Shown here in pieces: positions 1 through 64,000 of a stretch of DNA of 64,000 nt. Position numbers and translations under genes: made by a program. The stretch covers positions 24,916 to 88,915 of the forward strand of contig CAISEZ010000045.1 in the NCBI GenBank assembly GCA_903884535.1. The letters are read 5' to 3'. Within the stretch, counting starts at the first letter, position 1. The number at the start of each line of letters is the position of its first letter. The DNA is from an uncultured Verrucomicrobia subdivision 3 bacterium (GTDB taxonomy: Bacteria > Verrucomicrobiota > Verrucomicrobiia > Limisphaerales > UBA11358). The notes below the pieces were generated by a model. That model was not told the origin of the DNA. It worked only from the letters and a program-made list of their open reading frames with translations, and did no database searches.

Positions 1-64
1 AGCCGGCGGCCGCCAGCCAGCCAGCCATGCCGGCGAGGAAAAATATGACCCGGAAGTTTCGCAT
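1..64 (-). CDS. N-terminal fragment of a secreted protein (signal peptide MRNFRVIFFLAGMAGWLAAAG), cut by window edge
   Basis: ATG (complement of 62-64) 3 bp after the stop of the 68-1507 gene; hydrophobic signal-like translation; likely same operon. Confidence 0.55.
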   Translation of the reverse strand, partial: MRNFRVIFFLAGMAGWLAAAG

Positions 65-67
65 GGC

Positions 68-1507
68 TCAATCTCCTTTTTCGCCGAGGGAACGTTTGTC
101 GGTGCGATTGGTGAACGTGCCGTCGAAATAATCCACCAGCGAATAGACGTGTTCGTTCAGCGATTTCATTTCGGCGAGCAGCGGCGCGTAAGGCTCGTAA
201 CGGTTGTTGACGATGCCCTTGTTCGAATCGCGGTTGGAAGGATCAACAGTTTTGTCGTCCAAGTCGTTGTCCGAATATCTGAACCAATGCCAGCCGACGC
301 AGACTTTGGATTCGAGCAGGCCGAGGGTGAAATTCTGATAAAACTGCCCGCGTTCGCGCTGGGTCTTGACCAGCCAGCCGGCGCCGCCGTTGTTGGGCAT
401 GCCGGAATCAATGCCTTTGGCATACCACTCGGTGATGAGCACCGGTTTCTGCGCTTGGTGCGACCACATCGCGACCTGGCTGTCGGGCGTCCAGACGCGA
501 TAATAGTTCACGGAGACGACATCCAAAAACGGCCCGATTGCCTTGAAAAATTCCGGGCAACGCAACAGTTCCATGCCATGCAGGCGCGGTCCGAGATAGA
601 GATGGTTGGGATCGTATTTTTTGATGGCACTGGAAACGATCCGGAAATAGCGCTGCGCCACGAGCGTGAGAAATTCGCTCTTGTCCCGTTCGGTGATGTC
701 TGCGGTAGCCGCCTTGGCACCATGCCGCGATTGCAAAAAATCCCACGCTGCCTTGTGGCCCGGATCGCCCGCTGGCAACGCGAGGTAATTGGTGAGCAGG
801 CCGGGCTTGAACGGCAGTTCGTTGTCGGAGAAATGGCCGAGCAACCACGGATCGTCTTTGTCGGCGGCAAGCTGCTTGGCGTAATCGTCGCAAAAAATTT
901 CAAAAGCCGGATCGAAAACAAAAATGCAGTCGTTCGGGTATCCCGTGTGGCCGGGTTGCTGGTAGGTGCCGCCGCGTTTTTTTCCATAGCTGCTCATGAA
1001 ATTCCAAATGGTGGTATAGACCAGCGGCTTGGCCACCGCCCGTAGCGGAGTCGTGTCGGACCACGCGCCGACAGCGTTGAAACCGTTTCGTCTGAGCAAG
1101 GTCGTTGTGCCCGCCGCCCAATTTGATTCGCTGCCAAACTTCGCCGCCAGCGCCGCGCGCGCCCCGGGCGTGGGAATCATCTTCACCCCGGCCACGCCGA
1201 CGTTGAGGCACAAACAACCATCGGGATCCACTAGCCACCAGCGGTCGCCGACTTTGGCGGTGTGAAAAAATCCGGTGGCCTTTTCTTTGCGTGCCAGCAG
1301 CCCGCCATATTGGCTCAAGTCGGCATCTGCCGGAGCCGCCGCGACCGCCGGCAAATCGTCCAGCGTGCGCGTAGAAAATGTTTTCCACTCCGCACCGGGC
1401 TTGGTCGCCACCGGCACCATCCGCGGTGCCGTCGAAGCCGGCACGGCATCGGAAATACCGAGCAGGATGACCGCCAAAGCGAGATTGAATCCAGTTTTCA
1501 AATTCAT
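68..1507 (-). CDS. secreted glycoside hydrolase, beta-agarase-like TIM-barrel
   Basis: 479 aa ORF, signal peptide, WWLVDPDG..., LLGHFSDNELPF, LITEWYAKG motifs typical of agarase-like GH proteins. Confidence 0.75.
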   Translation of the reverse strand: MNLKTGFNLALAVILLGISDAVPASTAPRMVPVATKPGAEWKTFSTRTLDDLPAVAAAPADADLSQYGGLLARKEKATGFFHTAKVGDRWWLVDPDGCLCLNVGVAGVKMIPTPGARAALAAKFGSESNWAAGTTTLLRRNGFNAVGAWSDTTPLRAVAKPLVYTTIWNFMSSYGKKRGGTYQQPGHTGYPNDCIFVFDPAFEIFCDDYAKQLAADKDDPWLLGHFSDNELPFKPGLLTNYLALPAGDPGHKAAWDFLQSRHGAKAATADITERDKSEFLTLVAQRYFRIVSSAIKKYDPNHLYLGPRLHGMELLRCPEFFKAIGPFLDVVSVNYYRVWTPDSQVAMWSHQAQKPVLITEWYAKGIDSGMPNNGGAGWLVKTQRERGQFYQNFTLGLLESKVCVGWHWFRYSDNDLDDKTVDPSNRDSNKGIVNNRYEPYAPLLAEMKSLNEHVYSLVDYFDGTFTNRTDKRSLGEKGD

Positions 1508-1545
1508 GCGTCAGTTCATTATGACACATGTAAAAAATATGCTAA

Positions 1546-1561
1546 CAGAACATTCGTTCTG
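1546..1561. promoter_or_regulatory. inverted-repeat operator candidate CAGAACATTCGTTCTG
   Basis: Near-perfect palindrome 38 bp upstream of the GH start; same motif at 8086, 11836, 16878. Confidence 0.6.
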
Positions 1562-1646
1562 GTTGTTTTAGACACAAAGAAATGCAAAATATACTTGCGA
1601 GAAAGGCTCGCCGTTGAATATTTGAATCCGCAACTTGGTTTTCCGC

Positions 1647-2630
1647 ATGGCATTTTATTCTTCATTCATTTCGGCTCGGCTTCGGTGGGCCTTGGTTGTC
1701 GCCAGCTTTTGTCTGGCCCCGTTGACGGCTCCCTGCGCCGACCCGGTGGTGCTGACCGTCAACCAAACCCCGGTGACGCGCGATGAGTTCAGTTTTTTCA
1801 TGCAGCCGGATCGGGACGGAATCACGCCGCGCGAGCAGCTCCTTTCAAAAACCGTCGCCCGCGTCACCCGCGAAAAAGTCCGGCAGCAACTGTTCCAGGA
1901 ACTGGGGCTGATGAAGGCCACAACCTTCGCGGAATTTCTGGCGCAGGTGGAATCAGTGAACCGTGAGCGCGAACAAGCCGTGAACGCCGGCCGAATTATT
2001 TATGGACCCGTGCGGTTTACGCCGTTGCAATTTTATGGCGACTGGATGGCCAAGCTCGAGTTGCAGGCCCAGAAGCAGCTCGCCACCGGCCGTTTGGCGA
2101 TGACAGAAAATGAATTGCGGATATTTTATAAAATGAATCAGTCAATCTACCGGACCACGGAATCCTCCGACTGGGAAATCGTCACGATCCAAAATGCAAA
2201 TGGTTTGGCATTCACTAATGCGCTGGTCCAAATGGCGGACCGCATTTTTTGGCGAATGAAACGCGAGGCGAATACGGATCAGATTTGTCGCGAGTCGGGC
2301 CGACAAGCTGGAGTCAGCGTGAAAATTGAGCGCAGCGAAAATCTGTCCAGCGAACATCTAGACGTGCTGTCTGCCGATGAAAATAATTTGGCCGCCTTGA
2401 GCCAACTCCGGCCGGGATATTGTTTGCGGCTGGAATCCAAACCGGGAGTGATTCAACTGGTGCGCTGTGTTTCCCGCCATGCTTCCACCGTCCGACCTTT
2501 TGAAGCCGTGGCTGACTTGGTGCAAAAGAAACGGCTTGATCAGAAATATCAGGCTTTGCTCGATGAACTGGCCCGCGCCGCCAAGGTGAAAACCAACCCG
2601 GAGGTTTGGGATATAATCCGGCGCGAATAA
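1647..2630 (+). CDS. SurA/PpiC-like peptidyl-prolyl isomerase-type periplasmic protein
   Basis: VVLTVNQTPVTRDEF N-terminal SurA-like segment, signal peptide; parvulin domain not clearly recognised. Confidence 0.5.
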   Translation: MAFYSSFISARLRWALVVASFCLAPLTAPCADPVVLTVNQTPVTRDEFSFFMQPDRDGITPREQLLSKTVARVTREKVRQQLFQELGLMKATTFAEFLAQVESVNREREQAVNAGRIIYGPVRFTPLQFYGDWMAKLELQAQKQLATGRLAMTENELRIFYKMNQSIYRTTESSDWEIVTIQNANGLAFTNALVQMADRIFWRMKREANTDQICRESGRQAGVSVKIERSENLSSEHLDVLSADENNLAALSQLRPGYCLRLESKPGVIQLVRCVSRHASTVRPFEAVADLVQKKRLDQKYQALLDELARAAKVKTNPEVWDIIRRE

Positions 2631-2633
2631 CCG

Positions 2634-4778
2634 TCAGGGCGAACGGATCATGTAAAACTCCAACGGCTCGTTGGTCGGCGCTTGAGCGTCAATAAATTGA
2701 TATTGTCCGGCCAGGATTTCAGTCACCGGGCCGAGCACCTGCCAACTGGTTCGGGGCAGGGCCGGGTTGGTTGTCCCCAACATTTCAAAACTGGCTCCCG
2801 GCGTATTGGTGAACGTGCATTGAAAATTTCCGTTGGAGTTTATCAGCGAGGAATTAATCATCGGCGTTGTGATCGACGTCGTGCTGACCGTAAAATCACT
2901 GGTATTGGTGCCACCCACACTATTGGTCACCAGCGCCTGAAAATGATAGGTCGTAGCTGGCAGCAAACCGCTGATCAGATTGGTCACCGCAACCGAATTG
3001 GTCCCAGCCTGAATCACATTGGTGCCGGAAAAGTTGCCGTAGCCAGTGGATGTGCCGAAAGCATAATAACACTGGGCAATGGCCCCGCCGGGATTCACGG
3101 TCCCCACCAGCGCAATGCTATTCGGAAGGCGGGTGCTGGAACCAGATTGCAGGGCATAGGTCGGTGGCGAATTGCTGCTAACCGGAGTGACCCATTCAGC
3201 CGCGCCGCGGTCTGGCTGACCGACGTTGGGCACCAGATTGCCGAAGAAATCCAAGCCGCCAGCATTGGTATTGCCAGTCATGGCCGTGGTAACCAACAAA
3301 CCAGAATCAATGCATGGCGACCCGGCCTGGAGCAGGTAGCCGCCCAAGGTGCTCATGTTGGTGGTGCCGCCCACGCCGCCGCCGGTGCCGGGGGCAACCA
3401 GCAGCGGATTGCTGGTTAACTTATTGGCGTCGGATGGTTCACCAGAAACATGCTGACCATAAAACAAGTTGTAATTAAATGTTCGCGTATTGCCGCTGGT
3501 AAAGTTCCAACTGGCAGTGCTGCTCAAATTATAGAACACATTATTATAAACATAATAACTATGACCTGTGGCCCGGTCGTCAAAAAAGACCGGCGAAAGA
3601 TTGGACGGTGTATAAATGGTGTTGTTGTAAATGTAATCACTGGCGGTGGTGCCCCCGTCTCCGCTCAGTCCGAAGATGTCGCCTTGGTCATTCTGGCTAA
3701 TGTTGTAACGGACGACAATGTGCGTATCGTTACCAACCGCATTGCCGGCGGTGTCCGCCGAGGCGTATTGGACAAATAATCCCCAACTGTTGTCGTGGCT
3801 GTAACTGAATTGCCAGACAGTCTGGGGACTCCGTAAATCTGCATCATAGAGGCTTCCATCATGCAGGCCGTCACCGTTGTTGTGATAACCCTCGTTATAC
3901 TGGAAGACTGCACCGCGCGAACTATAGCTGCAGATTTGATTGCCGTCTGTAGTGTTAGCAGTGTCATGCATCAAATTGTGCTCGACTACGCATGATGCGT
4001 CCGCGTAGCGGATACTCATGGCGTTTTTGCAAATGTCGCTGATGACATTATTGCGGATATGCAAATTGGAACAGTAATGAGTATTCCAGGCGGACGTGCC
4101 GGGGTAATCGCTCGTGGAACTCCGGTTGGCACAGGCGACAATACCTTGATTCGTCACTGATAGGATTGTGCAGTTCTGAATGGTAATATCGTTGAAACGA
4201 GTTGCGGTGCCGGACTCGCTGGTGACCTCGACCACAATGCCGCCGGTGCGCTTGGCTACCAAGTCGCCATTGGAGGTGTCCACGCGGCCGCAAATATTAT
4301 GAACAAAGCAATTGCTGACATAAAGGTGGTTTACCACGCCAAAGTTGGCCGCCGCCAGATGAATGCCGCGACGCTCGGTGGAGGTGCCGGAACCGGGATT
4401 AATCACTTCCAGATTGCTGATTTCCCAATACTGCTGATTATTAAGTAGCACTGCATCAGTCGCGCCATTGCCGTTGATGAGTGGCCGGGAGGAATTCGTT
4501 CCGTAGGAACTCAATTTGATGGGATTGCCACTCGTGCCCGATCCCAACGGGCTTAACGTGCCTGTCCAACTGCTGCCATTCTTCAGCAAGAGAAAATCTC
4601 CCGGGGCGAAGGTCGTCCCGTTAATCTTGGCCAGACTAGACCATGCCGCGTTGGATGACGTGCCGCTGTTGGCGTCATTGCCGGCCACGGAATCGACATA
4701 ATAAGTCGACGCCATTGCCGGCAGCACGGTCATGGCGATGATCAACCGCGCAAACCAAGCAAACATATTGTTCACCAT
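2634..4778 (-). CDS. secreted right-handed parallel beta-helix protein with FN3-like and C-terminal FYMIRSP module
   Basis: ASTYYVDSVAGNDANSGTS start, beta-helix rungs (NCFVHNI.., NNVISDI..), C-terminal STN..W..FY module. Confidence 0.8.
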   Translation of the reverse strand: MVNNMFAWFARLIIAMTVLPAMASTYYVDSVAGNDANSGTSSNAAWSSLAKINGTTFAPGDFLLLKNGSSWTGTLSPLGSGTSGNPIKLSSYGTNSSRPLINGNGATDAVLLNNQQYWEISNLEVINPGSGTSTERRGIHLAAANFGVVNHLYVSNCFVHNICGRVDTSNGDLVAKRTGGIVVEVTSESGTATRFNDITIQNCTILSVTNQGIVACANRSSTSDYPGTSAWNTHYCSNLHIRNNVISDICKNAMSIRYADASCVVEHNLMHDTANTTDGNQICSYSSRGAVFQYNEGYHNNGDGLHDGSLYDADLRSPQTVWQFSYSHDNSWGLFVQYASADTAGNAVGNDTHIVVRYNISQNDQGDIFGLSGDGGTTASDYIYNNTIYTPSNLSPVFFDDRATGHSYYVYNNVFYNLSSTASWNFTSGNTRTFNYNLFYGQHVSGEPSDANKLTSNPLLVAPGTGGGVGGTTNMSTLGGYLLQAGSPCIDSGLLVTTAMTGNTNAGGLDFFGNLVPNVGQPDRGAAEWVTPVSSNSPPTYALQSGSSTRLPNSIALVGTVNPGGAIAQCYYAFGTSTGYGNFSGTNVIQAGTNSVAVTNLISGLLPATTYHFQALVTNSVGGTNTSDFTVSTTSITTPMINSSLINSNGNFQCTFTNTPGASFEMLGTTNPALPRTSWQVLGPVTEILAGQYQFIDAQAPTNEPLEFYMIRSP

Positions 4779-4810
4779 AGCATTGTTTCAAAGTGACCGG
4801 CGGATTTTTT

Positions 4811-4850
4811 TACAAAATATCCGGGTGGCCAAGGACATGACCACCCGGAT
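4811..4850 (-). terminator. intrinsic terminator
   Basis: ATCCGGGTGG / CCACCCGGAT 10-bp stem (4819-4828 with 4841-4850), T-rich tract on minus strand, just after stop of 4874-7237 gene. Confidence 0.75.
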
Positions 4851-4873
4851 AATTCACCCAACCCAAAACTAGT

Positions 4874-7237
4874 TCAGAACGGAAAACTCACGCTCGGGGC
4901 AGTGCCGGTTTCTTTGATCTGATAGAACTCGGTCTGACCGGTTTGGCCAGTGATTGCGGCGGAGTAATTGCCACCGCCAAGATCCGTGATGGTCACACCC
5001 GAAGCGACTTGCGAGTAGGTTCCGTTAACCAAGGCGGAACTCCAAACTTGCTGATTGGCCGACTGCCCGGCTCCGGCTGTGTCGGTATAGCTGATGGTGA
5101 CCGTGTTTCCAGACTTGATGATACCAGTAATGGTTGGGAACGGTTTGTTGACAACTTTCACCGCTGCGCTCTGAATGAGAATGTTGCCCATGCCAGCATT
5201 CTGTCGCAAGACCAGATAATTGACATTTGCAAGATTGGTCACAGCCACGTCTTGAAGTGTAACTCTCGTGCCAGTGGAGCTACTTTGGTTAATCCAAAGT
5301 GTGCTGACGCCAGAATCAACATCATAGCTTACAACGATATTGTCAGGCGTTGAGTTGGGGATCACTCCGCTCGTATTGTAGTTGGGTATCGTCTCCGAGT
5401 ATGAGGTGTTGATGCTAGGACTATTCGTGCCGTTATACAAGGCCAGATAGAATAGTCCGTCGTTGGTGGTCGTGTTGGCAGCGTTGGTGATTGTGCATAC
5501 TTGAGCCATCGCCACGCCGGTTGAGGAACCATCCGCTGCAAACTCCACAAATCCACCGGTGGAATTGCCAGGATATGCGGCGTTCGCTCCATACAGTGAT
5601 ACGTCAGCCCACGTGGCAAGGACACTGGCATAAAGCACTTTATGACTACCAGCGGTATAGGGCGCGCCGGCGAGTCGCATCTGATTTTGGTTGCCGCTCG
5701 CCGTGCCGCGGATCAATGGAACACCGACCGGAACGACTCCGCCACTGGAAGGTGTCAGCGTTGTGATCAAATTCACCGATCCGCTCACAGTGCGTGAAGC
5801 CCAAATTCCGCCGGAAACGTTCACCAAGTCAGAATGCCCGCTGCTCGAGGAATATGAAGTAGAAGGTTGGTAATGCATCATATCGCATAGCGCATAACTA
5901 CTGTCAGGCAAAACCATCACGGCCAGTTTCAATGTGTTTGTGAGAGCGTTGGCAGGATCGATTACATTCAAGGTGACGATGCCAACTCCGCTACCTATCG
6001 CGTTAATGGTGATGGTGCAATTATTCGTGTTGGGCGCGATGCCGGTGGTTGAAGTGAAGGAAAGACTGCTTAAATTTGTGGTCAGTGGATTGCCATTTCC
6101 ATCCAAGGCCACCACCGCGCCGGTGACCACCAAGCTTGATGCCGCAACATTTGTGTCAACGATTTGGAATGGAATCGTGATGGCACCAGCCCCGATCCGG
6201 TTAGTAGGCGGAATATAGTTGACATTGGTTCCGCTGAGAACATACGGCAATGAGATGAATGGTGGGACTGTCAGTTGGAACGATGATGACGCACTATTTC
6301 CCGAGCTATCAGTGACGCTCACTGTGACGGTGACCGAAGCCGTGGTTCCTGGCGCAAGATTATTAAGCGGTGTAAATGAAAGTGTGCGAGTGCCACCCGA
6401 GCCGGCAACAATGTTGGAGGTAGTCAGGGTGACATTGGTATTTCCCAACGAGATTGTGATATTGGTCAATGTGGCGGCCGGATCCAGTGGATCGCCCACC
6501 GTGAACGGAATTAATCCGGAACTCACGGTCGATTTCACGGTCAGGTTGCCAAACGCTGTAATTGTCGGCGGCAACGTTCCTGGTGTCAACGGTTGAAAGG
6601 TCGCGGCAGGCGGTGTGACGGTGCTGGCCATAGCAAATCGGGCTCCGTTGGCCGTGGTTCCCGTTGAAACGTCATTGGTGGCGGTCAAAACCAATACCAC
6701 TTGATTATTGATGAGATATTGTCCCCACGGTGGAGGCACTGTGACTCCCGAGCTACCGGTGCCGCCGTTGTCAATGAAGTCGGTCACCAAACTAGCCGTG
6801 TTGGGGCCCGTGGTTAGCAGATCGTTGGCCGTAGAAACCGTGTTGTTGGCTTGCGCGGAGGACCAGATCAGGCTTGGATTATTGGTCGTGAAACTAGGAT
6901 AGGCCTGGTTCAAGGCCCAAACCAGCACATGGGTGTAGCCATTGTTGGCGTTTGCCGATGGCAGGCTGATCTTCAAGCCGTAATTGGTGTTGGGATTCTG
7001 GCCGGTGAAATCAAACTTGAAATAACTTTTGCACGGTGTGGTTGCGCTGTATTTGACTTTGTCATAACCCGATACATAATTGGTAAATCCGGTGCCAGCG
7101 GTGGCTGAATATTGGATGGTCGAGTCCGTGATTGCATTGGTGACGACGGTGGCATTTTGAGCAGATGCTGCCACGGTGCCGGCAGCCAAGGCTAGACCTG
7201 TGAATGAAACGACCCGGCGGAATAGTGTGATTTTCAT
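4874..7237 (-). CDS. secreted DNRLRE/CBM-like plus Ig-like domain protein
   Basis: CKSYFKFDFTGQNPNTNYGLKISLP...LVWALNQAYPS resembles DNRLRE-type module; matches a module in the 17183-22045 protein. Confidence 0.7.
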   Translation of the reverse strand: MKITLFRRVVSFTGLALAAGTVAASAQNATVVTNAITDSTIQYSATAGTGFTNYVSGYDKVKYSATTPCKSYFKFDFTGQNPNTNYGLKISLPSANANNGYTHVLVWALNQAYPSFTTNNPSLIWSSAQANNTVSTANDLLTTGPNTASLVTDFIDNGGTGSSGVTVPPPWGQYLINNQVVLVLTATNDVSTGTTANGARFAMASTVTPPAATFQPLTPGTLPPTITAFGNLTVKSTVSSGLIPFTVGDPLDPAATLTNITISLGNTNVTLTTSNIVAGSGGTRTLSFTPLNNLAPGTTASVTVTVSVTDSSGNSASSSFQLTVPPFISLPYVLSGTNVNYIPPTNRIGAGAITIPFQIVDTNVAASSLVVTGAVVALDGNGNPLTTNLSSLSFTSTTGIAPNTNNCTITINAIGSGVGIVTLNVIDPANALTNTLKLAVMVLPDSSYALCDMMHYQPSTSYSSSSGHSDLVNVSGGIWASRTVSGSVNLITTLTPSSGGVVPVGVPLIRGTASGNQNQMRLAGAPYTAGSHKVLYASVLATWADVSLYGANAAYPGNSTGGFVEFAADGSSTGVAMAQVCTITNAANTTTNDGLFYLALYNGTNSPSINTSYSETIPNYNTSGVIPNSTPDNIVVSYDVDSGVSTLWINQSSSTGTRVTLQDVAVTNLANVNYLVLRQNAGMGNILIQSAAVKVVNKPFPTITGIIKSGNTVTISYTDTAGAGQSANQQVWSSALVNGTYSQVASGVTITDLGGGNYSAAITGQTGQTEFYQIKETGTAPSVSFPF

Positions 7238-7270
7238 TTTGATTGGATGTTTTGAATTCAGTTCTGGCGA

Positions 7271-8050
7271 TTAGAATTGTTTGTTGGTCGGGACACTTTT
7301 CGCCCCCGCGTGACCATCGAAATAGATGTGGTTTCGCAAGGTTCCATGGATGGGTTTGGGCGGCGTATTGGCCGACCAGGATGGTGTCTTGGTCGGATTG
7401 GAAGTGAACCCCTGTTGATCCAGATCCACCATAGCCCAGATTTCTGTCAGCGGCCCGACCGCACTGATGGCGTTCAATTTCAATGACGGTGCCGTGGAGG
7501 ATGAGCCAATGTAAGAACCGAATGGATTTTTCATCAATTGAGTGGCATTGGTCTCGGCAAACTCCCAATTATACATGCCATAATACTGGCGGTGCCAGAT
7601 TTCGGTGGTCACCCCGGCAACCGCGGGTGGAGTGTAGCCGGAAACCGCGCCCGGACAGGTCATCACATTGATGATGTTGGTTTGGAGCGAAGGGGCAGGA
7701 AGTTGCAGGTAACTGTAGATATAATTCGGCAAGACACCACCAAGGTCGGTCAAAAATGTGCCATACCCGCCATACTGACCGAACAGCAATCCCCAATTCG
7801 GATTGCCCGGCGGCAACCGGTCGCTGTTATCGTTGTTATACATTTGCAGAGCCAGTCCGTTTTGTTTGAAATTGCTCAGGCAGGAAATCTGTTGCGCTTT
7901 TTGTTTTGCCTTGGCCAGTGCCGGCAGCAGCATGGCGGCCAGAATGGCGATGATGGCGATCACCACCAGAAGTTCAATCAGGGTGAAGGCGTTGCGCGGG
8001 CGCGAGCAAAGGGGATTGTCACTGGTTGAAATGAGAGATCGTGAATTCAT
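7271..8050 (-). CDS. prepilin-type N-terminal cleavage/methylation protein (pseudopilin)
   Basis: [45 protein letters not shown] hallmark. Confidence 0.93.
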
Positions 8051-8085
8051 GTTTAAAATCTCGCATAAACTTGGGTGTCTATCTA

Positions 8086-8101
8086 CAGAACATTTGTTCT
8101 G
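8086..8101. promoter_or_regulatory. inverted-repeat operator candidate CAGAACATTTGTTCTG
   Basis: Near-perfect palindrome 35 bp upstream of pseudopilin start. Confidence 0.65.
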
Positions 8102-8124
8102 TATGCCTCTTGACGGTGGCAGGC

Positions 8125-8763
8125 CTATTTCCGGCCGAGGAATTTGATGATCGCCTCGGAACGGGACTGAACATGCAACTTTTCATAAACCAGATGCACA
8201 TGGCCACGCACGGTGTGCAGGCTGATGTGTAATTGATCGGCGATTTCCTTGTAAAGAAATCCCTTGGCAAGCAGCGAAAGAATTTCGAGTTCGCGCGGCG
8301 TCAACAGCTCGAATTCCGCCTCCGGTTTTTTGATTTCCTGAAAATGGCTGACGACTTTCCGGGCAATCTGCATGGACATCGGCGAGCCGCCGGCTTGAAC
8401 CTGTTCCACCGCCTGAATGATCTCGTCCGGATCGGTGTTCTTCATCAGGTAGCCGCTCGCGCCAGCCCGCAGGGATTCAAAAATGAGATCGCTGTTCTCG
8501 TAGGCCGTGAGCATGAGAATCTGGGTCTTGGGCAGGAGCGGCTTTAATTGCGCCGCACATTGCACGCCGCTGATGCCCGGCAGATTGATGTCCATCAGCA
8601 CCACGTCCGGGGCGGTGGCGGGCAGGTCGCGCACCGCCTCTTCGCCGTTGGCAAAGGCGCCCACGCATTTTAAGCCCGGGCTGCGCTTTACCAGCTCCAC
8701 GAGGTTTTCCCGCGTCCCGCGGACATCTTCAACTATGGCAATGGTAATGGCTGTTTTTTTCAT
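8125..8763 (-). CDS. NarL/FixJ-family response regulator
   Basis: Receiver domain ([12 protein letters not shown]...[11 protein letters not shown]...K) and LuxR HTH ([43 protein letters not shown]). Confidence 0.95.
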
Positions 8764-8804
8764 GGAGCAATGGGAACTGGACGAGTCTTAGCAGAATGGC
8801 TGCA

Positions 8805-11780
8805 TCAGGGCAATTTAAGTTCCACGCGAACGGTGGTTCCGGTTCCCGGCAAGCTCTCGATGGTGCACCGACCGCCGAGATCGGCCACGCGCTGCTGCAT
8901 GTTCCGTAATCCATCCGCATGGCTGTTGGGTGTGGTGGACGAAAACCCCCGGCCATTATCAATCAATGCCAGGCGCAATAGATTTTCGTCCAGCCGGGCG
9001 ACCATGGATATTTCCGTCGCGCCGGAATGTTTCACCGCGTTAGTCAATGCTTCCTTGATCACCATAAACAATCCGTGCCGGATATCGGCGGGCAATTCGC
9101 GGGCGGAAATTTTCTCCGGATAATCAATCCGGCAGCGGATGCCGGCCGGATTCAAAAAGTCCACGGCATATTGTCCGGCGTAATCCAGCAACTGGCTCAA
9201 GGTGTCATTGCGCGGGGTTACTGCCCAGACGATTTCATCCACGGACTTCACGCCCTCGCGGGCCAAACTGGTCATTTTTTCCACGTGCGCGATCGCTTTG
9301 GCCGGCTCGGCCAAGTCATGCTGGGTTAATTTTCCGAGCAGCGAAATCTGCGTGAGGCTGGCGCCCAACTCATCGTGCAGATCCTTGGCGATGCGTGCCC
9401 GTTCCTTCTGCATGAACGTTTCCTGCTCCAGTTTTTTCAGGCGTGCCCGGAATCGGCGGTAGGCGATGTATCGCACGGTGATGGTCACCAAGGTGAGGAG
9501 CAGCAACAATCCGGACAACCGGAACCAAACCGTCTGCCAAATAAACGGATTGACCGTGAAAGCTAGCGTTGCCCCGGTTTCATTCCACATGCCCGCACTG
9601 TTGCAGGCGATCACTTGGAAAACATAATCTCCGGCCGGCAGCCGCGTGAAGTTGGCGCTGCGCTGCGCTCGCGGCACGTTGACCCAGTTGTCGTCCCACC
9701 CTATCAACCGATATCGGAAGGCAATGTTTTCCGGCGCGATGAAACTCAACGCGGTGAATTCGATCTCAATTTTCCGGTGACCGGGCGGCAGGATCGCCCC
9801 GGCGCCATGCCGTAACCCGATCGGTTGGCTATCCACCAATATCCGTTCGATGGTCACCGGTGGCACGAGATGGTTGGGGGTGAATTGGTTGGGATTGATC
9901 ACCACGAGCCCCGACCGGGTGGGAAACCAGATGCGGCCGTCGGTGCTACGCGTGTTGCCCGGCGCAAAGCCATAGTTGCCTTGCAGGTTGGGCAGGGATT
10001 CATCGCGACCGTAAAGCACGGAACGCACGTTTTCTAATTTACCATCAAGCGCGTCTGCCAACTCTTGTTGGCGAACCTGAAAAATGCCGTGGTCGGAACT
10101 GAACCAAAAACCGCCACCGTCGTCGGTGGTCATGGCGCAAATGTAGGCGTCGTGCAGGCCGCGACTGGTGCTCAGGCTGGAAAATTTCCCATTGTGAATC
10201 CGGCCGACGCCCGCGCCGGCATAGCCAATCCATAAATCCCCTTTCGGATCGGTGTAAAGACAGCGGATAGGTTTGGCGCGGAACAAGGTTCCTGGCGTCG
10301 CGTCAACCAATTGTCCGTGGTCCACCCGGAGCAAAAAACCATCCACCGTTCCCAGCCAGATGGTTCCGGCTTTGTCCTGGGCGATGGCGCGCACCGTGCG
10401 CGTGCCGGTGGGCGGAGTTAGCGTTTGAAAATGACCGTCGTGATAGCATTGAACCAGGCTGGGCGATTCCATGGCGATCCATAAATTCCCCTCCCGATCG
10501 TTCAGCAAGCCGCGGATATTGCCGCTGCCCAACCCGTCACCGCTGCCCAGCACGGTGACTTGGCCGTCCCGCCAATGCCGCAAACCGCCACGCGCGGTGC
10601 CCACCCAGATGCCATCCGCGCCATCGCTGGTCACGCACGTCGCCCGCGTCCCCGCCCAACCGCTTTCGCCGGAAACATTCCGCCAACTGCCGTTATCGCG
10701 CCGCGCCAGTTCACCGTTTTGCGCCGCTGCCCACAAGGTGCCGCTGGCGTCCTCGCACATCGATCGCACACTGGAAAACGGCAAGCCGCTTTCGGTGCTC
10801 TGCAATTCCATGATGCGCCGGCTTAACCGATTTAGACCGCCCCCGCCGGTGCCCGCCCAGAGATTGCCTTCCCGATCCTCCGTAATGTTTAGCGTATCCG
10901 GATAAGATGTCGGCACGCTGGAAACATTGGTGCCAACGATGCGAAATAATCCGCCCACCAAGGTGCCCAGCCAAACGGTTCCCGAGTGATCCTCATAAAT
11001 CGCCGACGGGGCAATGCCTGACAGAGTGGAGTTGATCGTCGCCACCGTTTCGGGAGCTTTGCCTTCCTCCACTTTCAGCAGTTGGGTGCCGACGTTGACC
11101 CAGATGCCTCCGGACCGCGCCGGAGCCAGCCGCACCGTGCCGTTCGGCAGATCGGCGACATAACTAAAATCATAATTCCGAAACAGACTCAACTGCCCCG
11201 CCTTCGCCAGCCAAATCTGGCCTTGGTTATCACTGGTCAGCACGCACGGGCCAATTCCAGAAAGACCGGACCGCGCCGTGAACTTGGTGACTTTCCCGGA
11301 ATCAATCCGGCAGGCGGATCCATCCGCATAACCGATCCAAACTGCGCCGTCACGCGCTTGGGCCAGGGCGAGCGGGCGGAAATTGGGCAACCCATTGGCG
11401 GTGGTGAAAACATTCGTGCGGCTCGCGGTCAGTGACATAACCGTGCCGCCCTCCAGCGCCAACCACAGTTCGTCGTTGCGGCCTAGCATCATCAAGCGGA
11501 TGAGCGGCCGCGTGCGTTGCGACGGGGTTGGTAACTCAATTTCCCGAAACCGGACGCCATCAAACAGGGCTAACCCACCCTGCGTCGCCACCCAGAGATA
11601 GCCTTCGGCATTCTGGGCGATACTGGTTACGTCATTGTCCGGCAGGCCGTCGTCGGTTTGCCAGGAACGCACAAACCAGGGCGACGAATCGGCCGCCGGA
11701 ATCATGCCGGGAAGGAACAGTGCAAGAACCAGATTCCAACGCACGACCAGAAGCCAGAGGGCGGTGTGGCGGGAAATCAT
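8805..11780 (-). CDS. sensor histidine kinase with N-terminal two-component-regulator propeller (HisKA_3 type)
   Basis: Repeated W.gt..GL.r propeller blades, Y_Y_Y-like FRYRLIGWDDNWV, ERARIAKDLHDELGASLTQI H-box. Confidence 0.93.
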   Translation of the reverse strand: MISRHTALWLLVVRWNLVLALFLPGMIPAADSSPWFVRSWQTDDGLPDNDVTSIAQNAEGYLWVATQGGLALFDGVRFREIELPTPSQRTRPLIRLMMLGRNDELWLALEGGTVMSLTASRTNVFTTANGLPNFRPLALAQARDGAVWIGYADGSACRIDSGKVTKFTARSGLSGIGPCVLTSDNQGQIWLAKAGQLSLFRNYDFSYVADLPNGTVRLAPARSGGIWVNVGTQLLKVEEGKAPETVATINSTLSGIAPSAIYEDHSGTVWLGTLVGGLFRIVGTNVSSVPTSYPDTLNITEDREGNLWAGTGGGGLNRLSRRIMELQSTESGLPFSSVRSMCEDASGTLWAAAQNGELARRDNGSWRNVSGESGWAGTRATCVTSDGADGIWVGTARGGLRHWRDGQVTVLGSGDGLGSGNIRGLLNDREGNLWIAMESPSLVQCYHDGHFQTLTPPTGTRTVRAIAQDKAGTIWLGTVDGFLLRVDHGQLVDATPGTLFRAKPIRCLYTDPKGDLWIGYAGAGVGRIHNGKFSSLSTSRGLHDAYICAMTTDDGGGFWFSSDHGIFQVRQQELADALDGKLENVRSVLYGRDESLPNLQGNYGFAPGNTRSTDGRIWFPTRSGLVVINPNQFTPNHLVPPVTIERILVDSQPIGLRHGAGAILPPGHRKIEIEFTALSFIAPENIAFRYRLIGWDDNWVNVPRAQRSANFTRLPAGDYVFQVIACNSAGMWNETGATLAFTVNPFIWQTVWFRLSGLLLLLTLVTITVRYIAYRRFRARLKKLEQETFMQKERARIAKDLHDELGASLTQISLLGKLTQHDLAEPAKAIAHVEKMTSLAREGVKSVDEIVWAVTPRNDTLSQLLDYAGQYAVDFLNPAGIRCRIDYPEKISARELPADIRHGLFMVIKEALTNAVKHSGATEISMVARLDENLLRLALIDNGRGFSSTTPNSHADGLRNMQQRVADLGGRCTIESLPGTGTTVRVELKLP

Positions 11781-11835
11781 GGCGTGAAATTATACCGTCA
11801 AATAAATGATTCAAGTTTTGTTTTGCCACTCTGCA

Positions 11836-11851
11836 CGGAACATTTGTTGGG
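11836..11851. promoter_or_regulatory. degenerate copy of the operator candidate (CGGAACATTTGTTGGG)
   Basis: 11-base identity GGAACATTTGT.. to the 8086 site; 55 bp upstream of the kinase start. Confidence 0.5.
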
Positions 11852-13101
11852 GTAAGAAATAATGATCTGAGCGTGGTTTTGCTTAAAAATTGTCGGTCGA
11901 CAGGGGAGCGCGGCCAGGTTGTGAAGGCGCTTACGAAATTGGTTGGCATAACAGTTGCTAGACGTCGAAAGGGCCATAAATTTGTCCGGGCTGGGTCAGA
12001 TTCGCTCATCAAACCTCGTGTTAACAGATGAATGTCAGGCAGGCGGCGACACTGTAAAAACAGGATTATTTGACTGCAGTCGTCCACTCAGCTTGAAATT
12101 TTAGCCGTCATGAATTATTAGTTTTAGAATTTTTAAATATGAGATTTTCAGTAGCAAAACGGGACAGCGACTCCGGTGGTTGCCAGTTTTCGCAAATCTG
12201 CTGGCTGCTGACGTGGTTTTGCTTCGGCGTGCTAGTCAATCAGCCGATTCAGGCTGCGCCCTTGATGGAAGAAGGGTTTAATTATCCCCTTGGCAGTGGT
12301 CTGGCGACGAATGCCCCGTGGTCCGGCAGCAACGGTTTATCGGTGGGCGTGGTGAGCGGCAATCTGACCGTCACCAATTTGCGTGGCACGGTGCCGACCG
12401 GAAATATGTTGCAGATCAGCGGGGGCACCAACCGCACAGTCTATCGGAATTTCAGCAACACAGCGGTAACTGGCGGCGCGGTCTATTGCTCGGCGCTGAT
12501 CCGCTGTCTGCAGCCACCCACCAATTCCCAATTCATCGCGAGTTTGTTGCCGGCGGGAGGAAAATCTCACAGTTCTGGCTCCGACCCGATTGCGTTGAGT
12601 GTCAATCCTGCCGGGAATGGCTTCACCTATAGCCTGACCAGCGTAGGCGGCGATTCAACGAGCGGTGGTGGGACGATGGCGACAAACACCACGCATCTTA
12701 TCGTCCTGAAATATGCCTTTGTTTCCCGAGGTGTGGCCACCCTGTATGTGGATCCGACACCCGGTGGAGCGGAGCCGGCCTCTCCAGCAATTACTGCTGA
12801 CACTGGCGATAATGTCGCTGCCAACCTGCAAGTTCTGTTACTTCAATCCGCCGCCAGCACCGCTCAAGGGACTTTTAACCTGGACTCTATTCGCGTGGGC
12901 ACCAACTGGGCTGACGTGACTCCGATGACTATTCCCTTGTCCGTGACCGGACCGCAGAATCAGGCAGTGTGTTTTGGCAGCAGCGCCAGCTTCAGTGTTC
13001 AGGCTGCCGGCACGCCACCGTTCAGCTATCTCTGGCGCACTAACGGCATTGGCGTGGTCAAAGCCACCAACAGCGTCTTCACACTGAATAATCCCAGCGG
13101 C

Positions 13102-14514
13102 CTAGCAGCCCGTTAAAGAATGTCGGTTTTTCCAAAAACTGCGGATGGAATGAATACCACGAACTGCCATAACCGTTACCAGGAAAAGCATCCCTGGAGC
13201 CAACAACCAGTGGAGTTGCCAATCCGTTTTACGGCGAGTCATGACGGCTATCAGCGTCCATACCGCCCAAAGTGTCAAAAACAAGCCCGCCGTCCCCGTT
13301 TTCGCGCTCCGCGGCTTGCACATTCCCCAAACTTTCCGCAGCAGCAGCCCCAAGTTATAGGCTGCGCACTTCAGCGTATGGGCTTTACTCACGTTGGTCT
13401 GACCACGCAACCAACTCCGCCGACCGCCGCCAGTCTCGCAGACATGGGCAAACGTTCGTTCGCAACGTTCGCTACGCCAGCGATTCAACTGTCGGCCCTT
13501 GTTCCCACGCACGCGCCGACGATTGGCCCGGAAGGCCGCTTCATATTCAGCGGGCTTGTTGGTCCAACGCCGGGTCTTTTGCCGCCGTTCAGGAATATAG
13601 GTTCGCACATCACGTTCCGCCAATTCCGCCAGCCAGCCATTGTCGTGATAACCCTTGTCCATCACCACTTCGGCAATTTCCGTTTCGCTGCCCGCCAGCA
13701 CCATATTTGCTTCCGCCAGACTCAACGTGGCCGGCGCGCTCTGGGGATCGGATTTATCCGCGAAGGTGACCGTCGTCGCCACAATCGCTTCGCTCACCAC
13801 GTCCACGGCATGTTCGGCCTTATACGCCAAATGCGTGCGCCCGTCCTTCAGCTTGGCAATCCGGCTGTCGGGATCGCTGGGGCTTTCCCATTGTTCATTC
13901 GAAACTTTCTTGTCCTTGCGGCCGCGATCCAACCGCCGCAGGTCGACCTCGGTCGGACTTTCAATGCCTGCCGCTTTGGCCAAGCCCTGCAAGTATTGTT
14001 TCCAGTCTTCCCCGCTGTCTTTGCGCACGATGCTTTTCATCGCCGCATTGGCCTCCAGCGTGGTTGCGTCAATCGCCACCGCCTTGCCGCGCAACAGTCC
14101 TTTCTGTTCCAGCATGCTCAATACAAAGACAAATACTTTATCGTAGACCGACTCGGGCAGACGCTGGCGGATCATGGTCATCGAAACATGCACGGGCGTT
14201 GCCTCCGTAATTGCAAAACCCAAAAAAGTCCGCAGGGCCAGACTGTCGGCGCAGCGCCAGGCGATGCCACGCTGGCTTTCCAAGCCTTCGAAGTAACCGA
14301 TCAACAACATACGAAAGTAAACTCCCGGAGGAATACCTGGGCGGCCGCCTTCCTTGTAATAAGGGGTACAAAGATCTTCGACAAACCCGTCAAAACCAGC
14401 GGTCGCCAGAACCTCATTGAGCTTGGCATAGAATGGATGGCCCGGACCAGTGGCCAACTCAGCCCGGGGGATGAACAGTTCGTCCTGTTTGGGTTTGCGC
14501 TTTCCAAGTGCCAT
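13102..14514 (-). CDS. IS1182-like DDE transposase with C-terminal hydrophobic extension
   Basis: 470 aa; RPGIPPGVYFRMLLIGYFEGL.., VAIDATTLEANA, DKGYHDN, ERTFAHVCETGG. Confidence 0.92.
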   Translation of the reverse strand: MALGKRKPKQDELFIPRAELATGPGHPFYAKLNEVLATAGFDGFVEDLCTPYYKEGGRPGIPPGVYFRMLLIGYFEGLESQRGIAWRCADSLALRTFLGFAITEATPVHVSMTMIRQRLPESVYDKVFVFVLSMLEQKGLLRGKAVAIDATTLEANAAMKSIVRKDSGEDWKQYLQGLAKAAGIESPTEVDLRRLDRGRKDKKVSNEQWESPSDPDSRIAKLKDGRTHLAYKAEHAVDVVSEAIVATTVTFADKSDPQSAPATLSLAEANMVLAGSETEIAEVVMDKGYHDNGWLAELAERDVRTYIPERRQKTRRWTNKPAEYEAAFRANRRRVRGNKGRQLNRWRSERCERTFAHVCETGGGRRSWLRGQTNVSKAHTLKCAAYNLGLLLRKVWGMCKPRSAKTGTAGLFLTLWAVWTLIAVMTRRKTDWQLHWLLAPGMLFLVTVMAVRGIHSIRSFWKNRHSLTGC

Positions 14515-14576
14515 GCGCTTTCAGACCATTTTCCGAGTCAGTCGGTAACAGTTTTTCTGACTTTTTTAACGGGCTG
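13106..14576 (-). mobile_element. insertion sequence, IS1182-like, 1471 bp
   Basis: Terminal inverted repeats CAGCCCGTTAAA.../...TTTAACGGGCTG, flanked by CTAG direct repeats (13102-13105, 14577-14580), DDE transposase inside. Confidence 0.92.
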
Positions 14577-16877
14577 CTAGATGCGTTAAAAAATTATGAT
14601 GTGGTCGTCAACGACGCCTTCGGTTCCGTCACCAGCAGCGTTGCGAATCTCACTTTCAGCACGAATGCCGCCGCCATTGTCAACCAGCCATCAAGTCAGT
14701 TGGTTCCTCCCGGCGCTTCCAGCGTGACGTTCAATGTGACAACCGCCGGAGACGCGCCGTTGAGTTTTCAGTGGCGCACGAATGGGGTCGCCATTCCCGG
14801 TGCCACGAACACCAGTTATACCGTCGCCAACCCCGGTCCCGCCGATGCGGCGAATGCGATTGATTTTGTGGTGGCCAATCCGTGCGCCACCGTCACCAGC
14901 ATGCCGCCGGTAAATGTGATTTTCCTGAATCAGTTCCTCGCCGGTTATGATGCCGGGCCGGGTTTTTTCAGCGGTGAAGACTTGATGCTGACCAATACCA
15001 GTGGTGCCAACCTCTATGTCTGGTCCTCGCCAGACCTGACTGTTCCGGTGCTCAACTGGACTTTCGAGGGACAGATGTCCGAGCAGGTGTTCAACAACAC
15101 CAGTGGCACCAGCCTTTATAGCATAAATGTCAATCCGGCCACTTCGCCGGTCTATTACTTCTTTGCCAAAACCAATGCCGGGCCTTACATGCCGAACGAG
15201 CCGATTGCCTCTGTTGCCACGGCGGACTATGTCAATTTTACTGTGGCGGATTCAATTGTTTCCATGAGTCCGTCTGGCCTGCTGGATCAGATTAACTTCC
15301 TGCCCGCTTATGACGCCGGCCCCGGATTTTTCAGCGGTGAAGATTTGACGCTGACCAATGCCAGCGGGGTCAGTTTGTTTGTCTGGTCGTCACCGGATCC
15401 ATCTATGTCGGTGACCAACTGGACTCTGGAAGGCCAAATGTCCGAACAAGTCTTTAATAACAACAGCGGCACCAGCCTTTATTCCATCAACGTGAATCCA
15501 GCCACCTCGCCAATCTATTATATTTTCGCCCAAACCAACAATGGGATATTCACAAGCAAGGAATCGGTGGTATGGCTGACGACCGTTGACTACCTCAACT
15601 TCACGGTGACGGGGACCAGTGCTCCCATCACCACCAATGGAATATTCATATTCGCCAACCCGCCCAGCATCACCCAGTCCCCTCAAAGTCAGACGTTGCT
15701 GGCCGGACAAAACGCCAGCCTTAATTTGACCGCCACTGGTGCTGGACTGGGTTACCAATGGTTTTTCAATAACAATGGTTTGGTCGGGGCCGCCGCACCG
15801 GTGCTCGGCTTGATCAATTTATCCGCCACCAACTCGGGAGCCTATTTTGTAATAGTCTCAAATTCCAGCGGGTCGGTCACGAGTAGTATCGCGACAATTA
15901 CCGTCGCTTCGCCGCCAGTCCTAAGGGCAAGCTATAACCGATCCAATGGTGTTCAGTTGACTGCAAACACTATCACCAATCTGATTTATGCCGTGCAGTC
16001 CGCCACAAATCTGGCTCAACCGGTGTGGTTAACTCTACTGACAAACAACACCGGATTGAGTGGTCTGATTAACTTCCAAACCAACTCGACGGGCAATCCG
16101 CGGCAATTTTACCGGCTGTTTTTCCCCTCGGCCTTTCCGTTGCCGCCCCAGATCATTCTGCCACCCCAGAGCCAGACGGTTTTGGCCGGCCAAAGTCGTA
16201 GCCTCAGCGTGTCTGCCAACGACACTGGGGCCAGTTACCAATGGTTTTTTAACAACAACGCCATCGCTGGTGCCACCAACCGGATATTGAGTATGGCCGG
16301 TATTTCGGCCGCCAATGTCGGAACGTATGCCGTAATCGTCACCAATGCTTTGGGTTCAATCACCAGCAGTATTGCGACACTTAACGTGGCTTCGCCGCCG
16401 ATTATTAAGTTAGTTGCCGGCCCGCTGGGAACCATTCAATTGAAAGCTAATTCCATCACCGGGCTGACGTATGTGGTGCAGATGTCAACAAACCTGTTTA
16501 ATTCTCGCTGGTTATCCATTCTGACCAACTCCACGGATGCTACCGGACTGGTGAATTTCCAAACCAATGCGGCGGCGCTAAAATCGGGCTTTTACCGGCT
16601 GTCATTTCCGTAGCTGAATTACTGGAACGCTTTGGGGTAAAATGGGTGCTTGTTCCTTGAACCATTTCCATTCCCTCCTATTGGACAATGTCAATTATTC
16701 ATAATGTAAGCGGGCACAATGAGATCAGAATGCGTAGAGGAAGTAGTGGGGCGTGGGTTTGAAGATTACAAATTATTAATCTACCACCGTCGGTGCTACT
16801 AGGGACGGCAGATATCACATCGTTGTGGATAGCATTGAAATAAATGAGGTTTCGTCGTTTGCCCCGCTAGTCGCAGG

Positions 16878-16893
16878 CAGAACGTTTGTCGGG
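16878..16893. promoter_or_regulatory. weak copy of the operator candidate (CAGAACGTTTGTCGGG)
   Basis: Matches left half-site; 85 bp upstream of ATG at 16979. Confidence 0.35.
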
Positions 16894-17182
16894 GTTGTTG
16901 GTTTCGAATAGTGATCTACTATGGCCAAAACATCCAAACACTATGCCTTCAAATCATCACGTTACTTGGCCCTCCATTATGACCCGGCTCAACTTGAGTA
17001 TGGGGTTAAAAGTTTTGTTAGTTTCCCTCGGCGGACTGGCCGGACATGTAATGGGCTAGTCTTATGTTGCCGGTGGCCCGCCCAATGATGCGATTGCGGC
17101 GACTTATTTTCCATATCATTGGACGCTCACCACCACCAAGACGTATAGCACAGCCAGTTCGGCCTGCGTTGGCGACATCTAT

Positions 17183-20100
17183 GTGCCTGATTATACCGGC
17201 AAGCCGGTTCCAGCCAATAGCACCAGTCGGCCGGCGGTGGTGGTGGTGCATGGCGGCGGCGGCACCAGCGGCAGCCGGGCCTCCACCCGTGAACAGCAGA
17301 TCAGCGAGTTTTGCGCCTCACATGGCTATGTGGCTTTCAACATAGATTATCCGTTGGGTGCGGTTTATCCTAAGAATATCCAGTCCTGGCGCACGGCGGT
17401 GCGCTATTTGCGGGCGAATGCAGCGACTTATGGCATTGATGTCAATCACATCGGCATCACGGGTGGATCCTTCGGCGGCTATTGCAGCGGTTTCATGAGC
17501 GGCATCACCAACGGTCAGCACACCCTGGAAGCAGATAGCAATGCCCAATACAATAATGCTTCCCTGGATTTGGACAGTGCAAATGAACTCTCGACCTACT
17601 CCGGAAATATTCAGTGCGCCATTGATCTTTACGGTCCCATGAATCAGGTGACTTCCGGCAATGCGGCCGGCCAATATAGCAGTCCGACCACGGCGACTCT
17701 TTACAATTCTTCACCGGTTAATTATGTCCATGTTGGGTCAGCTCCGATTTTGATTGCTCACGGCACGGCGGACACGACAGTTTCTATTTCCAACAGTTAT
17801 GACATGACTAATGCCTGCGCCAGGATTGGAGTGCCCTATCAATTTTGTGTGATTCAGGGCGCGCAGCATACGTTTTATTATTACCAGACCAGCGGTGGTT
17901 CATGGCCGCCGGGCAACTCCGCGCTCGACATGCGCCAGACTGCTTTCGACTGGTTCGATAAATGGCTACTCACGGCCAACAATCCACCGAGCATCACCGC
18001 ACAACCTGCCGATGCCACCGGCTGTCCGGGCACGCCGATGACGTTCAGCGTGGCTGCCACGGGAACCACGCCTTTCTACTACCAATGGTATGGACCCAGT
18101 GGCCTGATTTTGGGCGCGACCAGCAGCAGTTACACGATTGCCAGCCTGACGACCGGGAATGCGGGCGGTTATTCCGTGACGGTCTCCAACGCGGTCGGTG
18201 TCGCCACTAGCCGGACGGCAGCTTTGTCTGTTCCCAACTTGACGGCACCTGTTGTCACCATCCAGCCGACCAACCAGACCGCGGGATTGGGTAGCCCGGT
18301 CAGCCTTGTGTCGGTCGCGACCGGTTCCGCGCTCCAATATCAGTGGATGGAAAATAACAATGTCCTGCCCAACGCCACGAATGCCACTTACAGCATCGCC
18401 AGTGCCGGCAGCAGCGATGGGGGTGTCTATCAAGTCGCTGTTTACAATGGCTGCGGCACGGCGCTCAGTTCGAACGCCACGTTGACGGTGAATGCCCCGC
18501 CTTACATCACGGCCCAGCCTAATACCAATGACACGGTATGTAGCGGTGAAACCGCTACTTTTTTCGCGTCAGCATCAGGCGTCGGCCCGCTGGCGTATAA
18601 GTGGTTTGGCCCGTCTGCGCAGATTGTCGGTGCCCCGACGACCAATTTGCTGACCCTGACCAATCTGACGGCGGCGGATTCGGGCAGCTATTATCTGGTG
18701 GTCACCAATAGTTATGGCGCGGTCACCAGCAGCATCATTGCGTTGACGGTGAGTGTGAATACGGATGTCACGTTCTTAAACCAGCCGACCAATACGGAAG
18801 TCGCGGCGGGTGGCACGGCAACTTTCAGTTTTACCTTGACGCCTGGCACGGGCACTGGTCTCACCTATCAGTGGTTTAAGGGCGACTACGACCCGATCCC
18901 CTTTGCGGTTTCCACCACCAATGCCACGCTGGTGCTGACTAATGTGCTCGCGGCCTACGACCAGACGTTTTATCACTGCCTGGTGCAGAACAGTTGCAGC
19001 GCCGTGCAAAGTGCGGACGTCACCTTGACGGTGGATTCGGCGCCGGTCATTACCCAGCAGCCGCAGGCTCAAGCCACCGTCTCCGGCGGCAGCGCCAGTT
19101 TTGCCGTGCAAGTCAGTGGCACGGCGCCGTTGAGCTACCAATGGTCCGGGCCCAGCGGCTTGATTTCTGGGGCGACCAATCAAACCTTCACGCTTTCCAA
19201 TGTCAGCACGAACAACGCGGGCAACTATTCGGTGACCATTACGAATCAGTTTGGAACGGTGACCAGTTCCAACGCCGCCTTGACGGTTACGGCCGGTAGT
19301 TTTTATCTGGCGGAATCTTTTAATTATGCCTCCGGGCAGCAGTTGGCCAACAATTCGCCTTGGACTTCTCACAATGTGCCAAATACCACCGGCATGGCAA
19401 TTGTGAGCGGCGGTCTGACCTATCCCGGACTGGCGGATTTTTCGCCAGCCGGAAACGATTTGCAGATTACCCCCATTTCCGGCCAGACGAACAGCTACCG
19501 GCCGTTTGATAACAAGGCCACCAACGGAACGGTCTATGTTTCCATGCTGGCGGATTGTTCCGCGCCGGTCGGCAGCTCGGGATACTATACTTTTGGTTTG
19601 CTGCCGAGCAGCACGACAACTCCCGGTGGCCGCACCACGGATCCGGTGCTGTTACAGGTTAAGACCAATACCACGGGCGGATATTTGATGGCCGTCGGAA
19701 CAGCCAATGCGGCGGCGGCCGTCTATGCCACCAATATTTTGTCGCTCAATACCACCAATTTGATCGTTCTGAAATATGATATGGGCAGCAAGATTGCGAG
19801 CCTGTATTTGAATCCAGTGGTTGGCTCGCCAGAACCGGGCACCCCGTCCGCAACGGCCACTGGCACCATTGCCTTCAGTGATCTCAACTATGTGTATTTC
19901 CGCGGAGTGGCTGGCAGCGGCACCTGGACTTATGACACGATTCGCATTGCTTCGACCTGGAATAGTGTTTTGCCGCAAGGCACGCCGGCGACGACTGGGC
20001 CGTCTGTCACTCAGCAGCCCCAGCCGAAAGCCGTGACGGCCACGACCACCGCTAATTTTAGTGTCGGGGCCGCCGGCACGTCTCCGCTCTTTTATCAATG

Positions 20101-22045
20101 GCGTCGCGGTGGTGTGCCCATCAGTGGGGCCACCGGCAGCACCTATAGTCTCGCTGGCACTGCGGCGGGTGATTCCGGCAGCACATTTGATGTCGTTATC
20201 ACCAATTATTACGGTTCCATCACCAGCCAGGTTGCGACGCTGACGGTTAATACTGTCACCACGCCCACGGAATTGTTGTCCATCGAAGCCGTCAAATCCG
20301 TTTACTATGTGCAAACTAGTGCGGCCGGTCCGGTTTCGCCGGCCACGGGCGGATTCTCCTGGGCGGCGGAAGTGCAGGGGATTTTGCCGGCGCTCATCAC
20401 CAGTGCCACCGTGGGTTTTAGCGGCACGAACCAGCCGAATCCCTTTGTGGAGCCGGCCATTGACAACACGGATTTGGCGCAGAATGAGTTGTTCTTTGAT
20501 TCGAAATCCGCGCTGGATGCTGCGTTCACCAATGGCAATTATCACTACGTGATTCAATTCACCAATGGCAACACCTATACCACGGATGTGCCGCTGCCCG
20601 TCACGGATAATTATCCCAATGCGCCCACCATCATCGCCCCGGCGGCCGACTGGTCGGCTTCCGGCCGGCTGGCCTTGCATCCGGTGAGCGGCGGCTACCG
20701 GTTGACTTGGAATTCCCTCTCGGCGCCGCAGGACCAGCAAACCCTTGGCATCACCGATCCGTTTGGCAATCTTACCGAATACACGTTGCCGGGCAGTGCC
20801 ACCAATTTCCTCGTGCCCAATAGTCTGGTCCAGCCGGAGATGGATTATGATGTGGAACTCACCTTCACCCACATGAGTTATTTGAGCACCAATGGTGCGG
20901 GAACCATTCTCTACGGCTTGTTTGAATCGGACACTGATTTTTCTGTGCGGACTGATCCCGTGCAAACGAATGTGTTGGCGGCCTCCAGTTGGGCCACCGT
21001 GCGCGATGGCGCGAACTTCAATGTGGATGTGGATGAGATCGCGAGCGGTTATGTGCTGGCCAAATACAGCACCAACGGCGCTTCCGGCAAGGGTTATTTC
21101 CAGTTTGACCTGACCGGACAGATTCCCGACACCAATTCGCCCGCGACCTTCAAGTTCGTGACGGCGGCCACTTCGGGCCAGCAAAACCTCACGCTTTGGG
21201 CGTTGAACCAAGGCTATCCCAATATGAATAATCATCTCATTTGGGCCACGGCTCAGGCCAATGACACTAACTCCGAGAATATGCTGACCAGCGGTGCGTT
21301 GACTGCCACTGCCATCACCAACGTGTTTCTGTCGGGCGGGCCGGGGACAAATCAATTCACGCTGCCGGCGGCGTGGGGTCAGTTCATCCAAAACAACGCC
21401 CTGATTTTGGTGTTCACCACGACGGCGCCGGGTGCCCAGACCAACAGCAGCGCCGGTTACCGCATTGCGGTGAACAGTGCCGCCACTGTCCCCACGCTCA
21501 CTTATTCAACGATCCAGCCGCCGGTTGCCACGACGTTGGCGGCGACGGGAGTTACCGCCGGTTCGGCCACTTTGAATGGCACCGTCAATCCCAGCGGAGC
21601 CGCCACGGCCTGGTATTTTCAATATGGCACCACCACAAACTACGGCAGCGTGACCGCCACCAACAATCTGACGGCGGGCACGACCGCCGTGGGTGTCAAC
21701 AGCGGGTTGAGCGGTTTGAGCGCCGGCACGGTGTATCATTACCAATTGGTGGCCGCCAACAGTGGGGGCTCCGGTAGCGGTGGCGATGCCACCTTCAGCA
21801 CGCGCACCGTGACCGCACCGCAGTTGGTTTCGCCGCAGGTTTCGGCCAGCAATGGCGCGCAATTCTCCTTCGCGGGGACACCCGGCGCGACGTTCACCAT
21901 TTTGGGCAGCACGAATATCGCCCTGCCGCTTTCCAGTTGGACGGTCTTGGGCGTGGCCACAGAAAACCCCGCCGGCCAGTATAACTTTGCCGACCCGCAG
22001 GCGACGAATAATCTGCAGCGATTCTACCGGGTGCGGTCGCCGTAA
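17183..22045 (+). CDS. alpha/beta hydrolase (esterase) fused to Ig-like, lectin-like, DNRLRE and FN3-like domains
   Basis: VVVVHGGGG, GITGGSFGGYCSG nucleophile elbow, LIAHGTADTTVS, GAQHTF; same frame extends upstream to ATG 16979 but contains TAG at 17057-17059. Confidence 0.82.
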   Translation: MPDYTGKPVPANSTSRPAVVVVHGGGGTSGSRASTREQQISEFCASHGYVAFNIDYPLGAVYPKNIQSWRTAVRYLRANAATYGIDVNHIGITGGSFGGYCSGFMSGITNGQHTLEADSNAQYNNASLDLDSANELSTYSGNIQCAIDLYGPMNQVTSGNAAGQYSSPTTATLYNSSPVNYVHVGSAPILIAHGTADTTVSISNSYDMTNACARIGVPYQFCVIQGAQHTFYYYQTSGGSWPPGNSALDMRQTAFDWFDKWLLTANNPPSITAQPADATGCPGTPMTFSVAATGTTPFYYQWYGPSGLILGATSSSYTIASLTTGNAGGYSVTVSNAVGVATSRTAALSVPNLTAPVVTIQPTNQTAGLGSPVSLVSVATGSALQYQWMENNNVLPNATNATYSIASAGSSDGGVYQVAVYNGCGTALSSNATLTVNAPPYITAQPNTNDTVCSGETATFFASASGVGPLAYKWFGPSAQIVGAPTTNLLTLTNLTAADSGSYYLVVTNSYGAVTSSIIALTVSVNTDVTFLNQPTNTEVAAGGTATFSFTLTPGTGTGLTYQWFKGDYDPIPFAVSTTNATLVLTNVLAAYDQTFYHCLVQNSCSAVQSADVTLTVDSAPVITQQPQAQATVSGGSASFAVQVSGTAPLSYQWSGPSGLISGATNQTFTLSNVSTNNAGNYSVTITNQFGTVTSSNAALTVTAGSFYLAESFNYASGQQLANNSPWTSHNVPNTTGMAIVSGGLTYPGLADFSPAGNDLQITPISGQTNSYRPFDNKATNGTVYVSMLADCSAPVGSSGYYTFGLLPSSTTTPGGRTTDPVLLQVKTNTTGGYLMAVGTANAAAAVYATNILSLNTTNLIVLKYDMGSKIASLYLNPVVGSPEPGTPSATATGTIAFSDLNYVYFRGVAGSGTWTYDTIRIASTWNSVLPQGTPATTGPSVTQQPQPKAVTATTTANFSVGAAGTSPLFYQWRRGGVPISGATGSTYSLAGTAAGDSGSTFDVVITNYYGSITSQVATLTVNTVTTPTELLSIEAVKSVYYVQTSAAGPVSPATGGFSWAAEVQGILPALITSATVGFSGTNQPNPFVEPAIDNTDLAQNELFFDSKSALDAAFTNGNYHYVIQFTNGNTYTTDVPLPVTDNYPNAPTIIAPAADWSASGRLALHPVSGGYRLTWNSLSAPQDQQTLGITDPFGNLTEYTLPGSATNFLVPNSLVQPEMDYDVELTFTHMSYLSTNGAGTILYGLFESDTDFSVRTDPVQTNVLAASSWATVRDGANFNVDVDEIASGYVLAKYSTNGASGKGYFQFDLTGQIPDTNSPATFKFVTAATSGQQNLTLWALNQGYPNMNNHLIWATAQANDTNSENMLTSGALTATAITNVFLSGGPGTNQFTLPAAWGQFIQNNALILVFTTTAPGAQTNSSAGYRIAVNSAATVPTLTYSTIQPPVATTLAATGVTAGSATLNGTVNPSGAATAWYFQYGTTTNYGSVTATNNLTAGTTAVGVNSGLSGLSAGTVYHYQLVAANSGGSGSGGDATFSTRTVTAPQLVSPQVSASNGAQFSFAGTPGATFTILGSTNIALPLSSWTVLGVATENPAGQYNFADPQATNNLQRFYRVRSP

Positions 22046-22255
22046 TGGTGGATCAAAGAATCTGAAGGTATCTAAAATTGTCCGCAAAGTGGTGGTTGTT
22101 ATTCCATGCCCAGAACAGCGCGCCACAGCCCAGTGAGGATATTTGATTTTCACAGTTCACCGATTCAACCCCTTTCCTAATTCACAGTTGGAAAACGACA
22201 AGCAAAACCAAATGGAAATATGCAGGGTAAAGTGAAAATGATATCGCGTTTTTTT

Positions 22256-23641
22256 TTATTTGTGGCCATCCGCGGCTTTCCGTTTTTCTGAAAATTGCTT
22301 CCGCCAGTTTTCGAGCCGTTCCCGGATCTTTTTTTCCACGCCCTGATCGGTTGGCTCGTAATATTTTTTTGCCGCACCGAGATAATCCTGCGCGACAAAA
22401 TGCTCCGGTCCGTCGTGCGCGTATTCGTAGCCGACGCCGTGACCGAGTTTTTTGGCGCCGGCATAATGGCCGTCGCGCAAATGTTCCGGCACGGCAATGG
22501 TGCGGCCGGAGCGGACATCGGCCAGCGCGGCGTCAATCGCCATGATCGAGCTGTTGCTTTTGTTGGCCGTGGCGATGTAAATGGTCGCCTCGGCCAGCGG
22601 AATCCGCGCTTCCGGCCAGCCGACAAATTCCGAGGCCGCGAGGCACGCATTCGCCAAAACCAAAGCCATCGGGTCGGCGAGGCCGACATCTTCCGCCGCG
22701 CAAATAATAATCCGCCGCGCGATGAAGCGCGGGTCTTCGCCGGCGTGAATCATTTTCGCCAGCCAGTAGAGCGCCGCGTCGGGATCACTGCCGCGCATGG
22801 ATTTGATGAACGCGGAAATCGTGTCGTAATGCGCATCGCCGTCGCCGTCATAAACCACGGCTTTCTTCTGAATGCTCTGCTCGGCGACTTCGAGCGTGAT
22901 GCGAATGATTCCGTCTTGACCGGGCGACGTGGTGAGCGCGGCAATTTCCAGCGAATTCAAGGCTTTGCGCGCGTCGCCGTCGGAAAGCGTGGCGAGATGG
23001 CGCAGCGCATTTTCGTCAGCAGAAATTTTCAAAAAGCCGAGGCCGCGTTCCGCGTCGGCCAAGGCGCGTTGCAGCAGTGAAAATAAATCGTCCTCGGTCA
23101 GCGGCCGCAGTTCAAAAATTTGCGAGCGCGAAACGAGCGGCGAGTTGACGAAGAAAAACGGATTGTGCGTGGTTGCGCCGATGAGCCGGATGACACCGCT
23201 CTCCACATCCGGCAGCAACACGTCCTGCTGCGATTTGTTGAAGCGATGAATTTCGTCAATAAACAGAATCGTGGATTGCCCTTTGTTTTCAAGGCGATTT
23301 TCCGCGGCGGATAAAACGCGGCGCATATCGGCGACATTGGATTCCACGCCGCTCAATCTTTCAAATTTGGATTTGGTCTGGCGGGCGATGATTTGCGCGA
23401 GCGAGGTTTTACCGGTGCCGGGCGGGCCGTAAAAAATCAGCGACTGGATGCGGTCGGCTTCGATGGCGCGGCGAAGCAACTGGCCCGCGCCGAGGATGTG
23501 CGTCTGGCCGGCGTATTCGTCCAGGTTGCGCGGACGCATCCGCGCGGCGAGTGGCTGGCTTTTGAAGGTGTCGGGTGCGGGCACGGATTTTTCGTCCGGC
23601 TGGTTTTCAACCGGAGCGGAAAACAAATCGTTGCGCGCCAT
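22256..23641 (-). CDS. rarA: replication-associated recombination protein A (AAA+ ATPase)
   Basis: PLAARMRPRNLDEYAGQTHILGAGQLLRRAIEADRIQSLIFYGPPGTGKTSLA. Confidence 0.95.
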   Translation of the reverse strand: MARNDLFSAPVENQPDEKSVPAPDTFKSQPLAARMRPRNLDEYAGQTHILGAGQLLRRAIEADRIQSLIFYGPPGTGKTSLAQIIARQTKSKFERLSGVESNVADMRRVLSAAENRLENKGQSTILFIDEIHRFNKSQQDVLLPDVESGVIRLIGATTHNPFFFVNSPLVSRSQIFELRPLTEDDLFSLLQRALADAERGLGFLKISADENALRHLATLSDGDARKALNSLEIAALTTSPGQDGIIRITLEVAEQSIQKKAVVYDGDGDAHYDTISAFIKSMRGSDPDAALYWLAKMIHAGEDPRFIARRIIICAAEDVGLADPMALVLANACLAASEFVGWPEARIPLAEATIYIATANKSNSSIMAIDAALADVRSGRTIAVPEHLRDGHYAGAKKLGHGVGYEYAHDGPEHFVAQDYLGAAKKYYEPTDQGVEKKIRERLENWRKQFSEKRKAADGHK

Positions 23642-23675
23642 GTCGGAAGTTTAGCAGCGGCAGCCGGTCCGCAAA

Positions 23676-23706
23676 ATAAAAAAGCCCGCAACGGGTGGCG
23701 GGCTTT
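23676..23706 (-). terminator. intrinsic terminator
   Basis: AAAGCCCGC/GCGGGCTTT stem followed on minus strand by TTTTTTA. Confidence 0.75.
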
Positions 23707-23738
23707 GATTTCAGGTTTGATAAATCAAACCTGAAATC
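23707..23738. repeat. perfect 15-bp inverted repeat GATTTCAGGTTTGAT-AA-ATCAAACCTGAAATC
   Basis: Read directly. Confidence 0.85.
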
Positions 23739-23892
23739 TTGAAAGAACCCCCGCCATTGCCGTGTCGATGTTATCCTTTGAACATGTATTGCTACATGTG
23801 GAACTTGCCGGTCGGTTTTCGACTTCCAGTGAAGGCGTGTCGGCCACCGTCCCGCTTGCTCCGTGATCGTTTAACTTACGGTTCAAGGATTT
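23734..23892 (-). ncRNA. candidate structured small RNA between desaturase and rarA (6S-like topology possible)
   Basis: No ORF; ends can pair (AAATCCTTGAACC with GGTTCTTTCAAGATTT), internal hairpins, minus-strand terminator immediately 3'. Confidence 0.35.
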
Positions 23893-24124
23893 GATGCGAA
23901 TCACGAACAGGGCAGGGAAATTAAATTATTAAAAGAGCAACCGAACTGCTTAATACATCGTCCCGAATGTGTTTCTTCTCAAGAAAAAATTGCAAAAATA
24001 TTTTCCAGTTTTGCCGGCAAAAGCTTGCCTTTGTTAACGGGCGGGAGTTTAATCAAATTCTTGTCTCATACTCCGGCCGTTTTTGACTGGTTTTTGCGGC
24101 GGATTCCACCAGTCGTTTGGGCAG

Positions 24125-25117
24125 TCAAACTTTGGGCAGGCCGACCATCTGCTGCGCGTCAACATCCCAGACTTTCAAGCGCAGGCAGCGAAAAATATCC
24201 GCCGGATGCAGCGAGGTGGTTTTGGGTTGGTCCAGCTCGGGGATATTGTCGAGCACTTCCGGCAGCCGATAAAACGGGATGCGGGCGTTCAGATGATGAA
24301 TATGGTGATAGCCGATGTTTGCGGTGAACCACGCCATAATCGGGCCGGTCTTCATGTAGCTCGAAGATTCCAGCGCGGCTTTTTCGTAGGCCCAGCCGTG
24401 CCGGTCAAAAAATGATACGCCGGGGAAATTGTGCTGCGCGTAAAACAGATAAGATCCAATGGCGCTGCCAATGAGGTGCGGCAGCAGCAGCGTCAGGAAC
24501 AGCGTCAACCAGCCGCCGCAGAAAAAAAACAGTATCACCGCTAGCGTGAGGTGAACCACCGTCGCAATGGCGCAGTCGTAATGTTCCTTCGGGTTGTTGA
24601 AAAACGGATAGACGCACATGCCCCAGAAAAACACGAACACGTAACCAAACAGGATGGTGGCCGGATGCCGCATGAACAGATATTCAAAGCGCGTCCGTTT
24701 GGAGGACCGCAAATATTCGGCGCGGGTCATGATCGGATACGATCCGATGTGCGCGCTGCGCAGTTTGGAATTATGCTTGTGGTGATAATTGTGCGACGCG
24801 CGCCAGATGCTGCTGGGGCTGAGCGCCATCACGCCAAAAAAACGCATGAAGTATTCCGCCAGTTTGGATTTCGACAAAATGGCGTGGTGCTGCTGGTCGT
24901 GGTAAATCACAAACAATCGCAGCAGCAGCAGGCCGGTCAGCACGCTGCAGGCGATGCGCGCGGCCAGCGGGACATGGATTCCGGCGACGTGCGGCAGGGT
25001 GCCGGCGACGCAACCCACCAAAAGCAAGGTTGTGGAAATGACAACCCACCAGCTTTTCACGGCGAAATCCGCCGCGTAGGGACGGGTGGCCAATATAAGT
25101 TCTTTTCCAGATAGCAT
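24125..25117 (-). CDS. fatty acid desaturase
   Basis: HDQQHH, HNYHHKHN, HIHHLN histidine boxes and membrane segments. Confidence 0.9.
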   Translation of the reverse strand: MLSGKELILATRPYAADFAVKSWWVVISTTLLLVGCVAGTLPHVAGIHVPLAARIACSVLTGLLLLRLFVIYHDQQHHAILSKSKLAEYFMRFFGVMALSPSSIWRASHNYHHKHNSKLRSAHIGSYPIMTRAEYLRSSKRTRFEYLFMRHPATILFGYVFVFFWGMCVYPFFNNPKEHYDCAIATVVHLTLAVILFFFCGGWLTLFLTLLLPHLIGSAIGSYLFYAQHNFPGVSFFDRHGWAYEKAALESSSYMKTGPIMAWFTANIGYHHIHHLNARIPFYRLPEVLDNIPELDQPKTTSLHPADIFRCLRLKVWDVDAQQMVGLPKV

Positions 25118-25193
25118 GAGTAGTTAGGCTGCCTCTATATTCGGATGAATCGCAGCATTTGTCCATGCTGACTTCAAAACTTTTGGCGGACGC

Positions 25194-28100
25194 TTAAATT
25201 TCCGGTTCGCCGGTTTCCAGACTTTGGCGGCGTGGAAAATGTGGGTCGGACGCTGCCGGGTTTTGGTCCAGACATCTCCGGACCGTTTCCGCGAGCAGTT
25301 GCGCCGGAAACGGCTTGGGCAGAAAATTGACGCCCGCTTCCAGCGGAAAATCTTTGCCGGCGATGTCGGCACTGTAACCGCTGGCGTAAATCACATTTAA
25401 TTTCGGATTTTCCAGCTGCAGCTTTTCGGCCAGCGTTTTTCCAGTGAGGCCGCCGGGCATGACCAGATCGGTCAGCAGCAAATGGATTTCATCGCGGTGC
25501 TGTTCCCAGACTTGCAATGCTTCGGCGCCGCTGGCCGCGGCCAGCACCCGGTAGCCGAGTTGCGCGAGCGCCCGTTGCACCGCCGAGCGCAACGCGCCAT
25601 CGTCTTCCACCAGCAAAATTGTTTCGTTCCCGCCGTGGGCGGCGGCTAGGGCCGTCGGCTCGACTGTTGGATCTGTGGAATTTTTGATCTGGCGCGGCAG
25701 GTAAATATGGAAGGTGGTGCCTTGGCCCAGTTCGCTGTAAACACTGATCCAGCCCTGATGCTGCTGGACGATGCTGAACACGGTGGCCAGCCCAAGGCCG
25801 GTGCCTTTGCCCACTTCTTTGGTGGTGAAAAATGGCTCGAAAATGCGCGGCAAAATTTCCGGCGCGATGCCGCTGCCGGTGTCGCTGACGCTCAACCGGA
25901 CGAAGGCGCCCGGCCGGACTTGGCTGGATTGCTGCGCCGCGAGTTCGTCAAATTCCACGGCGGCGGTTTCGATGATCAACTCGCCGCCGTGGGGCATGGC
26001 GTCCCGCGAATTCACCGTGAGATTCATCAGCAACTGATCCATCATGCCCGCGTCGGCGTGGATGAACAACGGTTGCGGCGCGTAGCGGAACTGCATCTGG
26101 ATGTCTTCACCGAGAATCCGCCGCAGCATTTTGGTCATGCCGGTGATGGAATCGCTCAAATCCAGTTCGCGCGGCTGCAGTTTGTTCCGCCGGCTGAACA
26201 GCAGCAACTGGCGCGTAAGGTTGGCGGCGCGGTTGGCGGCGGTCTGGATTTCGTCCAAGCACTCCGCCTGTTCGGGTGAAAAATTGCCTTCTATTTTCGT
26301 CAGCTCAATCTGCATTTGGATGACGGCGAGAATATTGTTGAAGTCATGCGCCACCCCACCGGCGAGCTGGCCGATCGCCTCCATTTTCTGGGACTGGCGC
26401 AATTGTTCCTCCAGCAGGTGCTGCCGGGTGATGTCGCGGGCAATTTTCGAGGCGCCGACAATTTGTCCGTGGCTGTCCCGAATGGGCGAGATGGTGGTCG
26501 AAATGCGGATGCGTTTGCCATCTTTGCGGACGCGCTCCGTCTCGAAATGCTCCACGCTTTCGCCGCGGGCAATCCGGGCCAGAATCTCCGGCTCTTCATT
26601 TTTTCGTTCGGCGGGGATCAGCATCAGCATGGATTGGCCGACGGCTTCGTTGGCCGGATAGCCGAAAATATTTTCCGCGCCCCGGTTCCAACTGGTGATG
26701 ATGCCATCGAGGGTTTTGCTGATGATGGCGTCGTCGGAAGATTCCACGATGACGGCGAACTGCTTCAATTGTTGTTCGCTGGCTTTGCGTTCGGTGATGT
26801 CTGCCACCGTGGTCAATTCCTCGATGGTGCCGTCGGGATATTTTTCGCGCTGTTGGGAAAAGTTCACCCACACCACCTTGCCGTCCGCATGGACATAGCG
26901 TTTCTCGAAGAAATATTGTTTCAGCAGCCCGGCTTTCACCTGCTCCAGAAACATTAGCTGAATCGCCTGGTCATCCGGGTGGGTGATCCGGGCGTAAATG
27001 TCCGGCTCGTTGTGTTGGTCGCGCTGGATACCGCAGATGCGCAGGTGGGCGTCGTTGATGATGCGCGAAAACTGGCCGTCCGGAAAAACGGTGTGGAAGG
27101 CGATGCCGATGGGCACCGTGTCGAAAATCAATTTGAACCGCGCCTGTTCACGGGCAAATTGTTCGCGCGCCAGTTTTTGTTCGGTGATGTCGCTGGCCAG
27201 GCCCAGCATGCACCGTTCACCGGCCAGTTCAATTAGCTCCGCCGAAATGATCAGGTCTCCGACGCTGTTATCCTTTTTTCTAAATTTGATTTCCAGATTT
27301 TTGCAGCGGCCAGCGGTGGTCAGCATCTGGATCATCTGATCTCGTTGTGCGGGATCGTCCCACAAGCCTAAATCGGAAGATTTGCGGCCGATGAGTTCGG
27401 CCACGGTGCAACCGTGGATGCTGGCAAACGCGGCGTTGACTTCCAAAATCTCGCCATCGCTGAACCGGGTGATGACGATGCCGGATGGGCTGAAATTGAA
27501 AATGGTGGAAAGCCGGGCCTCGCTTTCGCGCAGGGTCTGGTCGGCGGCTTCTTGCGCGGTGATGTCGCGGCCGATGCCAATCAGTCCGGCGACTTTTCCC
27601 TGTTGGTCGCGCCAGGCGATCATGTTGGTCACCACCACGCGCGGTTCGCCGACCGGAAAGGTGATGGGGCCTTTGACGGTGCAGAATGAATTTGCCGCCA
27701 GCGCCTGCAGTTCCGTCGCCCGGCAGCGCGTCGCCTCTTCCGGTGGCAGAAAATCGGCGTCCGTGAGGCCCAACATGGCGGCCGGCGTCTGGCCGTAACA
27801 TTTGGCGAGGGCCGCGTTGACCACCAAAAACCGGCTTTCCAAGTCCTTGATAAAAATGAAATCCGGCGCCAGATCCATCAGGGTGCGGAGCAGGGCATGT
27901 TCCTCCTGGAAACGGTCCTGAATATTTTTGAGTTCCGTGACATCAAACATGACGCCCTGGGAGCCGGTGATTTTCCCCTGGGCATCAAAGACCGGGCTTT
28001 TGACCACATGCAGATGGCGCGGGTTGCCGTTCGGGCCGGGGTATTCCTCGTCCACTTCAATCGTGCGGCCGGTGCGCATTATTGTCCGGTGATGAGCTTC

Positions 28101-29915
28101 GCCTCCGATTGAATAGTCCGGCTGGTTCCTTTCCAGTTCGAAATGGCGATGTTCGCCCGGCATTTTACCCAGCAGGGATTCCGGTTGAATCCCCTTGAGC
28201 TGGCCGAGCCAGGAATTGGCGAACACATACCGGCCGGCAGCATCCTTGCGAAAAACGCCGGCCGGCATCTGGTCCACCAGCGAATGGTAAAGCGCCTCGG
28301 ATTCGAGCAGGGCCAGCTCGGCCAGCCGGTGCGCGGTGACGTCCAACATGATTCCCTGGGAGCCAACAATTTTCCCGTCGGCGGCAAAGACCGGGGATTT
28401 TACGACATGGAAATAGAGGGTTTGACCGTCGGCGCGGAGATATTTTTCGTCCGCTTCAATGCGTTCGCCCGTGCGCAGGATCTGTTCGTGATGGCTGACA
28501 CCATCGGCGGCCAGGGCTTTGTCCTCCAGCCCCAGTTCCAAAGCGGTTTTCCCCATAAACTGCTCCGCCGACATGGCCTTGAGATTGCAGAAGTTTGAAT
28601 TGACGAACACATACCGGCCGGCGGCATCCTTGCGAAAAATGCCCGCCGGCATCTGGGCCACCAGGGAATGGTAAAGCGCCTGGGTTTCCCGGATGGCGGC
28701 TTGGGCCTTGATCCGGTCCGTGATGTCCTGTATCGCGCCGCAGACCCGCACCACCTTGCCATTTTCCACCACCGGCTGGCCAATGGTGCGGACCCATTTG
28801 TGAATGCCTTTGGCGGAAATAAATTCCAGTTCCAGATCGTAAGGCGTGCCGTGTTGGACTGCCGCCGTGACGGCGGCCTCGATTTTCGTGCGCGACTCGC
28901 CGGGATAAAAACTCAAGCCCATTTCTTTATTCGGCTTGGTGTGAGAATCCAAATCGTGGATGAGCGCCACTTCTTCGCCCCATTGGCCCGCGCCGGTAGC
29001 CGGATCAAATTCCCAGCCGCCCACCTTGGCGATGTGGCCGGTCTGCTGCAAAATACGCCGGTTGCGGAGCAGCACGTCTTCCGCTTTTTTCTTCGCCGTG
29101 TTGTCGCGAAACACCAGCACCACGCCGATGATGCGGCCATCCGCCTGCCGGATCGGCGCGCCGCTGTCGTCAATGATGAATTCCCGTCCGCCCCGCGAAA
29201 TCAGAACCGTGTGGTTCGCCAGGCCGACGACGGAGTTACTGCGGAAAACTTTTTTGACCGGATCCTCCACCGTCTCCCGCGTTTCCTCGTTGACGATGCG
29301 AAACACCGTGGGCAGCGGCTGGCCGGCGGCGTCGGTGTTCGTCCAGCCCGTCAGCCGTTCCGCTTCCTGATTCAGGAAAGTGACATTGCCCTGAACATCC
29401 GTCGTGATCACCGCATCGCCGATGCTCGTCAGCGTCACCGTCAGCAATCTTTGGTTGGCATCCGCCCGCCGGCGGGCGCGATGCAATGCTTCGTTCAGGG
29501 CGCAGGCCAAAATCCCGCCGATCACAAAGATCAGCCATTGCGCGAAATCCATCGGACCGTGAAATGAAAAACTGTGGTAGGGCGGAATGAGATAATATTC
29601 CGCGCCGACAGCGGCGAGGACTGTGGCAACCAAGCCCGGGCCAAGTCCGCCCAAGTAGGCGCTGACAAGGATGGGAATGAAGAAAAGAACGAGCACCGGA
29701 CGATTGTCGCCAATCCACGGGGACAGGCTCAAGCGAGCCAGCAGCGCCAGCCATGTCACCACGGCCGCAAACCCGTAAGCAAACCAGCGCGACCGCCAAA
29801 AGGCGGAAGATTTCGGTTGGCCGGTGCCGGTTAAGTTAGGCTGCTGATCCATCGGGGTGCTTGTAGCGGGCGTAAAGCTGGTCGGACAAATTAAGCGGCT
29901 TTCGCAATCTTGCAA
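25194..29915 (-). CDS. multi-PAS hybrid sensor histidine kinase with C-terminal receiver
   Basis: DUF4118-like membrane N-terminus, many PAS repeats, [15 protein letters not shown]-box, GTGLGLATV, receiver [13 protein letters not shown]. Confidence 0.93.
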
Positions 29916-29989
29916 CTGATATTCCTGCGGTCAAATTCCAACTCGCTTTTGGTCGCGCATTCCTGCTAATTTGCCCGTCTGATTTTACC

Positions 29990-32950
29990 ATGATGACATC
30001 GACCCAAATCCGCCAGTCCTTTATGGATTTCTTCCGCTCCAAGCAGCACACCGTCGTGCCGTCTTCGAGCCTCATGCCCGACTCGCCGAACCTCCTGTTC
30101 ACGAACGCCGGCATGAACCAGTTCGTGCCCATTTTTCTCGGCCAGACGAAATGTCCTTACACGCCCGGCCGCGCGGCGGACACCCAGAAATGCATCCGCG
30201 CCGGCGGCAAGCACAACGACCTCGACGATGTCGGCCTGGACACGTATCACCACACTTTTTTCGAAATGCTCGGCAATTGGAGCTTCGGCGATTATTTCAA
30301 GAAGGAAGCCATCGAGTGGGCGTGGGAACTCGTCGTCGGCATTTGGAAATTTCCGCCGCAGCGGCTTTACGCCACGGTTTACTCACCGGACAAATCCAAG
30401 AACGATCCGAGCGAGTTCGATCAGGAAGCCTGGGGTTTTTGGGCGGAAAAATTTCGCAGTGTCGGCCTTGATCCCGCCGTCCACATCGTCAACGGCAACA
30501 AGAAGGACAATTTCTGGATGATGGGTGAGACTGGTCCCTGCGGCCCGTGTTCCGAACTGCACGTGGATTTGACGCCGAACGGCGACACGCGCGGCAGCCT
30601 TGTGAACAAAGGCGATGCGCGCTGCATTGAAATCTGGAATCTCGTCTTCATCCAGTTCAATGCCAATCCCGACGGAACATTTTCGCCGCTGCCCGCGCAG
30701 CATGTGGATACCGGCATGGGTTTCGAGCGCGCCACCAGCATCATCCAAGGCACGAAGAATTTTTCCGATTTCGCCAACGCCAAGATTTCCAATTACGAGA
30801 CCGACATTTTTCGCCCCATTTTCGACGTGCTGGAAAAGATGAGCGGCAAGAAATACGGCAGCACATTGCCCGGCGACGCGGTTGCGAAAGTTACAAACGC
30901 CGAGCCGCTGAAAACTTCCGGCGAAGCACGTGGAAATATCACTGAAGTTGCCGCCAGCGAGGCCGGTGCGCATCCCGGCTCAACGGGGGATGATGAAGAT
31001 ATTTCCATTGCCGCACCTGGCGCGGAACAAATTCAACTCGATATTGCCTTCCGCGTCATTGCCGACCACATCCGCACGCTCTCGTTTGCGATTGCCGACG
31101 GCATCCAGCCCGGCAACAACGACCGCAACTACGTTTTGCGCCGCATCCTGCGCCGCGCCGTCCGCTACGGTCGCACGCTCGGTTTCAAGGAGCCGTTCTT
31201 CTACAAGCTCGTGGACGTGCTCGCCGACACCATGGGCGACGTTTTCCCCGAAATCCGCGCCCGGAAGAAGCAAGTGCAGGAAACCATCCAGCGCGAGGAA
31301 GAGGCGTTTAATAAGACGCTTGATCGAGGGATTGAATTGTTTGACAAGATGATTGACGTTTTATTTTACGAACAAGAGAGCAAAGAAGATTTCAAACTCT
31401 GGATTACCCATTCACTTCCAAAAGAGGGCAAGCCGTCAGTGGAATTAGAACGAGGAAATAAGAAGACCTCAACAACTGTTCGCCGCCCCAGAGATCCGCG
31501 CCCAACTCAGTTTAATGCCGATTGGGCTTTCCTACTTTACGACACCTACGGCTTTCCGCTCGACCTCACCGAATTGATGGCACGTGAGCGTGGTTTGACC
31601 GTGGACAAAGCTGGGTTTGAAGGTTTGATGGAAATGCAGCGCGCTCGCGCCCGCGCCGCGCAGAAGAAGCAAGTCATTTCGCTGTCGCAAATCGAAACCA
31701 CCACGCCCACGAAATTCGTCGGCTACGAGGCACTAGCCGTGCCGGCCAAAGTGCTTGAAGTTGTCTCCTTGAAGGACAAGACCGCTGTCATTCTCGACAC
31801 CAGCGCGTGCTACGCCGAAATGGGCGGTCAGGTCGGCGACACTGCTGAGCTGACCGGCAGCGGCCAGCTCTGGCGCGTCACCAACACGCAGAAATCCGGC
31901 AACACATTTTTGCATTTCGTCGAAGGCGGCGATGCTCCGTCCGTTGGCGCAGCTGTCACGCTCGCCGTTGAAAAGTCTCGCCGCGATGCGATTCAACGGC
32001 ATCACACGGTGACGCATTTGTTGCATTGGGCTTTGCACGAAGTCGCGAGTAAAGAGGCTTCGCAAAAAGGTTCGTTCGTCGGGCCGGACAAGTTGACGTT
32101 CGACTTCAACAGCGCGCCGCTCACACCCGTGCAGGTCGCCGACATTGAAAAATTGGTCAACGAACGCATCCTCGAAAACGCCGGCGTTTCCTGGACGGAA
32201 GTTGCCCACGCCGACGTGAAGCATCGCAAGGACGTGATGCAATTCTTTGGCGACAAATACGGGGACACCGTCCGCGTCGTCCAAATCGGCGGCGAGGCGA
32301 ATAAATTAAACGGCTATTCGATGGAACTCTGCGGCGGCACGCACACGCGCGCCACCGGCGAGATCGGGTTGTTCCGCATTGTTAGCGAAGCCGCGGTGGC
32401 TGCGGGCGTGCGGCGCATCGAAGCGGTTGCTGGGCTCACGGCTTACGAACTGGCCAACGAACAATTGCAGCTCATCAAAAATATTGCCGGCAAAATCAAT
32501 TCGCCCGTCGGCGAATTGGAAAAGAAGATCGAGGCGTTGCTCGCGCAGCAAAAGGAAAGCGACAAGCTGCTCAAAGCGGCCCAGCAGCGCGAGGCCGCCA
32601 ACGTCGCCAGCAATTTGCTGGGACATGCGCACGCCGTGAACGGCGTGCCGGCGATCATTCACAATGTCGGCGGCGTGGACGGCGATTTTCTCCAGTCCGT
32701 GGCGGATTCGTTGAAAGGCCGGTTTCAAGGCGTGATCGTGCTCGGCGGAGCGAGCAACGGCGCGGTTTCATTGATCGCCGCCGTGACGCCTGATTTTACG
32801 GCCAAGATTCAGGCCGGAAAAATTATTCAAACCATCGCGCCCATCGTCGGCGGCAAGGGCGGCGGCAAGCCGGACAATGCGCGCGGCGGCGGCAAGGATG
32901 CCAGCAAGCTGGACGAGGCACTGGCCAAGGCGAAGAGTTTGCTCGGATGA
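29990..32950 (+). CDS. alaS: alanyl-tRNA synthetase
   Basis: STQIRQSFMDFFRSKQHTVVPSSSLMP, TNAGMNQFVPIFLG, CGGTHTRATGEIG. Confidence 0.97.
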   Translation: MMTSTQIRQSFMDFFRSKQHTVVPSSSLMPDSPNLLFTNAGMNQFVPIFLGQTKCPYTPGRAADTQKCIRAGGKHNDLDDVGLDTYHHTFFEMLGNWSFGDYFKKEAIEWAWELVVGIWKFPPQRLYATVYSPDKSKNDPSEFDQEAWGFWAEKFRSVGLDPAVHIVNGNKKDNFWMMGETGPCGPCSELHVDLTPNGDTRGSLVNKGDARCIEIWNLVFIQFNANPDGTFSPLPAQHVDTGMGFERATSIIQGTKNFSDFANAKISNYETDIFRPIFDVLEKMSGKKYGSTLPGDAVAKVTNAEPLKTSGEARGNITEVAASEAGAHPGSTGDDEDISIAAPGAEQIQLDIAFRVIADHIRTLSFAIADGIQPGNNDRNYVLRRILRRAVRYGRTLGFKEPFFYKLVDVLADTMGDVFPEIRARKKQVQETIQREEEAFNKTLDRGIELFDKMIDVLFYEQESKEDFKLWITHSLPKEGKPSVELERGNKKTSTTVRRPRDPRPTQFNADWAFLLYDTYGFPLDLTELMARERGLTVDKAGFEGLMEMQRARARAAQKKQVISLSQIETTTPTKFVGYEALAVPAKVLEVVSLKDKTAVILDTSACYAEMGGQVGDTAELTGSGQLWRVTNTQKSGNTFLHFVEGGDAPSVGAAVTLAVEKSRRDAIQRHHTVTHLLHWALHEVASKEASQKGSFVGPDKLTFDFNSAPLTPVQVADIEKLVNERILENAGVSWTEVAHADVKHRKDVMQFFGDKYGDTVRVVQIGGEANKLNGYSMELCGGTHTRATGEIGLFRIVSEAAVAAGVRRIEAVAGLTAYELANEQLQLIKNIAGKINSPVGELEKKIEALLAQQKESDKLLKAAQQREAANVASNLLGHAHAVNGVPAIIHNVGGVDGDFLQSVADSLKGRFQGVIVLGGASNGAVSLIAAVTPDFTAKIQAGKIIQTIAPIVGGKGGGKPDNARGGGKDASKLDEALAKAKSLLG

Positions 32951-33324
32951 GCCACGAGCGTCCTCTTTACGAACGGCTCGGTCAGCACGAAGGCATTCTC
33001 AAGCTGATCAAACCGTTTTATGCCGATGTCCGTCAGCATGCGGTCCTCGGACCGATTTTTAATGCGCACGTCCAGGATTGGCCAGCGCATCTGAACAAGA
33101 TTGCCGGCTTCTGGATGGTGCAGGCGGGCGGACAATCGGAGTATCGCGGCGGGTTCGCGGGCGCGCACATGGCGCTCGGGTTGCAGGCGGAACATTTTCA
33201 GCACTGGCTCGGCTTGTGGGAATTGAACAATGCGCGATCGCTCGCGCCGCGCGAAGCGGAGGAGATGAATGCGCTGGCCCACCGGCTGGCGTCACGGCTG
33301 TTCGCCGTCACGCGTCCTCGCTGA
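32947..33324 (+). CDS. truncated hemoglobin, group III-like
   Basis: LYERLGQHEGILKLIKPFYADVRQHAVLGPIFNAHVQDWPAHLNKIAGFW; ATGA overlap with alaS stop. Confidence 0.85.
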   Translation: MSHERPLYERLGQHEGILKLIKPFYADVRQHAVLGPIFNAHVQDWPAHLNKIAGFWMVQAGGQSEYRGGFAGAHMALGLQAEHFQHWLGLWELNNARSLAPREAEEMNALAHRLASRLFAVTRPR

Positions 33325-33426
33325 TCTTTGATGTCGGTTGAAATGAGTGTTAGTGGCGGCGCTGATTTTTCTTTTGATAAGTGAGGTTGGAAACCAGTAG
33401 TGTGAGGCAGGCTGATTTTCAGAATT

Positions 33427-34290
33427 ATGCAATGTTGGTTGGAAAACGAAACCGGCGAGCAAATCCCACTTCTGGGAACGTGCAGCATTGGCCGTGCGGT
33501 CGAGAATGCGCTGGCCATCAACGATACGAAAGTTTCCCGGCGTCATGCCATCATCCACGCACAGGGCGGCGGCTTTTATCTAGTGGATCTTGGCAGCCGC
33601 AACGGCACGCTGCTGAACGGCCAGCGGTTGCGTATTCCGGCGCAGCTCAAGGACGGCGACCAAATTCAAATCTCCAATAAAATTCTCAAGTTCCGCGCGG
33701 TGGAACCGGTGGTGTTAAAGGACGAGGCGGAAGAAGTGGACGAGTGGGACACGCAAACCCGCACCGCCGCGCAATCCGGCCGGACGAGCGCCTGCTGGCT
33801 CCTGGTGGCGGACATCCGCTCCTTCACCAAGATGAGCCAGGCCTTTCCCCAGGACGAACTGGCCCAGATGGTGGGCAAATGGGTGTTCGCAAACAAACAG
33901 ACTATCGAGGAAACTCGGGGCGTCATCAACAAATATCTCGGCGACGGCTATCTGGCGTTTTGGCCGCATGCCTCCACCCAGCCGGAGGACATTGCCCGGA
34001 CCATTCAAGCGCTCCGACAGCTCCAGGCAACCGCCACCATGCAATTTCGCATCGTGCTGCACCACGGATTGATCCACATGGACAGCTCGTTGTCGCATGG
34101 CGAGGACAACATCATCGGCCCGGAAGTGAATTTTATTTTCCGCATGGAAAAAGTCTGTGGCGCGTTGAATCAGTTCTGTCTCCTGAGTGATGCCGCGGCC
34201 CAACTGCTGAAGCCCTTCGTTCAACTTTCCCCGCAAGGCGCGCATTCCCTGTCGGGATTCGAAGGCCAGCACGCGATGTATTCCTGCTGA
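33427..34290 (+). CDS. FHA domain-class III adenylate/guanylate cyclase-like protein
   Basis: SIGRAVENALAINDTKVSRRHAIIH..LGSRNGTLLNG FHA; LVADIRSFTKMSQ and KYLGDGYLAFWP cyclase metal-site regions. Confidence 0.88.
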   Translation: MQCWLENETGEQIPLLGTCSIGRAVENALAINDTKVSRRHAIIHAQGGGFYLVDLGSRNGTLLNGQRLRIPAQLKDGDQIQISNKILKFRAVEPVVLKDEAEEVDEWDTQTRTAAQSGRTSACWLLVADIRSFTKMSQAFPQDELAQMVGKWVFANKQTIEETRGVINKYLGDGYLAFWPHASTQPEDIARTIQALRQLQATATMQFRIVLHHGLIHMDSSLSHGEDNIIGPEVNFIFRMEKVCGALNQFCLLSDAAAQLLKPFVQLSPQGAHSLSGFEGQHAMYSC

Positions 34291-34318
34291 TGGCCCGCGC
34301 TGACGGCAGCGGGTGAAA

Positions 34319-35458
34319 TTATTTTTTCACACCCTGAAACTGGCGCAAGGCGCAAACCACGTCCAGTCGCGCCAATAAAAAATGCGCCCAGCGCTGCTGG
34401 CACCGCTGCCAGAATGACTGCGACGCCCGCCAGTGCGGCAGGTCGATCTTCCGGCAATGTTTCAACGTGTCGTCAAAAATTTCCCGCGCGGCGGTGACGG
34501 TGGTTTTGTCTTCCCACCGCAGCATCAATTCGTAGTTCAACTTGAGGCTGCGCACATCAAAATTAGCGGAGCCGACAAAAACGGCTTGATCCGCGATGGT
34601 CAGCTTGGCATGCAGAATCTGCGGCTGGTATTCATAAATCTCCACGCCGGCCGCGAGCAGGCGGCGATACAAACTGCGCCCGGCCAGTTGCGCCAACAGC
34701 ACGTCGGACTTGCCCGCCAAAATCAATTGCACGCGGCCGCCGCGACGGACTACGCGCAGCAAATCGCGCCGCAATTTTCGCGTCGGCAGAAAATACGCGG
34801 TCATGATCCGCACGTCGCGCGCCTGGACGAAGTCGTGGTGCAGGGCGGAATGAAGTGGGCTGGCCGCCGGACCAGGCCGGCTCCACAGCGACGCGCCGGC
34901 GGACAGGACGCGGGATTTGCGCCGGCGTTTGAAGGCGCGCAGCCGGAGCAGCGGCCGGCGCCGGAAACTGGCGAGCGTAAATAATTCATCAAACGAGGCG
35001 GCCAATTCCCGTATCAACTCGCCGGCTTCAATGCGCACGCCGAGGTCGCACCAGCCGCTGTTCACGCCGTCGCCGTCGTATTCATCGGCCAGGTTGAAGC
35101 CGCCGATGAAGGCGGTGGCGCCGTCGCACACGAGCAATTTGCGATGGTCACGCACGCCAAAACGCCAGAGGTGAAGCGGATTGAAACGGCGGACATGGCC
35201 GCCGGCGGCGAGGAGGGGTGCAAAAAACGTGTCGGGCAACGGCCAGCAGCCGAGCGCGTCCACGAGCAGGGAAACATGGACGCCGCGCCGGGCCGCATCC
35301 ATCAAGGCGTCGCGAAATTGCCGGCCAATTTTTCCGTCAGTGCAGATGTAAGTTTCCAGCCGGATGGATTCCCGCGCGGCGCGGATGGCGGCGAGCATGG
35401 CCGGGAAGACTTCCCGGCCGGTGCGCAGCCATTGCACCGACAGCGCGGGGGCGGCCAT
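34319..35458 (-). CDS. phospholipase D / cardiolipin synthase-like protein
   Basis: Two HKD motifs HRKLLVCDGATAFIGGFN and HAKLTIADQAVFVGSANFD. Confidence 0.9.
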   Translation of the reverse strand: MAAPALSVQWLRTGREVFPAMLAAIRAARESIRLETYICTDGKIGRQFRDALMDAARRGVHVSLLVDALGCWPLPDTFFAPLLAAGGHVRRFNPLHLWRFGVRDHRKLLVCDGATAFIGGFNLADEYDGDGVNSGWCDLGVRIEAGELIRELAASFDELFTLASFRRRPLLRLRAFKRRRKSRVLSAGASLWSRPGPAASPLHSALHHDFVQARDVRIMTAYFLPTRKLRRDLLRVVRRGGRVQLILAGKSDVLLAQLAGRSLYRRLLAAGVEIYEYQPQILHAKLTIADQAVFVGSANFDVRSLKLNYELMLRWEDKTTVTAAREIFDDTLKHCRKIDLPHWRASQSFWQRCQQRWAHFLLARLDVVCALRQFQGVKK

Positions 35459-35459
35459 T

Positions 35460-36284
35460 TTATCGGCCGGGAGGCATGCCCATGCCACCGCCCATGGCGC
35501 CGCCCACGCCCATTTTCTTAATCATCTCGGTTTGCATCATGGTCTGCATGCTCTGGTATTTGGTGTAGTCGTCGGGGGCTTCAAAACTGCTGGCGTCGGG
35601 CTTGTCCAGGGAAACATTTTTGAACAGCATCGTGGTGCTGTTGCCCTGCGCGATGGTCATGATTTTCACCGGGAATTTTTTCAAGTCGGTCGCGTTCCAG
35701 ATGGTGGATTCCTGCGCCTTGCCCTCCTTGTCGGTGACAACGACTTTGTTTTTAATGCAGGGGTGGCCGTCCACCGTTTCCTTGCCCAGTTCGGTGACGA
35801 CGACCTTGTAATCGTCCTTGCCGGCCTCGGTCGGCGGGGTTTTCGGCGTCGCCTCCACATAGCTGCGCAGGCCGGGATAAACCGTGTAGGTGAGCTTTTT
35901 GTCCGGCCGCGAAATGGAATACATTGTATCCATGCCCATGGCTTTCATGTTGGCGGCGGCGTTGGGCGGCATTTTGCTGCCTTTCATTTCCGACATGTTC
36001 ATCTCGAAACGCGATTTGCCGGCATCGAAGGCGATTTTTCCCGGCATGGTGACGGTTCCGCCGGACGATTCGGTGGTTTGAAATTCCAGGTTGGCGGTGA
36101 AGGTGGAATGTTCGCCCAATAATTTCCCCGTCGCGCCGTCGAAACTCGGCCCGCTGGGTGTCCGGCCCATTTGAGCGAACGCCGGGGTCAGGTTCAGGCC
36201 AATCAGGGCCGTGGTGAGGAGTAGGAGATATTTTTTCATAAGCTTAATTTTGTCTTGTCCTAAATGGCGCATGGCCGCCGCCAA
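35460..36284 (-). CDS. secreted protein, DUF4412-like
   Basis: Signal peptide; GKLLGEHSTFTANLEFQTTES..MPGKIAFDAGKSRFEMNMSEMKG. Confidence 0.6.
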   Translation of the reverse strand: MAAAMRHLGQDKIKLMKKYLLLLTTALIGLNLTPAFAQMGRTPSGPSFDGATGKLLGEHSTFTANLEFQTTESSGGTVTMPGKIAFDAGKSRFEMNMSEMKGSKMPPNAAANMKAMGMDTMYSISRPDKKLTYTVYPGLRSYVEATPKTPPTEAGKDDYKVVVTELGKETVDGHPCIKNKVVVTDKEGKAQESTIWNATDLKKFPVKIMTIAQGNSTTMLFKNVSLDKPDASSFEAPDDYTKYQSMQTMMQTEMIKKMGVGGAMGGGMGMPPGR

Positions 36285-36385
36285 GTCCAGTCAAAATATA
36301 ATTGAAAATTGGTTACCAAAGCGCGGCACACTGCGTCTGCAACGGGAGAAATCAAACCCTGAACCGATTGTTTGCCAATTTTTCT

Positions 36386-38560
36386 ATGCGATTTGCCCGC
36401 CTGGCCGGAGCTGTTTTGTGCTGTTTCCTTACGCCGCTGCTCCACGCGGCCCCGGCGGTCACAGTTTCCCAAAATGACGATTCCTTCACGCTGGCCAACG
36501 GCATCGTCACGGCGCAGGTCGCGAAGCAGTCCGGCAATCTGACATCGCTTAAATTTCACGGCCTCGAAATGCTTGATGCCGGCAACCGCCAGCCGGCTTA
36601 CTGGTCGCACAACGCCGCGCGCGGCCAGCAGGAGGCCGCCATCACGATTGATCCGCAGACGAACGGCGGCGAGCGCGGCGAAGTTTCGATCAAAGGCATT
36701 TCCGGCGGCAACCAGATGGGCAGCGGCCCCGGCGGCAGCGTGATTGCCGACATCGAAATCCGTTTCGCACTCGGGCGCGGCGATTCCGGCGTTTACACCT
36801 ATTCCATTTTTTCGCATCCGACGAATTATCCCGCCACCTCCATCGGCGAGGCGCGGTTTTGCATGAAGCTGAACGACGATTTATTCGACTGGATGACCGT
36901 GGATTCCAACCGGAACATGAAAATGATTTCCACCTACGACTGGAACCACGGCACGCAGATGAACGGCAAGGAAATGCGCCGCATGAACAGCGGCTCCTAC
37001 CAAGGCCAGGTCGAACACAAATACGATTATTCGGCGAACCAGTTTGACGTGCGCGCCTGGGGTTGGTCGAGCAGCGACAAGCATGTCGGCATCTGGCTGG
37101 TCAATCCGAGCGTGGAATATTTGAGCGGCGGGCCGACGAAATTCGAACTTTCCTCGCACCGCGACGCCACCTTCAACACCAATGCGCTCAATGCACCCGC
37201 GCCACCGACACTGTTGAATTACTGGCGCGGCAGCCATTACGGCGGCAGCATTTGCAACATCGCCGCCACCGACGCGTGGACCAAGGTCATCGGACCATTT
37301 CTGATTTATTGCAATGCCACTGGCGATCACGACTCCATGTGGCACGACGCGCTGGCGCAGGCGGACAAGCAATCGAAAGCCTGGCCATTTGACTGGGTCA
37401 ACGGCGTGGATTATCCGCACAAAAACGAACGCGCCACCGTCACCGGTAAAATTGTGCTGAATGATCCGCAGGCACCGAACATGAGCATGAGCAATCTGCT
37501 GGTCGGCCTCACTGCGCCGGATTATGCGCCGGCGGTGATTCCGCGTGGCCGCGGCGCGTTCGGCGGCGGCTTCGGCCCGGCGGGCGGCGGCGAGGATGAA
37601 ACGAATTACTTGCGCAACTTCGGAAATTTCGGCGGCGGCACCAATGGCGATTTCAATGCCACAAATGTCCGGCCGCGCTTCAGCGGCAATTTTACAAACC
37701 AATTTGGCACCAATCGTTTTGCGCGTTTCGGCACGAATGGTTTTCGCGGACGCTTCGGTCGCGGCGGCGGCTTCAACGCCGGCCCGCGCATCGTGGACTG
37801 GCAGAACGACGCGAAGAATTACGAGTTCTGGGTGCGCGCCGATGCCGGCGGAAATTTTTCCATTCCCAATGTTCGGCCCGGCAATTATTCATTGCACGCC
37901 ATTGCCGACGGCGTGCTGGGTGACTTGACCGTGACCAACATTTCGGTCGCGTCCGGCAAAACCTTGGCGCTGGGAAAAATTGACTGGCCGCCGGTGCGTT
38001 TTGGTCGGCAGCTTTGGGACATTGGCATTCCCAATCGCAACGGCTCGGAGTTTTCTAAGGGCGACGATTATTTTCACTGGGGTTGGTATCTCGAATATCC
38101 GAAGCTGTTTCCGTATGACGTGAAATACGTCATCGGTAAAAGCGATTTTCACAAGGACTGGTTCTTCGAGCAGGTGCCTTACAATGATGACACCAACAAC
38201 CTCACCGGCCGCGGTAATGGCAGCGCGACGACGTGGACAGTTGCGTTTAATCTGCCGCAAGCGCCAAAGGGCAAGGCGACTTTGCGATTGGCGATCTGCG
38301 GCGTCGGCACCCGCACGCTCACGGCGGAAATGAATGATGAGTCCCTCGGCAGCGTGAGCAATCTTGTTTACAACGCCACCATCAACCGCGACGGCATCGG
38401 CGGCTATTGGGTCGAACACAATCTCGCCTTCGACGCCGCGCTGATGAAATCCGGCAAGAATGTGTTGAGCCTGACCGTTCCCGCCGGCGGTTTGATGAAC
38501 GGAATTATTTACGATTATCTGCGATTGGAGTTGGATGAAAATGCAGTCGCACCTAAATAA
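36386..38560 (+). CDS. rhamnogalacturonan lyase-like protein (PL4-like)
   Basis: Signal peptide MRFARLAGAVLCCFL; VSQNDDSFTLANGIVTAQVAKQSGNLTSLKF, FN3/CBM-like C-terminus typical of rhamnogalacturonate lyase. Confidence 0.8.
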   Translation: MRFARLAGAVLCCFLTPLLHAAPAVTVSQNDDSFTLANGIVTAQVAKQSGNLTSLKFHGLEMLDAGNRQPAYWSHNAARGQQEAAITIDPQTNGGERGEVSIKGISGGNQMGSGPGGSVIADIEIRFALGRGDSGVYTYSIFSHPTNYPATSIGEARFCMKLNDDLFDWMTVDSNRNMKMISTYDWNHGTQMNGKEMRRMNSGSYQGQVEHKYDYSANQFDVRAWGWSSSDKHVGIWLVNPSVEYLSGGPTKFELSSHRDATFNTNALNAPAPPTLLNYWRGSHYGGSICNIAATDAWTKVIGPFLIYCNATGDHDSMWHDALAQADKQSKAWPFDWVNGVDYPHKNERATVTGKIVLNDPQAPNMSMSNLLVGLTAPDYAPAVIPRGRGAFGGGFGPAGGGEDETNYLRNFGNFGGGTNGDFNATNVRPRFSGNFTNQFGTNRFARFGTNGFRGRFGRGGGFNAGPRIVDWQNDAKNYEFWVRADAGGNFSIPNVRPGNYSLHAIADGVLGDLTVTNISVASGKTLALGKIDWPPVRFGRQLWDIGIPNRNGSEFSKGDDYFHWGWYLEYPKLFPYDVKYVIGKSDFHKDWFFEQVPYNDDTNNLTGRGNGSATTWTVAFNLPQAPKGKATLRLAICGVGTRTLTAEMNDESLGSVSNLVYNATINRDGIGGYWVEHNLAFDAALMKSGKNVLSLTVPAGGLMNGIIYDYLRLELDENAVAPK

Positions 38561-38644
38561 CGACCGCAATTCACCGCAAAAATTTTAATGACACTTCGGG
38601 TCATGACGTAAACAATAAGCGCGTTCGCTTTTGAGTCGCAACGC

Positions 38645-39361
38645 ATGACGATCACGCTTTTCATTCCCTGTTTTGTGGACGCGCTGTTTCCGCGCGCCGG
38701 CATCAGCATGGTGCAGCTTCTCGAAGGACTTGGCCATAAGGTCGTTTGTCCGGAGGAAATTTCCTGCTGCGGCCAGCCGCCGTTCAACTCCGGCTACTGG
38801 GGCGAGGCTCGGCCCGTCGCCGCAAAAGTGCTGGAGCAATTGAAAGATGCCGAAGCTGTCGTCATCGGCTCCGGTTCATGTGGCGCGATGGTGAAGAAAT
38901 TTTATCCGGAACTGTTCGCCGGTAAACCGCAGGAAGAACTCGCCAAAAAAATCGCCGCGCGCACCTGGGAGTTTTCCGACTTCATCGTCAGCAAACTCGG
39001 CGTGACAGATTTCGGCGCGAAGTTCCCGCACAAGGTTACGTTTCATGACGGCTGCCACGGCTTGCGTGAGCTCGACATCAAAAAATCACCGCGCGCCTTG
39101 CTGGCCAAGGTTCAAGGTTTGCAACTCGTCGAAATGGCCGAGGCGGAGACTTGCTGCGGTTTTGGCGGCACCTTCGCCGCGAAATTTCCCATGATCTCGA
39201 CGGCCATGGGCGATGTGAAGTGCGCCAGCGCCGCCGAGACTGGCGCGGAATACATCGTCTCAAACGACTCAAGTTGTTTGATGCACTTGCAGGGTTTGTT
39301 GACGCGTCAAGGCAAGCCGCTGAAGACGATTCACCTCGCGGAAGTGCTCAACCAAAGATGA
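38645..39361 (+). CDS. lutA: lactate utilization protein A, (Fe-S)-binding
   Basis: CCG motifs: EEISCCGQPPFNSGYW, TCCGFGGTFAAKFPMIS. Confidence 0.93.
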   Translation: MTITLFIPCFVDALFPRAGISMVQLLEGLGHKVVCPEEISCCGQPPFNSGYWGEARPVAAKVLEQLKDAEAVVIGSGSCGAMVKKFYPELFAGKPQEELAKKIAARTWEFSDFIVSKLGVTDFGAKFPHKVTFHDGCHGLRELDIKKSPRALLAKVQGLQLVEMAEAETCCGFGGTFAAKFPMISTAMGDVKCASAAETGAEYIVSNDSSCLMHLQGLLTRQGKPLKTIHLAEVLNQR

Positions 39362-39375
39362 AGTTTATTTTCAAG

Positions 39376-39472
39376 CCACAGATGCACACAGATTTTCACA
39401 GATGGAGAAAGGCCGGGACAGCGACATTTGAAGCTGATTTTTTTATCTGTGTTAATCTGTGTCCATCTGTGG
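39376..39472. repeat. imperfect long inverted repeat CCACAGATGCACACAGATT...AATCTGTGTCCATCTGTGG
   Basis: 19-nt arms with one mismatch between lutA and lutB. Confidence 0.85.
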
Positions 39473-39488
39473 CCAAAGTTTTTTCCGC

Positions 39489-40886
39489 ATGAGCACGTTC
39501 GCCTCCCAATTTCTCAAGCAGGCGCGTGTGATGACGGCGGATTTGCGCCATCGTAAAATCATCCGCACGGCGTTGACCAATTACGAGATCGTCCGCGACA
39601 AACGTAAGGGCGCATTTCAAAGCTGGGAATCGGCGCGGCAGGCCGCGGCGGAAACCAAGTGGGAAGCTGTTAATCATCTCGATAAATATCTCGTCGAGCT
39701 GGTTTCGAAATTGGAAGCGCGCGGCACGAAGGTGCATTGGGCAAGCACCGGGGCGCAGGCGAGCGAAATCATTTTGCAAATCGTTCGCGACAAGCAGGCA
39801 CGCTCGGTCATCAAGTCCAAGTCCATGACGAGCGAGGAGGTGCATCTGAACGCCGCGCTCGAAAAAGCCGGGCTGGAAGTCGTCGAGAGCGACCTCGGCG
39901 AATTCATCATGCAACTGCGCGATGAGCCGCCGTATCACATCGTCTTTCCCTCGATGCACCTGACGCGCGGCGAGATCAAAGATTTGTTTCAGCGCGAGCT
40001 CGGCGACGCGCCATCCGACAGTCCGGAGGAGCTAACGATGGTCGCGCGGCGCGCGCTGCGGAAAAAATATCTGACGGCGGACATCGGCTTCACCGGCGCG
40101 AATTTTGCCATCGCTGAGACCGGCATGATTTCCATCACGGAAAACGAAGGCAACGCGCGGCTGACTTCGGCGCTACCCAAGACGATGGTTTCGCTGCTGG
40201 GCATCGAAAAAGTGTTGCCGCGACTGGAAGACCTCGCGCTGTTTCTGCCGATGCTCGCGACGGCGGGAACCGGTCAAGCGTTGACCTGTTACAACACGAT
40301 GTATGGCGGTCCGCGTCAGCCGGGCGAAAGCGATGGGCCGGAAGAATTTCACGTCATCCTGCTCGACAATCATCGCACTGAGCTTCTTGCGGATGCCGAA
40401 CAACGTGACGCGTTGCATTGCATTCGCTGCGGCGCGTGCCTGAACGCGTGTCCCATTTTTCGCAACGTCGGCGGTCACACTTACGCCACGACTTACAGCG
40501 GCCCGATTGGTTCCGTCATCACGCCGCATCTGCGCGGCTTGCAGGATTGGAAACATCTTTCGAACGCCTCGTCGCTCTGCGGCGGTTGCACCGAGGCGTG
40601 TCCGGTGAAAATTGATCTGCATCATCATTTGCTGCAAAACCGCCGCAACGCAGCGACGGAGGAGCCGGCTTTCTTCGAGCGGTCGCTGTATCAAATTTTT
40701 GGTTTTGTCGCGAATCGCCCAGCGTTATGGGCGGTTGCCAAAAAGCTCGGACGCTTTGGCCAGCCGTTACAAAATCTGGTGAAAGGCACCGCGCTTGATC
40801 CGGCGAAAGCCTGGACGCAAACGCGGGATCTGCCGCCGATGCCAAAGGAATCGTTCAAAGACTGGTGGCAGAAAAGAAAAGGATGA
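39489..40886 (+). CDS. lutB: lactate utilization protein B, 4Fe-4S
   Basis: VIKSKSMTSEEVHLN, CIRCGACLNACPIFRNVGGHTY, CGGCTEACPVKIDLHHHL. Confidence 0.95.
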   Translation: MSTFASQFLKQARVMTADLRHRKIIRTALTNYEIVRDKRKGAFQSWESARQAAAETKWEAVNHLDKYLVELVSKLEARGTKVHWASTGAQASEIILQIVRDKQARSVIKSKSMTSEEVHLNAALEKAGLEVVESDLGEFIMQLRDEPPYHIVFPSMHLTRGEIKDLFQRELGDAPSDSPEELTMVARRALRKKYLTADIGFTGANFAIAETGMISITENEGNARLTSALPKTMVSLLGIEKVLPRLEDLALFLPMLATAGTGQALTCYNTMYGGPRQPGESDGPEEFHVILLDNHRTELLADAEQRDALHCIRCGACLNACPIFRNVGGHTYATTYSGPIGSVITPHLRGLQDWKHLSNASSLCGGCTEACPVKIDLHHHLLQNRRNAATEEPAFFERSLYQIFGFVANRPALWAVAKKLGRFGQPLQNLVKGTALDPAKAWTQTRDLPPMPKESFKDWWQKRKG

Positions 40887-40910
40887 AGGCAGAATGAAGA
40901 ATGAAGAAAC
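40875..40910. repeat. dispersed repeat arm GAAGGCAGAATGAAGAATGAAGAA
   Basis: Shares sequence with arms at 55813-55847 and 55877-55908 (inverted). Confidence 0.6.
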
Positions 40911-41601
40911 AGTTTTGAGCGAGCGTGAAAAAATTCTCGCCCGCGTGCGCGAGGCGTTGAAAATTCCGGCGCACGTTCCGGGCGCGCACGGCACGGCGCC
41001 GCTGCCGGCGTCCGCGCATTCGCCGGCCGCCGATGCGCGCAGCTGGTTGCCAAAAGTCGGCGACAGTTTTGCGGAACAACTTGCCTTGTTTCAATCCACG
41101 GCCGCCGAGTTGAAAGCGGAAGTTCAAATGGTTGCGAGCCGGGACGCGGTGAAAGCCGCGCTCGCCAAAATGGCGTCGGACGGAAATTGGAAGCGCATCG
41201 CGACGCACAAGGGCGAGTTGACGGATTTTGCCACCGCTGACCTGGGCTTGCCAATTTGTCGCACCGAAGGAGGTTACGACGTGCAAGAAATGGAAGCGTG
41301 TGATGCTGGCATCACCGAGTGCGACGCGCTGGTCGCACAGACCGGCAGCGTGCTGGTGACGAGTCTGAGCGCGGGCGGACGCGGTTTATCCGTGCTGCCG
41401 CCGCATCACGTGGTTATTGCGCGACGTGAGCAACTGGTCGCGGATTTGCCAGCGGCGTTTGCATTGGTGCAAAAGAAATATGCGCCCCATTTTCCGAGCA
41501 TGATTTCCTTCATCACCGGCCCGAGCCGCACCGGTGACATTGAACGCATTTTGGTGCTCGGCGCACACGGTCCGAAGAAACTAACGATTCTTTGTTTTTA
41601 A
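40894..41601 (+). CDS. lutC: lactate utilization protein C
   Basis: SEREKILARVREAL, ALVAQTGSVLVTSLSAGGRGLSVLPPHHVVI, ISFITGPSRTGDIE. Confidence 0.93.
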   Translation: MKNEETVLSEREKILARVREALKIPAHVPGAHGTAPLPASAHSPAADARSWLPKVGDSFAEQLALFQSTAAELKAEVQMVASRDAVKAALAKMASDGNWKRIATHKGELTDFATADLGLPICRTEGGYDVQEMEACDAGITECDALVAQTGSVLVTSLSAGGRGLSVLPPHHVVIARREQLVADLPAAFALVQKKYAPHFPSMISFITGPSRTGDIERILVLGAHGPKKLTILCF

Positions 41602-41624
41602 GAATGGAACTAGCAGTCGCCGAA

Positions 41625-42310
41625 ATAATGCCGGAACAACAGCCCCGTTCAGCGCGACTGCCGCAGGTGCAACTCCGGTGATTTTTTTTGGCGAAAAAAC
41701 AGTTTGCTTCTAAATGACGGCGGCAATGTTTCAGGCTCTCAATCCATGACCTTGACATTGATTGGCGTTGTTGGCGCGGATACCGGCGGATATTCCTGCA
41801 TCGTGACCAATGCTTACGGAAGCGTGACAAGTTCAGTTGCCAATTTAACGGTTGTTGATCCTTTGATTTTAATCCGACCAACGAACCAGACAGTTAATCT
41901 CGGAAATGACGCGGCGTTTTCAATAACTTGCATTGGAACATTGCCGCTGTCCCTCAATTTTGGACGACAACATTTGATTGCCCGTCTGACGGCGTAAATT
42001 ATTTTGGATTGGGGAACGGGCAAAATATCGGAAATATGTGGAAGTTGCCGAATATCGCTTTGCTAACCACGGCGAGTATTCGCATAAGAGGGTTCGAGAC
42101 TGGTGGTCAAACAACGGGTCATGGTGGTATTTTGAAACGAATACTCCAGCGATTTCTCAAAGCCCGCCAGCAATTTTTAGCAATAGCGCGATTTATCAAT
42201 CTGCTTCAAATCTGTTCGGTTTCACATATTCTGGCAGTGTCGGACAAATGCTTGTGATTAGGCTCGACCCATTTGATCAATTGGACACCGTTGGCAACCA
42301 ATCCGGCTGA
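41625..42310 (+). pseudogene. degenerate Ig-like secreted protein remnant
   Basis: FFWRKNSLLLNDGGNVSGSQSMTLTLIGVVGADTGGYSCIVTNAYGSVTSSVANLTV Ig fragment without start; followed by out-of-frame fragment 42038-42310. Confidence 0.55.
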
Positions 42311-42391
42311 TGGCCGCCAATTTTATTTCAGTGACCCGATTTCAACAAACCTTTCGGCCCGTTTTTACCGGGCACGTTTGTATTGACGAAT

Positions 42392-42443
42392 CGGCACCTC
42401 TGCGTTGAAAAACAATTCGCGTTAATTCGTGAAATTCGTGTCA
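42392..42443. repeat. possible dispersed repeat fragment (CTCTGCGTTGAAAAAC..TTAATTCGTGAAATTCGTGTC)
   Basis: Resembles repeat tracts I recognise from related genomes; single copy here. Confidence 0.3.
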
Positions 42444-42452
42444 AACCTGAAT

Positions 42453-43121
42453 TCACTTCGTCGTCTGCGGCGTTTGCTGAATGATTTTTTTCTTCTCCAG
42501 CTTTTCCAGTTTCGGCGCGATGACCACCTGGCAATAGCTCTGGCTGGAATTATTGTCGTAATATTCCTGGTGATAATCCTCGGCGATATAAAATTTCTTG
42601 AGCGGCACAATTTCCGTCACGATGGGATGGTGGAAATCCTTTTGCGCTTCCAGCTTGGATTTTTCCGCGAGCAGCTTCTGCTTCTCGTCGCGATACAAAA
42701 TGATCGAGCGATACGACGTGCCTTCGTCCGCGCCCTGACGATTCAGCGTGGTCGGGTCGTGCGCCTGCCAAAATATTTCGAGCAGTTTGGCGTAAGAGAT
42801 TTTCGCCGGATCAAACTCAATCTCCGTCACCTCGGCGTGGCCGGTCGTCTCGGTGCAGACTTCGCGGTAAGTCGGATTTTCCGTGGTGCCGCCGGCGAAG
42901 CCGATCTTCACCGAAACCACGCCGGGCAGCCGTTCAAACACGGCTTCCATGCACCAGAAACAGCCGCCGCCCAGATCGGCAAATTCGGTTTTATTTGTCG
43001 CCGGCATTTTCGGTTCGGGATTATTCATGGCTGAATTGGTGGGTTGAGTCGGTTGATCCGCGCGTGAGCAAGAGACGGTGAGTGCGCTGATGGCCAGCAG
43101 GGCAAAAAAAATTTGTTTCAT
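42453..43121 (-). CDS. msrA: peptide methionine sulfoxide reductase A
   Basis: ADLGGGCFWCMEAVFERLPGVVSVKIGFAGG. Confidence 0.97.
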   Translation of the reverse strand: MKQIFFALLAISALTVSCSRADQPTQPTNSAMNNPEPKMPATNKTEFADLGGGCFWCMEAVFERLPGVVSVKIGFAGGTTENPTYREVCTETTGHAEVTEIEFDPAKISYAKLLEIFWQAHDPTTLNRQGADEGTSYRSIILYRDEKQKLLAEKSKLEAQKDFHHPIVTEIVPLKKFYIAEDYHQEYYDNNSSQSYCQVVIAPKLEKLEKKKIIQQTPQTTK

Positions 43122-43175
43122 AGCAATGTCTCCGGTTTGGTCGCGCGGACGATTGAAACCTTATATCAACTTTCA

Positions 43176-43388
43176 TCATTCTACTTCCGGCTTGTCGAGG
43201 TAATCGCCGGGCGGCAGGTCGGCGAATTTTTCAAAATGCTCCGGCTTGAGCGGTTCGGAAATGGCGTGCTCGGCGTTGAACCACTTGCCGAGATCCACCA
43301 GCTTGCAACGCTCCGAGCAAAACGGCCCGAACTTGCCCGCGAACCAGTCGCCCGGCTTTTTACAAGTTGGACATTTGACCGGCCGCAT
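43176..43388 (-). CDS. yacG: DNA gyrase inhibitor YacG-like zinc protein
   Basis: [37 protein letters not shown]. Confidence 0.9.
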
Positions 43389-43391
43389 GAC

Positions 43392-43988
43392 TCACTGGGT
43401 TTCAGCGGCCATCGCCTTGAAGTCGGCGGTGACACTGGCGATATTCTCCGGTGCCACGCTGGCGTCGGTCAAAATTTTTCCCGCGTCATCCGCCATCATC
43501 TTTTGCTGCGCCGCCGTCAAATGCGCGCCGTTGAAAACCGCGTGGACATCGCGCGCCAATTTTTGCCGCTGCGCCGGCGTTAGTTTTTTCCCGCTGACGG
43601 CGGTTATCAAATCCTCGGCAAATTTTTTGACGTTCGTCACCGCCGGTTTGGTGCCTTGCGCCGCCGCGGATAAGTGATTCAGCAAAGAAACATTCTGTGT
43701 CGCATCTGGAACCGCATGGGTGGATTCACTGAACGCCGCCAGATCGGCGCGTAAATCGGCGATGTTTTGCATCGTCGCCGCCAGCGCAGGATTCACTGGT
43801 GCGGCGCTGGGCGCTGGGGCGGCGGCGGCAGCCGCAGCGGGCGGCGCGGTTTGCTGGGCGATGCGCTGCTGTTCCGCGGCATTCTGGTCGCTCGTGCGCC
43901 GGGCCTGCTGCTTGGCCATCACATACGGATCGGCCAACGCGGTTCCCACGGCAAACAGCGTGCAGAAAAGTGTGGTGCTAATTTTCAT
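43392..43988 (-). CDS. secreted hypothetical protein
   Basis: Signal peptide, Ala-rich; intact 198-aa ORF between yacG and ctp. Confidence 0.6.
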   Translation of the reverse strand: MKISTTLFCTLFAVGTALADPYVMAKQQARRTSDQNAAEQQRIAQQTAPPAAAAAAAPAPSAAPVNPALAATMQNIADLRADLAAFSESTHAVPDATQNVSLLNHLSAAAQGTKPAVTNVKKFAEDLITAVSGKKLTPAQRQKLARDVHAVFNGAHLTAAQQKMMADDAGKILTDASVAPENIASVTADFKAMAAETQ

Positions 43989-43991
43989 GGC

Positions 43992-46442
43992 TCAATGATT
44001 CGCAATCACCGGACGGTTCAACAGTGAAATATAATCTTCCAGAATGCGTTCGGTTTCTTCGAGCGTCGGGTCAATGCCCGGCGGCGATTTCTTTTTCAAG
44101 GCGGCTTCCAGCAACTTGGGCGAAACCGTGCTGCCCATCGGCTTGCTGACGAGCCGTTCAAGCGTGTTGGCACCCGGGGACGGTGAATTGGTTTTAGCGC
44201 TCAAATCCGGATTGAAATTCAGCGCAAGCGAATTGGTATGCGCCGCTGAATTGGTGGCAAAAAAGTTGTCCAATTCCTTCGTTTCATAACGAACAGAGGC
44301 GTCCGTCAGATTGTTTGTTTCTGACGGATCCAGATGTTCTTTCAAACCGGGCGCATCGGCGTTTTCGACCGTGACATCGTAAATCTTCACCGCCGATGGC
44401 GGGCGCGTGGCGCGTTCCTTTTCGCGTTCGAGATTCAGCGTGGTGTGACGCTCGCGTTCCTTGATGGCCTCGCGTTCGTTGATGGTGGCGGTTTTTTCGG
44501 CCTGCATTTTCACCCAGTCGTCAATGTCCTGCCGGATGTAGGCGAATTCCCGGTTGGTCGCCAGCCGCGCATCGGAACGCTCGTGCAGGGTTGTAAGGTA
44601 TGGTTCCACCAGATTGAACTTGTCGTATTTCGCCGGCTTGATCGTGTCCCACGGCAGTGGATTTTCCAGCGCGGTTTCGCCGACGAAGCTGGAATAATTC
44701 AGCACGTCGGGAAAAATGATGTCCGGCACGACGCCTTTCAATTGGGTCGAAGCGCCGCTCACGCGGTAAAATTTGCGGATGGTGATCTTGATGGTGCCGG
44801 GATCGTTGGTGGCCGTAGCCGTGGCGGGCCAGACAAACGGGCGCAGGGGATTCAGATTTTGCACCGTGCCTTTGCCGTGCGTCGAAACATCGCCGACCAC
44901 CAAAGCGCGGCCGTAATCCTGCAACGCGGCAGCGGCGATTTCAGAAGCGGACGCGCTGAACCGGTTGATCATCACGACGAGCGGGCCGTCGTAAAGGGCG
45001 CTGGTGTTGTTGTCGGAATCCACGGTGACGTTGCCGTCGGGATTGCGGGCGAGCACCACCGGTCCGCCTTTGATGAATAGGCCGGTGAGTTTGATGCATT
45101 CTTCCAGCGAGCCGCCGGGATTGCTCCGCATATCCAAAATAATGCCGGCGACTTTTTCCGCCTTCAGCTTTTTAACCAGCTTGGCGACGTCGTCGGAAAT
45201 ATATTTGGGTGTGGAATGTTCGTTGCCCGGGCCGGGAATCGTGGCGTAAAACGAGGGCATTTCAATGACGCCAATCCGGTTGGTGCCGCCGTGACCGTCC
45301 GGCGTTTCAATCAACTGCGCCTTGGCCTCGGAATCTTCCAATTTGATTTCATCGCGGACGAGCGTGACGATGCGCCGCACGGCGCGATCTTCCGCCGGGC
45401 TGATGGTCAGGCGGACCTCGGTATTTTTTGGCCCGCGAATTTTCTGCACGACTTTTTCCAGTTCCATGTCCACGACATCCACCGCCGGTTTGCTGCCCTG
45501 CGCGACGGCGACGATGCGGTCGTTTTCCTTGAGCTGTTTACTCTTGGTCGCCGGCCCGCCGGGCACCAGCGCACGGATGGTGCAATAGCCGTCATCCTCG
45601 GAAAGCTGGGCGCCGATGCCAAACAGCGAGAGGCTCATGTTGATGGAAAAATCCTGCGCGTGCGGCGCGCTGAAATAATCAGAGTGCGGATCGTAGGCGT
45701 GGGCCAGCGCGTTGAGGTATGCCTGCAGCACAAAATCGCTGTCGGCATTGGTCATGGCGCGCATGTTCCAGCGGTTATGGCGGGCGAGGGTGGCGACGAT
45801 GTTGGTGTTGGCATCGGCCGGCAGCTTGACGGTGAAAGTGCCGTTGGTCTCGGAAATTTCGCGTGACAATTTGTCCTGCAAATATTCATAGCGCAGCCGC
45901 AGCCGCCAGAGGTTCTGCGCCTCCGTCAGGTCTTTCGGAAACGGATCGTGCCGGCGATCCAGCTCGATTTTTTCCTCGGCGCTGAATTTGAATTTATCCT
46001 GCGCGAGCAGTTCGTTGACATACGCGGCGTGCTGTTGGAAGCGGTCGGCGTAACGCTGATAAATGATAAATGCCGGTGTCAAATCGGCCGTGCCGTGGCC
46101 GCCGGTGGTCAGCACATCGAGATTGGTGCGAAAATGGTCGAACTCCGCGAGGTCGGACTGGAGAAAATTTTCATGGCGCGGGTCGAGCGAATCAATGTAG
46201 CCGTTAAAAAACTTCGCCGACAAATCCTTGTCGAGCGGGCGTTGCAGGTAATGAAATTCCTCGAGCAAACGGGCCGCGACGTAGGCGATGCGCGGATCGT
46301 TCGGGCCGGGCTTGAGGTGCGTGTCCAGGCTGGACAACGGCGGCAGCGCGGAATGTTGGGCCGATTCGCAGCCCGCCCAGAGGGCGAAACCAGCGAAGAC
46401 GGCGAGCAGGAAAAGGCGGTTGAAACGCATGGCAATGTGCAC
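43992..46442 (-). CDS. tail-specific carboxy-terminal processing protease (S41)
   Basis: DUF3340-type N-terminus, PDZ, VVMINRFSASASEIAAAALQDYGRALVVGD catalytic region. Confidence 0.95.
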   Translation of the reverse strand: MHIAMRFNRLFLLAVFAGFALWAGCESAQHSALPPLSSLDTHLKPGPNDPRIAYVAARLLEEFHYLQRPLDKDLSAKFFNGYIDSLDPRHENFLQSDLAEFDHFRTNLDVLTTGGHGTADLTPAFIIYQRYADRFQQHAAYVNELLAQDKFKFSAEEKIELDRRHDPFPKDLTEAQNLWRLRLRYEYLQDKLSREISETNGTFTVKLPADANTNIVATLARHNRWNMRAMTNADSDFVLQAYLNALAHAYDPHSDYFSAPHAQDFSINMSLSLFGIGAQLSEDDGYCTIRALVPGGPATKSKQLKENDRIVAVAQGSKPAVDVVDMELEKVVQKIRGPKNTEVRLTISPAEDRAVRRIVTLVRDEIKLEDSEAKAQLIETPDGHGGTNRIGVIEMPSFYATIPGPGNEHSTPKYISDDVAKLVKKLKAEKVAGIILDMRSNPGGSLEECIKLTGLFIKGGPVVLARNPDGNVTVDSDNNTSALYDGPLVVMINRFSASASEIAAAALQDYGRALVVGDVSTHGKGTVQNLNPLRPFVWPATATATNDPGTIKITIRKFYRVSGASTQLKGVVPDIIFPDVLNYSSFVGETALENPLPWDTIKPAKYDKFNLVEPYLTTLHERSDARLATNREFAYIRQDIDDWVKMQAEKTATINEREAIKERERHTTLNLEREKERATRPPSAVKIYDVTVENADAPGLKEHLDPSETNNLTDASVRYETKELDNFFATNSAAHTNSLALNFNPDLSAKTNSPSPGANTLERLVSKPMGSTVSPKLLEAALKKKSPPGIDPTLEETERILEDYISLLNRPVIANH

Positions 46443-46572
46443 AGTTGGACGGAATATAGCCCAAAGTGTTCAGCGAGGAAAACAAAATGAGCAAACGTTG
46501 CAAAAAGTTTGAACGAAAAGCGGATTGCCTTTGTCTGTGCAATCCAGAATTATATCGCCTCAATTCAACCGC

Positions 46573-47403
46573 ATGAAAACTATTGTTTTAGCAACCGCAC
46601 TCGGACTTGGCCTGGCCCCCGTGGTCATGGCTGGCACCACCAACCAGTTGACCGACGAAAAATCCCGCGTCAGCTACGCCATCGGCATGATGAACGGTCA
46701 TCAGTGGCAACAACAGGGACTGGATATTGATCCCGATATTTACGTCCGCGGCATCAAGGACGTGCAATCTGGCGGCGCCACCTTGCTCACGCAAGACGAA
46801 GCCCAGCAATTGCTGACCGCTTTTGGCAAGGAATTCAAAATCAAACAGCAGAAGATGCAGGCCGAGAAGGCCGCCAAAAATAAAATAGATGGCGAGGCTT
46901 TTCTCGCGGCCAACAAAAGCAAGCCCGGTGTCGTCACCTTGCCGGATGGGTTGCAATACACCGTGCTCACCACCGGCACCGGCGCGATGCCGGCGGCGAC
47001 CGACACCGTTTCCGTGAATTATCGCGGCACGCTGATTGACGGCACTGAATTCGACAGTTCCTACAAACGCGGTCAAGCGGCTTCGTTCCCGGTTGGCGGC
47101 GTCATTCACGGCTGGACCGAGGCGCTCGAAAAAATGAACGTCGGTTCCAAGTGGAAATTATTTATTCCCGCCGAACTCGCTTACGGCGAACAGGGCCGGC
47201 CCGGCATTCCGCCGAGTTCCGTCCTGATTTTTGAAGTGGAACTGCTCTCCGTGCAGGCCGCCCCGCCGCCGCCGCCGCCCGCCCAGCCGCTCACCAGCGA
47301 CATCATCAAAGTGCCTTCCAAAGCGGAAATGGACAAAGGCGCGAAGATTGAAGTCATCAAGCCGGAAGATGCGCAAAAAATGCAGTCTGGCCAGAGCAAA
47401 TAA
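46573..47403 (+). CDS. FKBP-type peptidyl-prolyl isomerase (Mip-like)
   Basis: VSVNYRGTLIDGTEFDSSYKRGQAASFPVGGVIHGWTEAL..FIPAELAYGEQGRPGIPPSSVLIFEVELL. Confidence 0.95.
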   Translation: MKTIVLATALGLGLAPVVMAGTTNQLTDEKSRVSYAIGMMNGHQWQQQGLDIDPDIYVRGIKDVQSGGATLLTQDEAQQLLTAFGKEFKIKQQKMQAEKAAKNKIDGEAFLAANKSKPGVVTLPDGLQYTVLTTGTGAMPAATDTVSVNYRGTLIDGTEFDSSYKRGQAASFPVGGVIHGWTEALEKMNVGSKWKLFIPAELAYGEQGRPGIPPSSVLIFEVELLSVQAAPPPPPPAQPLTSDIIKVPSKAEMDKGAKIEVIKPEDAQKMQSGQSK

Positions 47404-47434
47404 GCCGGCTTTGCTGGTCGCAAATTTTGAGTTG

Positions 47435-47468
47435 GAACGCCGATCACAGGATCGGCGTTCCTTTTTTT
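47435..47468 (+). terminator. intrinsic terminator
   Basis: GAACGCCGATC-ACAG-GATCGGCGTTC followed by CTTTTTTT. Confidence 0.92.
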
Positions 47469-47528
47469 ATGGTTCAACCGCCACCGGATTTTTGAACGTC
47501 CACGCGGCGTTTGTGTCAATTTTCCAGT

Positions 47529-49058
47529 ATGAAATTGACCAGAAGTATTGTGGGAATCTCGGCGACAGCGTTCGCGGTGACGTCGGCGATGGTGGCCGTG
47601 CTTTTTGTGGCGCGGGCAGTTGAGAACGGTCCGGCGGTTCATGTGGACAGCACGCCGATCAACCGCGATGCCGGGTTGGGCAACAGTTATTCGCCCATCG
47701 TCAAGAAGGCCGCGCCGAGCGTCGTCAACATTTACTCCACGCGCTTCGTTCACCAGCGACTTTATCGCAACCCGCTTTTGGCGGATCCATTCTTCCGCCA
47801 GTTTTTTGGCAATCTACCCGATGACGGCCGCGAGGTCACCAGCCGCGATAATTGGCTTGGATCCGGCATCATCGTCACTGCCGATGGCTACATTTTGACC
47901 GCCTGCCATGTGGTGGACGGGGCGGACGAAATCAAGGTTGGTATTCAAAATGACAAAACGGAATACGTTGCCAAAGTGATCGGCATGGATCAGCCCACCG
48001 ACGTGGCCGTGCTGAAAATTGAGGCGAAGAATTTACCTGCCGTCACGCTTGGCGACAGCGACCAGCTGGAAGTCGGCGATGTGGTGCTCGCCATCGGCGA
48101 TCCGTTCGGCATTGGCCAGACCGTGACGAAAGGCATCATCAGCGCGCTGGGTCGCAGTCTCTCGGCTTCCGGCGACCTCGATCAATACGAACACACGCGG
48201 TATCAGGATTTCATCCAGACTGACGCGTCCATCAACAAAGGCAATTCCGGCGGCGCGCTCGTGGACGCCGAAGGCCGGCTGATCGGCATCAACGATGCCA
48301 TCGTCAGCCCCAGCGGCACCAGCGCCGGCATCGGTTTTGCCGTGCCGATCAACATGGCGCGAAATGTCATGGAAGGATTTCTCAACGGTGGCAAGGTGGC
48401 CCGCGGTTATTTTGGCGTGGACTTGCAGGACCTTGACGCCGGACTGGCCAAAGATTTCAATCTCCCGACGCAAGGCGGCGCGCTGGTTGCCAATGTCGGT
48501 CCGGAGACTCCGGCAGGCAAGGCGGGCCTGATTTCTGGCGATGCGATCGTCGCCGTCAACGGCAAGACGATTACCAGCAAGGACAATTTGCGGCTGGTGA
48601 TTTCCATGCTGCGGCCCGGTTCGTCGGCCAGCTTAAAGATAATTCGCAACGGCATTCAAAAAACGCTGGTCGTCATCGTCGGCGAACAGCCCAGTAGTGT
48701 CGCCAACAACAATGAAAGCCCTCAACCCAAACCCAAAAACACGCATGCCGACATGCTCGGCGTGGTCACAGTGGCGGACATCGAGCCGGAAGTCCGCCAG
48801 CAACTGCAATTGCCTGATAGTTTGACCGGCGCGTTGGTTTCAAACGTGGAAGGCGGATCCAATTTCGCCGAGGCCGGTCTGCAAATGAACGACATCATTC
48901 TGGAAATCAATCATCAGCCCGTGGCCAGCGCGAAGGACGCGGTGAATCTTTGCAAAGCGGACAAGGATGAACGAATTCTCGTCAAAGTTTGGCGGCGGCG
49001 CGGCGAACTCGCCGTCATCCGCTACTTGAGCGTGAATAATCCCGCGCATACGAAATAA
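47529..49058 (+). CDS. Deg/HtrA-family serine protease with two PDZ domains
   Basis: GSGIIVTADGYILTACHVV, TDVAVLKIEA, TDASINKGNSGGALVD. Confidence 0.95.
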   Translation: MKLTRSIVGISATAFAVTSAMVAVLFVARAVENGPAVHVDSTPINRDAGLGNSYSPIVKKAAPSVVNIYSTRFVHQRLYRNPLLADPFFRQFFGNLPDDGREVTSRDNWLGSGIIVTADGYILTACHVVDGADEIKVGIQNDKTEYVAKVIGMDQPTDVAVLKIEAKNLPAVTLGDSDQLEVGDVVLAIGDPFGIGQTVTKGIISALGRSLSASGDLDQYEHTRYQDFIQTDASINKGNSGGALVDAEGRLIGINDAIVSPSGTSAGIGFAVPINMARNVMEGFLNGGKVARGYFGVDLQDLDAGLAKDFNLPTQGGALVANVGPETPAGKAGLISGDAIVAVNGKTITSKDNLRLVISMLRPGSSASLKIIRNGIQKTLVVIVGEQPSSVANNNESPQPKPKNTHADMLGVVTVADIEPEVRQQLQLPDSLTGALVSNVEGGSNFAEAGLQMNDIILEINHQPVASAKDAVNLCKADKDERILVKVWRRRGELAVIRYLSVNNPAHTK

Positions 49059-49163
49059 AATCTTCCGGGAACCTTGGCCAGGGCCTGAATTATCCGGGCG
49101 AAGCCGAGCCAGACTCTTTATCCGGCTTTGACAAATCGCCGGCGAAGGGCAAATTCATTTCCG

Positions 49164-50123
49164 ATGGCTGCCCAATACAAAGATTATTACAAGACCCTCG
49201 GTGTCCCGCGCACCGCGTCCGCCGACGAGATGAAAAAATCCTTCCGCAAACTTGCGCGCGAACATCATCCCGATGTGGCGAAGGACAAAAAGAAATCCGA
49301 GGAAAAATTCAAGGAGATCAACGAGGCTTACGAAGTCCTGTCCGACCCGGCCAAGCGAAAAAAATACGACGAGCTCGGCGCTGATTGGAAATCCGGCGCG
49401 GATTTCCGGCCGCCGCCCGGCCACGGCGGTTTCAGTGGCGGCCAGGGATTTCGCGGTGGCCGCACGATGAGCGAGGAGGATATCCAGGCGCATTTCGGCG
49501 GCACCGGCTTCAGCGATTTTTTCGAGCAGATGTTTGGCGCGCGCCGGCGCGGCGGCATGGACAGTTTTGCGCGCGGTGCGAATCCCGCCGAGCGCGGCCG
49601 CGATGTCGAAGGCGACATTCTGGTTACGCTGCACGAAGCGGCGACCGGCTCCATCCGTCCCGTCACCGTCCAGCACGGTGATCGCAATGAAACGCATCAG
49701 GTCCGCATTCCGCCGGGCGTCAGCGAGGGACAAAAACTGCGCATCGCCGGCCGCGGTGAAATCGGCAGCGGCGGCGGCGAGGCGGGCGATTTGTTTTTGA
49801 ACGTGCGGTTTGCCAAGCATCCGGACTTTGATTTGGACGGCCACGATTTAATTCACGAGCTGGACTTGGCGCCGTGGGAAGCCGCGCTGGGCGCGGAGAT
49901 TTCTGTCCCGACGCTCGAAGGCAAAGTGAAATTAAAAATCGCAGCCGGCACGCAAAGTGGCCAGAAATTGCGCGTGCGCCATCGCGGTCTGCCGTTGCGC
50001 GACGGCACGCGCGGCGATCTGATTGTCGTCACGCAGATCGCGATGCCCGGCAAACTTTCCGATGCGGAAAAAAAACTCTGGGAACAGCTCGCGCACGAAT
50101 CCAAGTTCCATCCGCGCACTTAA
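49164..50123 (+). CDS. DnaJ-like (CbpA-type) chaperone
   Basis: YKDYYKTLGVPRTASADEMKKSFRKLAREHHPDVAKD J-domain, DnaJ C-terminal domain, no Zn finger. Confidence 0.92.
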   Translation: MAAQYKDYYKTLGVPRTASADEMKKSFRKLAREHHPDVAKDKKKSEEKFKEINEAYEVLSDPAKRKKYDELGADWKSGADFRPPPGHGGFSGGQGFRGGRTMSEEDIQAHFGGTGFSDFFEQMFGARRRGGMDSFARGANPAERGRDVEGDILVTLHEAATGSIRPVTVQHGDRNETHQVRIPPGVSEGQKLRIAGRGEIGSGGGEAGDLFLNVRFAKHPDFDLDGHDLIHELDLAPWEAALGAEISVPTLEGKVKLKIAAGTQSGQKLRVRHRGLPLRDGTRGDLIVVTQIAMPGKLSDAEKKLWEQLAHESKFHPRT

Positions 50124-50219
50124 CAAATCGTGGCGGCGGGTCGGCAGACCGCCGCATTTTTCGACAATTAATAGTCCGGCTTTCTGCCGAAAGTCGCTAC
50201 GATTGCAAGGCCGCGCTTT

Positions 50220-50900
50220 ATGAAAACGATTCTCATCACCGGCGTCTCGCGCGGACTTGGCCGCGCGATGACGGTGGAATTCATCCGGCTCGGCCACACC
50301 GTCCTCGGCTGCGGCCGTTCGGCCAGGGAAATTGCCGCGCTGCAAAGACAATTTTCTGCGCCAAACGATTTTGCCGTCGTGGATGTTTCTTCCGATGACC
50401 AAGTGGCGGCGTGGGCAAAACGCGTTTTGCCAATGCACGCTGCGCCGGATTTGCTGCTCAACAACGCCGCGCTCATCAATCGCAACGCGCCGCTCTGGAA
50501 AATTTCCGCCGAGGAATTCTCCGCCGTGGTGGACGTGAATCTCAAAGGCGTGGCGAACGTCATCCGCCATTTTGTGCCGGCGATGATCGCGCGGCGCAGC
50601 GGCGTGATCGTGAATTTCAGTTCCGGCTGGGGCCGCTCGACCGACGCGGAAGTCGCGCCGTATTGCGCCACGAAATGGGCGATTGAAGGACTGACGCAAG
50701 CGCTCGCGCAGGAATTGTCGCCGGGGCTGGCCGCCGTGCCGCTGAATCCCGGCATCATCAGCACTGATATGCTGCAAAGCTGTTTCGCCGGCGGCGCGAA
50801 TAATTATCTGACCGCCGAGGAATGGGCCAAGACCGCCGTGCCGTTTCTGTTGAAACTCAATGCGGGGAACAACGGTGAACAAATGACGGTGCCTATCTGA
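50220..50900 (+). CDS. short-chain dehydrogenase/reductase
   Basis: ILITGVSRGLGRAM, LLNNAAL, YCATKWAIEGL. Confidence 0.92.
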   Translation: MKTILITGVSRGLGRAMTVEFIRLGHTVLGCGRSAREIAALQRQFSAPNDFAVVDVSSDDQVAAWAKRVLPMHAAPDLLLNNAALINRNAPLWKISAEEFSAVVDVNLKGVANVIRHFVPAMIARRSGVIVNFSSGWGRSTDAEVAPYCATKWAIEGLTQALAQELSPGLAAVPLNPGIISTDMLQSCFAGGANNYLTAEEWAKTAVPFLLKLNAGNNGEQMTVPI

Positions 50901-50908
50901 ATATCGCG

Positions 50909-51112
50909 TTAATGGAAAATGTCCGACATTTTGCACTTCAAACGCTGCATAATTTGCTGGAGGCGACCCAGCGTAATGCTCTGCTGGCATTGCTCCAAAC
51001 GGTGAAGCGTGGAAGTGGGAAGACCGAGTTTTTTGGAAAACTGGGCAAACGTCATGGTTCCGCGTTTCTGTTTTAGAAACGAAGCCAGTTGTTTTTCCAA
51101 AGTGTCACGCAC
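50909..51112 (-). CDS. XRE-family HTH regulator, 67 aa
   Basis: MTFAQFSKKLGLPTSTLHRLEQCQQSITLGRLQQI. Confidence 0.8.
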   Translation of the reverse strand: MRDTLEKQLASFLKQKRGTMTFAQFSKKLGLPTSTLHRLEQCQQSITLGRLQQIMQRLKCKMSDIFH

Positions 51113-51132
51113 CCAGCAATGCTGGCCAATTA

Positions 51133-51154
51133 TTTATTCCGTTTGCGGAATAAA
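51133..51154. promoter_or_regulatory. palindromic operator candidate TTTATTCCG-TTTG-CGGAATAAA
   Basis: 9-bp perfect arms 21 bp upstream of XRE start, between divergent genes. Confidence 0.6.
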
Positions 51155-51193
51155 TTGTTTGACAGCCCCATAAAAAATCGCTTTGCTCGGTCG

Positions 51194-53276
51194 ATGAAAC
51201 CGGATTTGGGCAAAGTTTTATGTCTTGGGTTGGGGATGATCTTCTCGGTTGCGAGCAATGCTCAGCCTGTCATCACAATTCAGCCGGCGAATCAAACTGC
51301 GGTTTTCGGTGGCAGTGCCGTATTCAGCGTAATGGTGACCGGCGTCGGACCGTTCACTTACCAATGGCGATTGAGTGGCACCAACCTGCCGAATCGAAAC
51401 AACATTATTACCAGAGCCGCAGGCGGAGGCGTTGGATCGGCTTTTTCCGGCGACGGTGGAGTGGCCACGAGCGCAAGCTTATGGAATCCGACCGGAGTCG
51501 CGCTTGATTCCGCCGGCGATCTTTTTATCGCGGACTCCGCGAACGAGCGCATTCGAATGGTGGACACCAATTTTGTAAGCACGACCAATGGACTGATTGG
51601 CAACATCCGGACCATGGCTGGGAGTGGGACGTCAGCTTATTCCGGGGATGGTGGATTAGCCACCAATGCCGGATTAACATGTGCCGCCGTGGCAGTGGAC
51701 GGGTTTGGAAATTTTTATATTGCTGACCAATCTGCCGGCCGCATCCGTAAAGTGGATACGAATGGCATAATTTCCACAGTGGCGGGAACCAATAGCTCTG
51801 GTTTTACCGGCGATGGCGGCCCAGCAACAGTGGCCAAACTGAACGTGCCATTGGGTGTGATTGTGGATGCTTTGGGCAATCTGTTCATTGCGGACTGGCT
51901 TAACAACCGAATCCGAAAGGTTGACACAAATGGCATTATCACAACCGTGGCGGGAACCAATAGTGCCGGTTTTGCTGGTGATGGGGGCTTGGCGGTCAAC
52001 GCCAAATTGAATCGGCCCGCTGCCGTGGCTGTGGATGGATTTGGCAATTTGTTCATTGCTGACATGAGCAACAATCGCATCCGTAAAGTGGACGCGAGCG
52101 GCTTCATTACAACATTGGCTGGAACCAACACTGCGGCATTTTCTGGCGACGGGGGAACCGCTACGAACGCCAGTCTGAACCAGCCGAATGGCGTAGCCGT
52201 GGATACGTTTGGTGACGTGTTTATTTCTGACTATGCAAACAACCGCATTCGCATGGTGAATACTGCGGGTAATATTACGACCGTGGCCGGCAATGGTGGC
52301 ACTGGAAATGCCGGTGACGGTGGTCTTGCCAGTAATGCAACTATTTACCAGCCGCACGGTGTGAGTGTGGATTTCTACGGCAATTTCTATGTTGTGGGCT
52401 ATTTGTCTTCAACCATTCGCAAAGTGGATTTGGGCCGAGCGCCGATGTTGCAATTGTTAAATGTCGCGGCCACCAATGCGGGCAATTACGACGTGGTCAT
52501 AACAAGTCCCTCCGGCAGTGTAACCAGCAGCATCGTATCGTTGACTTTACTTTTGCCTCCCAGCATCACAACCCAACCAGTCAGTATTACGGCGGCCAGC
52601 GGAAGTTCAGCTAATTTCAATGTGACTGTCACCAATAACCCTCCATTTAGCTATCAATGGTTTACCAGCTCAGGACGAACTGCTACCGCAGTTCCCTATG
52701 TTTCAGGCGGACATGTTCAGTTTGTATTTATGAGAGATGTCGGAGCAGGATATGTCTCACCACCACAAGTGCATTTTATTGGTGGAAGCGGTAGTGGAGC
52801 CGCTGGGACGGCATGGGTCTCCGCTGGTTCGGTGTCACAAATCATCATGTTCAACCAAGGTTCCGGCTACCACCCCACCGACAATCCAGATTGATCCACC
52901 GACTGCGCTCGTCAATACCACTTTGATTGACCAGACAAATTCCCCTCTGACATTGCCGTCGGTCACGAGCGGCAATTCAACGAATTATTTTGTCGTGGTA
53001 ACAAATAATTATGGCAGCGTCACCAGCTCGGCGGCGACGCTATTTGTGTTTCTTTCGCCTCAAAACTTGACCGTTCAAAATGTCGCCGTGGGATTGCAAA
53101 TGCAATTTGCAGGCACGCCATATTACCGCTACAGCCTGCAATCAGCCACCAACCTGACGCCGCCAACAAGTTGGATATCCATTTTCACCAACACGGCTGA
53201 CGTGAATGGCAACTGGCAATTTACGGATACCAATTTGAATGCAGGCCAAAAGTTTTATCGCGCTGAGGGACAGTAA
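51194..53276 (+). pseudogene. secreted NHL-repeat/Ig-like protein with frameshift near 52875
   Basis: ORFs 51194-52894 and 52737-53276 (frame +1) are continuous in homology: GSGY/TPPTIQIDPP; NHL repeats V.VDGFGNLFIAD..NNRIRKVD. Confidence 0.72.
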
Positions 53277-53364
53277 GGCTGAATTGCAACAGGTGAATTG
53301 ATGCCGAGCGGGACCAACATTTATTTGCCTTTGACCCTTCCGCTGGCGGGCTTTACGTTTGCTC

Positions 53365-53640
53365 ATGGCCAACGCCAAAAAAACTCAACGCAAAGCCGCC
53401 ATCCTCGGCATCGGGCTGGATTCCGACGGCAGCAAGCGCATCACCACCGGGCCGAATTTTGCGCTCGTCGGCGGCTCGCAGGAGACGCACGAGCAAATGA
53501 CCGAGAAGGCCATCAAGATCAACGAAAAGCTAAAGGCGCGCGGCAAACAGCTCGACGACGTCAGCCACGAGGAGTTTGATGACATCGCCCACGAGGTCGG
53601 CCTCAAAAAATTTCCCGGACCCAAACCCAATGCAAATTGA
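53365..53640 (+). CDS. conserved-looking hypothetical protein
   Basis: MANAKKTQRKAAILGIGLDSDGSKRITTGPNF; overlaps next start by 11 nt. Confidence 0.6.
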   Translation: MANAKKTQRKAAILGIGLDSDGSKRITTGPNFALVGGSQETHEQMTEKAIKINEKLKARGKQLDDVSHEEFDDIAHEVGLKKFPGPKPNAN

Positions 53641-54616
53641 TTCACTGCCGCGCTTTTCACTCGCGCACTTGCCCACGCCGGTGGAAGAACTCAAAACGCT
53701 TTCGCGCCGGCTCGCCGGGCCGGAATTATTGATCAAGCGCGATGATCAAACGGGGCTGGCACTGGGTGGCAACAAGACGCGCAAACTGGAATTTCTCCTC
53801 GGCGAAGCTATCGCCAAAGGTGCGGACACGCTGGTCACGCTCGGCGCAGCGCAGTCGAACCATTGTCGCCAGACCGCTGCCGCTGCGGCCAAGGCTGGGT
53901 TGAATTGTGAATTAATTCTCAACGGCAAGAAACCCGAGGTGGCCAATGGCAATTTGTTGCTGGATGAAATTCTCGGCGCAAACTTGCACTGGATCGAGCG
54001 TTCGCAGCGCGCGGCGAAGTTGGCGGAGTTGGACGCGCAACTGCGCGGGCAGGGTCGCAAGCCTTATTTGATTCCCGTCGGTGGTTCGAACGGTGTGGGC
54101 GCGACCGGCTATGTGGTGGCGATGCTCGAACTGATGGAGCAACTGCGCATGAGCGGGCGGCGAGTGGATCACATTTTGTTCGGCACTAGCAGTGGCGGGA
54201 CGCAGGCGGGCATCGTGCTTGGCGCGCGCGTCGCCGGTTTCACCGGAAAGCTTCACGGTCTTTCGATTGATAAAAACGATCCCGAACATTTTGAATACGA
54301 AGCCGAAGTCGCGCAAATCGCCAATGATTGCGCGGCTTATATCGGTTCGCCGGTGCGCGTGACGCGCGACGAGGTGAAGGTCGTCTATGGCTACAAAGGC
54401 GAAGGCTACGGCGTGGTCGGCGATTTGGAGCGCGACGCGATTCGCCTGCTCGCGCGAAGCGAAGGTATCGTGCTGGACCCGGTTTATGCCGGTCGCGCGT
54501 TTGGCGGGTTGGTGGATTTGATCCGCAGAGGTGTTTTCAAACCGAGCGAAACGGTTTTGTTCTGGCACACCGGCGGCGCGCCCGCGCTGTTTGCCTACGC
54601 AAAAGAACTGGCTTAA
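53630..54616 (+). CDS. PLP-dependent D-cysteine desulfhydrase / ACC deaminase family
   Basis: LLIKRDDQTGLALGGNKTRKLEFLLGEA, LGAAQSNHCRQTAAAAA. Confidence 0.9.
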   Translation: MQIDSLPRFSLAHLPTPVEELKTLSRRLAGPELLIKRDDQTGLALGGNKTRKLEFLLGEAIAKGADTLVTLGAAQSNHCRQTAAAAAKAGLNCELILNGKKPEVANGNLLLDEILGANLHWIERSQRAAKLAELDAQLRGQGRKPYLIPVGGSNGVGATGYVVAMLELMEQLRMSGRRVDHILFGTSSGGTQAGIVLGARVAGFTGKLHGLSIDKNDPEHFEYEAEVAQIANDCAAYIGSPVRVTRDEVKVVYGYKGEGYGVVGDLERDAIRLLARSEGIVLDPVYAGRAFGGLVDLIRRGVFKPSETVLFWHTGGAPALFAYAKELA

Positions 54617-55215
54617 ATCACTCCGGCGGCGGTCAGCGCCTGTCGGGTTTTCTCCGGCGTCTCGTGCAGAATTGTCCGCCAGCCGCGCGCCGCGCCGGCG
54701 GCCACATTTTCCGGCCGGTCATCAATGAAAATCAAATCCGTGCCGCGCTGGCCGGTCATTGCTTCCGCCGCCAGATAAATTTTTTCATCCGGCTTCATCG
54801 CGCCGACTTCGTAGGAAAAAACGTAACCGTCAAAATCCTTGAAGAACGGAAAATCGCGGCGGACCAGTTCAATCGCCAGATCATTCGTGTTCGATAAAAT
54901 GAAAGTCCGGTGTCCACGCTGCCGGAGTTCTGCGTGGAGCGCAATCATCGGCGCAATCTCGGTGAAGATGGCCGCGAAATAGCCGTTGAATTCGGCGTCA
55001 GTGCCTTGAAAACCAATGGCGGTGCGGATGGCCTCGAAAAATTCCTGGCGCGTGAGTTGGCCGCATTCGTATTGCCACAGCACCGGCGACGTGGCGAGGT
55101 GATGGTGGAATTGTTCCGGCGGCGTGGTGCTGCGCGTGGCAATTTTTTTGGCGGCGATGGACCAGTCGAAATCCACCAGCACTTTGCCGAGATCGAAAAT
55201 AATGGTTGGTTTCAA
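54613..55215 (-). CDS. HAD-family hydrolase
   Basis: IIFDLGKVLVDFDW, FILSNTNDLA, IFIDDRPENVAAG. Confidence 0.9.
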   Translation of the reverse strand: MKPTIIFDLGKVLVDFDWSIAAKKIATRSTTPPEQFHHHLATSPVLWQYECGQLTRQEFFEAIRTAIGFQGTDAEFNGYFAAIFTEIAPMIALHAELRQRGHRTFILSNTNDLAIELVRRDFPFFKDFDGYVFSYEVGAMKPDEKIYLAAEAMTGQRGTDLIFIDDRPENVAAGAARGWRTILHETPEKTRQALTAAGVI

Positions 55216-55808
55216 AGCATTTCCCTCCGGCCTTCCAGCGCGCGGTTGAGTGTGAGTTCGTCGGCGTATTCCAGGCCGCTGCCGGCCGGCAGGCCGTAGG
55301 CGATGCGCGAGATTTTCAGGCCGCTGCGGGCGAGCCGTTTTGCGAGATAATTACTGGTCGCATCGCCTTCCACATCCGTGCCGAGCGCGATGATGATTTC
55401 CTTGATCGGCTCGGCGGTCAGACGTTGTTCCAAATCGGCGATGCGCAAATCTTCCGGCCCGACGCCGTCGAGCGGCGAAATTTTACCGCCGAGCACATGA
55501 AATTTGCCGCGGTAGGTGCCGGATTTTTCCACGCTCAAAATATCCACGGCGCGTTCCACCACGCAAACCAGCGCCGCATCGCGCCGCGAATCGGTGCAGG
55601 TGGAGCAGGGCGATTGCTCGGTCAGCGCACCGCAGATTTCGCAAAAGCGGATGTGTTCGCGTGCGTGCAGGATGGTTTCCGCGAGCAGCTTCACCGAGGT
55701 CGTATCGGCTTGCACCAGATGCAACGCGATGCGTTCCGCCGAGCGCGGGCCGACGCCGGGCAGCTTGCTCAACGTGGTAATCAACGCGGTGATGGAAGCG
55801 GGAAGCAT
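55212..55808 (-). CDS. recR: recombination protein RecR
   Basis: LSKLPGVGPRSAERIALHL, CEICGALTEQSPCSTCTD, Toprim. Confidence 0.96.
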   Translation of the reverse strand: MLPASITALITTLSKLPGVGPRSAERIALHLVQADTTSVKLLAETILHAREHIRFCEICGALTEQSPCSTCTDSRRDAALVCVVERAVDILSVEKSGTYRGKFHVLGGKISPLDGVGPEDLRIADLEQRLTAEPIKEIIIALGTDVEGDATSNYLAKRLARSGLKISRIAYGLPAGSGLEYADELTLNRALEGRREML

Positions 55809-55812
55809 AAAA

Positions 55813-55908
55813 AAGAAGGAAGAATTATGAATGAAGAATGAAGAAACAAAACCAGCGTGGTGTTCGCAAAAAAGTTTCCTTATTCTGCCTTCTTCATTCT
55901 TCATTTCC
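55813..55908. repeat. palindromic dispersed repeat pair (GAATGAAGAATGAAGAA / TTCTTCATTCTTCATT)
   Basis: Inverted arms at 55813-55847 and 55877-55908; related arm at 40875-40910. Confidence 0.7.
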
Positions 55909-55910
55909 CG

Positions 55911-56219
55911 TCACATCCCCGGCAGGCTGAAGCCGGCGGTGGCTTTGCCCATTTCGGCTTCGGAAATTTTCTTGGCCTCGGCGAGCGCCTGATTGATGGC
56001 GGTGAGAATCATGTCTTCGACGATCTGCGCGTCGGCCGGATTCAATGCCTGCGGGTCAATCTTGATGGACGCAAGCGAGCCGTCGCATTTGGCGACGACC
56101 TTCACCGCGCCGCCGCCGCTGGTGGCCTCGACCGTGCGGGCGGCGAGGCTGGCCTGGATTTGTTCCATTTGCTGCTGCATTTTTGCAGCTTGTTTCATGA
56201 GTTTGCCGAGGCTGGACAT
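55911..56219 (-). CDS. ybaB: YbaB/EbfC nucleoid-associated protein
   Basis: LGKLMKQAAKMQQQMEQIQASLAARTVEATSGGGAVKVVAKCDG. Confidence 0.95.
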   Translation of the reverse strand: MSSLGKLMKQAAKMQQQMEQIQASLAARTVEATSGGGAVKVVAKCDGSLASIKIDPQALNPADAQIVEDMILTAINQALAEAKKISEAEMGKATAGFSLPGM

Positions 56220-56264
56220 GGTTTGAGAATTTTTAGTTTTGAATTGTTAATTATAAGTTGGGCA

Positions 56265-58070
56265 TCAGGCGCGCACTTCGACGATGGTGCCTTTGAAAAT
56301 TTCCAAGGCTTTTTTGATCAGCGGATCGTTTTTGAAATCGTCTTTGTTGAACGCCACCGGCGCGAGCTTCTTTTCAGGGGCGACGGCTGGCGCGCTTTTT
56401 TCAACCGGTTTTGCGGCCACCGGCGCAGGTGAAGCGTCGCGTGTTGGAGCCGTCGCCACGCTTTCGATGGATTTGGGATTCCAATTGGCCGGGGCCTCGG
56501 CCTTGACGAATTTGATCATCGCATTCGGATGACCGAGTTCCGCCAGCTTGGTGGCAAGCAACGTGTGATTGCGCGCGTTGTCCACCAGGCCGAGGTAGTC
56601 CGCGAATTCCTGATCAAAGCCGATCGTGAAAACACTTTTCACAAACGACACCGGATGCGCATTCAAAAGATAACTGCGCGTAAAAGTGCTCGCCCGGCCG
56701 ACCGCCTCGACCAATTGATGCCAGAGTTCCGTCAAATCGCCGGAAGCAGGAACAGCGACCGGTGCGGAAACCATAGCCGCGACCGGCGCAATGGGAGCAG
56801 TTGCTTTGGGCGTTGGCGGCGCAGCGGCGGCGGGCGCGGTGGAAAACAAAACCGGACGTGACGCGGCTGGCGCGGGAGCGACGGCGACGGTTGGTGAGGC
56901 GCCGACACTGGATTGCCCGCGCAACTGATTGAGTTGTTTCAACACGGCGTCGAGCGACAAGGCGCTGCGGGCTTCGATGGCGCGAAGTAGCGTGACTTCG
57001 AGGAGAATTTTTTTGGACGCGGCATCGCGCAGGCGCAGCTCGGCGTCGGCCAACACTTCGAGCACGCGCGTGAAGGCGTCGGTGTTTGCCAGCGCGGATT
57101 GTTCTTTCAATGCGGCCACTTCGGATTCCGAAGCTTCAAGCAAATTCAAATCACCTTTGGAAACCTGGTAAATGAGCAGGTTGCGAAAATGGTTCAACAG
57201 GTCGCCGAGCAGGCGGCCCAGATCTTTGCCGCCACGCGCGAGTTCGTCCAATTGCGTTAGCGCGACGGATATTTCTCCGGCGAGAATGGCGTGACTTAAT
57301 TTTAGAATCTGGTTTTGCGCGGCGAGACCAAACATGGAAAGCACATCCGGCTCCTCAATTTTGTCGCCGCAAAAGCTGATGAGCTGGTCGAGCGTGGATT
57401 CGGCATCGCGCATCCCGCCGTCCGCGCCGCGCGCGATGGCTTGCAGCGCCGCCGCGTCAATCGTCACTTTTTCCTTGCCGGCGATTTCCGCGAGGTGTTT
57501 GACGATGAGCGCTGACGGAATCCGGCGCAGATCAAACCGCTGGCAGCGCGACAAAATCGTCGGCAGCACTTTTTCCGGGTCGGTCGTCGCGAACATGAAT
57601 TTCACATGTGCCGGTGGTTCTTCCAAGGTTTTCAGCAGCGCGTTGAACGCCGCCGTCGAGAGCATGTGAACTTCGTCGATGATGTAGATTTTATAAGCCG
57701 AATTGGCAGGCGAGTATTTGCAGGTCTCGCGCAGTTCGCGCACCTGTTCGACGCCGTTGTTGCTGGCGCCGTCAATTTCCATCACATCGAGTGCGCGGCC
57801 GTCGGTGATTTCCTGCACGCGTGTGTCGTTATCATCGAAGTCCACTTTCGGTCCCCCGGTGCAATTCAGGCATTTGGCGAAGATGCGCGCGACGGTGGTC
57901 TTGCCCGTGCCGCGCGGTCCGCAAAAAAGATACGCGTGGGCGATGCGCTTCTGCGCGATGGCGTTGGCCAGCGTTTGCGTGACGTGCTCCTGGCCGACGA
58001 CGTCGGCGAAACGCTGCGGGCGATATTTTCTGGCGATGACTTGATAGGACACGGCAGAAGTGTGAATCAA
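56265..58070 (-). CDS. dnaX: DNA polymerase III subunit gamma/tau
   Basis: YQVIARKYRPQRFADVVGQEHVTQTLANAIAQKRIAHAYLFCGPRGTGKTTVARI. Confidence 0.97.
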   Translation of the reverse strand: MIHTSAVSYQVIARKYRPQRFADVVGQEHVTQTLANAIAQKRIAHAYLFCGPRGTGKTTVARIFAKCLNCTGGPKVDFDDNDTRVQEITDGRALDVMEIDGASNNGVEQVRELRETCKYSPANSAYKIYIIDEVHMLSTAAFNALLKTLEEPPAHVKFMFATTDPEKVLPTILSRCQRFDLRRIPSALIVKHLAEIAGKEKVTIDAAALQAIARGADGGMRDAESTLDQLISFCGDKIEEPDVLSMFGLAAQNQILKLSHAILAGEISVALTQLDELARGGKDLGRLLGDLLNHFRNLLIYQVSKGDLNLLEASESEVAALKEQSALANTDAFTRVLEVLADAELRLRDAASKKILLEVTLLRAIEARSALSLDAVLKQLNQLRGQSSVGASPTVAVAPAPAASRPVLFSTAPAAAAPPTPKATAPIAPVAAMVSAPVAVPASGDLTELWHQLVEAVGRASTFTRSYLLNAHPVSFVKSVFTIGFDQEFADYLGLVDNARNHTLLATKLAELGHPNAMIKFVKAEAPANWNPKSIESVATAPTRDASPAPVAAKPVEKSAPAVAPEKKLAPVAFNKDDFKNDPLIKKALEIFKGTIVEVRA

Positions 58071-58097
58071 AAATTAAAAATTAAAATTAAAAAGAAG

Positions 58098-58191
58098 TGT
58101 CAGGGTGACCACGGCAGACGCAGAGCAAACTGCCGTTGCTGCCTTCCGGCCCTGGCGGGGTTCGTAAGTCCACATTCCATGGGCCCTGACA
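58098..58191 (-). ncRNA. ffs: signal recognition particle RNA, small bacterial type
   Basis: Minus strand TGTCAGGGCCC...CCGCCAGGGCCGGAAGGCAGCAACGGCAG...GGTCACCCTGACA: conserved GGAAGG/AGCA domain and pairing ends; ffs-dnaX-ybaB-recR order. Confidence 0.92.
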
Positions 58192-58319
58192 AAATGAATT
58201 TTGCCGGATGAACTGGTGGTTGTCGAGCCAAAGCGCGGGCGCGGCGCATCACCAGATTATTTTGTAGCCAGAGGCGGGGGCTTTTCGTCATTGTTTCCCG
58301 ACCAGCAAATTCTTTTAGC

Positions 58320-59885
58320 ATGAAAAACCATTTTATCTTTGCCGCAACTCTTTCCGTCCTGCTGCTCGCCGGGGGTGCCAGCACGAACGCCGCTGAAACC
58401 ACGGGCCCGAATTATTTTAACGTGCGCACGTTTGGCGCGCTAGGCGACGGGACGAATCTCGACAGCCCGGCGATTAACCGTGCCATTGACGCCGCCGCGG
58501 AAGCCGGCGGCGGAACGGTCTTGGTTCCGGCGGGAACTTACTTGAACGGTTCCATTCATCTTCAAAGCAACATTCATCTGCTTATTGATGCCGGTGCCAC
58601 CATTTTGGGCGCGCCGCAGAAGCTGAACGCCTACGATTTCACCGAACCGTGGACGAACAATCCGTATCAGGACGGCGGGCATTGTTATTTTCACAACAGC
58701 CTCATTTGGGGCGAAAATCTCACAAATGTTTTCATCACTGGCAATGGCACAATCAACGGCGGCGGACTGGTGCGCGGCGACGGCTTGCTTAACAAAATGG
58801 TCAACTTCGGCAGCGAACTGAAAAACACCAGCAACTACGGCGCGGAAGTCAAAGACGGTGCGGTGCGTCTCGGTAATAAAGCCATCGCGCTCAAGCTCTG
58901 CAAAAATGTTCTCATCCGCGACGTCACAATTTTTCACGGCGGCCATTTTGCGATTCTCGTCACCGGCTGCGACAATCTGACGGTGGACAATGTGACGATG
59001 GACACCGACCGTGACGGCATTGACATTGATTGCTGTCGCAACACGATGGTCTCCAACTGCCGCATCAATTCGCCCAATGACGACGGCCTTTGCCCCAAGA
59101 GCAGCTATGCGCTCGGCGAAATCCGCCCGACGGAAAATCTCACCATCGTCAACTGTCAGGTTTCGGGATTCGAGGAAGGCACGCTGATTGACGGCACGAT
59201 GAAGCCGAAGCCGGGCGGCTATGGCCGCATCAAATTCGGCACGGAAGCCAGCGGCGGCTTCCGCAACTGCACCGTGGCGAATTGCACCTTTCGCAGCTGC
59301 CACGGTTTTGCGCTCGAAGAAGTGGATGGTGCTATTCTCGAAAACATCACCGTCAACAATCTCACGATGATGGACGTGCATGACTACGCCATTTATTTGA
59401 CCACCGGCAAACGCAACCGCACGCCTGGCGTGACGACCAACAGCCGCATGAAAAACATTTTGATCTCCAATGTCATTGCCGATGGAGTTGGCAAAATGAG
59501 CGGCATCCAGATCATGGGCCTGCCGGAGCAGCCGATTGAAGGTGTGCGGTTGGAAAACATCCGGCTCACCAGCAACGGCGGTGGCACGGCGGCGGACGCG
59601 GCCATCAAACCGAAGGAACTTGGCACCATCTATCCCGAGCCCGGCCGCATCGGCACGCTGCCGGCTTACGGCATTTACGCCCGCCACGTCAAAGATTTGG
59701 AGCTGGCGAACATCACCGTCAATTTTGTGACGAATGATCTGCGCTCCGCCGCGTCGTTTGCGGACATTGACGGATTGGAAATTGACAATTTCAAACCGCG
59801 GGTGGCCGATGGGGCGAAAGCCGCCGTGTTTGCAGGCGATGTTCGTCATCTAATTATCCGCAATTCCCCGGCGCTCCGAAAATAA
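58320..59885 (+). CDS. glycoside hydrolase family 28 (polygalacturonase-like)
   Basis: FNVRTFGALGDGTNLDSPAINRAIDAAAEAGGGTVLVPAGTYL, DTDRDGIDIDCCRN, SPNDDGLCPKSS. Confidence 0.92.
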   Translation: MKNHFIFAATLSVLLLAGGASTNAAETTGPNYFNVRTFGALGDGTNLDSPAINRAIDAAAEAGGGTVLVPAGTYLNGSIHLQSNIHLLIDAGATILGAPQKLNAYDFTEPWTNNPYQDGGHCYFHNSLIWGENLTNVFITGNGTINGGGLVRGDGLLNKMVNFGSELKNTSNYGAEVKDGAVRLGNKAIALKLCKNVLIRDVTIFHGGHFAILVTGCDNLTVDNVTMDTDRDGIDIDCCRNTMVSNCRINSPNDDGLCPKSSYALGEIRPTENLTIVNCQVSGFEEGTLIDGTMKPKPGGYGRIKFGTEASGGFRNCTVANCTFRSCHGFALEEVDGAILENITVNNLTMMDVHDYAIYLTTGKRNRTPGVTTNSRMKNILISNVIADGVGKMSGIQIMGLPEQPIEGVRLENIRLTSNGGGTAADAAIKPKELGTIYPEPGRIGTLPAYGIYARHVKDLELANITVNFVTNDLRSAASFADIDGLEIDNFKPRVADGAKAAVFAGDVRHLIIRNSPALRK

Positions 59886-59926
59886 TTGTAGCAGCGGACC
59901 TGCATCCGTAATTCTGAAATCGGTGG

Positions 59927-60328
59927 CTACTTTTTCATCGGCCAGCCGGCGGCGACCATGCCTTTGTAGCCGCCGATGAGCGAATGGACTTTTTGATAGC
60001 CCATTTTTTGCGCGGCATCACAAGAGAGCGCTGAACGAAAACCGCCGCCGCAATACATGATGATTTCCGTGCCGGCGTCGGGATAAAGTTTTTCCAGATC
60101 TCGCTCCAGAATGCCTTTGCCAAGATGAACGGCTTCGGCGGCATGACCGGCGTTCCATTCATGGTCTTCGCGCACATCGAGAAGAATCGCTTTGGGATTG
60201 GCGGCAAGTTTGGCACGCGCCTCGGCCACGCTGATCTCGTTCACATGACATTTGGCGGCCGCGACAATTTTGAGAAAACCGGGTGAATGATCCATGCCGC
60301 AAATTAAGGTCTCCGGCGTTTCCGTCAA
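59927..60328 (-). CDS. rhodanese-like domain protein
   Basis: ILLDVREDHEWNAGHAAEAVHLGKGILE, IIMYCGGGFRSAL. Confidence 0.92.
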   Translation of the reverse strand: MTETPETLICGMDHSPGFLKIVAAAKCHVNEISVAEARAKLAANPKAILLDVREDHEWNAGHAAEAVHLGKGILERDLEKLYPDAGTEIIMYCGGGFRSALSCDAAQKMGYQKVHSLIGGYKGMVAAGWPMKK

Positions 60329-60422
60329 ATCAATTTATCCCGCCGCAGCTAGGCAAAAGTCCTATTGAAAATAAGGGGAAACTCGCGCTTGAATTCGGAC
60401 GTTTGCTGGCGTAGCTGTAATT

Positions 60423-60632
60423 ATGAACGCGCTGCAACAGATGGCGGATGGCGAACGCTCGGCGGATTGCGTGGTTCACTTGATGCTGAAGGACGGGCCG
60501 GTGGAAATGAAGCCGGAGAAACCGGAGCGGATGCTCGATGAATTCGAGGAGCGAGCAACCAAGTTGGGTCCGGTTTTGGAGGGCATTCTACTCGAATCAC
60601 ACGGGAAACTGCATTGGGGAATTAACGAATAA
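60423..60632 (+). CDS. small hypothetical protein
   Basis: 69-aa ORF with coding-like composition. Confidence 0.4.
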   Translation: MNALQQMADGERSADCVVHLMLKDGPVEMKPEKPERMLDEFEERATKLGPVLEGILLESHGKLHWGINE

Positions 60633-60742
60633 GCGGTCTTAGGCGCGTTGACCCCTGACAAAGCCACGGAATAATTCGCGGCGGATGTGGTTTTCTGTTC
60701 CGTTCCAACGGCTTTGCACAATAAACCCGATTTCAACCTGAC

Positions 60743-60773
60743 TTTTTGTGCAGACTCGGTTTCTGCACAAAAA
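60743..60773. repeat. perfect 12-bp inverted repeat TTTTTGTGCAGA-CTCGGTT-TCTGCACAAAAA
   Basis: Read directly; terminator-like on either strand. Confidence 0.8.
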
Positions 60774-60962
60774 CTACGTTCTTAACATTGGTGCGTGCGC
60801 TAGGCTGTCCCAGTTTTACGTAATTAAGTCACTAGCGGATTGGGCATTAGTTTTGAGGCCAAGCTCAAGCCGTTGCAACCAATGTTATGAAAAAACGGCG
60901 CTGTCGAGCACGCACCTTTCTAGCTTTAGCGGAGTTATGGTTGCGTGTAAACGATGAACAGC

Positions 60963-61262
60963 CTAAGAACCGCCGGGCTTTGCTGTCCATTTTATCACGC
61001 GGTCAAGTTCGGTCTGGATGGTGGATAACTCTTCTAAAAACATGCTCAACTTGGGGTGCTGTTCTTGCCGTATTCTAATTTCAGTCTGCCGGTGAACTTT
61101 AGCTGTTTCAGCGTCCGTTAGCCTTGAGATCAGCCCTTTTGCTTCCGCTTCAACATCCATGTCTAATAAGGGCGTCGGGTTGGTCTGCACGATCAACGTA
61201 TTGAGCATAAGCTGAATGTCTCTCAGCCTGCGCAAAACTACTTTAGCGTCGTCGTCTGACAT
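60963..61262 (-). CDS. hypothetical protein
   Basis: 99-aa ORF overlapping stop of the preceding small ORF. Confidence 0.5.
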   Translation of the reverse strand: MSDDDAKVVLRRLRDIQLMLNTLIVQTNPTPLLDMDVEAEAKGLISRLTDAETAKVHRQTEIRIRQEQHPKLSMFLEELSTIQTELDRVIKWTAKPGGS

Positions 61263-61401
61263 AGTTGTTGATTGATTTTTTAAGGGTAGAGTAACCAGCG
61301 TCCCGGCCTGTTTGATACTCGTTTACATCGCCATTCTCAAAAGGCACATCTTTAGCGAATTCTAATAAAACGAGCGCCACCTGACGCTGCGATAAGGTCA
61401 T
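61243..61401 (-). CDS. small hypothetical protein
   Basis: MTLSQRQVALVLLEFAKDVPFENGDVNEYQTG; overlaps neighbours; weak. Confidence 0.3.
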   Translation of the reverse strand: MTLSQRQVALVLLEFAKDVPFENGDVNEYQTGRDAGYSTLKKSINNYVRRRR

Positions 61402-61711
61402 TACCCTCTTGCTTGAACAGCAGCCGACTGTTTCCGTCCAGTATCGATACAACATTGCCGTCTTCAACCATCCATGTTCCATGTTGTGCTTGGGTGTCTA
61501 CGGCGATGAAACCTTGTCCTTCAGATCGCGTATTTGGCGTATACACACACGTGCCGTCAGATCGGAAATCAAATGTTTTGGTATTTTCGCCTTGATTTCC
61601 CTGCCACTTGATTTGATACACGCCGACGACAGGTTTTCCGCACCCTGCGCATACCACGATTAGCAGCAGGGCCAAAGCCCGCTTGAAATCTCCAATGTGA
61701 ATTTTTAGCAT
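61352..61711 (-). CDS. putative lipoprotein
   Basis: ALALLLIVVCAGCGKPVVG lipobox-like N-terminus. Confidence 0.55.
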   Translation of the reverse strand: MLKIHIGDFKRALALLLIVVCAGCGKPVVGVYQIKWQGNQGENTKTFDFRSDGTCVYTPNTRSEGQGFIAVDTQAQHGTWMVEDGNVVSILDGNSRLLFKQEGNDLIAASGGARFIRIR

Positions 61712-61748
61712 AACAATCAGTCTTTATTGGTTATCCGTGGGTTAGAGA

Positions 61749-62045
61749 TTACGACAACTCTGCTCCGCAAAACCGGCACTTCTTGGCTTCGGATCGAATT
61801 AGTTCAGCACACTGAGGGCACTTTTTAGATTGGCCGTCTGCAAGTTCCCGTTCCTCGATAGTCTTCTTAATCGGCGGGCGCACAGCGACGATCAGCGCTG
61901 CAATTAAAGGACTAAGGAGCAGTGAGAAGAAAAACCCAGCGATAAAATTGCCGCCTTTTCTTACCGACCATATCCCGATGATAAAGGAAAACATTAGCCA
62001 AAAGAAACCGGCGCAAAGGATGAAAATTCCATTATCGTTGTTCAT
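61749..62045 (-). CDS. small membrane protein with C-terminal zinc ribbon
   Basis: Two hydrophobic helices; CPQCAELIRSEAKKCRFCGAELS. Confidence 0.7.
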   Translation of the reverse strand: MNNDNGIFILCAGFFWLMFSFIIGIWSVRKGGNFIAGFFFSLLLSPLIAALIVAVRPPIKKTIEERELADGQSKKCPQCAELIRSEAKKCRFCGAELS

Positions 62046-62260
62046 ATTAGTTTTACTGGGTTATTAGCGGAGTGAAGATTGCGGCGAGAAAAAGGCGCGA
62101 ACCTGACGCACCTGAATCGAGGCACCGCGAAGCGCCTTATACAGAGATACGCCAAGCCGCGCCCATTGGGGCGCAGCCTGACTTCGGCTCTGTATTGAAA
62201 ATTCGCGGTTTTCGATTCGCCGAAACCAGCCTGTCGCTAGATTCTTATGTCGTTGATGAT

Positions 62261-63553
62261 TTAACGCCCACCCGTGGGCTTTGTAAACATTAAATTGTAA
62301 TCTGACAACCGGTTGGCAGGCTGCTCCGTGCCAAGTCCCGAAAACGCGGGCGTGATCCCAAGTTCGTAAATCGCGCTGATAAGGCAGCAAATGTTGTGGC
62401 ACAGAACTTTGCAGAGCACTTCGTTTTTCATGGCAACATCGGTTTTGCTGCGAACATGATCCCGAAATTTGGCCTTGATCATGTTGATCGTGGACTCGAT
62501 GTTTGACCGCTTGTGGTAATGGGCCATGAATTCGGAACGGCTGAACTGAAACAGATGATACATCTTTTTCCACAAGCCGCCGCCAGCGCCAGTGTGGATG
62601 CTTTTGAAGGCGATATACGGAGTGGCACCGTGGCTGGCAATGACATTCGTGTTGTTGATGCCAGAATAGCCCTTGTCAGCGGATACTTCTGAAAGATCGA
62701 AATTCTTGGCCGTAGTGTCCACCAGCGACGGCAGAATTTTGGTGTCACTGGCATCGCGTTCGTGAATTTCAACCGCCGTCACGATATTGGTTTTTACGCC
62801 GCACATCAAGTGGCACTTAATCCAGTCATGCTCCTGACGCACCACACCGTATTTGTGGTCGAACCAGCGCACAAAGCGGGATGTGGTGAAGCCGGTTGAA
62901 TCCACGGCAAAATCAACTTCGACTGCTTTTAGAGGCAGGCTGCTTTGAACAATCAGATCAGTCAGAATCGGTGTGAGTGCTGGATTTTCAAGATAGTTGA
63001 AGATGCTGTTGAAATGCGGCACTTTCGAGACGTAGCCCTTGGTTTGCGCATCCGTCAGATCAGAAATGAACCGGCGACCTGAAAATGTTGAGTAAATCTT
63101 GAAAGTCACGGCAAAGACGGCGTCAGAAAGCGCCAGCGTCGGCCTTCCTTTGCCGGGAGACGGGTTCTTAATGTTCTGGCAAAGATCATGCAGCAGGATT
63201 TGAAACTGGCTCTTTTCGTTCGTTTGCGCGGCATTGTATGCGGGCCAGTTCTGTGGGTAGGTGGTGCGCTTTGTCACCGTCACTTTTTCGGTTACGGTGG
63301 TGCTGCCATCCGCGTTTTGCTTGCGCATGAGGGCGAATTCAACGGCGAAAATATGCTTGCACTTGCAAGCATTGGTTTCGTAGTCCGGGCAGGTGCAGCG
63401 GGTGTATGAATCGTCAAGGTGGACGGTGTATTTGCCTTTGCCGGATTGGGACGGGACAATCCAATCGCCGTCTTTCTTCGTGATTTTGGCCACTGCTGCG
63501 ATCATCAGACCGCGCTGGTTGCGGGGTTCCATTGTCGTTTCAATTTGTTTCAT
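62261..63553 (-). CDS. transposase with N-terminal SWIM-type zinc finger
   Basis: CTCPDYETNACKCKHIFAVEF (CxC..CxH) followed by DDE-like VDFAVDSTGFTTSRF, VSADKGYSG, KRSNIESTINMIKAKF. Confidence 0.85.
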   Translation of the reverse strand: MKQIETTMEPRNQRGLMIAAVAKITKKDGDWIVPSQSGKGKYTVHLDDSYTRCTCPDYETNACKCKHIFAVEFALMRKQNADGSTTVTEKVTVTKRTTYPQNWPAYNAAQTNEKSQFQILLHDLCQNIKNPSPGKGRPTLALSDAVFAVTFKIYSTFSGRRFISDLTDAQTKGYVSKVPHFNSIFNYLENPALTPILTDLIVQSSLPLKAVEVDFAVDSTGFTTSRFVRWFDHKYGVVRQEHDWIKCHLMCGVKTNIVTAVEIHERDASDTKILPSLVDTTAKNFDLSEVSADKGYSGINNTNVIASHGATPYIAFKSIHTGAGGGLWKKMYHLFQFSRSEFMAHYHKRSNIESTINMIKAKFRDHVRSKTDVAMKNEVLCKVLCHNICCLISAIYELGITPAFSGLGTEQPANRLSDYNLMFTKPTGGR

Positions 63554-63658
63554 ATATTCTTAAAAGGAATATGCCATAAGGAATATACTAAGTCAAATAA
63601 AAACTTACTTTGTAAGAATACCGTTGACAGAACACCATTCTGAGAATACCGTGGTGGC

Positions 63659-64000
63659 ATGTCAAAAATTCAGATTTGGGGATTCCACTGTGACCGGTGT
63701 GGGCACGCATGGACTCCTCGTGAAGCGGGACAGCCGCCGACGACCTGTCCAAAGTGTAAATCACCTTACTGGGATCGTCCCCGCAGAGGAGAAATACCTG
63801 CTGATGAGCGGATCAAGCCGAAGGCTTTACTGGCGCATGAGCTTAATGGAAAGACTGTTGAGTTTGACTTAAAACGAGGAAGTCAGCGCTTTGCGGGTAG
63901 CGGTGAATTCGCAGCTACAGAGGGCGTAGGCGGTTTTATGAAAGTTTCGATTTGGGCAGCGGTCAACGCTAGCAGCCGTTTTGAGATCAAACTTTCCCAA
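63659..64000 (+). CDS. zinc-ribbon protein, truncated by window end
   Basis: Open frame not in the ORF track: MSKIQIWGFHCDRCGHAWTPREAGQPPTTCPKCKSPYWDRPRRGEIPADERIK... continues to 64000. Confidence 0.7.
   Translation, partial: MSKIQIWGFHCDRCGHAWTPREAGQPPTTCPKCKSPYWDRPRRGEIPADERIKPKALLAHELNGKTVEFDLKRGSQRFAGSGEFAATEGVGGFMKVSIWAAVNASSRFEIKLSQ

Follow-up and report, generated by a model that had tools for sequence, protein, structure and literature searches.

A predicted dyad-symmetric operator whose distribution tracks a NarL-type regulator across a Verrucomicrobia genus precedes several genes predicted to be co-regulated

Our analysis supports a predicted regulon of the NarL type, with an operator defined here for the first time, in an uncultured Verrucomicrobia subdivision 3 bacterium: a dyad-symmetric element precedes several genes, which are predicted to be co-regulated, and its distribution across 49 genomes of the genus tracks that of a single regulator. 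The sites lie at a fixed distance before a set of scattered polysaccharide-related genes in the five genomes that carry the two-component system and occur at chance level in those that do not, and the palindrome is thus very probably the point at which the sensor-regulator pair acts on the DNA to switch these genes on. From sequence comparison, we consider it highly likely that the element would be the operator of the NarL/FixJ-type regulator encoded at 8125-8763, with predicted binding and activation of secreted polysaccharide-handling genes. The window is the whole 64,000-nucleotide stretch of DNA that was analysed, and G000 is the genome from which it comes; the features of the window that concern us are as follows.

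68-1507, minus strand: GH50-like (beta-agarase family) glycoside hydrolase, from phmmer similarity to PDB 5t3b
1546-1561, minus strand: predicted operator site 1, gene-oriented CAGAACGAATGTTCTG, upstream of the GH50-like gene; -10-like CATAAT at 1523-1518
2634-4778, minus strand: secreted right-handed beta-helix-like protein of the pilin operon, with a partial NCBIfam LnbX match
4874-7237, minus strand: secreted Ig-like, putative carbohydrate-binding protein of the pilin operon, with a Big_5 match
7271-8050, minus strand: pseudopilin (N_methyl; PF07963, TIGR02532), first gene of the pilin operon
8086-8101, minus strand: predicted operator site 2, CAGAACAAATGTTCTG, a perfect inverted repeat upstream of the pilin operon; -10-like GAGATT at 8062-8057
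8125-8763, minus strand: NarL/FixJ-type response regulator (Response_reg and GerE, NarL-like), proposed activator
8805-11780, minus strand: two-component propeller sensor kinase (Reg_prop, Y_Y_Y, HisKA_3, HATPase_c)
11836-11851, minus strand: predicted operator site 3, gene-oriented CCCAACAAATGTTCCG, reversed relative to the gene, upstream of the kinase; -10 TATAAT at 11794-11789
16878-16893, plus strand: predicted operator site 4, CAGAACGTTTGTCGGG, upstream of the giant esterase gene; -10-like TACTAT at 16917-16922
16943-22045, plus strand: giant esterase-Ig gene (BD-FAE and Ig domains), with an in-frame TAG at 17057-17059

The original prediction had placed a shared near-palindrome at these four sites, 35-85 bp upstream of the genes. 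All four are present to the base, at 38 bp from the GH start codon (1507), 35 bp from that of the pilin gene (8050), 55 bp from that of the kinase (11780) and 49 bp from the homology-supported esterase ATG (16943), and they are copies of one 16-bp element, for which the case is now stronger than first stated. The element consists of two inverted hexamers separated by a 4-bp gap, with the gene-oriented consensus CAGAAC-R(AA/TT)T-GT(TCTG/YGGG); the CAGAAC half is nearly invariant and the downstream half varies between target classes (GTTCTG or GTYGGG). The GTYGGG half was uncovered by comparing the kinase promoters of G000 and of its closest orthologue, in G037 (73% identity), which have CCCCRACAAAYGTTCYG in common, the reverse complement of site 4. 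Our initial palindromic consensus, outside whose scope this half fell, was too narrow. We also rejected the idea that sites 3 and 4 are degraded palindromes: both follow an asymmetric form that recurs, CAGAACRTTTGTYGGGG, site 3 with one mismatch and in reverse relative to its gene, site 4 without any mismatch.

The regulator has a receiver domain (PF00072) and a LuxR/GerE helix-turn-helix (PF00196), both above cutoff, and adjoins a HisKA_3-type sensor kinase (PF07730, PF02518). The 68-1507 product has no Pfam match; it matches PDB 5t3b ('Glycoside Hydrolase'), which we take to be a GH50 enzyme, over residues 28-462 (E=1e-59), and also the agarases 6xj9 and 4bq2 (phmmer). It fits GH50 by full-length similarity to a solved enzyme, its agarase activity being putative. 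What had been called a pseudopilin-CBM operon does begin with a pseudopilin, but the carbohydrate-binding module is putative, the domain match of the 4874-7237 product being to Big_5; the partial match of the 2634-4778 product is to the N-terminal part of the lacto-N-biosidase LnbX, far under cutoff. The in-frame TAG of the giant esterase gene separates the signal peptide from the mature part, at a point that homologues read through, and explains why the listed ORF begins only at GTG 17183; it may mark a pseudogene or stem from an assembly error. Elsewhere in the window, two long ORFs overlap on opposite strands (13102-14514 minus, 13120-14580 plus) and break an apparent single Ig-type protein, split into 12139-13116 and 14508-16613; 13102-14580 is possibly an inserted gene. 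An Rfam scan of positions 1-24000 found no RNA accounting for the sites, its sole hit being a 6S RNA (23744-23921, minus strand, RF00013, 62.8 bits), which sits upstream of a gene for an MgsA/RarA-type AAA+ ATPase (22256-23641).

With one mismatch allowed, the window has 28 copies of the bare GAACN4GTTC core, as many as chance would give (27.8 expected), and the core is thus no evidence on its own; a generic promoter scan was close to background. Longer patterns behave differently. AGAACATTTGTTCT with up to three mismatches occurs 10 times in the window versus 4.3 expected, a count equalled in 1 of 100 shuffles, and the only two copies of GAACATTYGTTC in the whole 3.9-Mb genome are both inside the window. 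With CAGAACATTTGTTCTG and up to three mismatches, 41 matches (27+14) were found versus 7 (5+2) for a reversed-pattern control. Outside the window, G000 has four other strong copies, at C31:8725, C31:12723, C31:20584 and C42:58301; downstream of the last of these (C42:58301-58316, L092:13302-13317) the contig ends without a clear gene.

It is the distribution across the genus that links the element to the two-component system. When all 49 genomes were scanned for CAGAACRWWTGTYSKG with zero mismatches, 18 sites fell in five genomes (7 in G000, 5 in G037, 3 in G013, 2 in G047 and a single one in the site-poor G034) and 5 in the remaining 44, all of these strays overlapping coding frames; this corresponds to about 1.0 versus 0.03 sites per Mb (binomial P = 5e-15), for a pattern refined on the same genomes as were counted. 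The CAGAACATTTGTTCTG scan, the kinase-promoter comparison and a search of 40 genomes for CCCCRACAAAYGTTCYG predate that refinement, and the last gave exact matches only in G000 (4), G037 (1) and G013 (1), all carriers of close orthologues of the system. The kinase has orthologues of 63-100% identity (63-73% in the four genomes besides G000) in exactly the five genomes with sites, the next best kinase having 50% identity, and the recognition helix SLHTVRGH(V/I)HLVYEKL is common to the five regulators and differs in the paralogues that we read. In a tree of alanyl-tRNA synthetase (AlaRS), made from 387 columns of one partial gene and leaving out G013, which gave no usable match, the four placed system genomes are dispersed, and well-supported branches require at least three label changes, so that shared ancestry alone does not explain why element and system occur together. 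The close relatives G019, G003, G005 and G028, some of them as close or closer, lack both.

Within the five genomes, the sites are kept at orthologous promoters. All five have one before the pseudopilin operon (G047 by a relaxed pattern) and before the GH50-like gene, where site 1 is retained in G037, G013, G034 and G047 (the last two by the relaxed pattern). Sites of the site 4 type precede giant esterase-Ig genes twice in G000, the second being a paralogue on C31, and in homologues in G037, G013 and G047. The four closest DUF3570 homologues each have a site (G000, G037, G013 and, with one mismatch, G047), as do two other giant Ig proteins (G000 C31, G047 C57). Homologues in genomes that lack the system have none, the best matches having 3-5 mismatches: this holds for the GH50 homologues of G044, G030, G021 and G035 (59-63% identity) and for the DUF3570 homologues of G006, G044 and G032 (52-61%). 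Both the enrichment, confined to the system genomes, and this conservation in relatives support the original prediction. We set aside relaxed-pattern matches that overlap coding frames (G037:C39, C124 and C151:74734; G047:C20 and C121; G034:C18); further matches lie at G047:C516, G013:C74 and G000:C67:40900. No site was found in the promoters of kinase paralogues of about 40-50% identity. Two propeller kinases of 48-50% identity, L107 (G030:C287) and L106 (G035:C46), have no NarL-type regulator detected alongside, and just downstream of L107 there is a GH50 gene.

The promoters also share a geometry. At 21 of 21 non-kinase sites, an nAnnnT hexamer begins 21-24 nt past the site, versus a mean of 7.0 and a maximum of 16 in 5000 trials with shuffled flanks, although this offset was spotted by inspection and tested afterwards, and orthologous promoters are not fully independent. 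The peak is sharp, with other offsets mostly giving 2-11 of 21. If the hexamer is the -10 element, the centre of the site would lie at about -42, the position of a class II activator. In both kinase promoters (G000, G037) the site is reversed and the -10-like TATAAT and TAGAGT begin at 41 nt, which would put its centre at about -61.5, a class I position.

These observations suggest the following model. The regulator, as partner of the propeller kinase, would bind as a dimer, presumably phosphorylated, and contact the two inverted hexamers, CAGAAC and either GTTCTG or the weaker GTYGGG, 4 bp apart. At its targets the downstream half-site would stand in for the -35 element, so that the dimer would recruit RNA polymerase as a class II activator and turn on the pseudopilin operon, the GH50-like agarase, the giant esterase-Ig and other giant Ig proteins and the DUF3570 protein. 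The GH50-like enzyme and the esterases suggest an acylated galactan-like polysaccharide as substrate, and the signal is probably a galactan-like oligosaccharide. The reversed site at the kinase promoter would mediate class I positive autoregulation. A local, autoregulated NarL-type regulon had been proposed; co-occurrence, conserved promoters and activator geometry argue for the regulon, but it is not purely local, since members also lie on contigs C31 and C42. Autoregulation would hold for G000 and for G037, where site 3 is kept as CCCCGACAAACGTTCTG, but the site is missing from the kinase promoters of G013 and G034 and none was found in G047, so this feature would be optional.

The element might instead serve another transcription factor, with its gene elsewhere and, by coincidence, the same distribution as the system, for example one more regulator from this set of genes. 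The link between this regulator and the element is, after all, drawn from sequence, related propeller kinase systems are numerous in each genome (5-47 candidates at first look), and in G013 the DUF3570 gene has an OmpR-type pair nearby. Such a factor would, however, need the identical patchy five-genome distribution; no OmpR pair was seen in the clusters read from other genomes, and the C165-type paralogue, which scores high only in G000, G037 and G047, differs in its recognition helix. The sites, moreover, flank the operon of the two-component system itself, and we regard another factor as unlikely. Chance, or a dispersed repeat devoid of regulatory function, would account for the behaviour of the bare core in the window but hardly for an enrichment confined to five genomes, for sites before orthologous genes or for flanks that have diverged while the -10 spacing was kept, and we give it almost no credence.

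The core is also that of the Gram-positive LexA box, GAACN4GTTC, and an SOS role had been raised as a caveat. We reject it: the LexA DNA-binding domain (PF01726) is present in G047 but was found in none of the other four system genomes by a search that was positive in 10 of 14 control genomes, and no recognisable DNA-repair gene (recA, lexA, uvr) is among the identified genes downstream of any site. As these metagenome-assembled genomes are 91-95% complete, a single absence could be a gap, but four are unlikely. The extended flanks, activator spacing and non-SOS targets likewise set the element apart from this box, and the Verrucomicrobia LexA motif is reportedly TGTTC-N4-GAACA, with the half-sites in the opposite order; a LexA box is thus extremely improbable. 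A role as the -35 promoter element of an ECF or other alternative sigma factor would be in keeping with the proximity to start codons, the almost constant spacing to a -10-like hexamer and an ECF-like gene near the C31 sites. Such a promoter would have two hexamers 16-19 nt apart in one orientation, whereas the element is dyad-symmetric and found in both orientations, and the 21-24 nt between its downstream hexamer and the -10-like hexamer, or 41 nt at the kinase promoters, where the element is reversed, are too long for a -35/-10 pair, which makes this explanation very unlikely as well.

The preferred reading, an operator of the NarL-type regulator, has a parallel in ComA of Bacillus subtilis, also of the NarL/FixJ type, whose operator is an inverted repeat of 6-4-6 layout, the first half being the stronger (PMC4797271). 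The two have in common the inverted hexamers, the 4-bp spacer, the better conserved first half and the role of activator, predicted in our case, but the half-site of ComA is TTGCGG rather than CAGAAC, ComA has an extra direct-repeat element and responds to quorum sensing, and neither its phylum nor its targets are those of the Verrucomicrobia system. The hybrid two-component systems of Bacteroides join a propeller-type sensor to an AraC-type DNA-binding domain. They are the sensors of polysaccharide utilization loci (PMC11253607) and resemble our system in their sensor and in the control, predicted for ours, of polysaccharide genes; here, in contrast, kinase and regulator are separate proteins, the DNA-binding domain is of the LuxR/NarL type and the targets are scattered. 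Our literature searches turned up no reported target or operator for the propeller kinase systems of this Verrucomicrobia group.

One of many propeller kinase systems thereby gains a concrete, predicted 16-bp operator, together with a promoter geometry and a list of genes. A GH50-like agarase is joined in one putative regulon by pseudopilins and giant esterase-Ig proteins, whose role is unknown. The recipe of comparing operator and orthologue distributions is applicable to other paralogous systems. It is possible, and we propose it only tentatively, that system and operators together constitute a regulatory unit of patchy inheritance, perhaps horizontally moving, which would have brought secreted genes unrelated to one another (pseudopilins, agarase, giant esterases, Ig proteins) into a scattered, pilin-linked polysaccharide regulon, a Verrucomicrobia counterpart of the polysaccharide utilization loci of Bacteroides.
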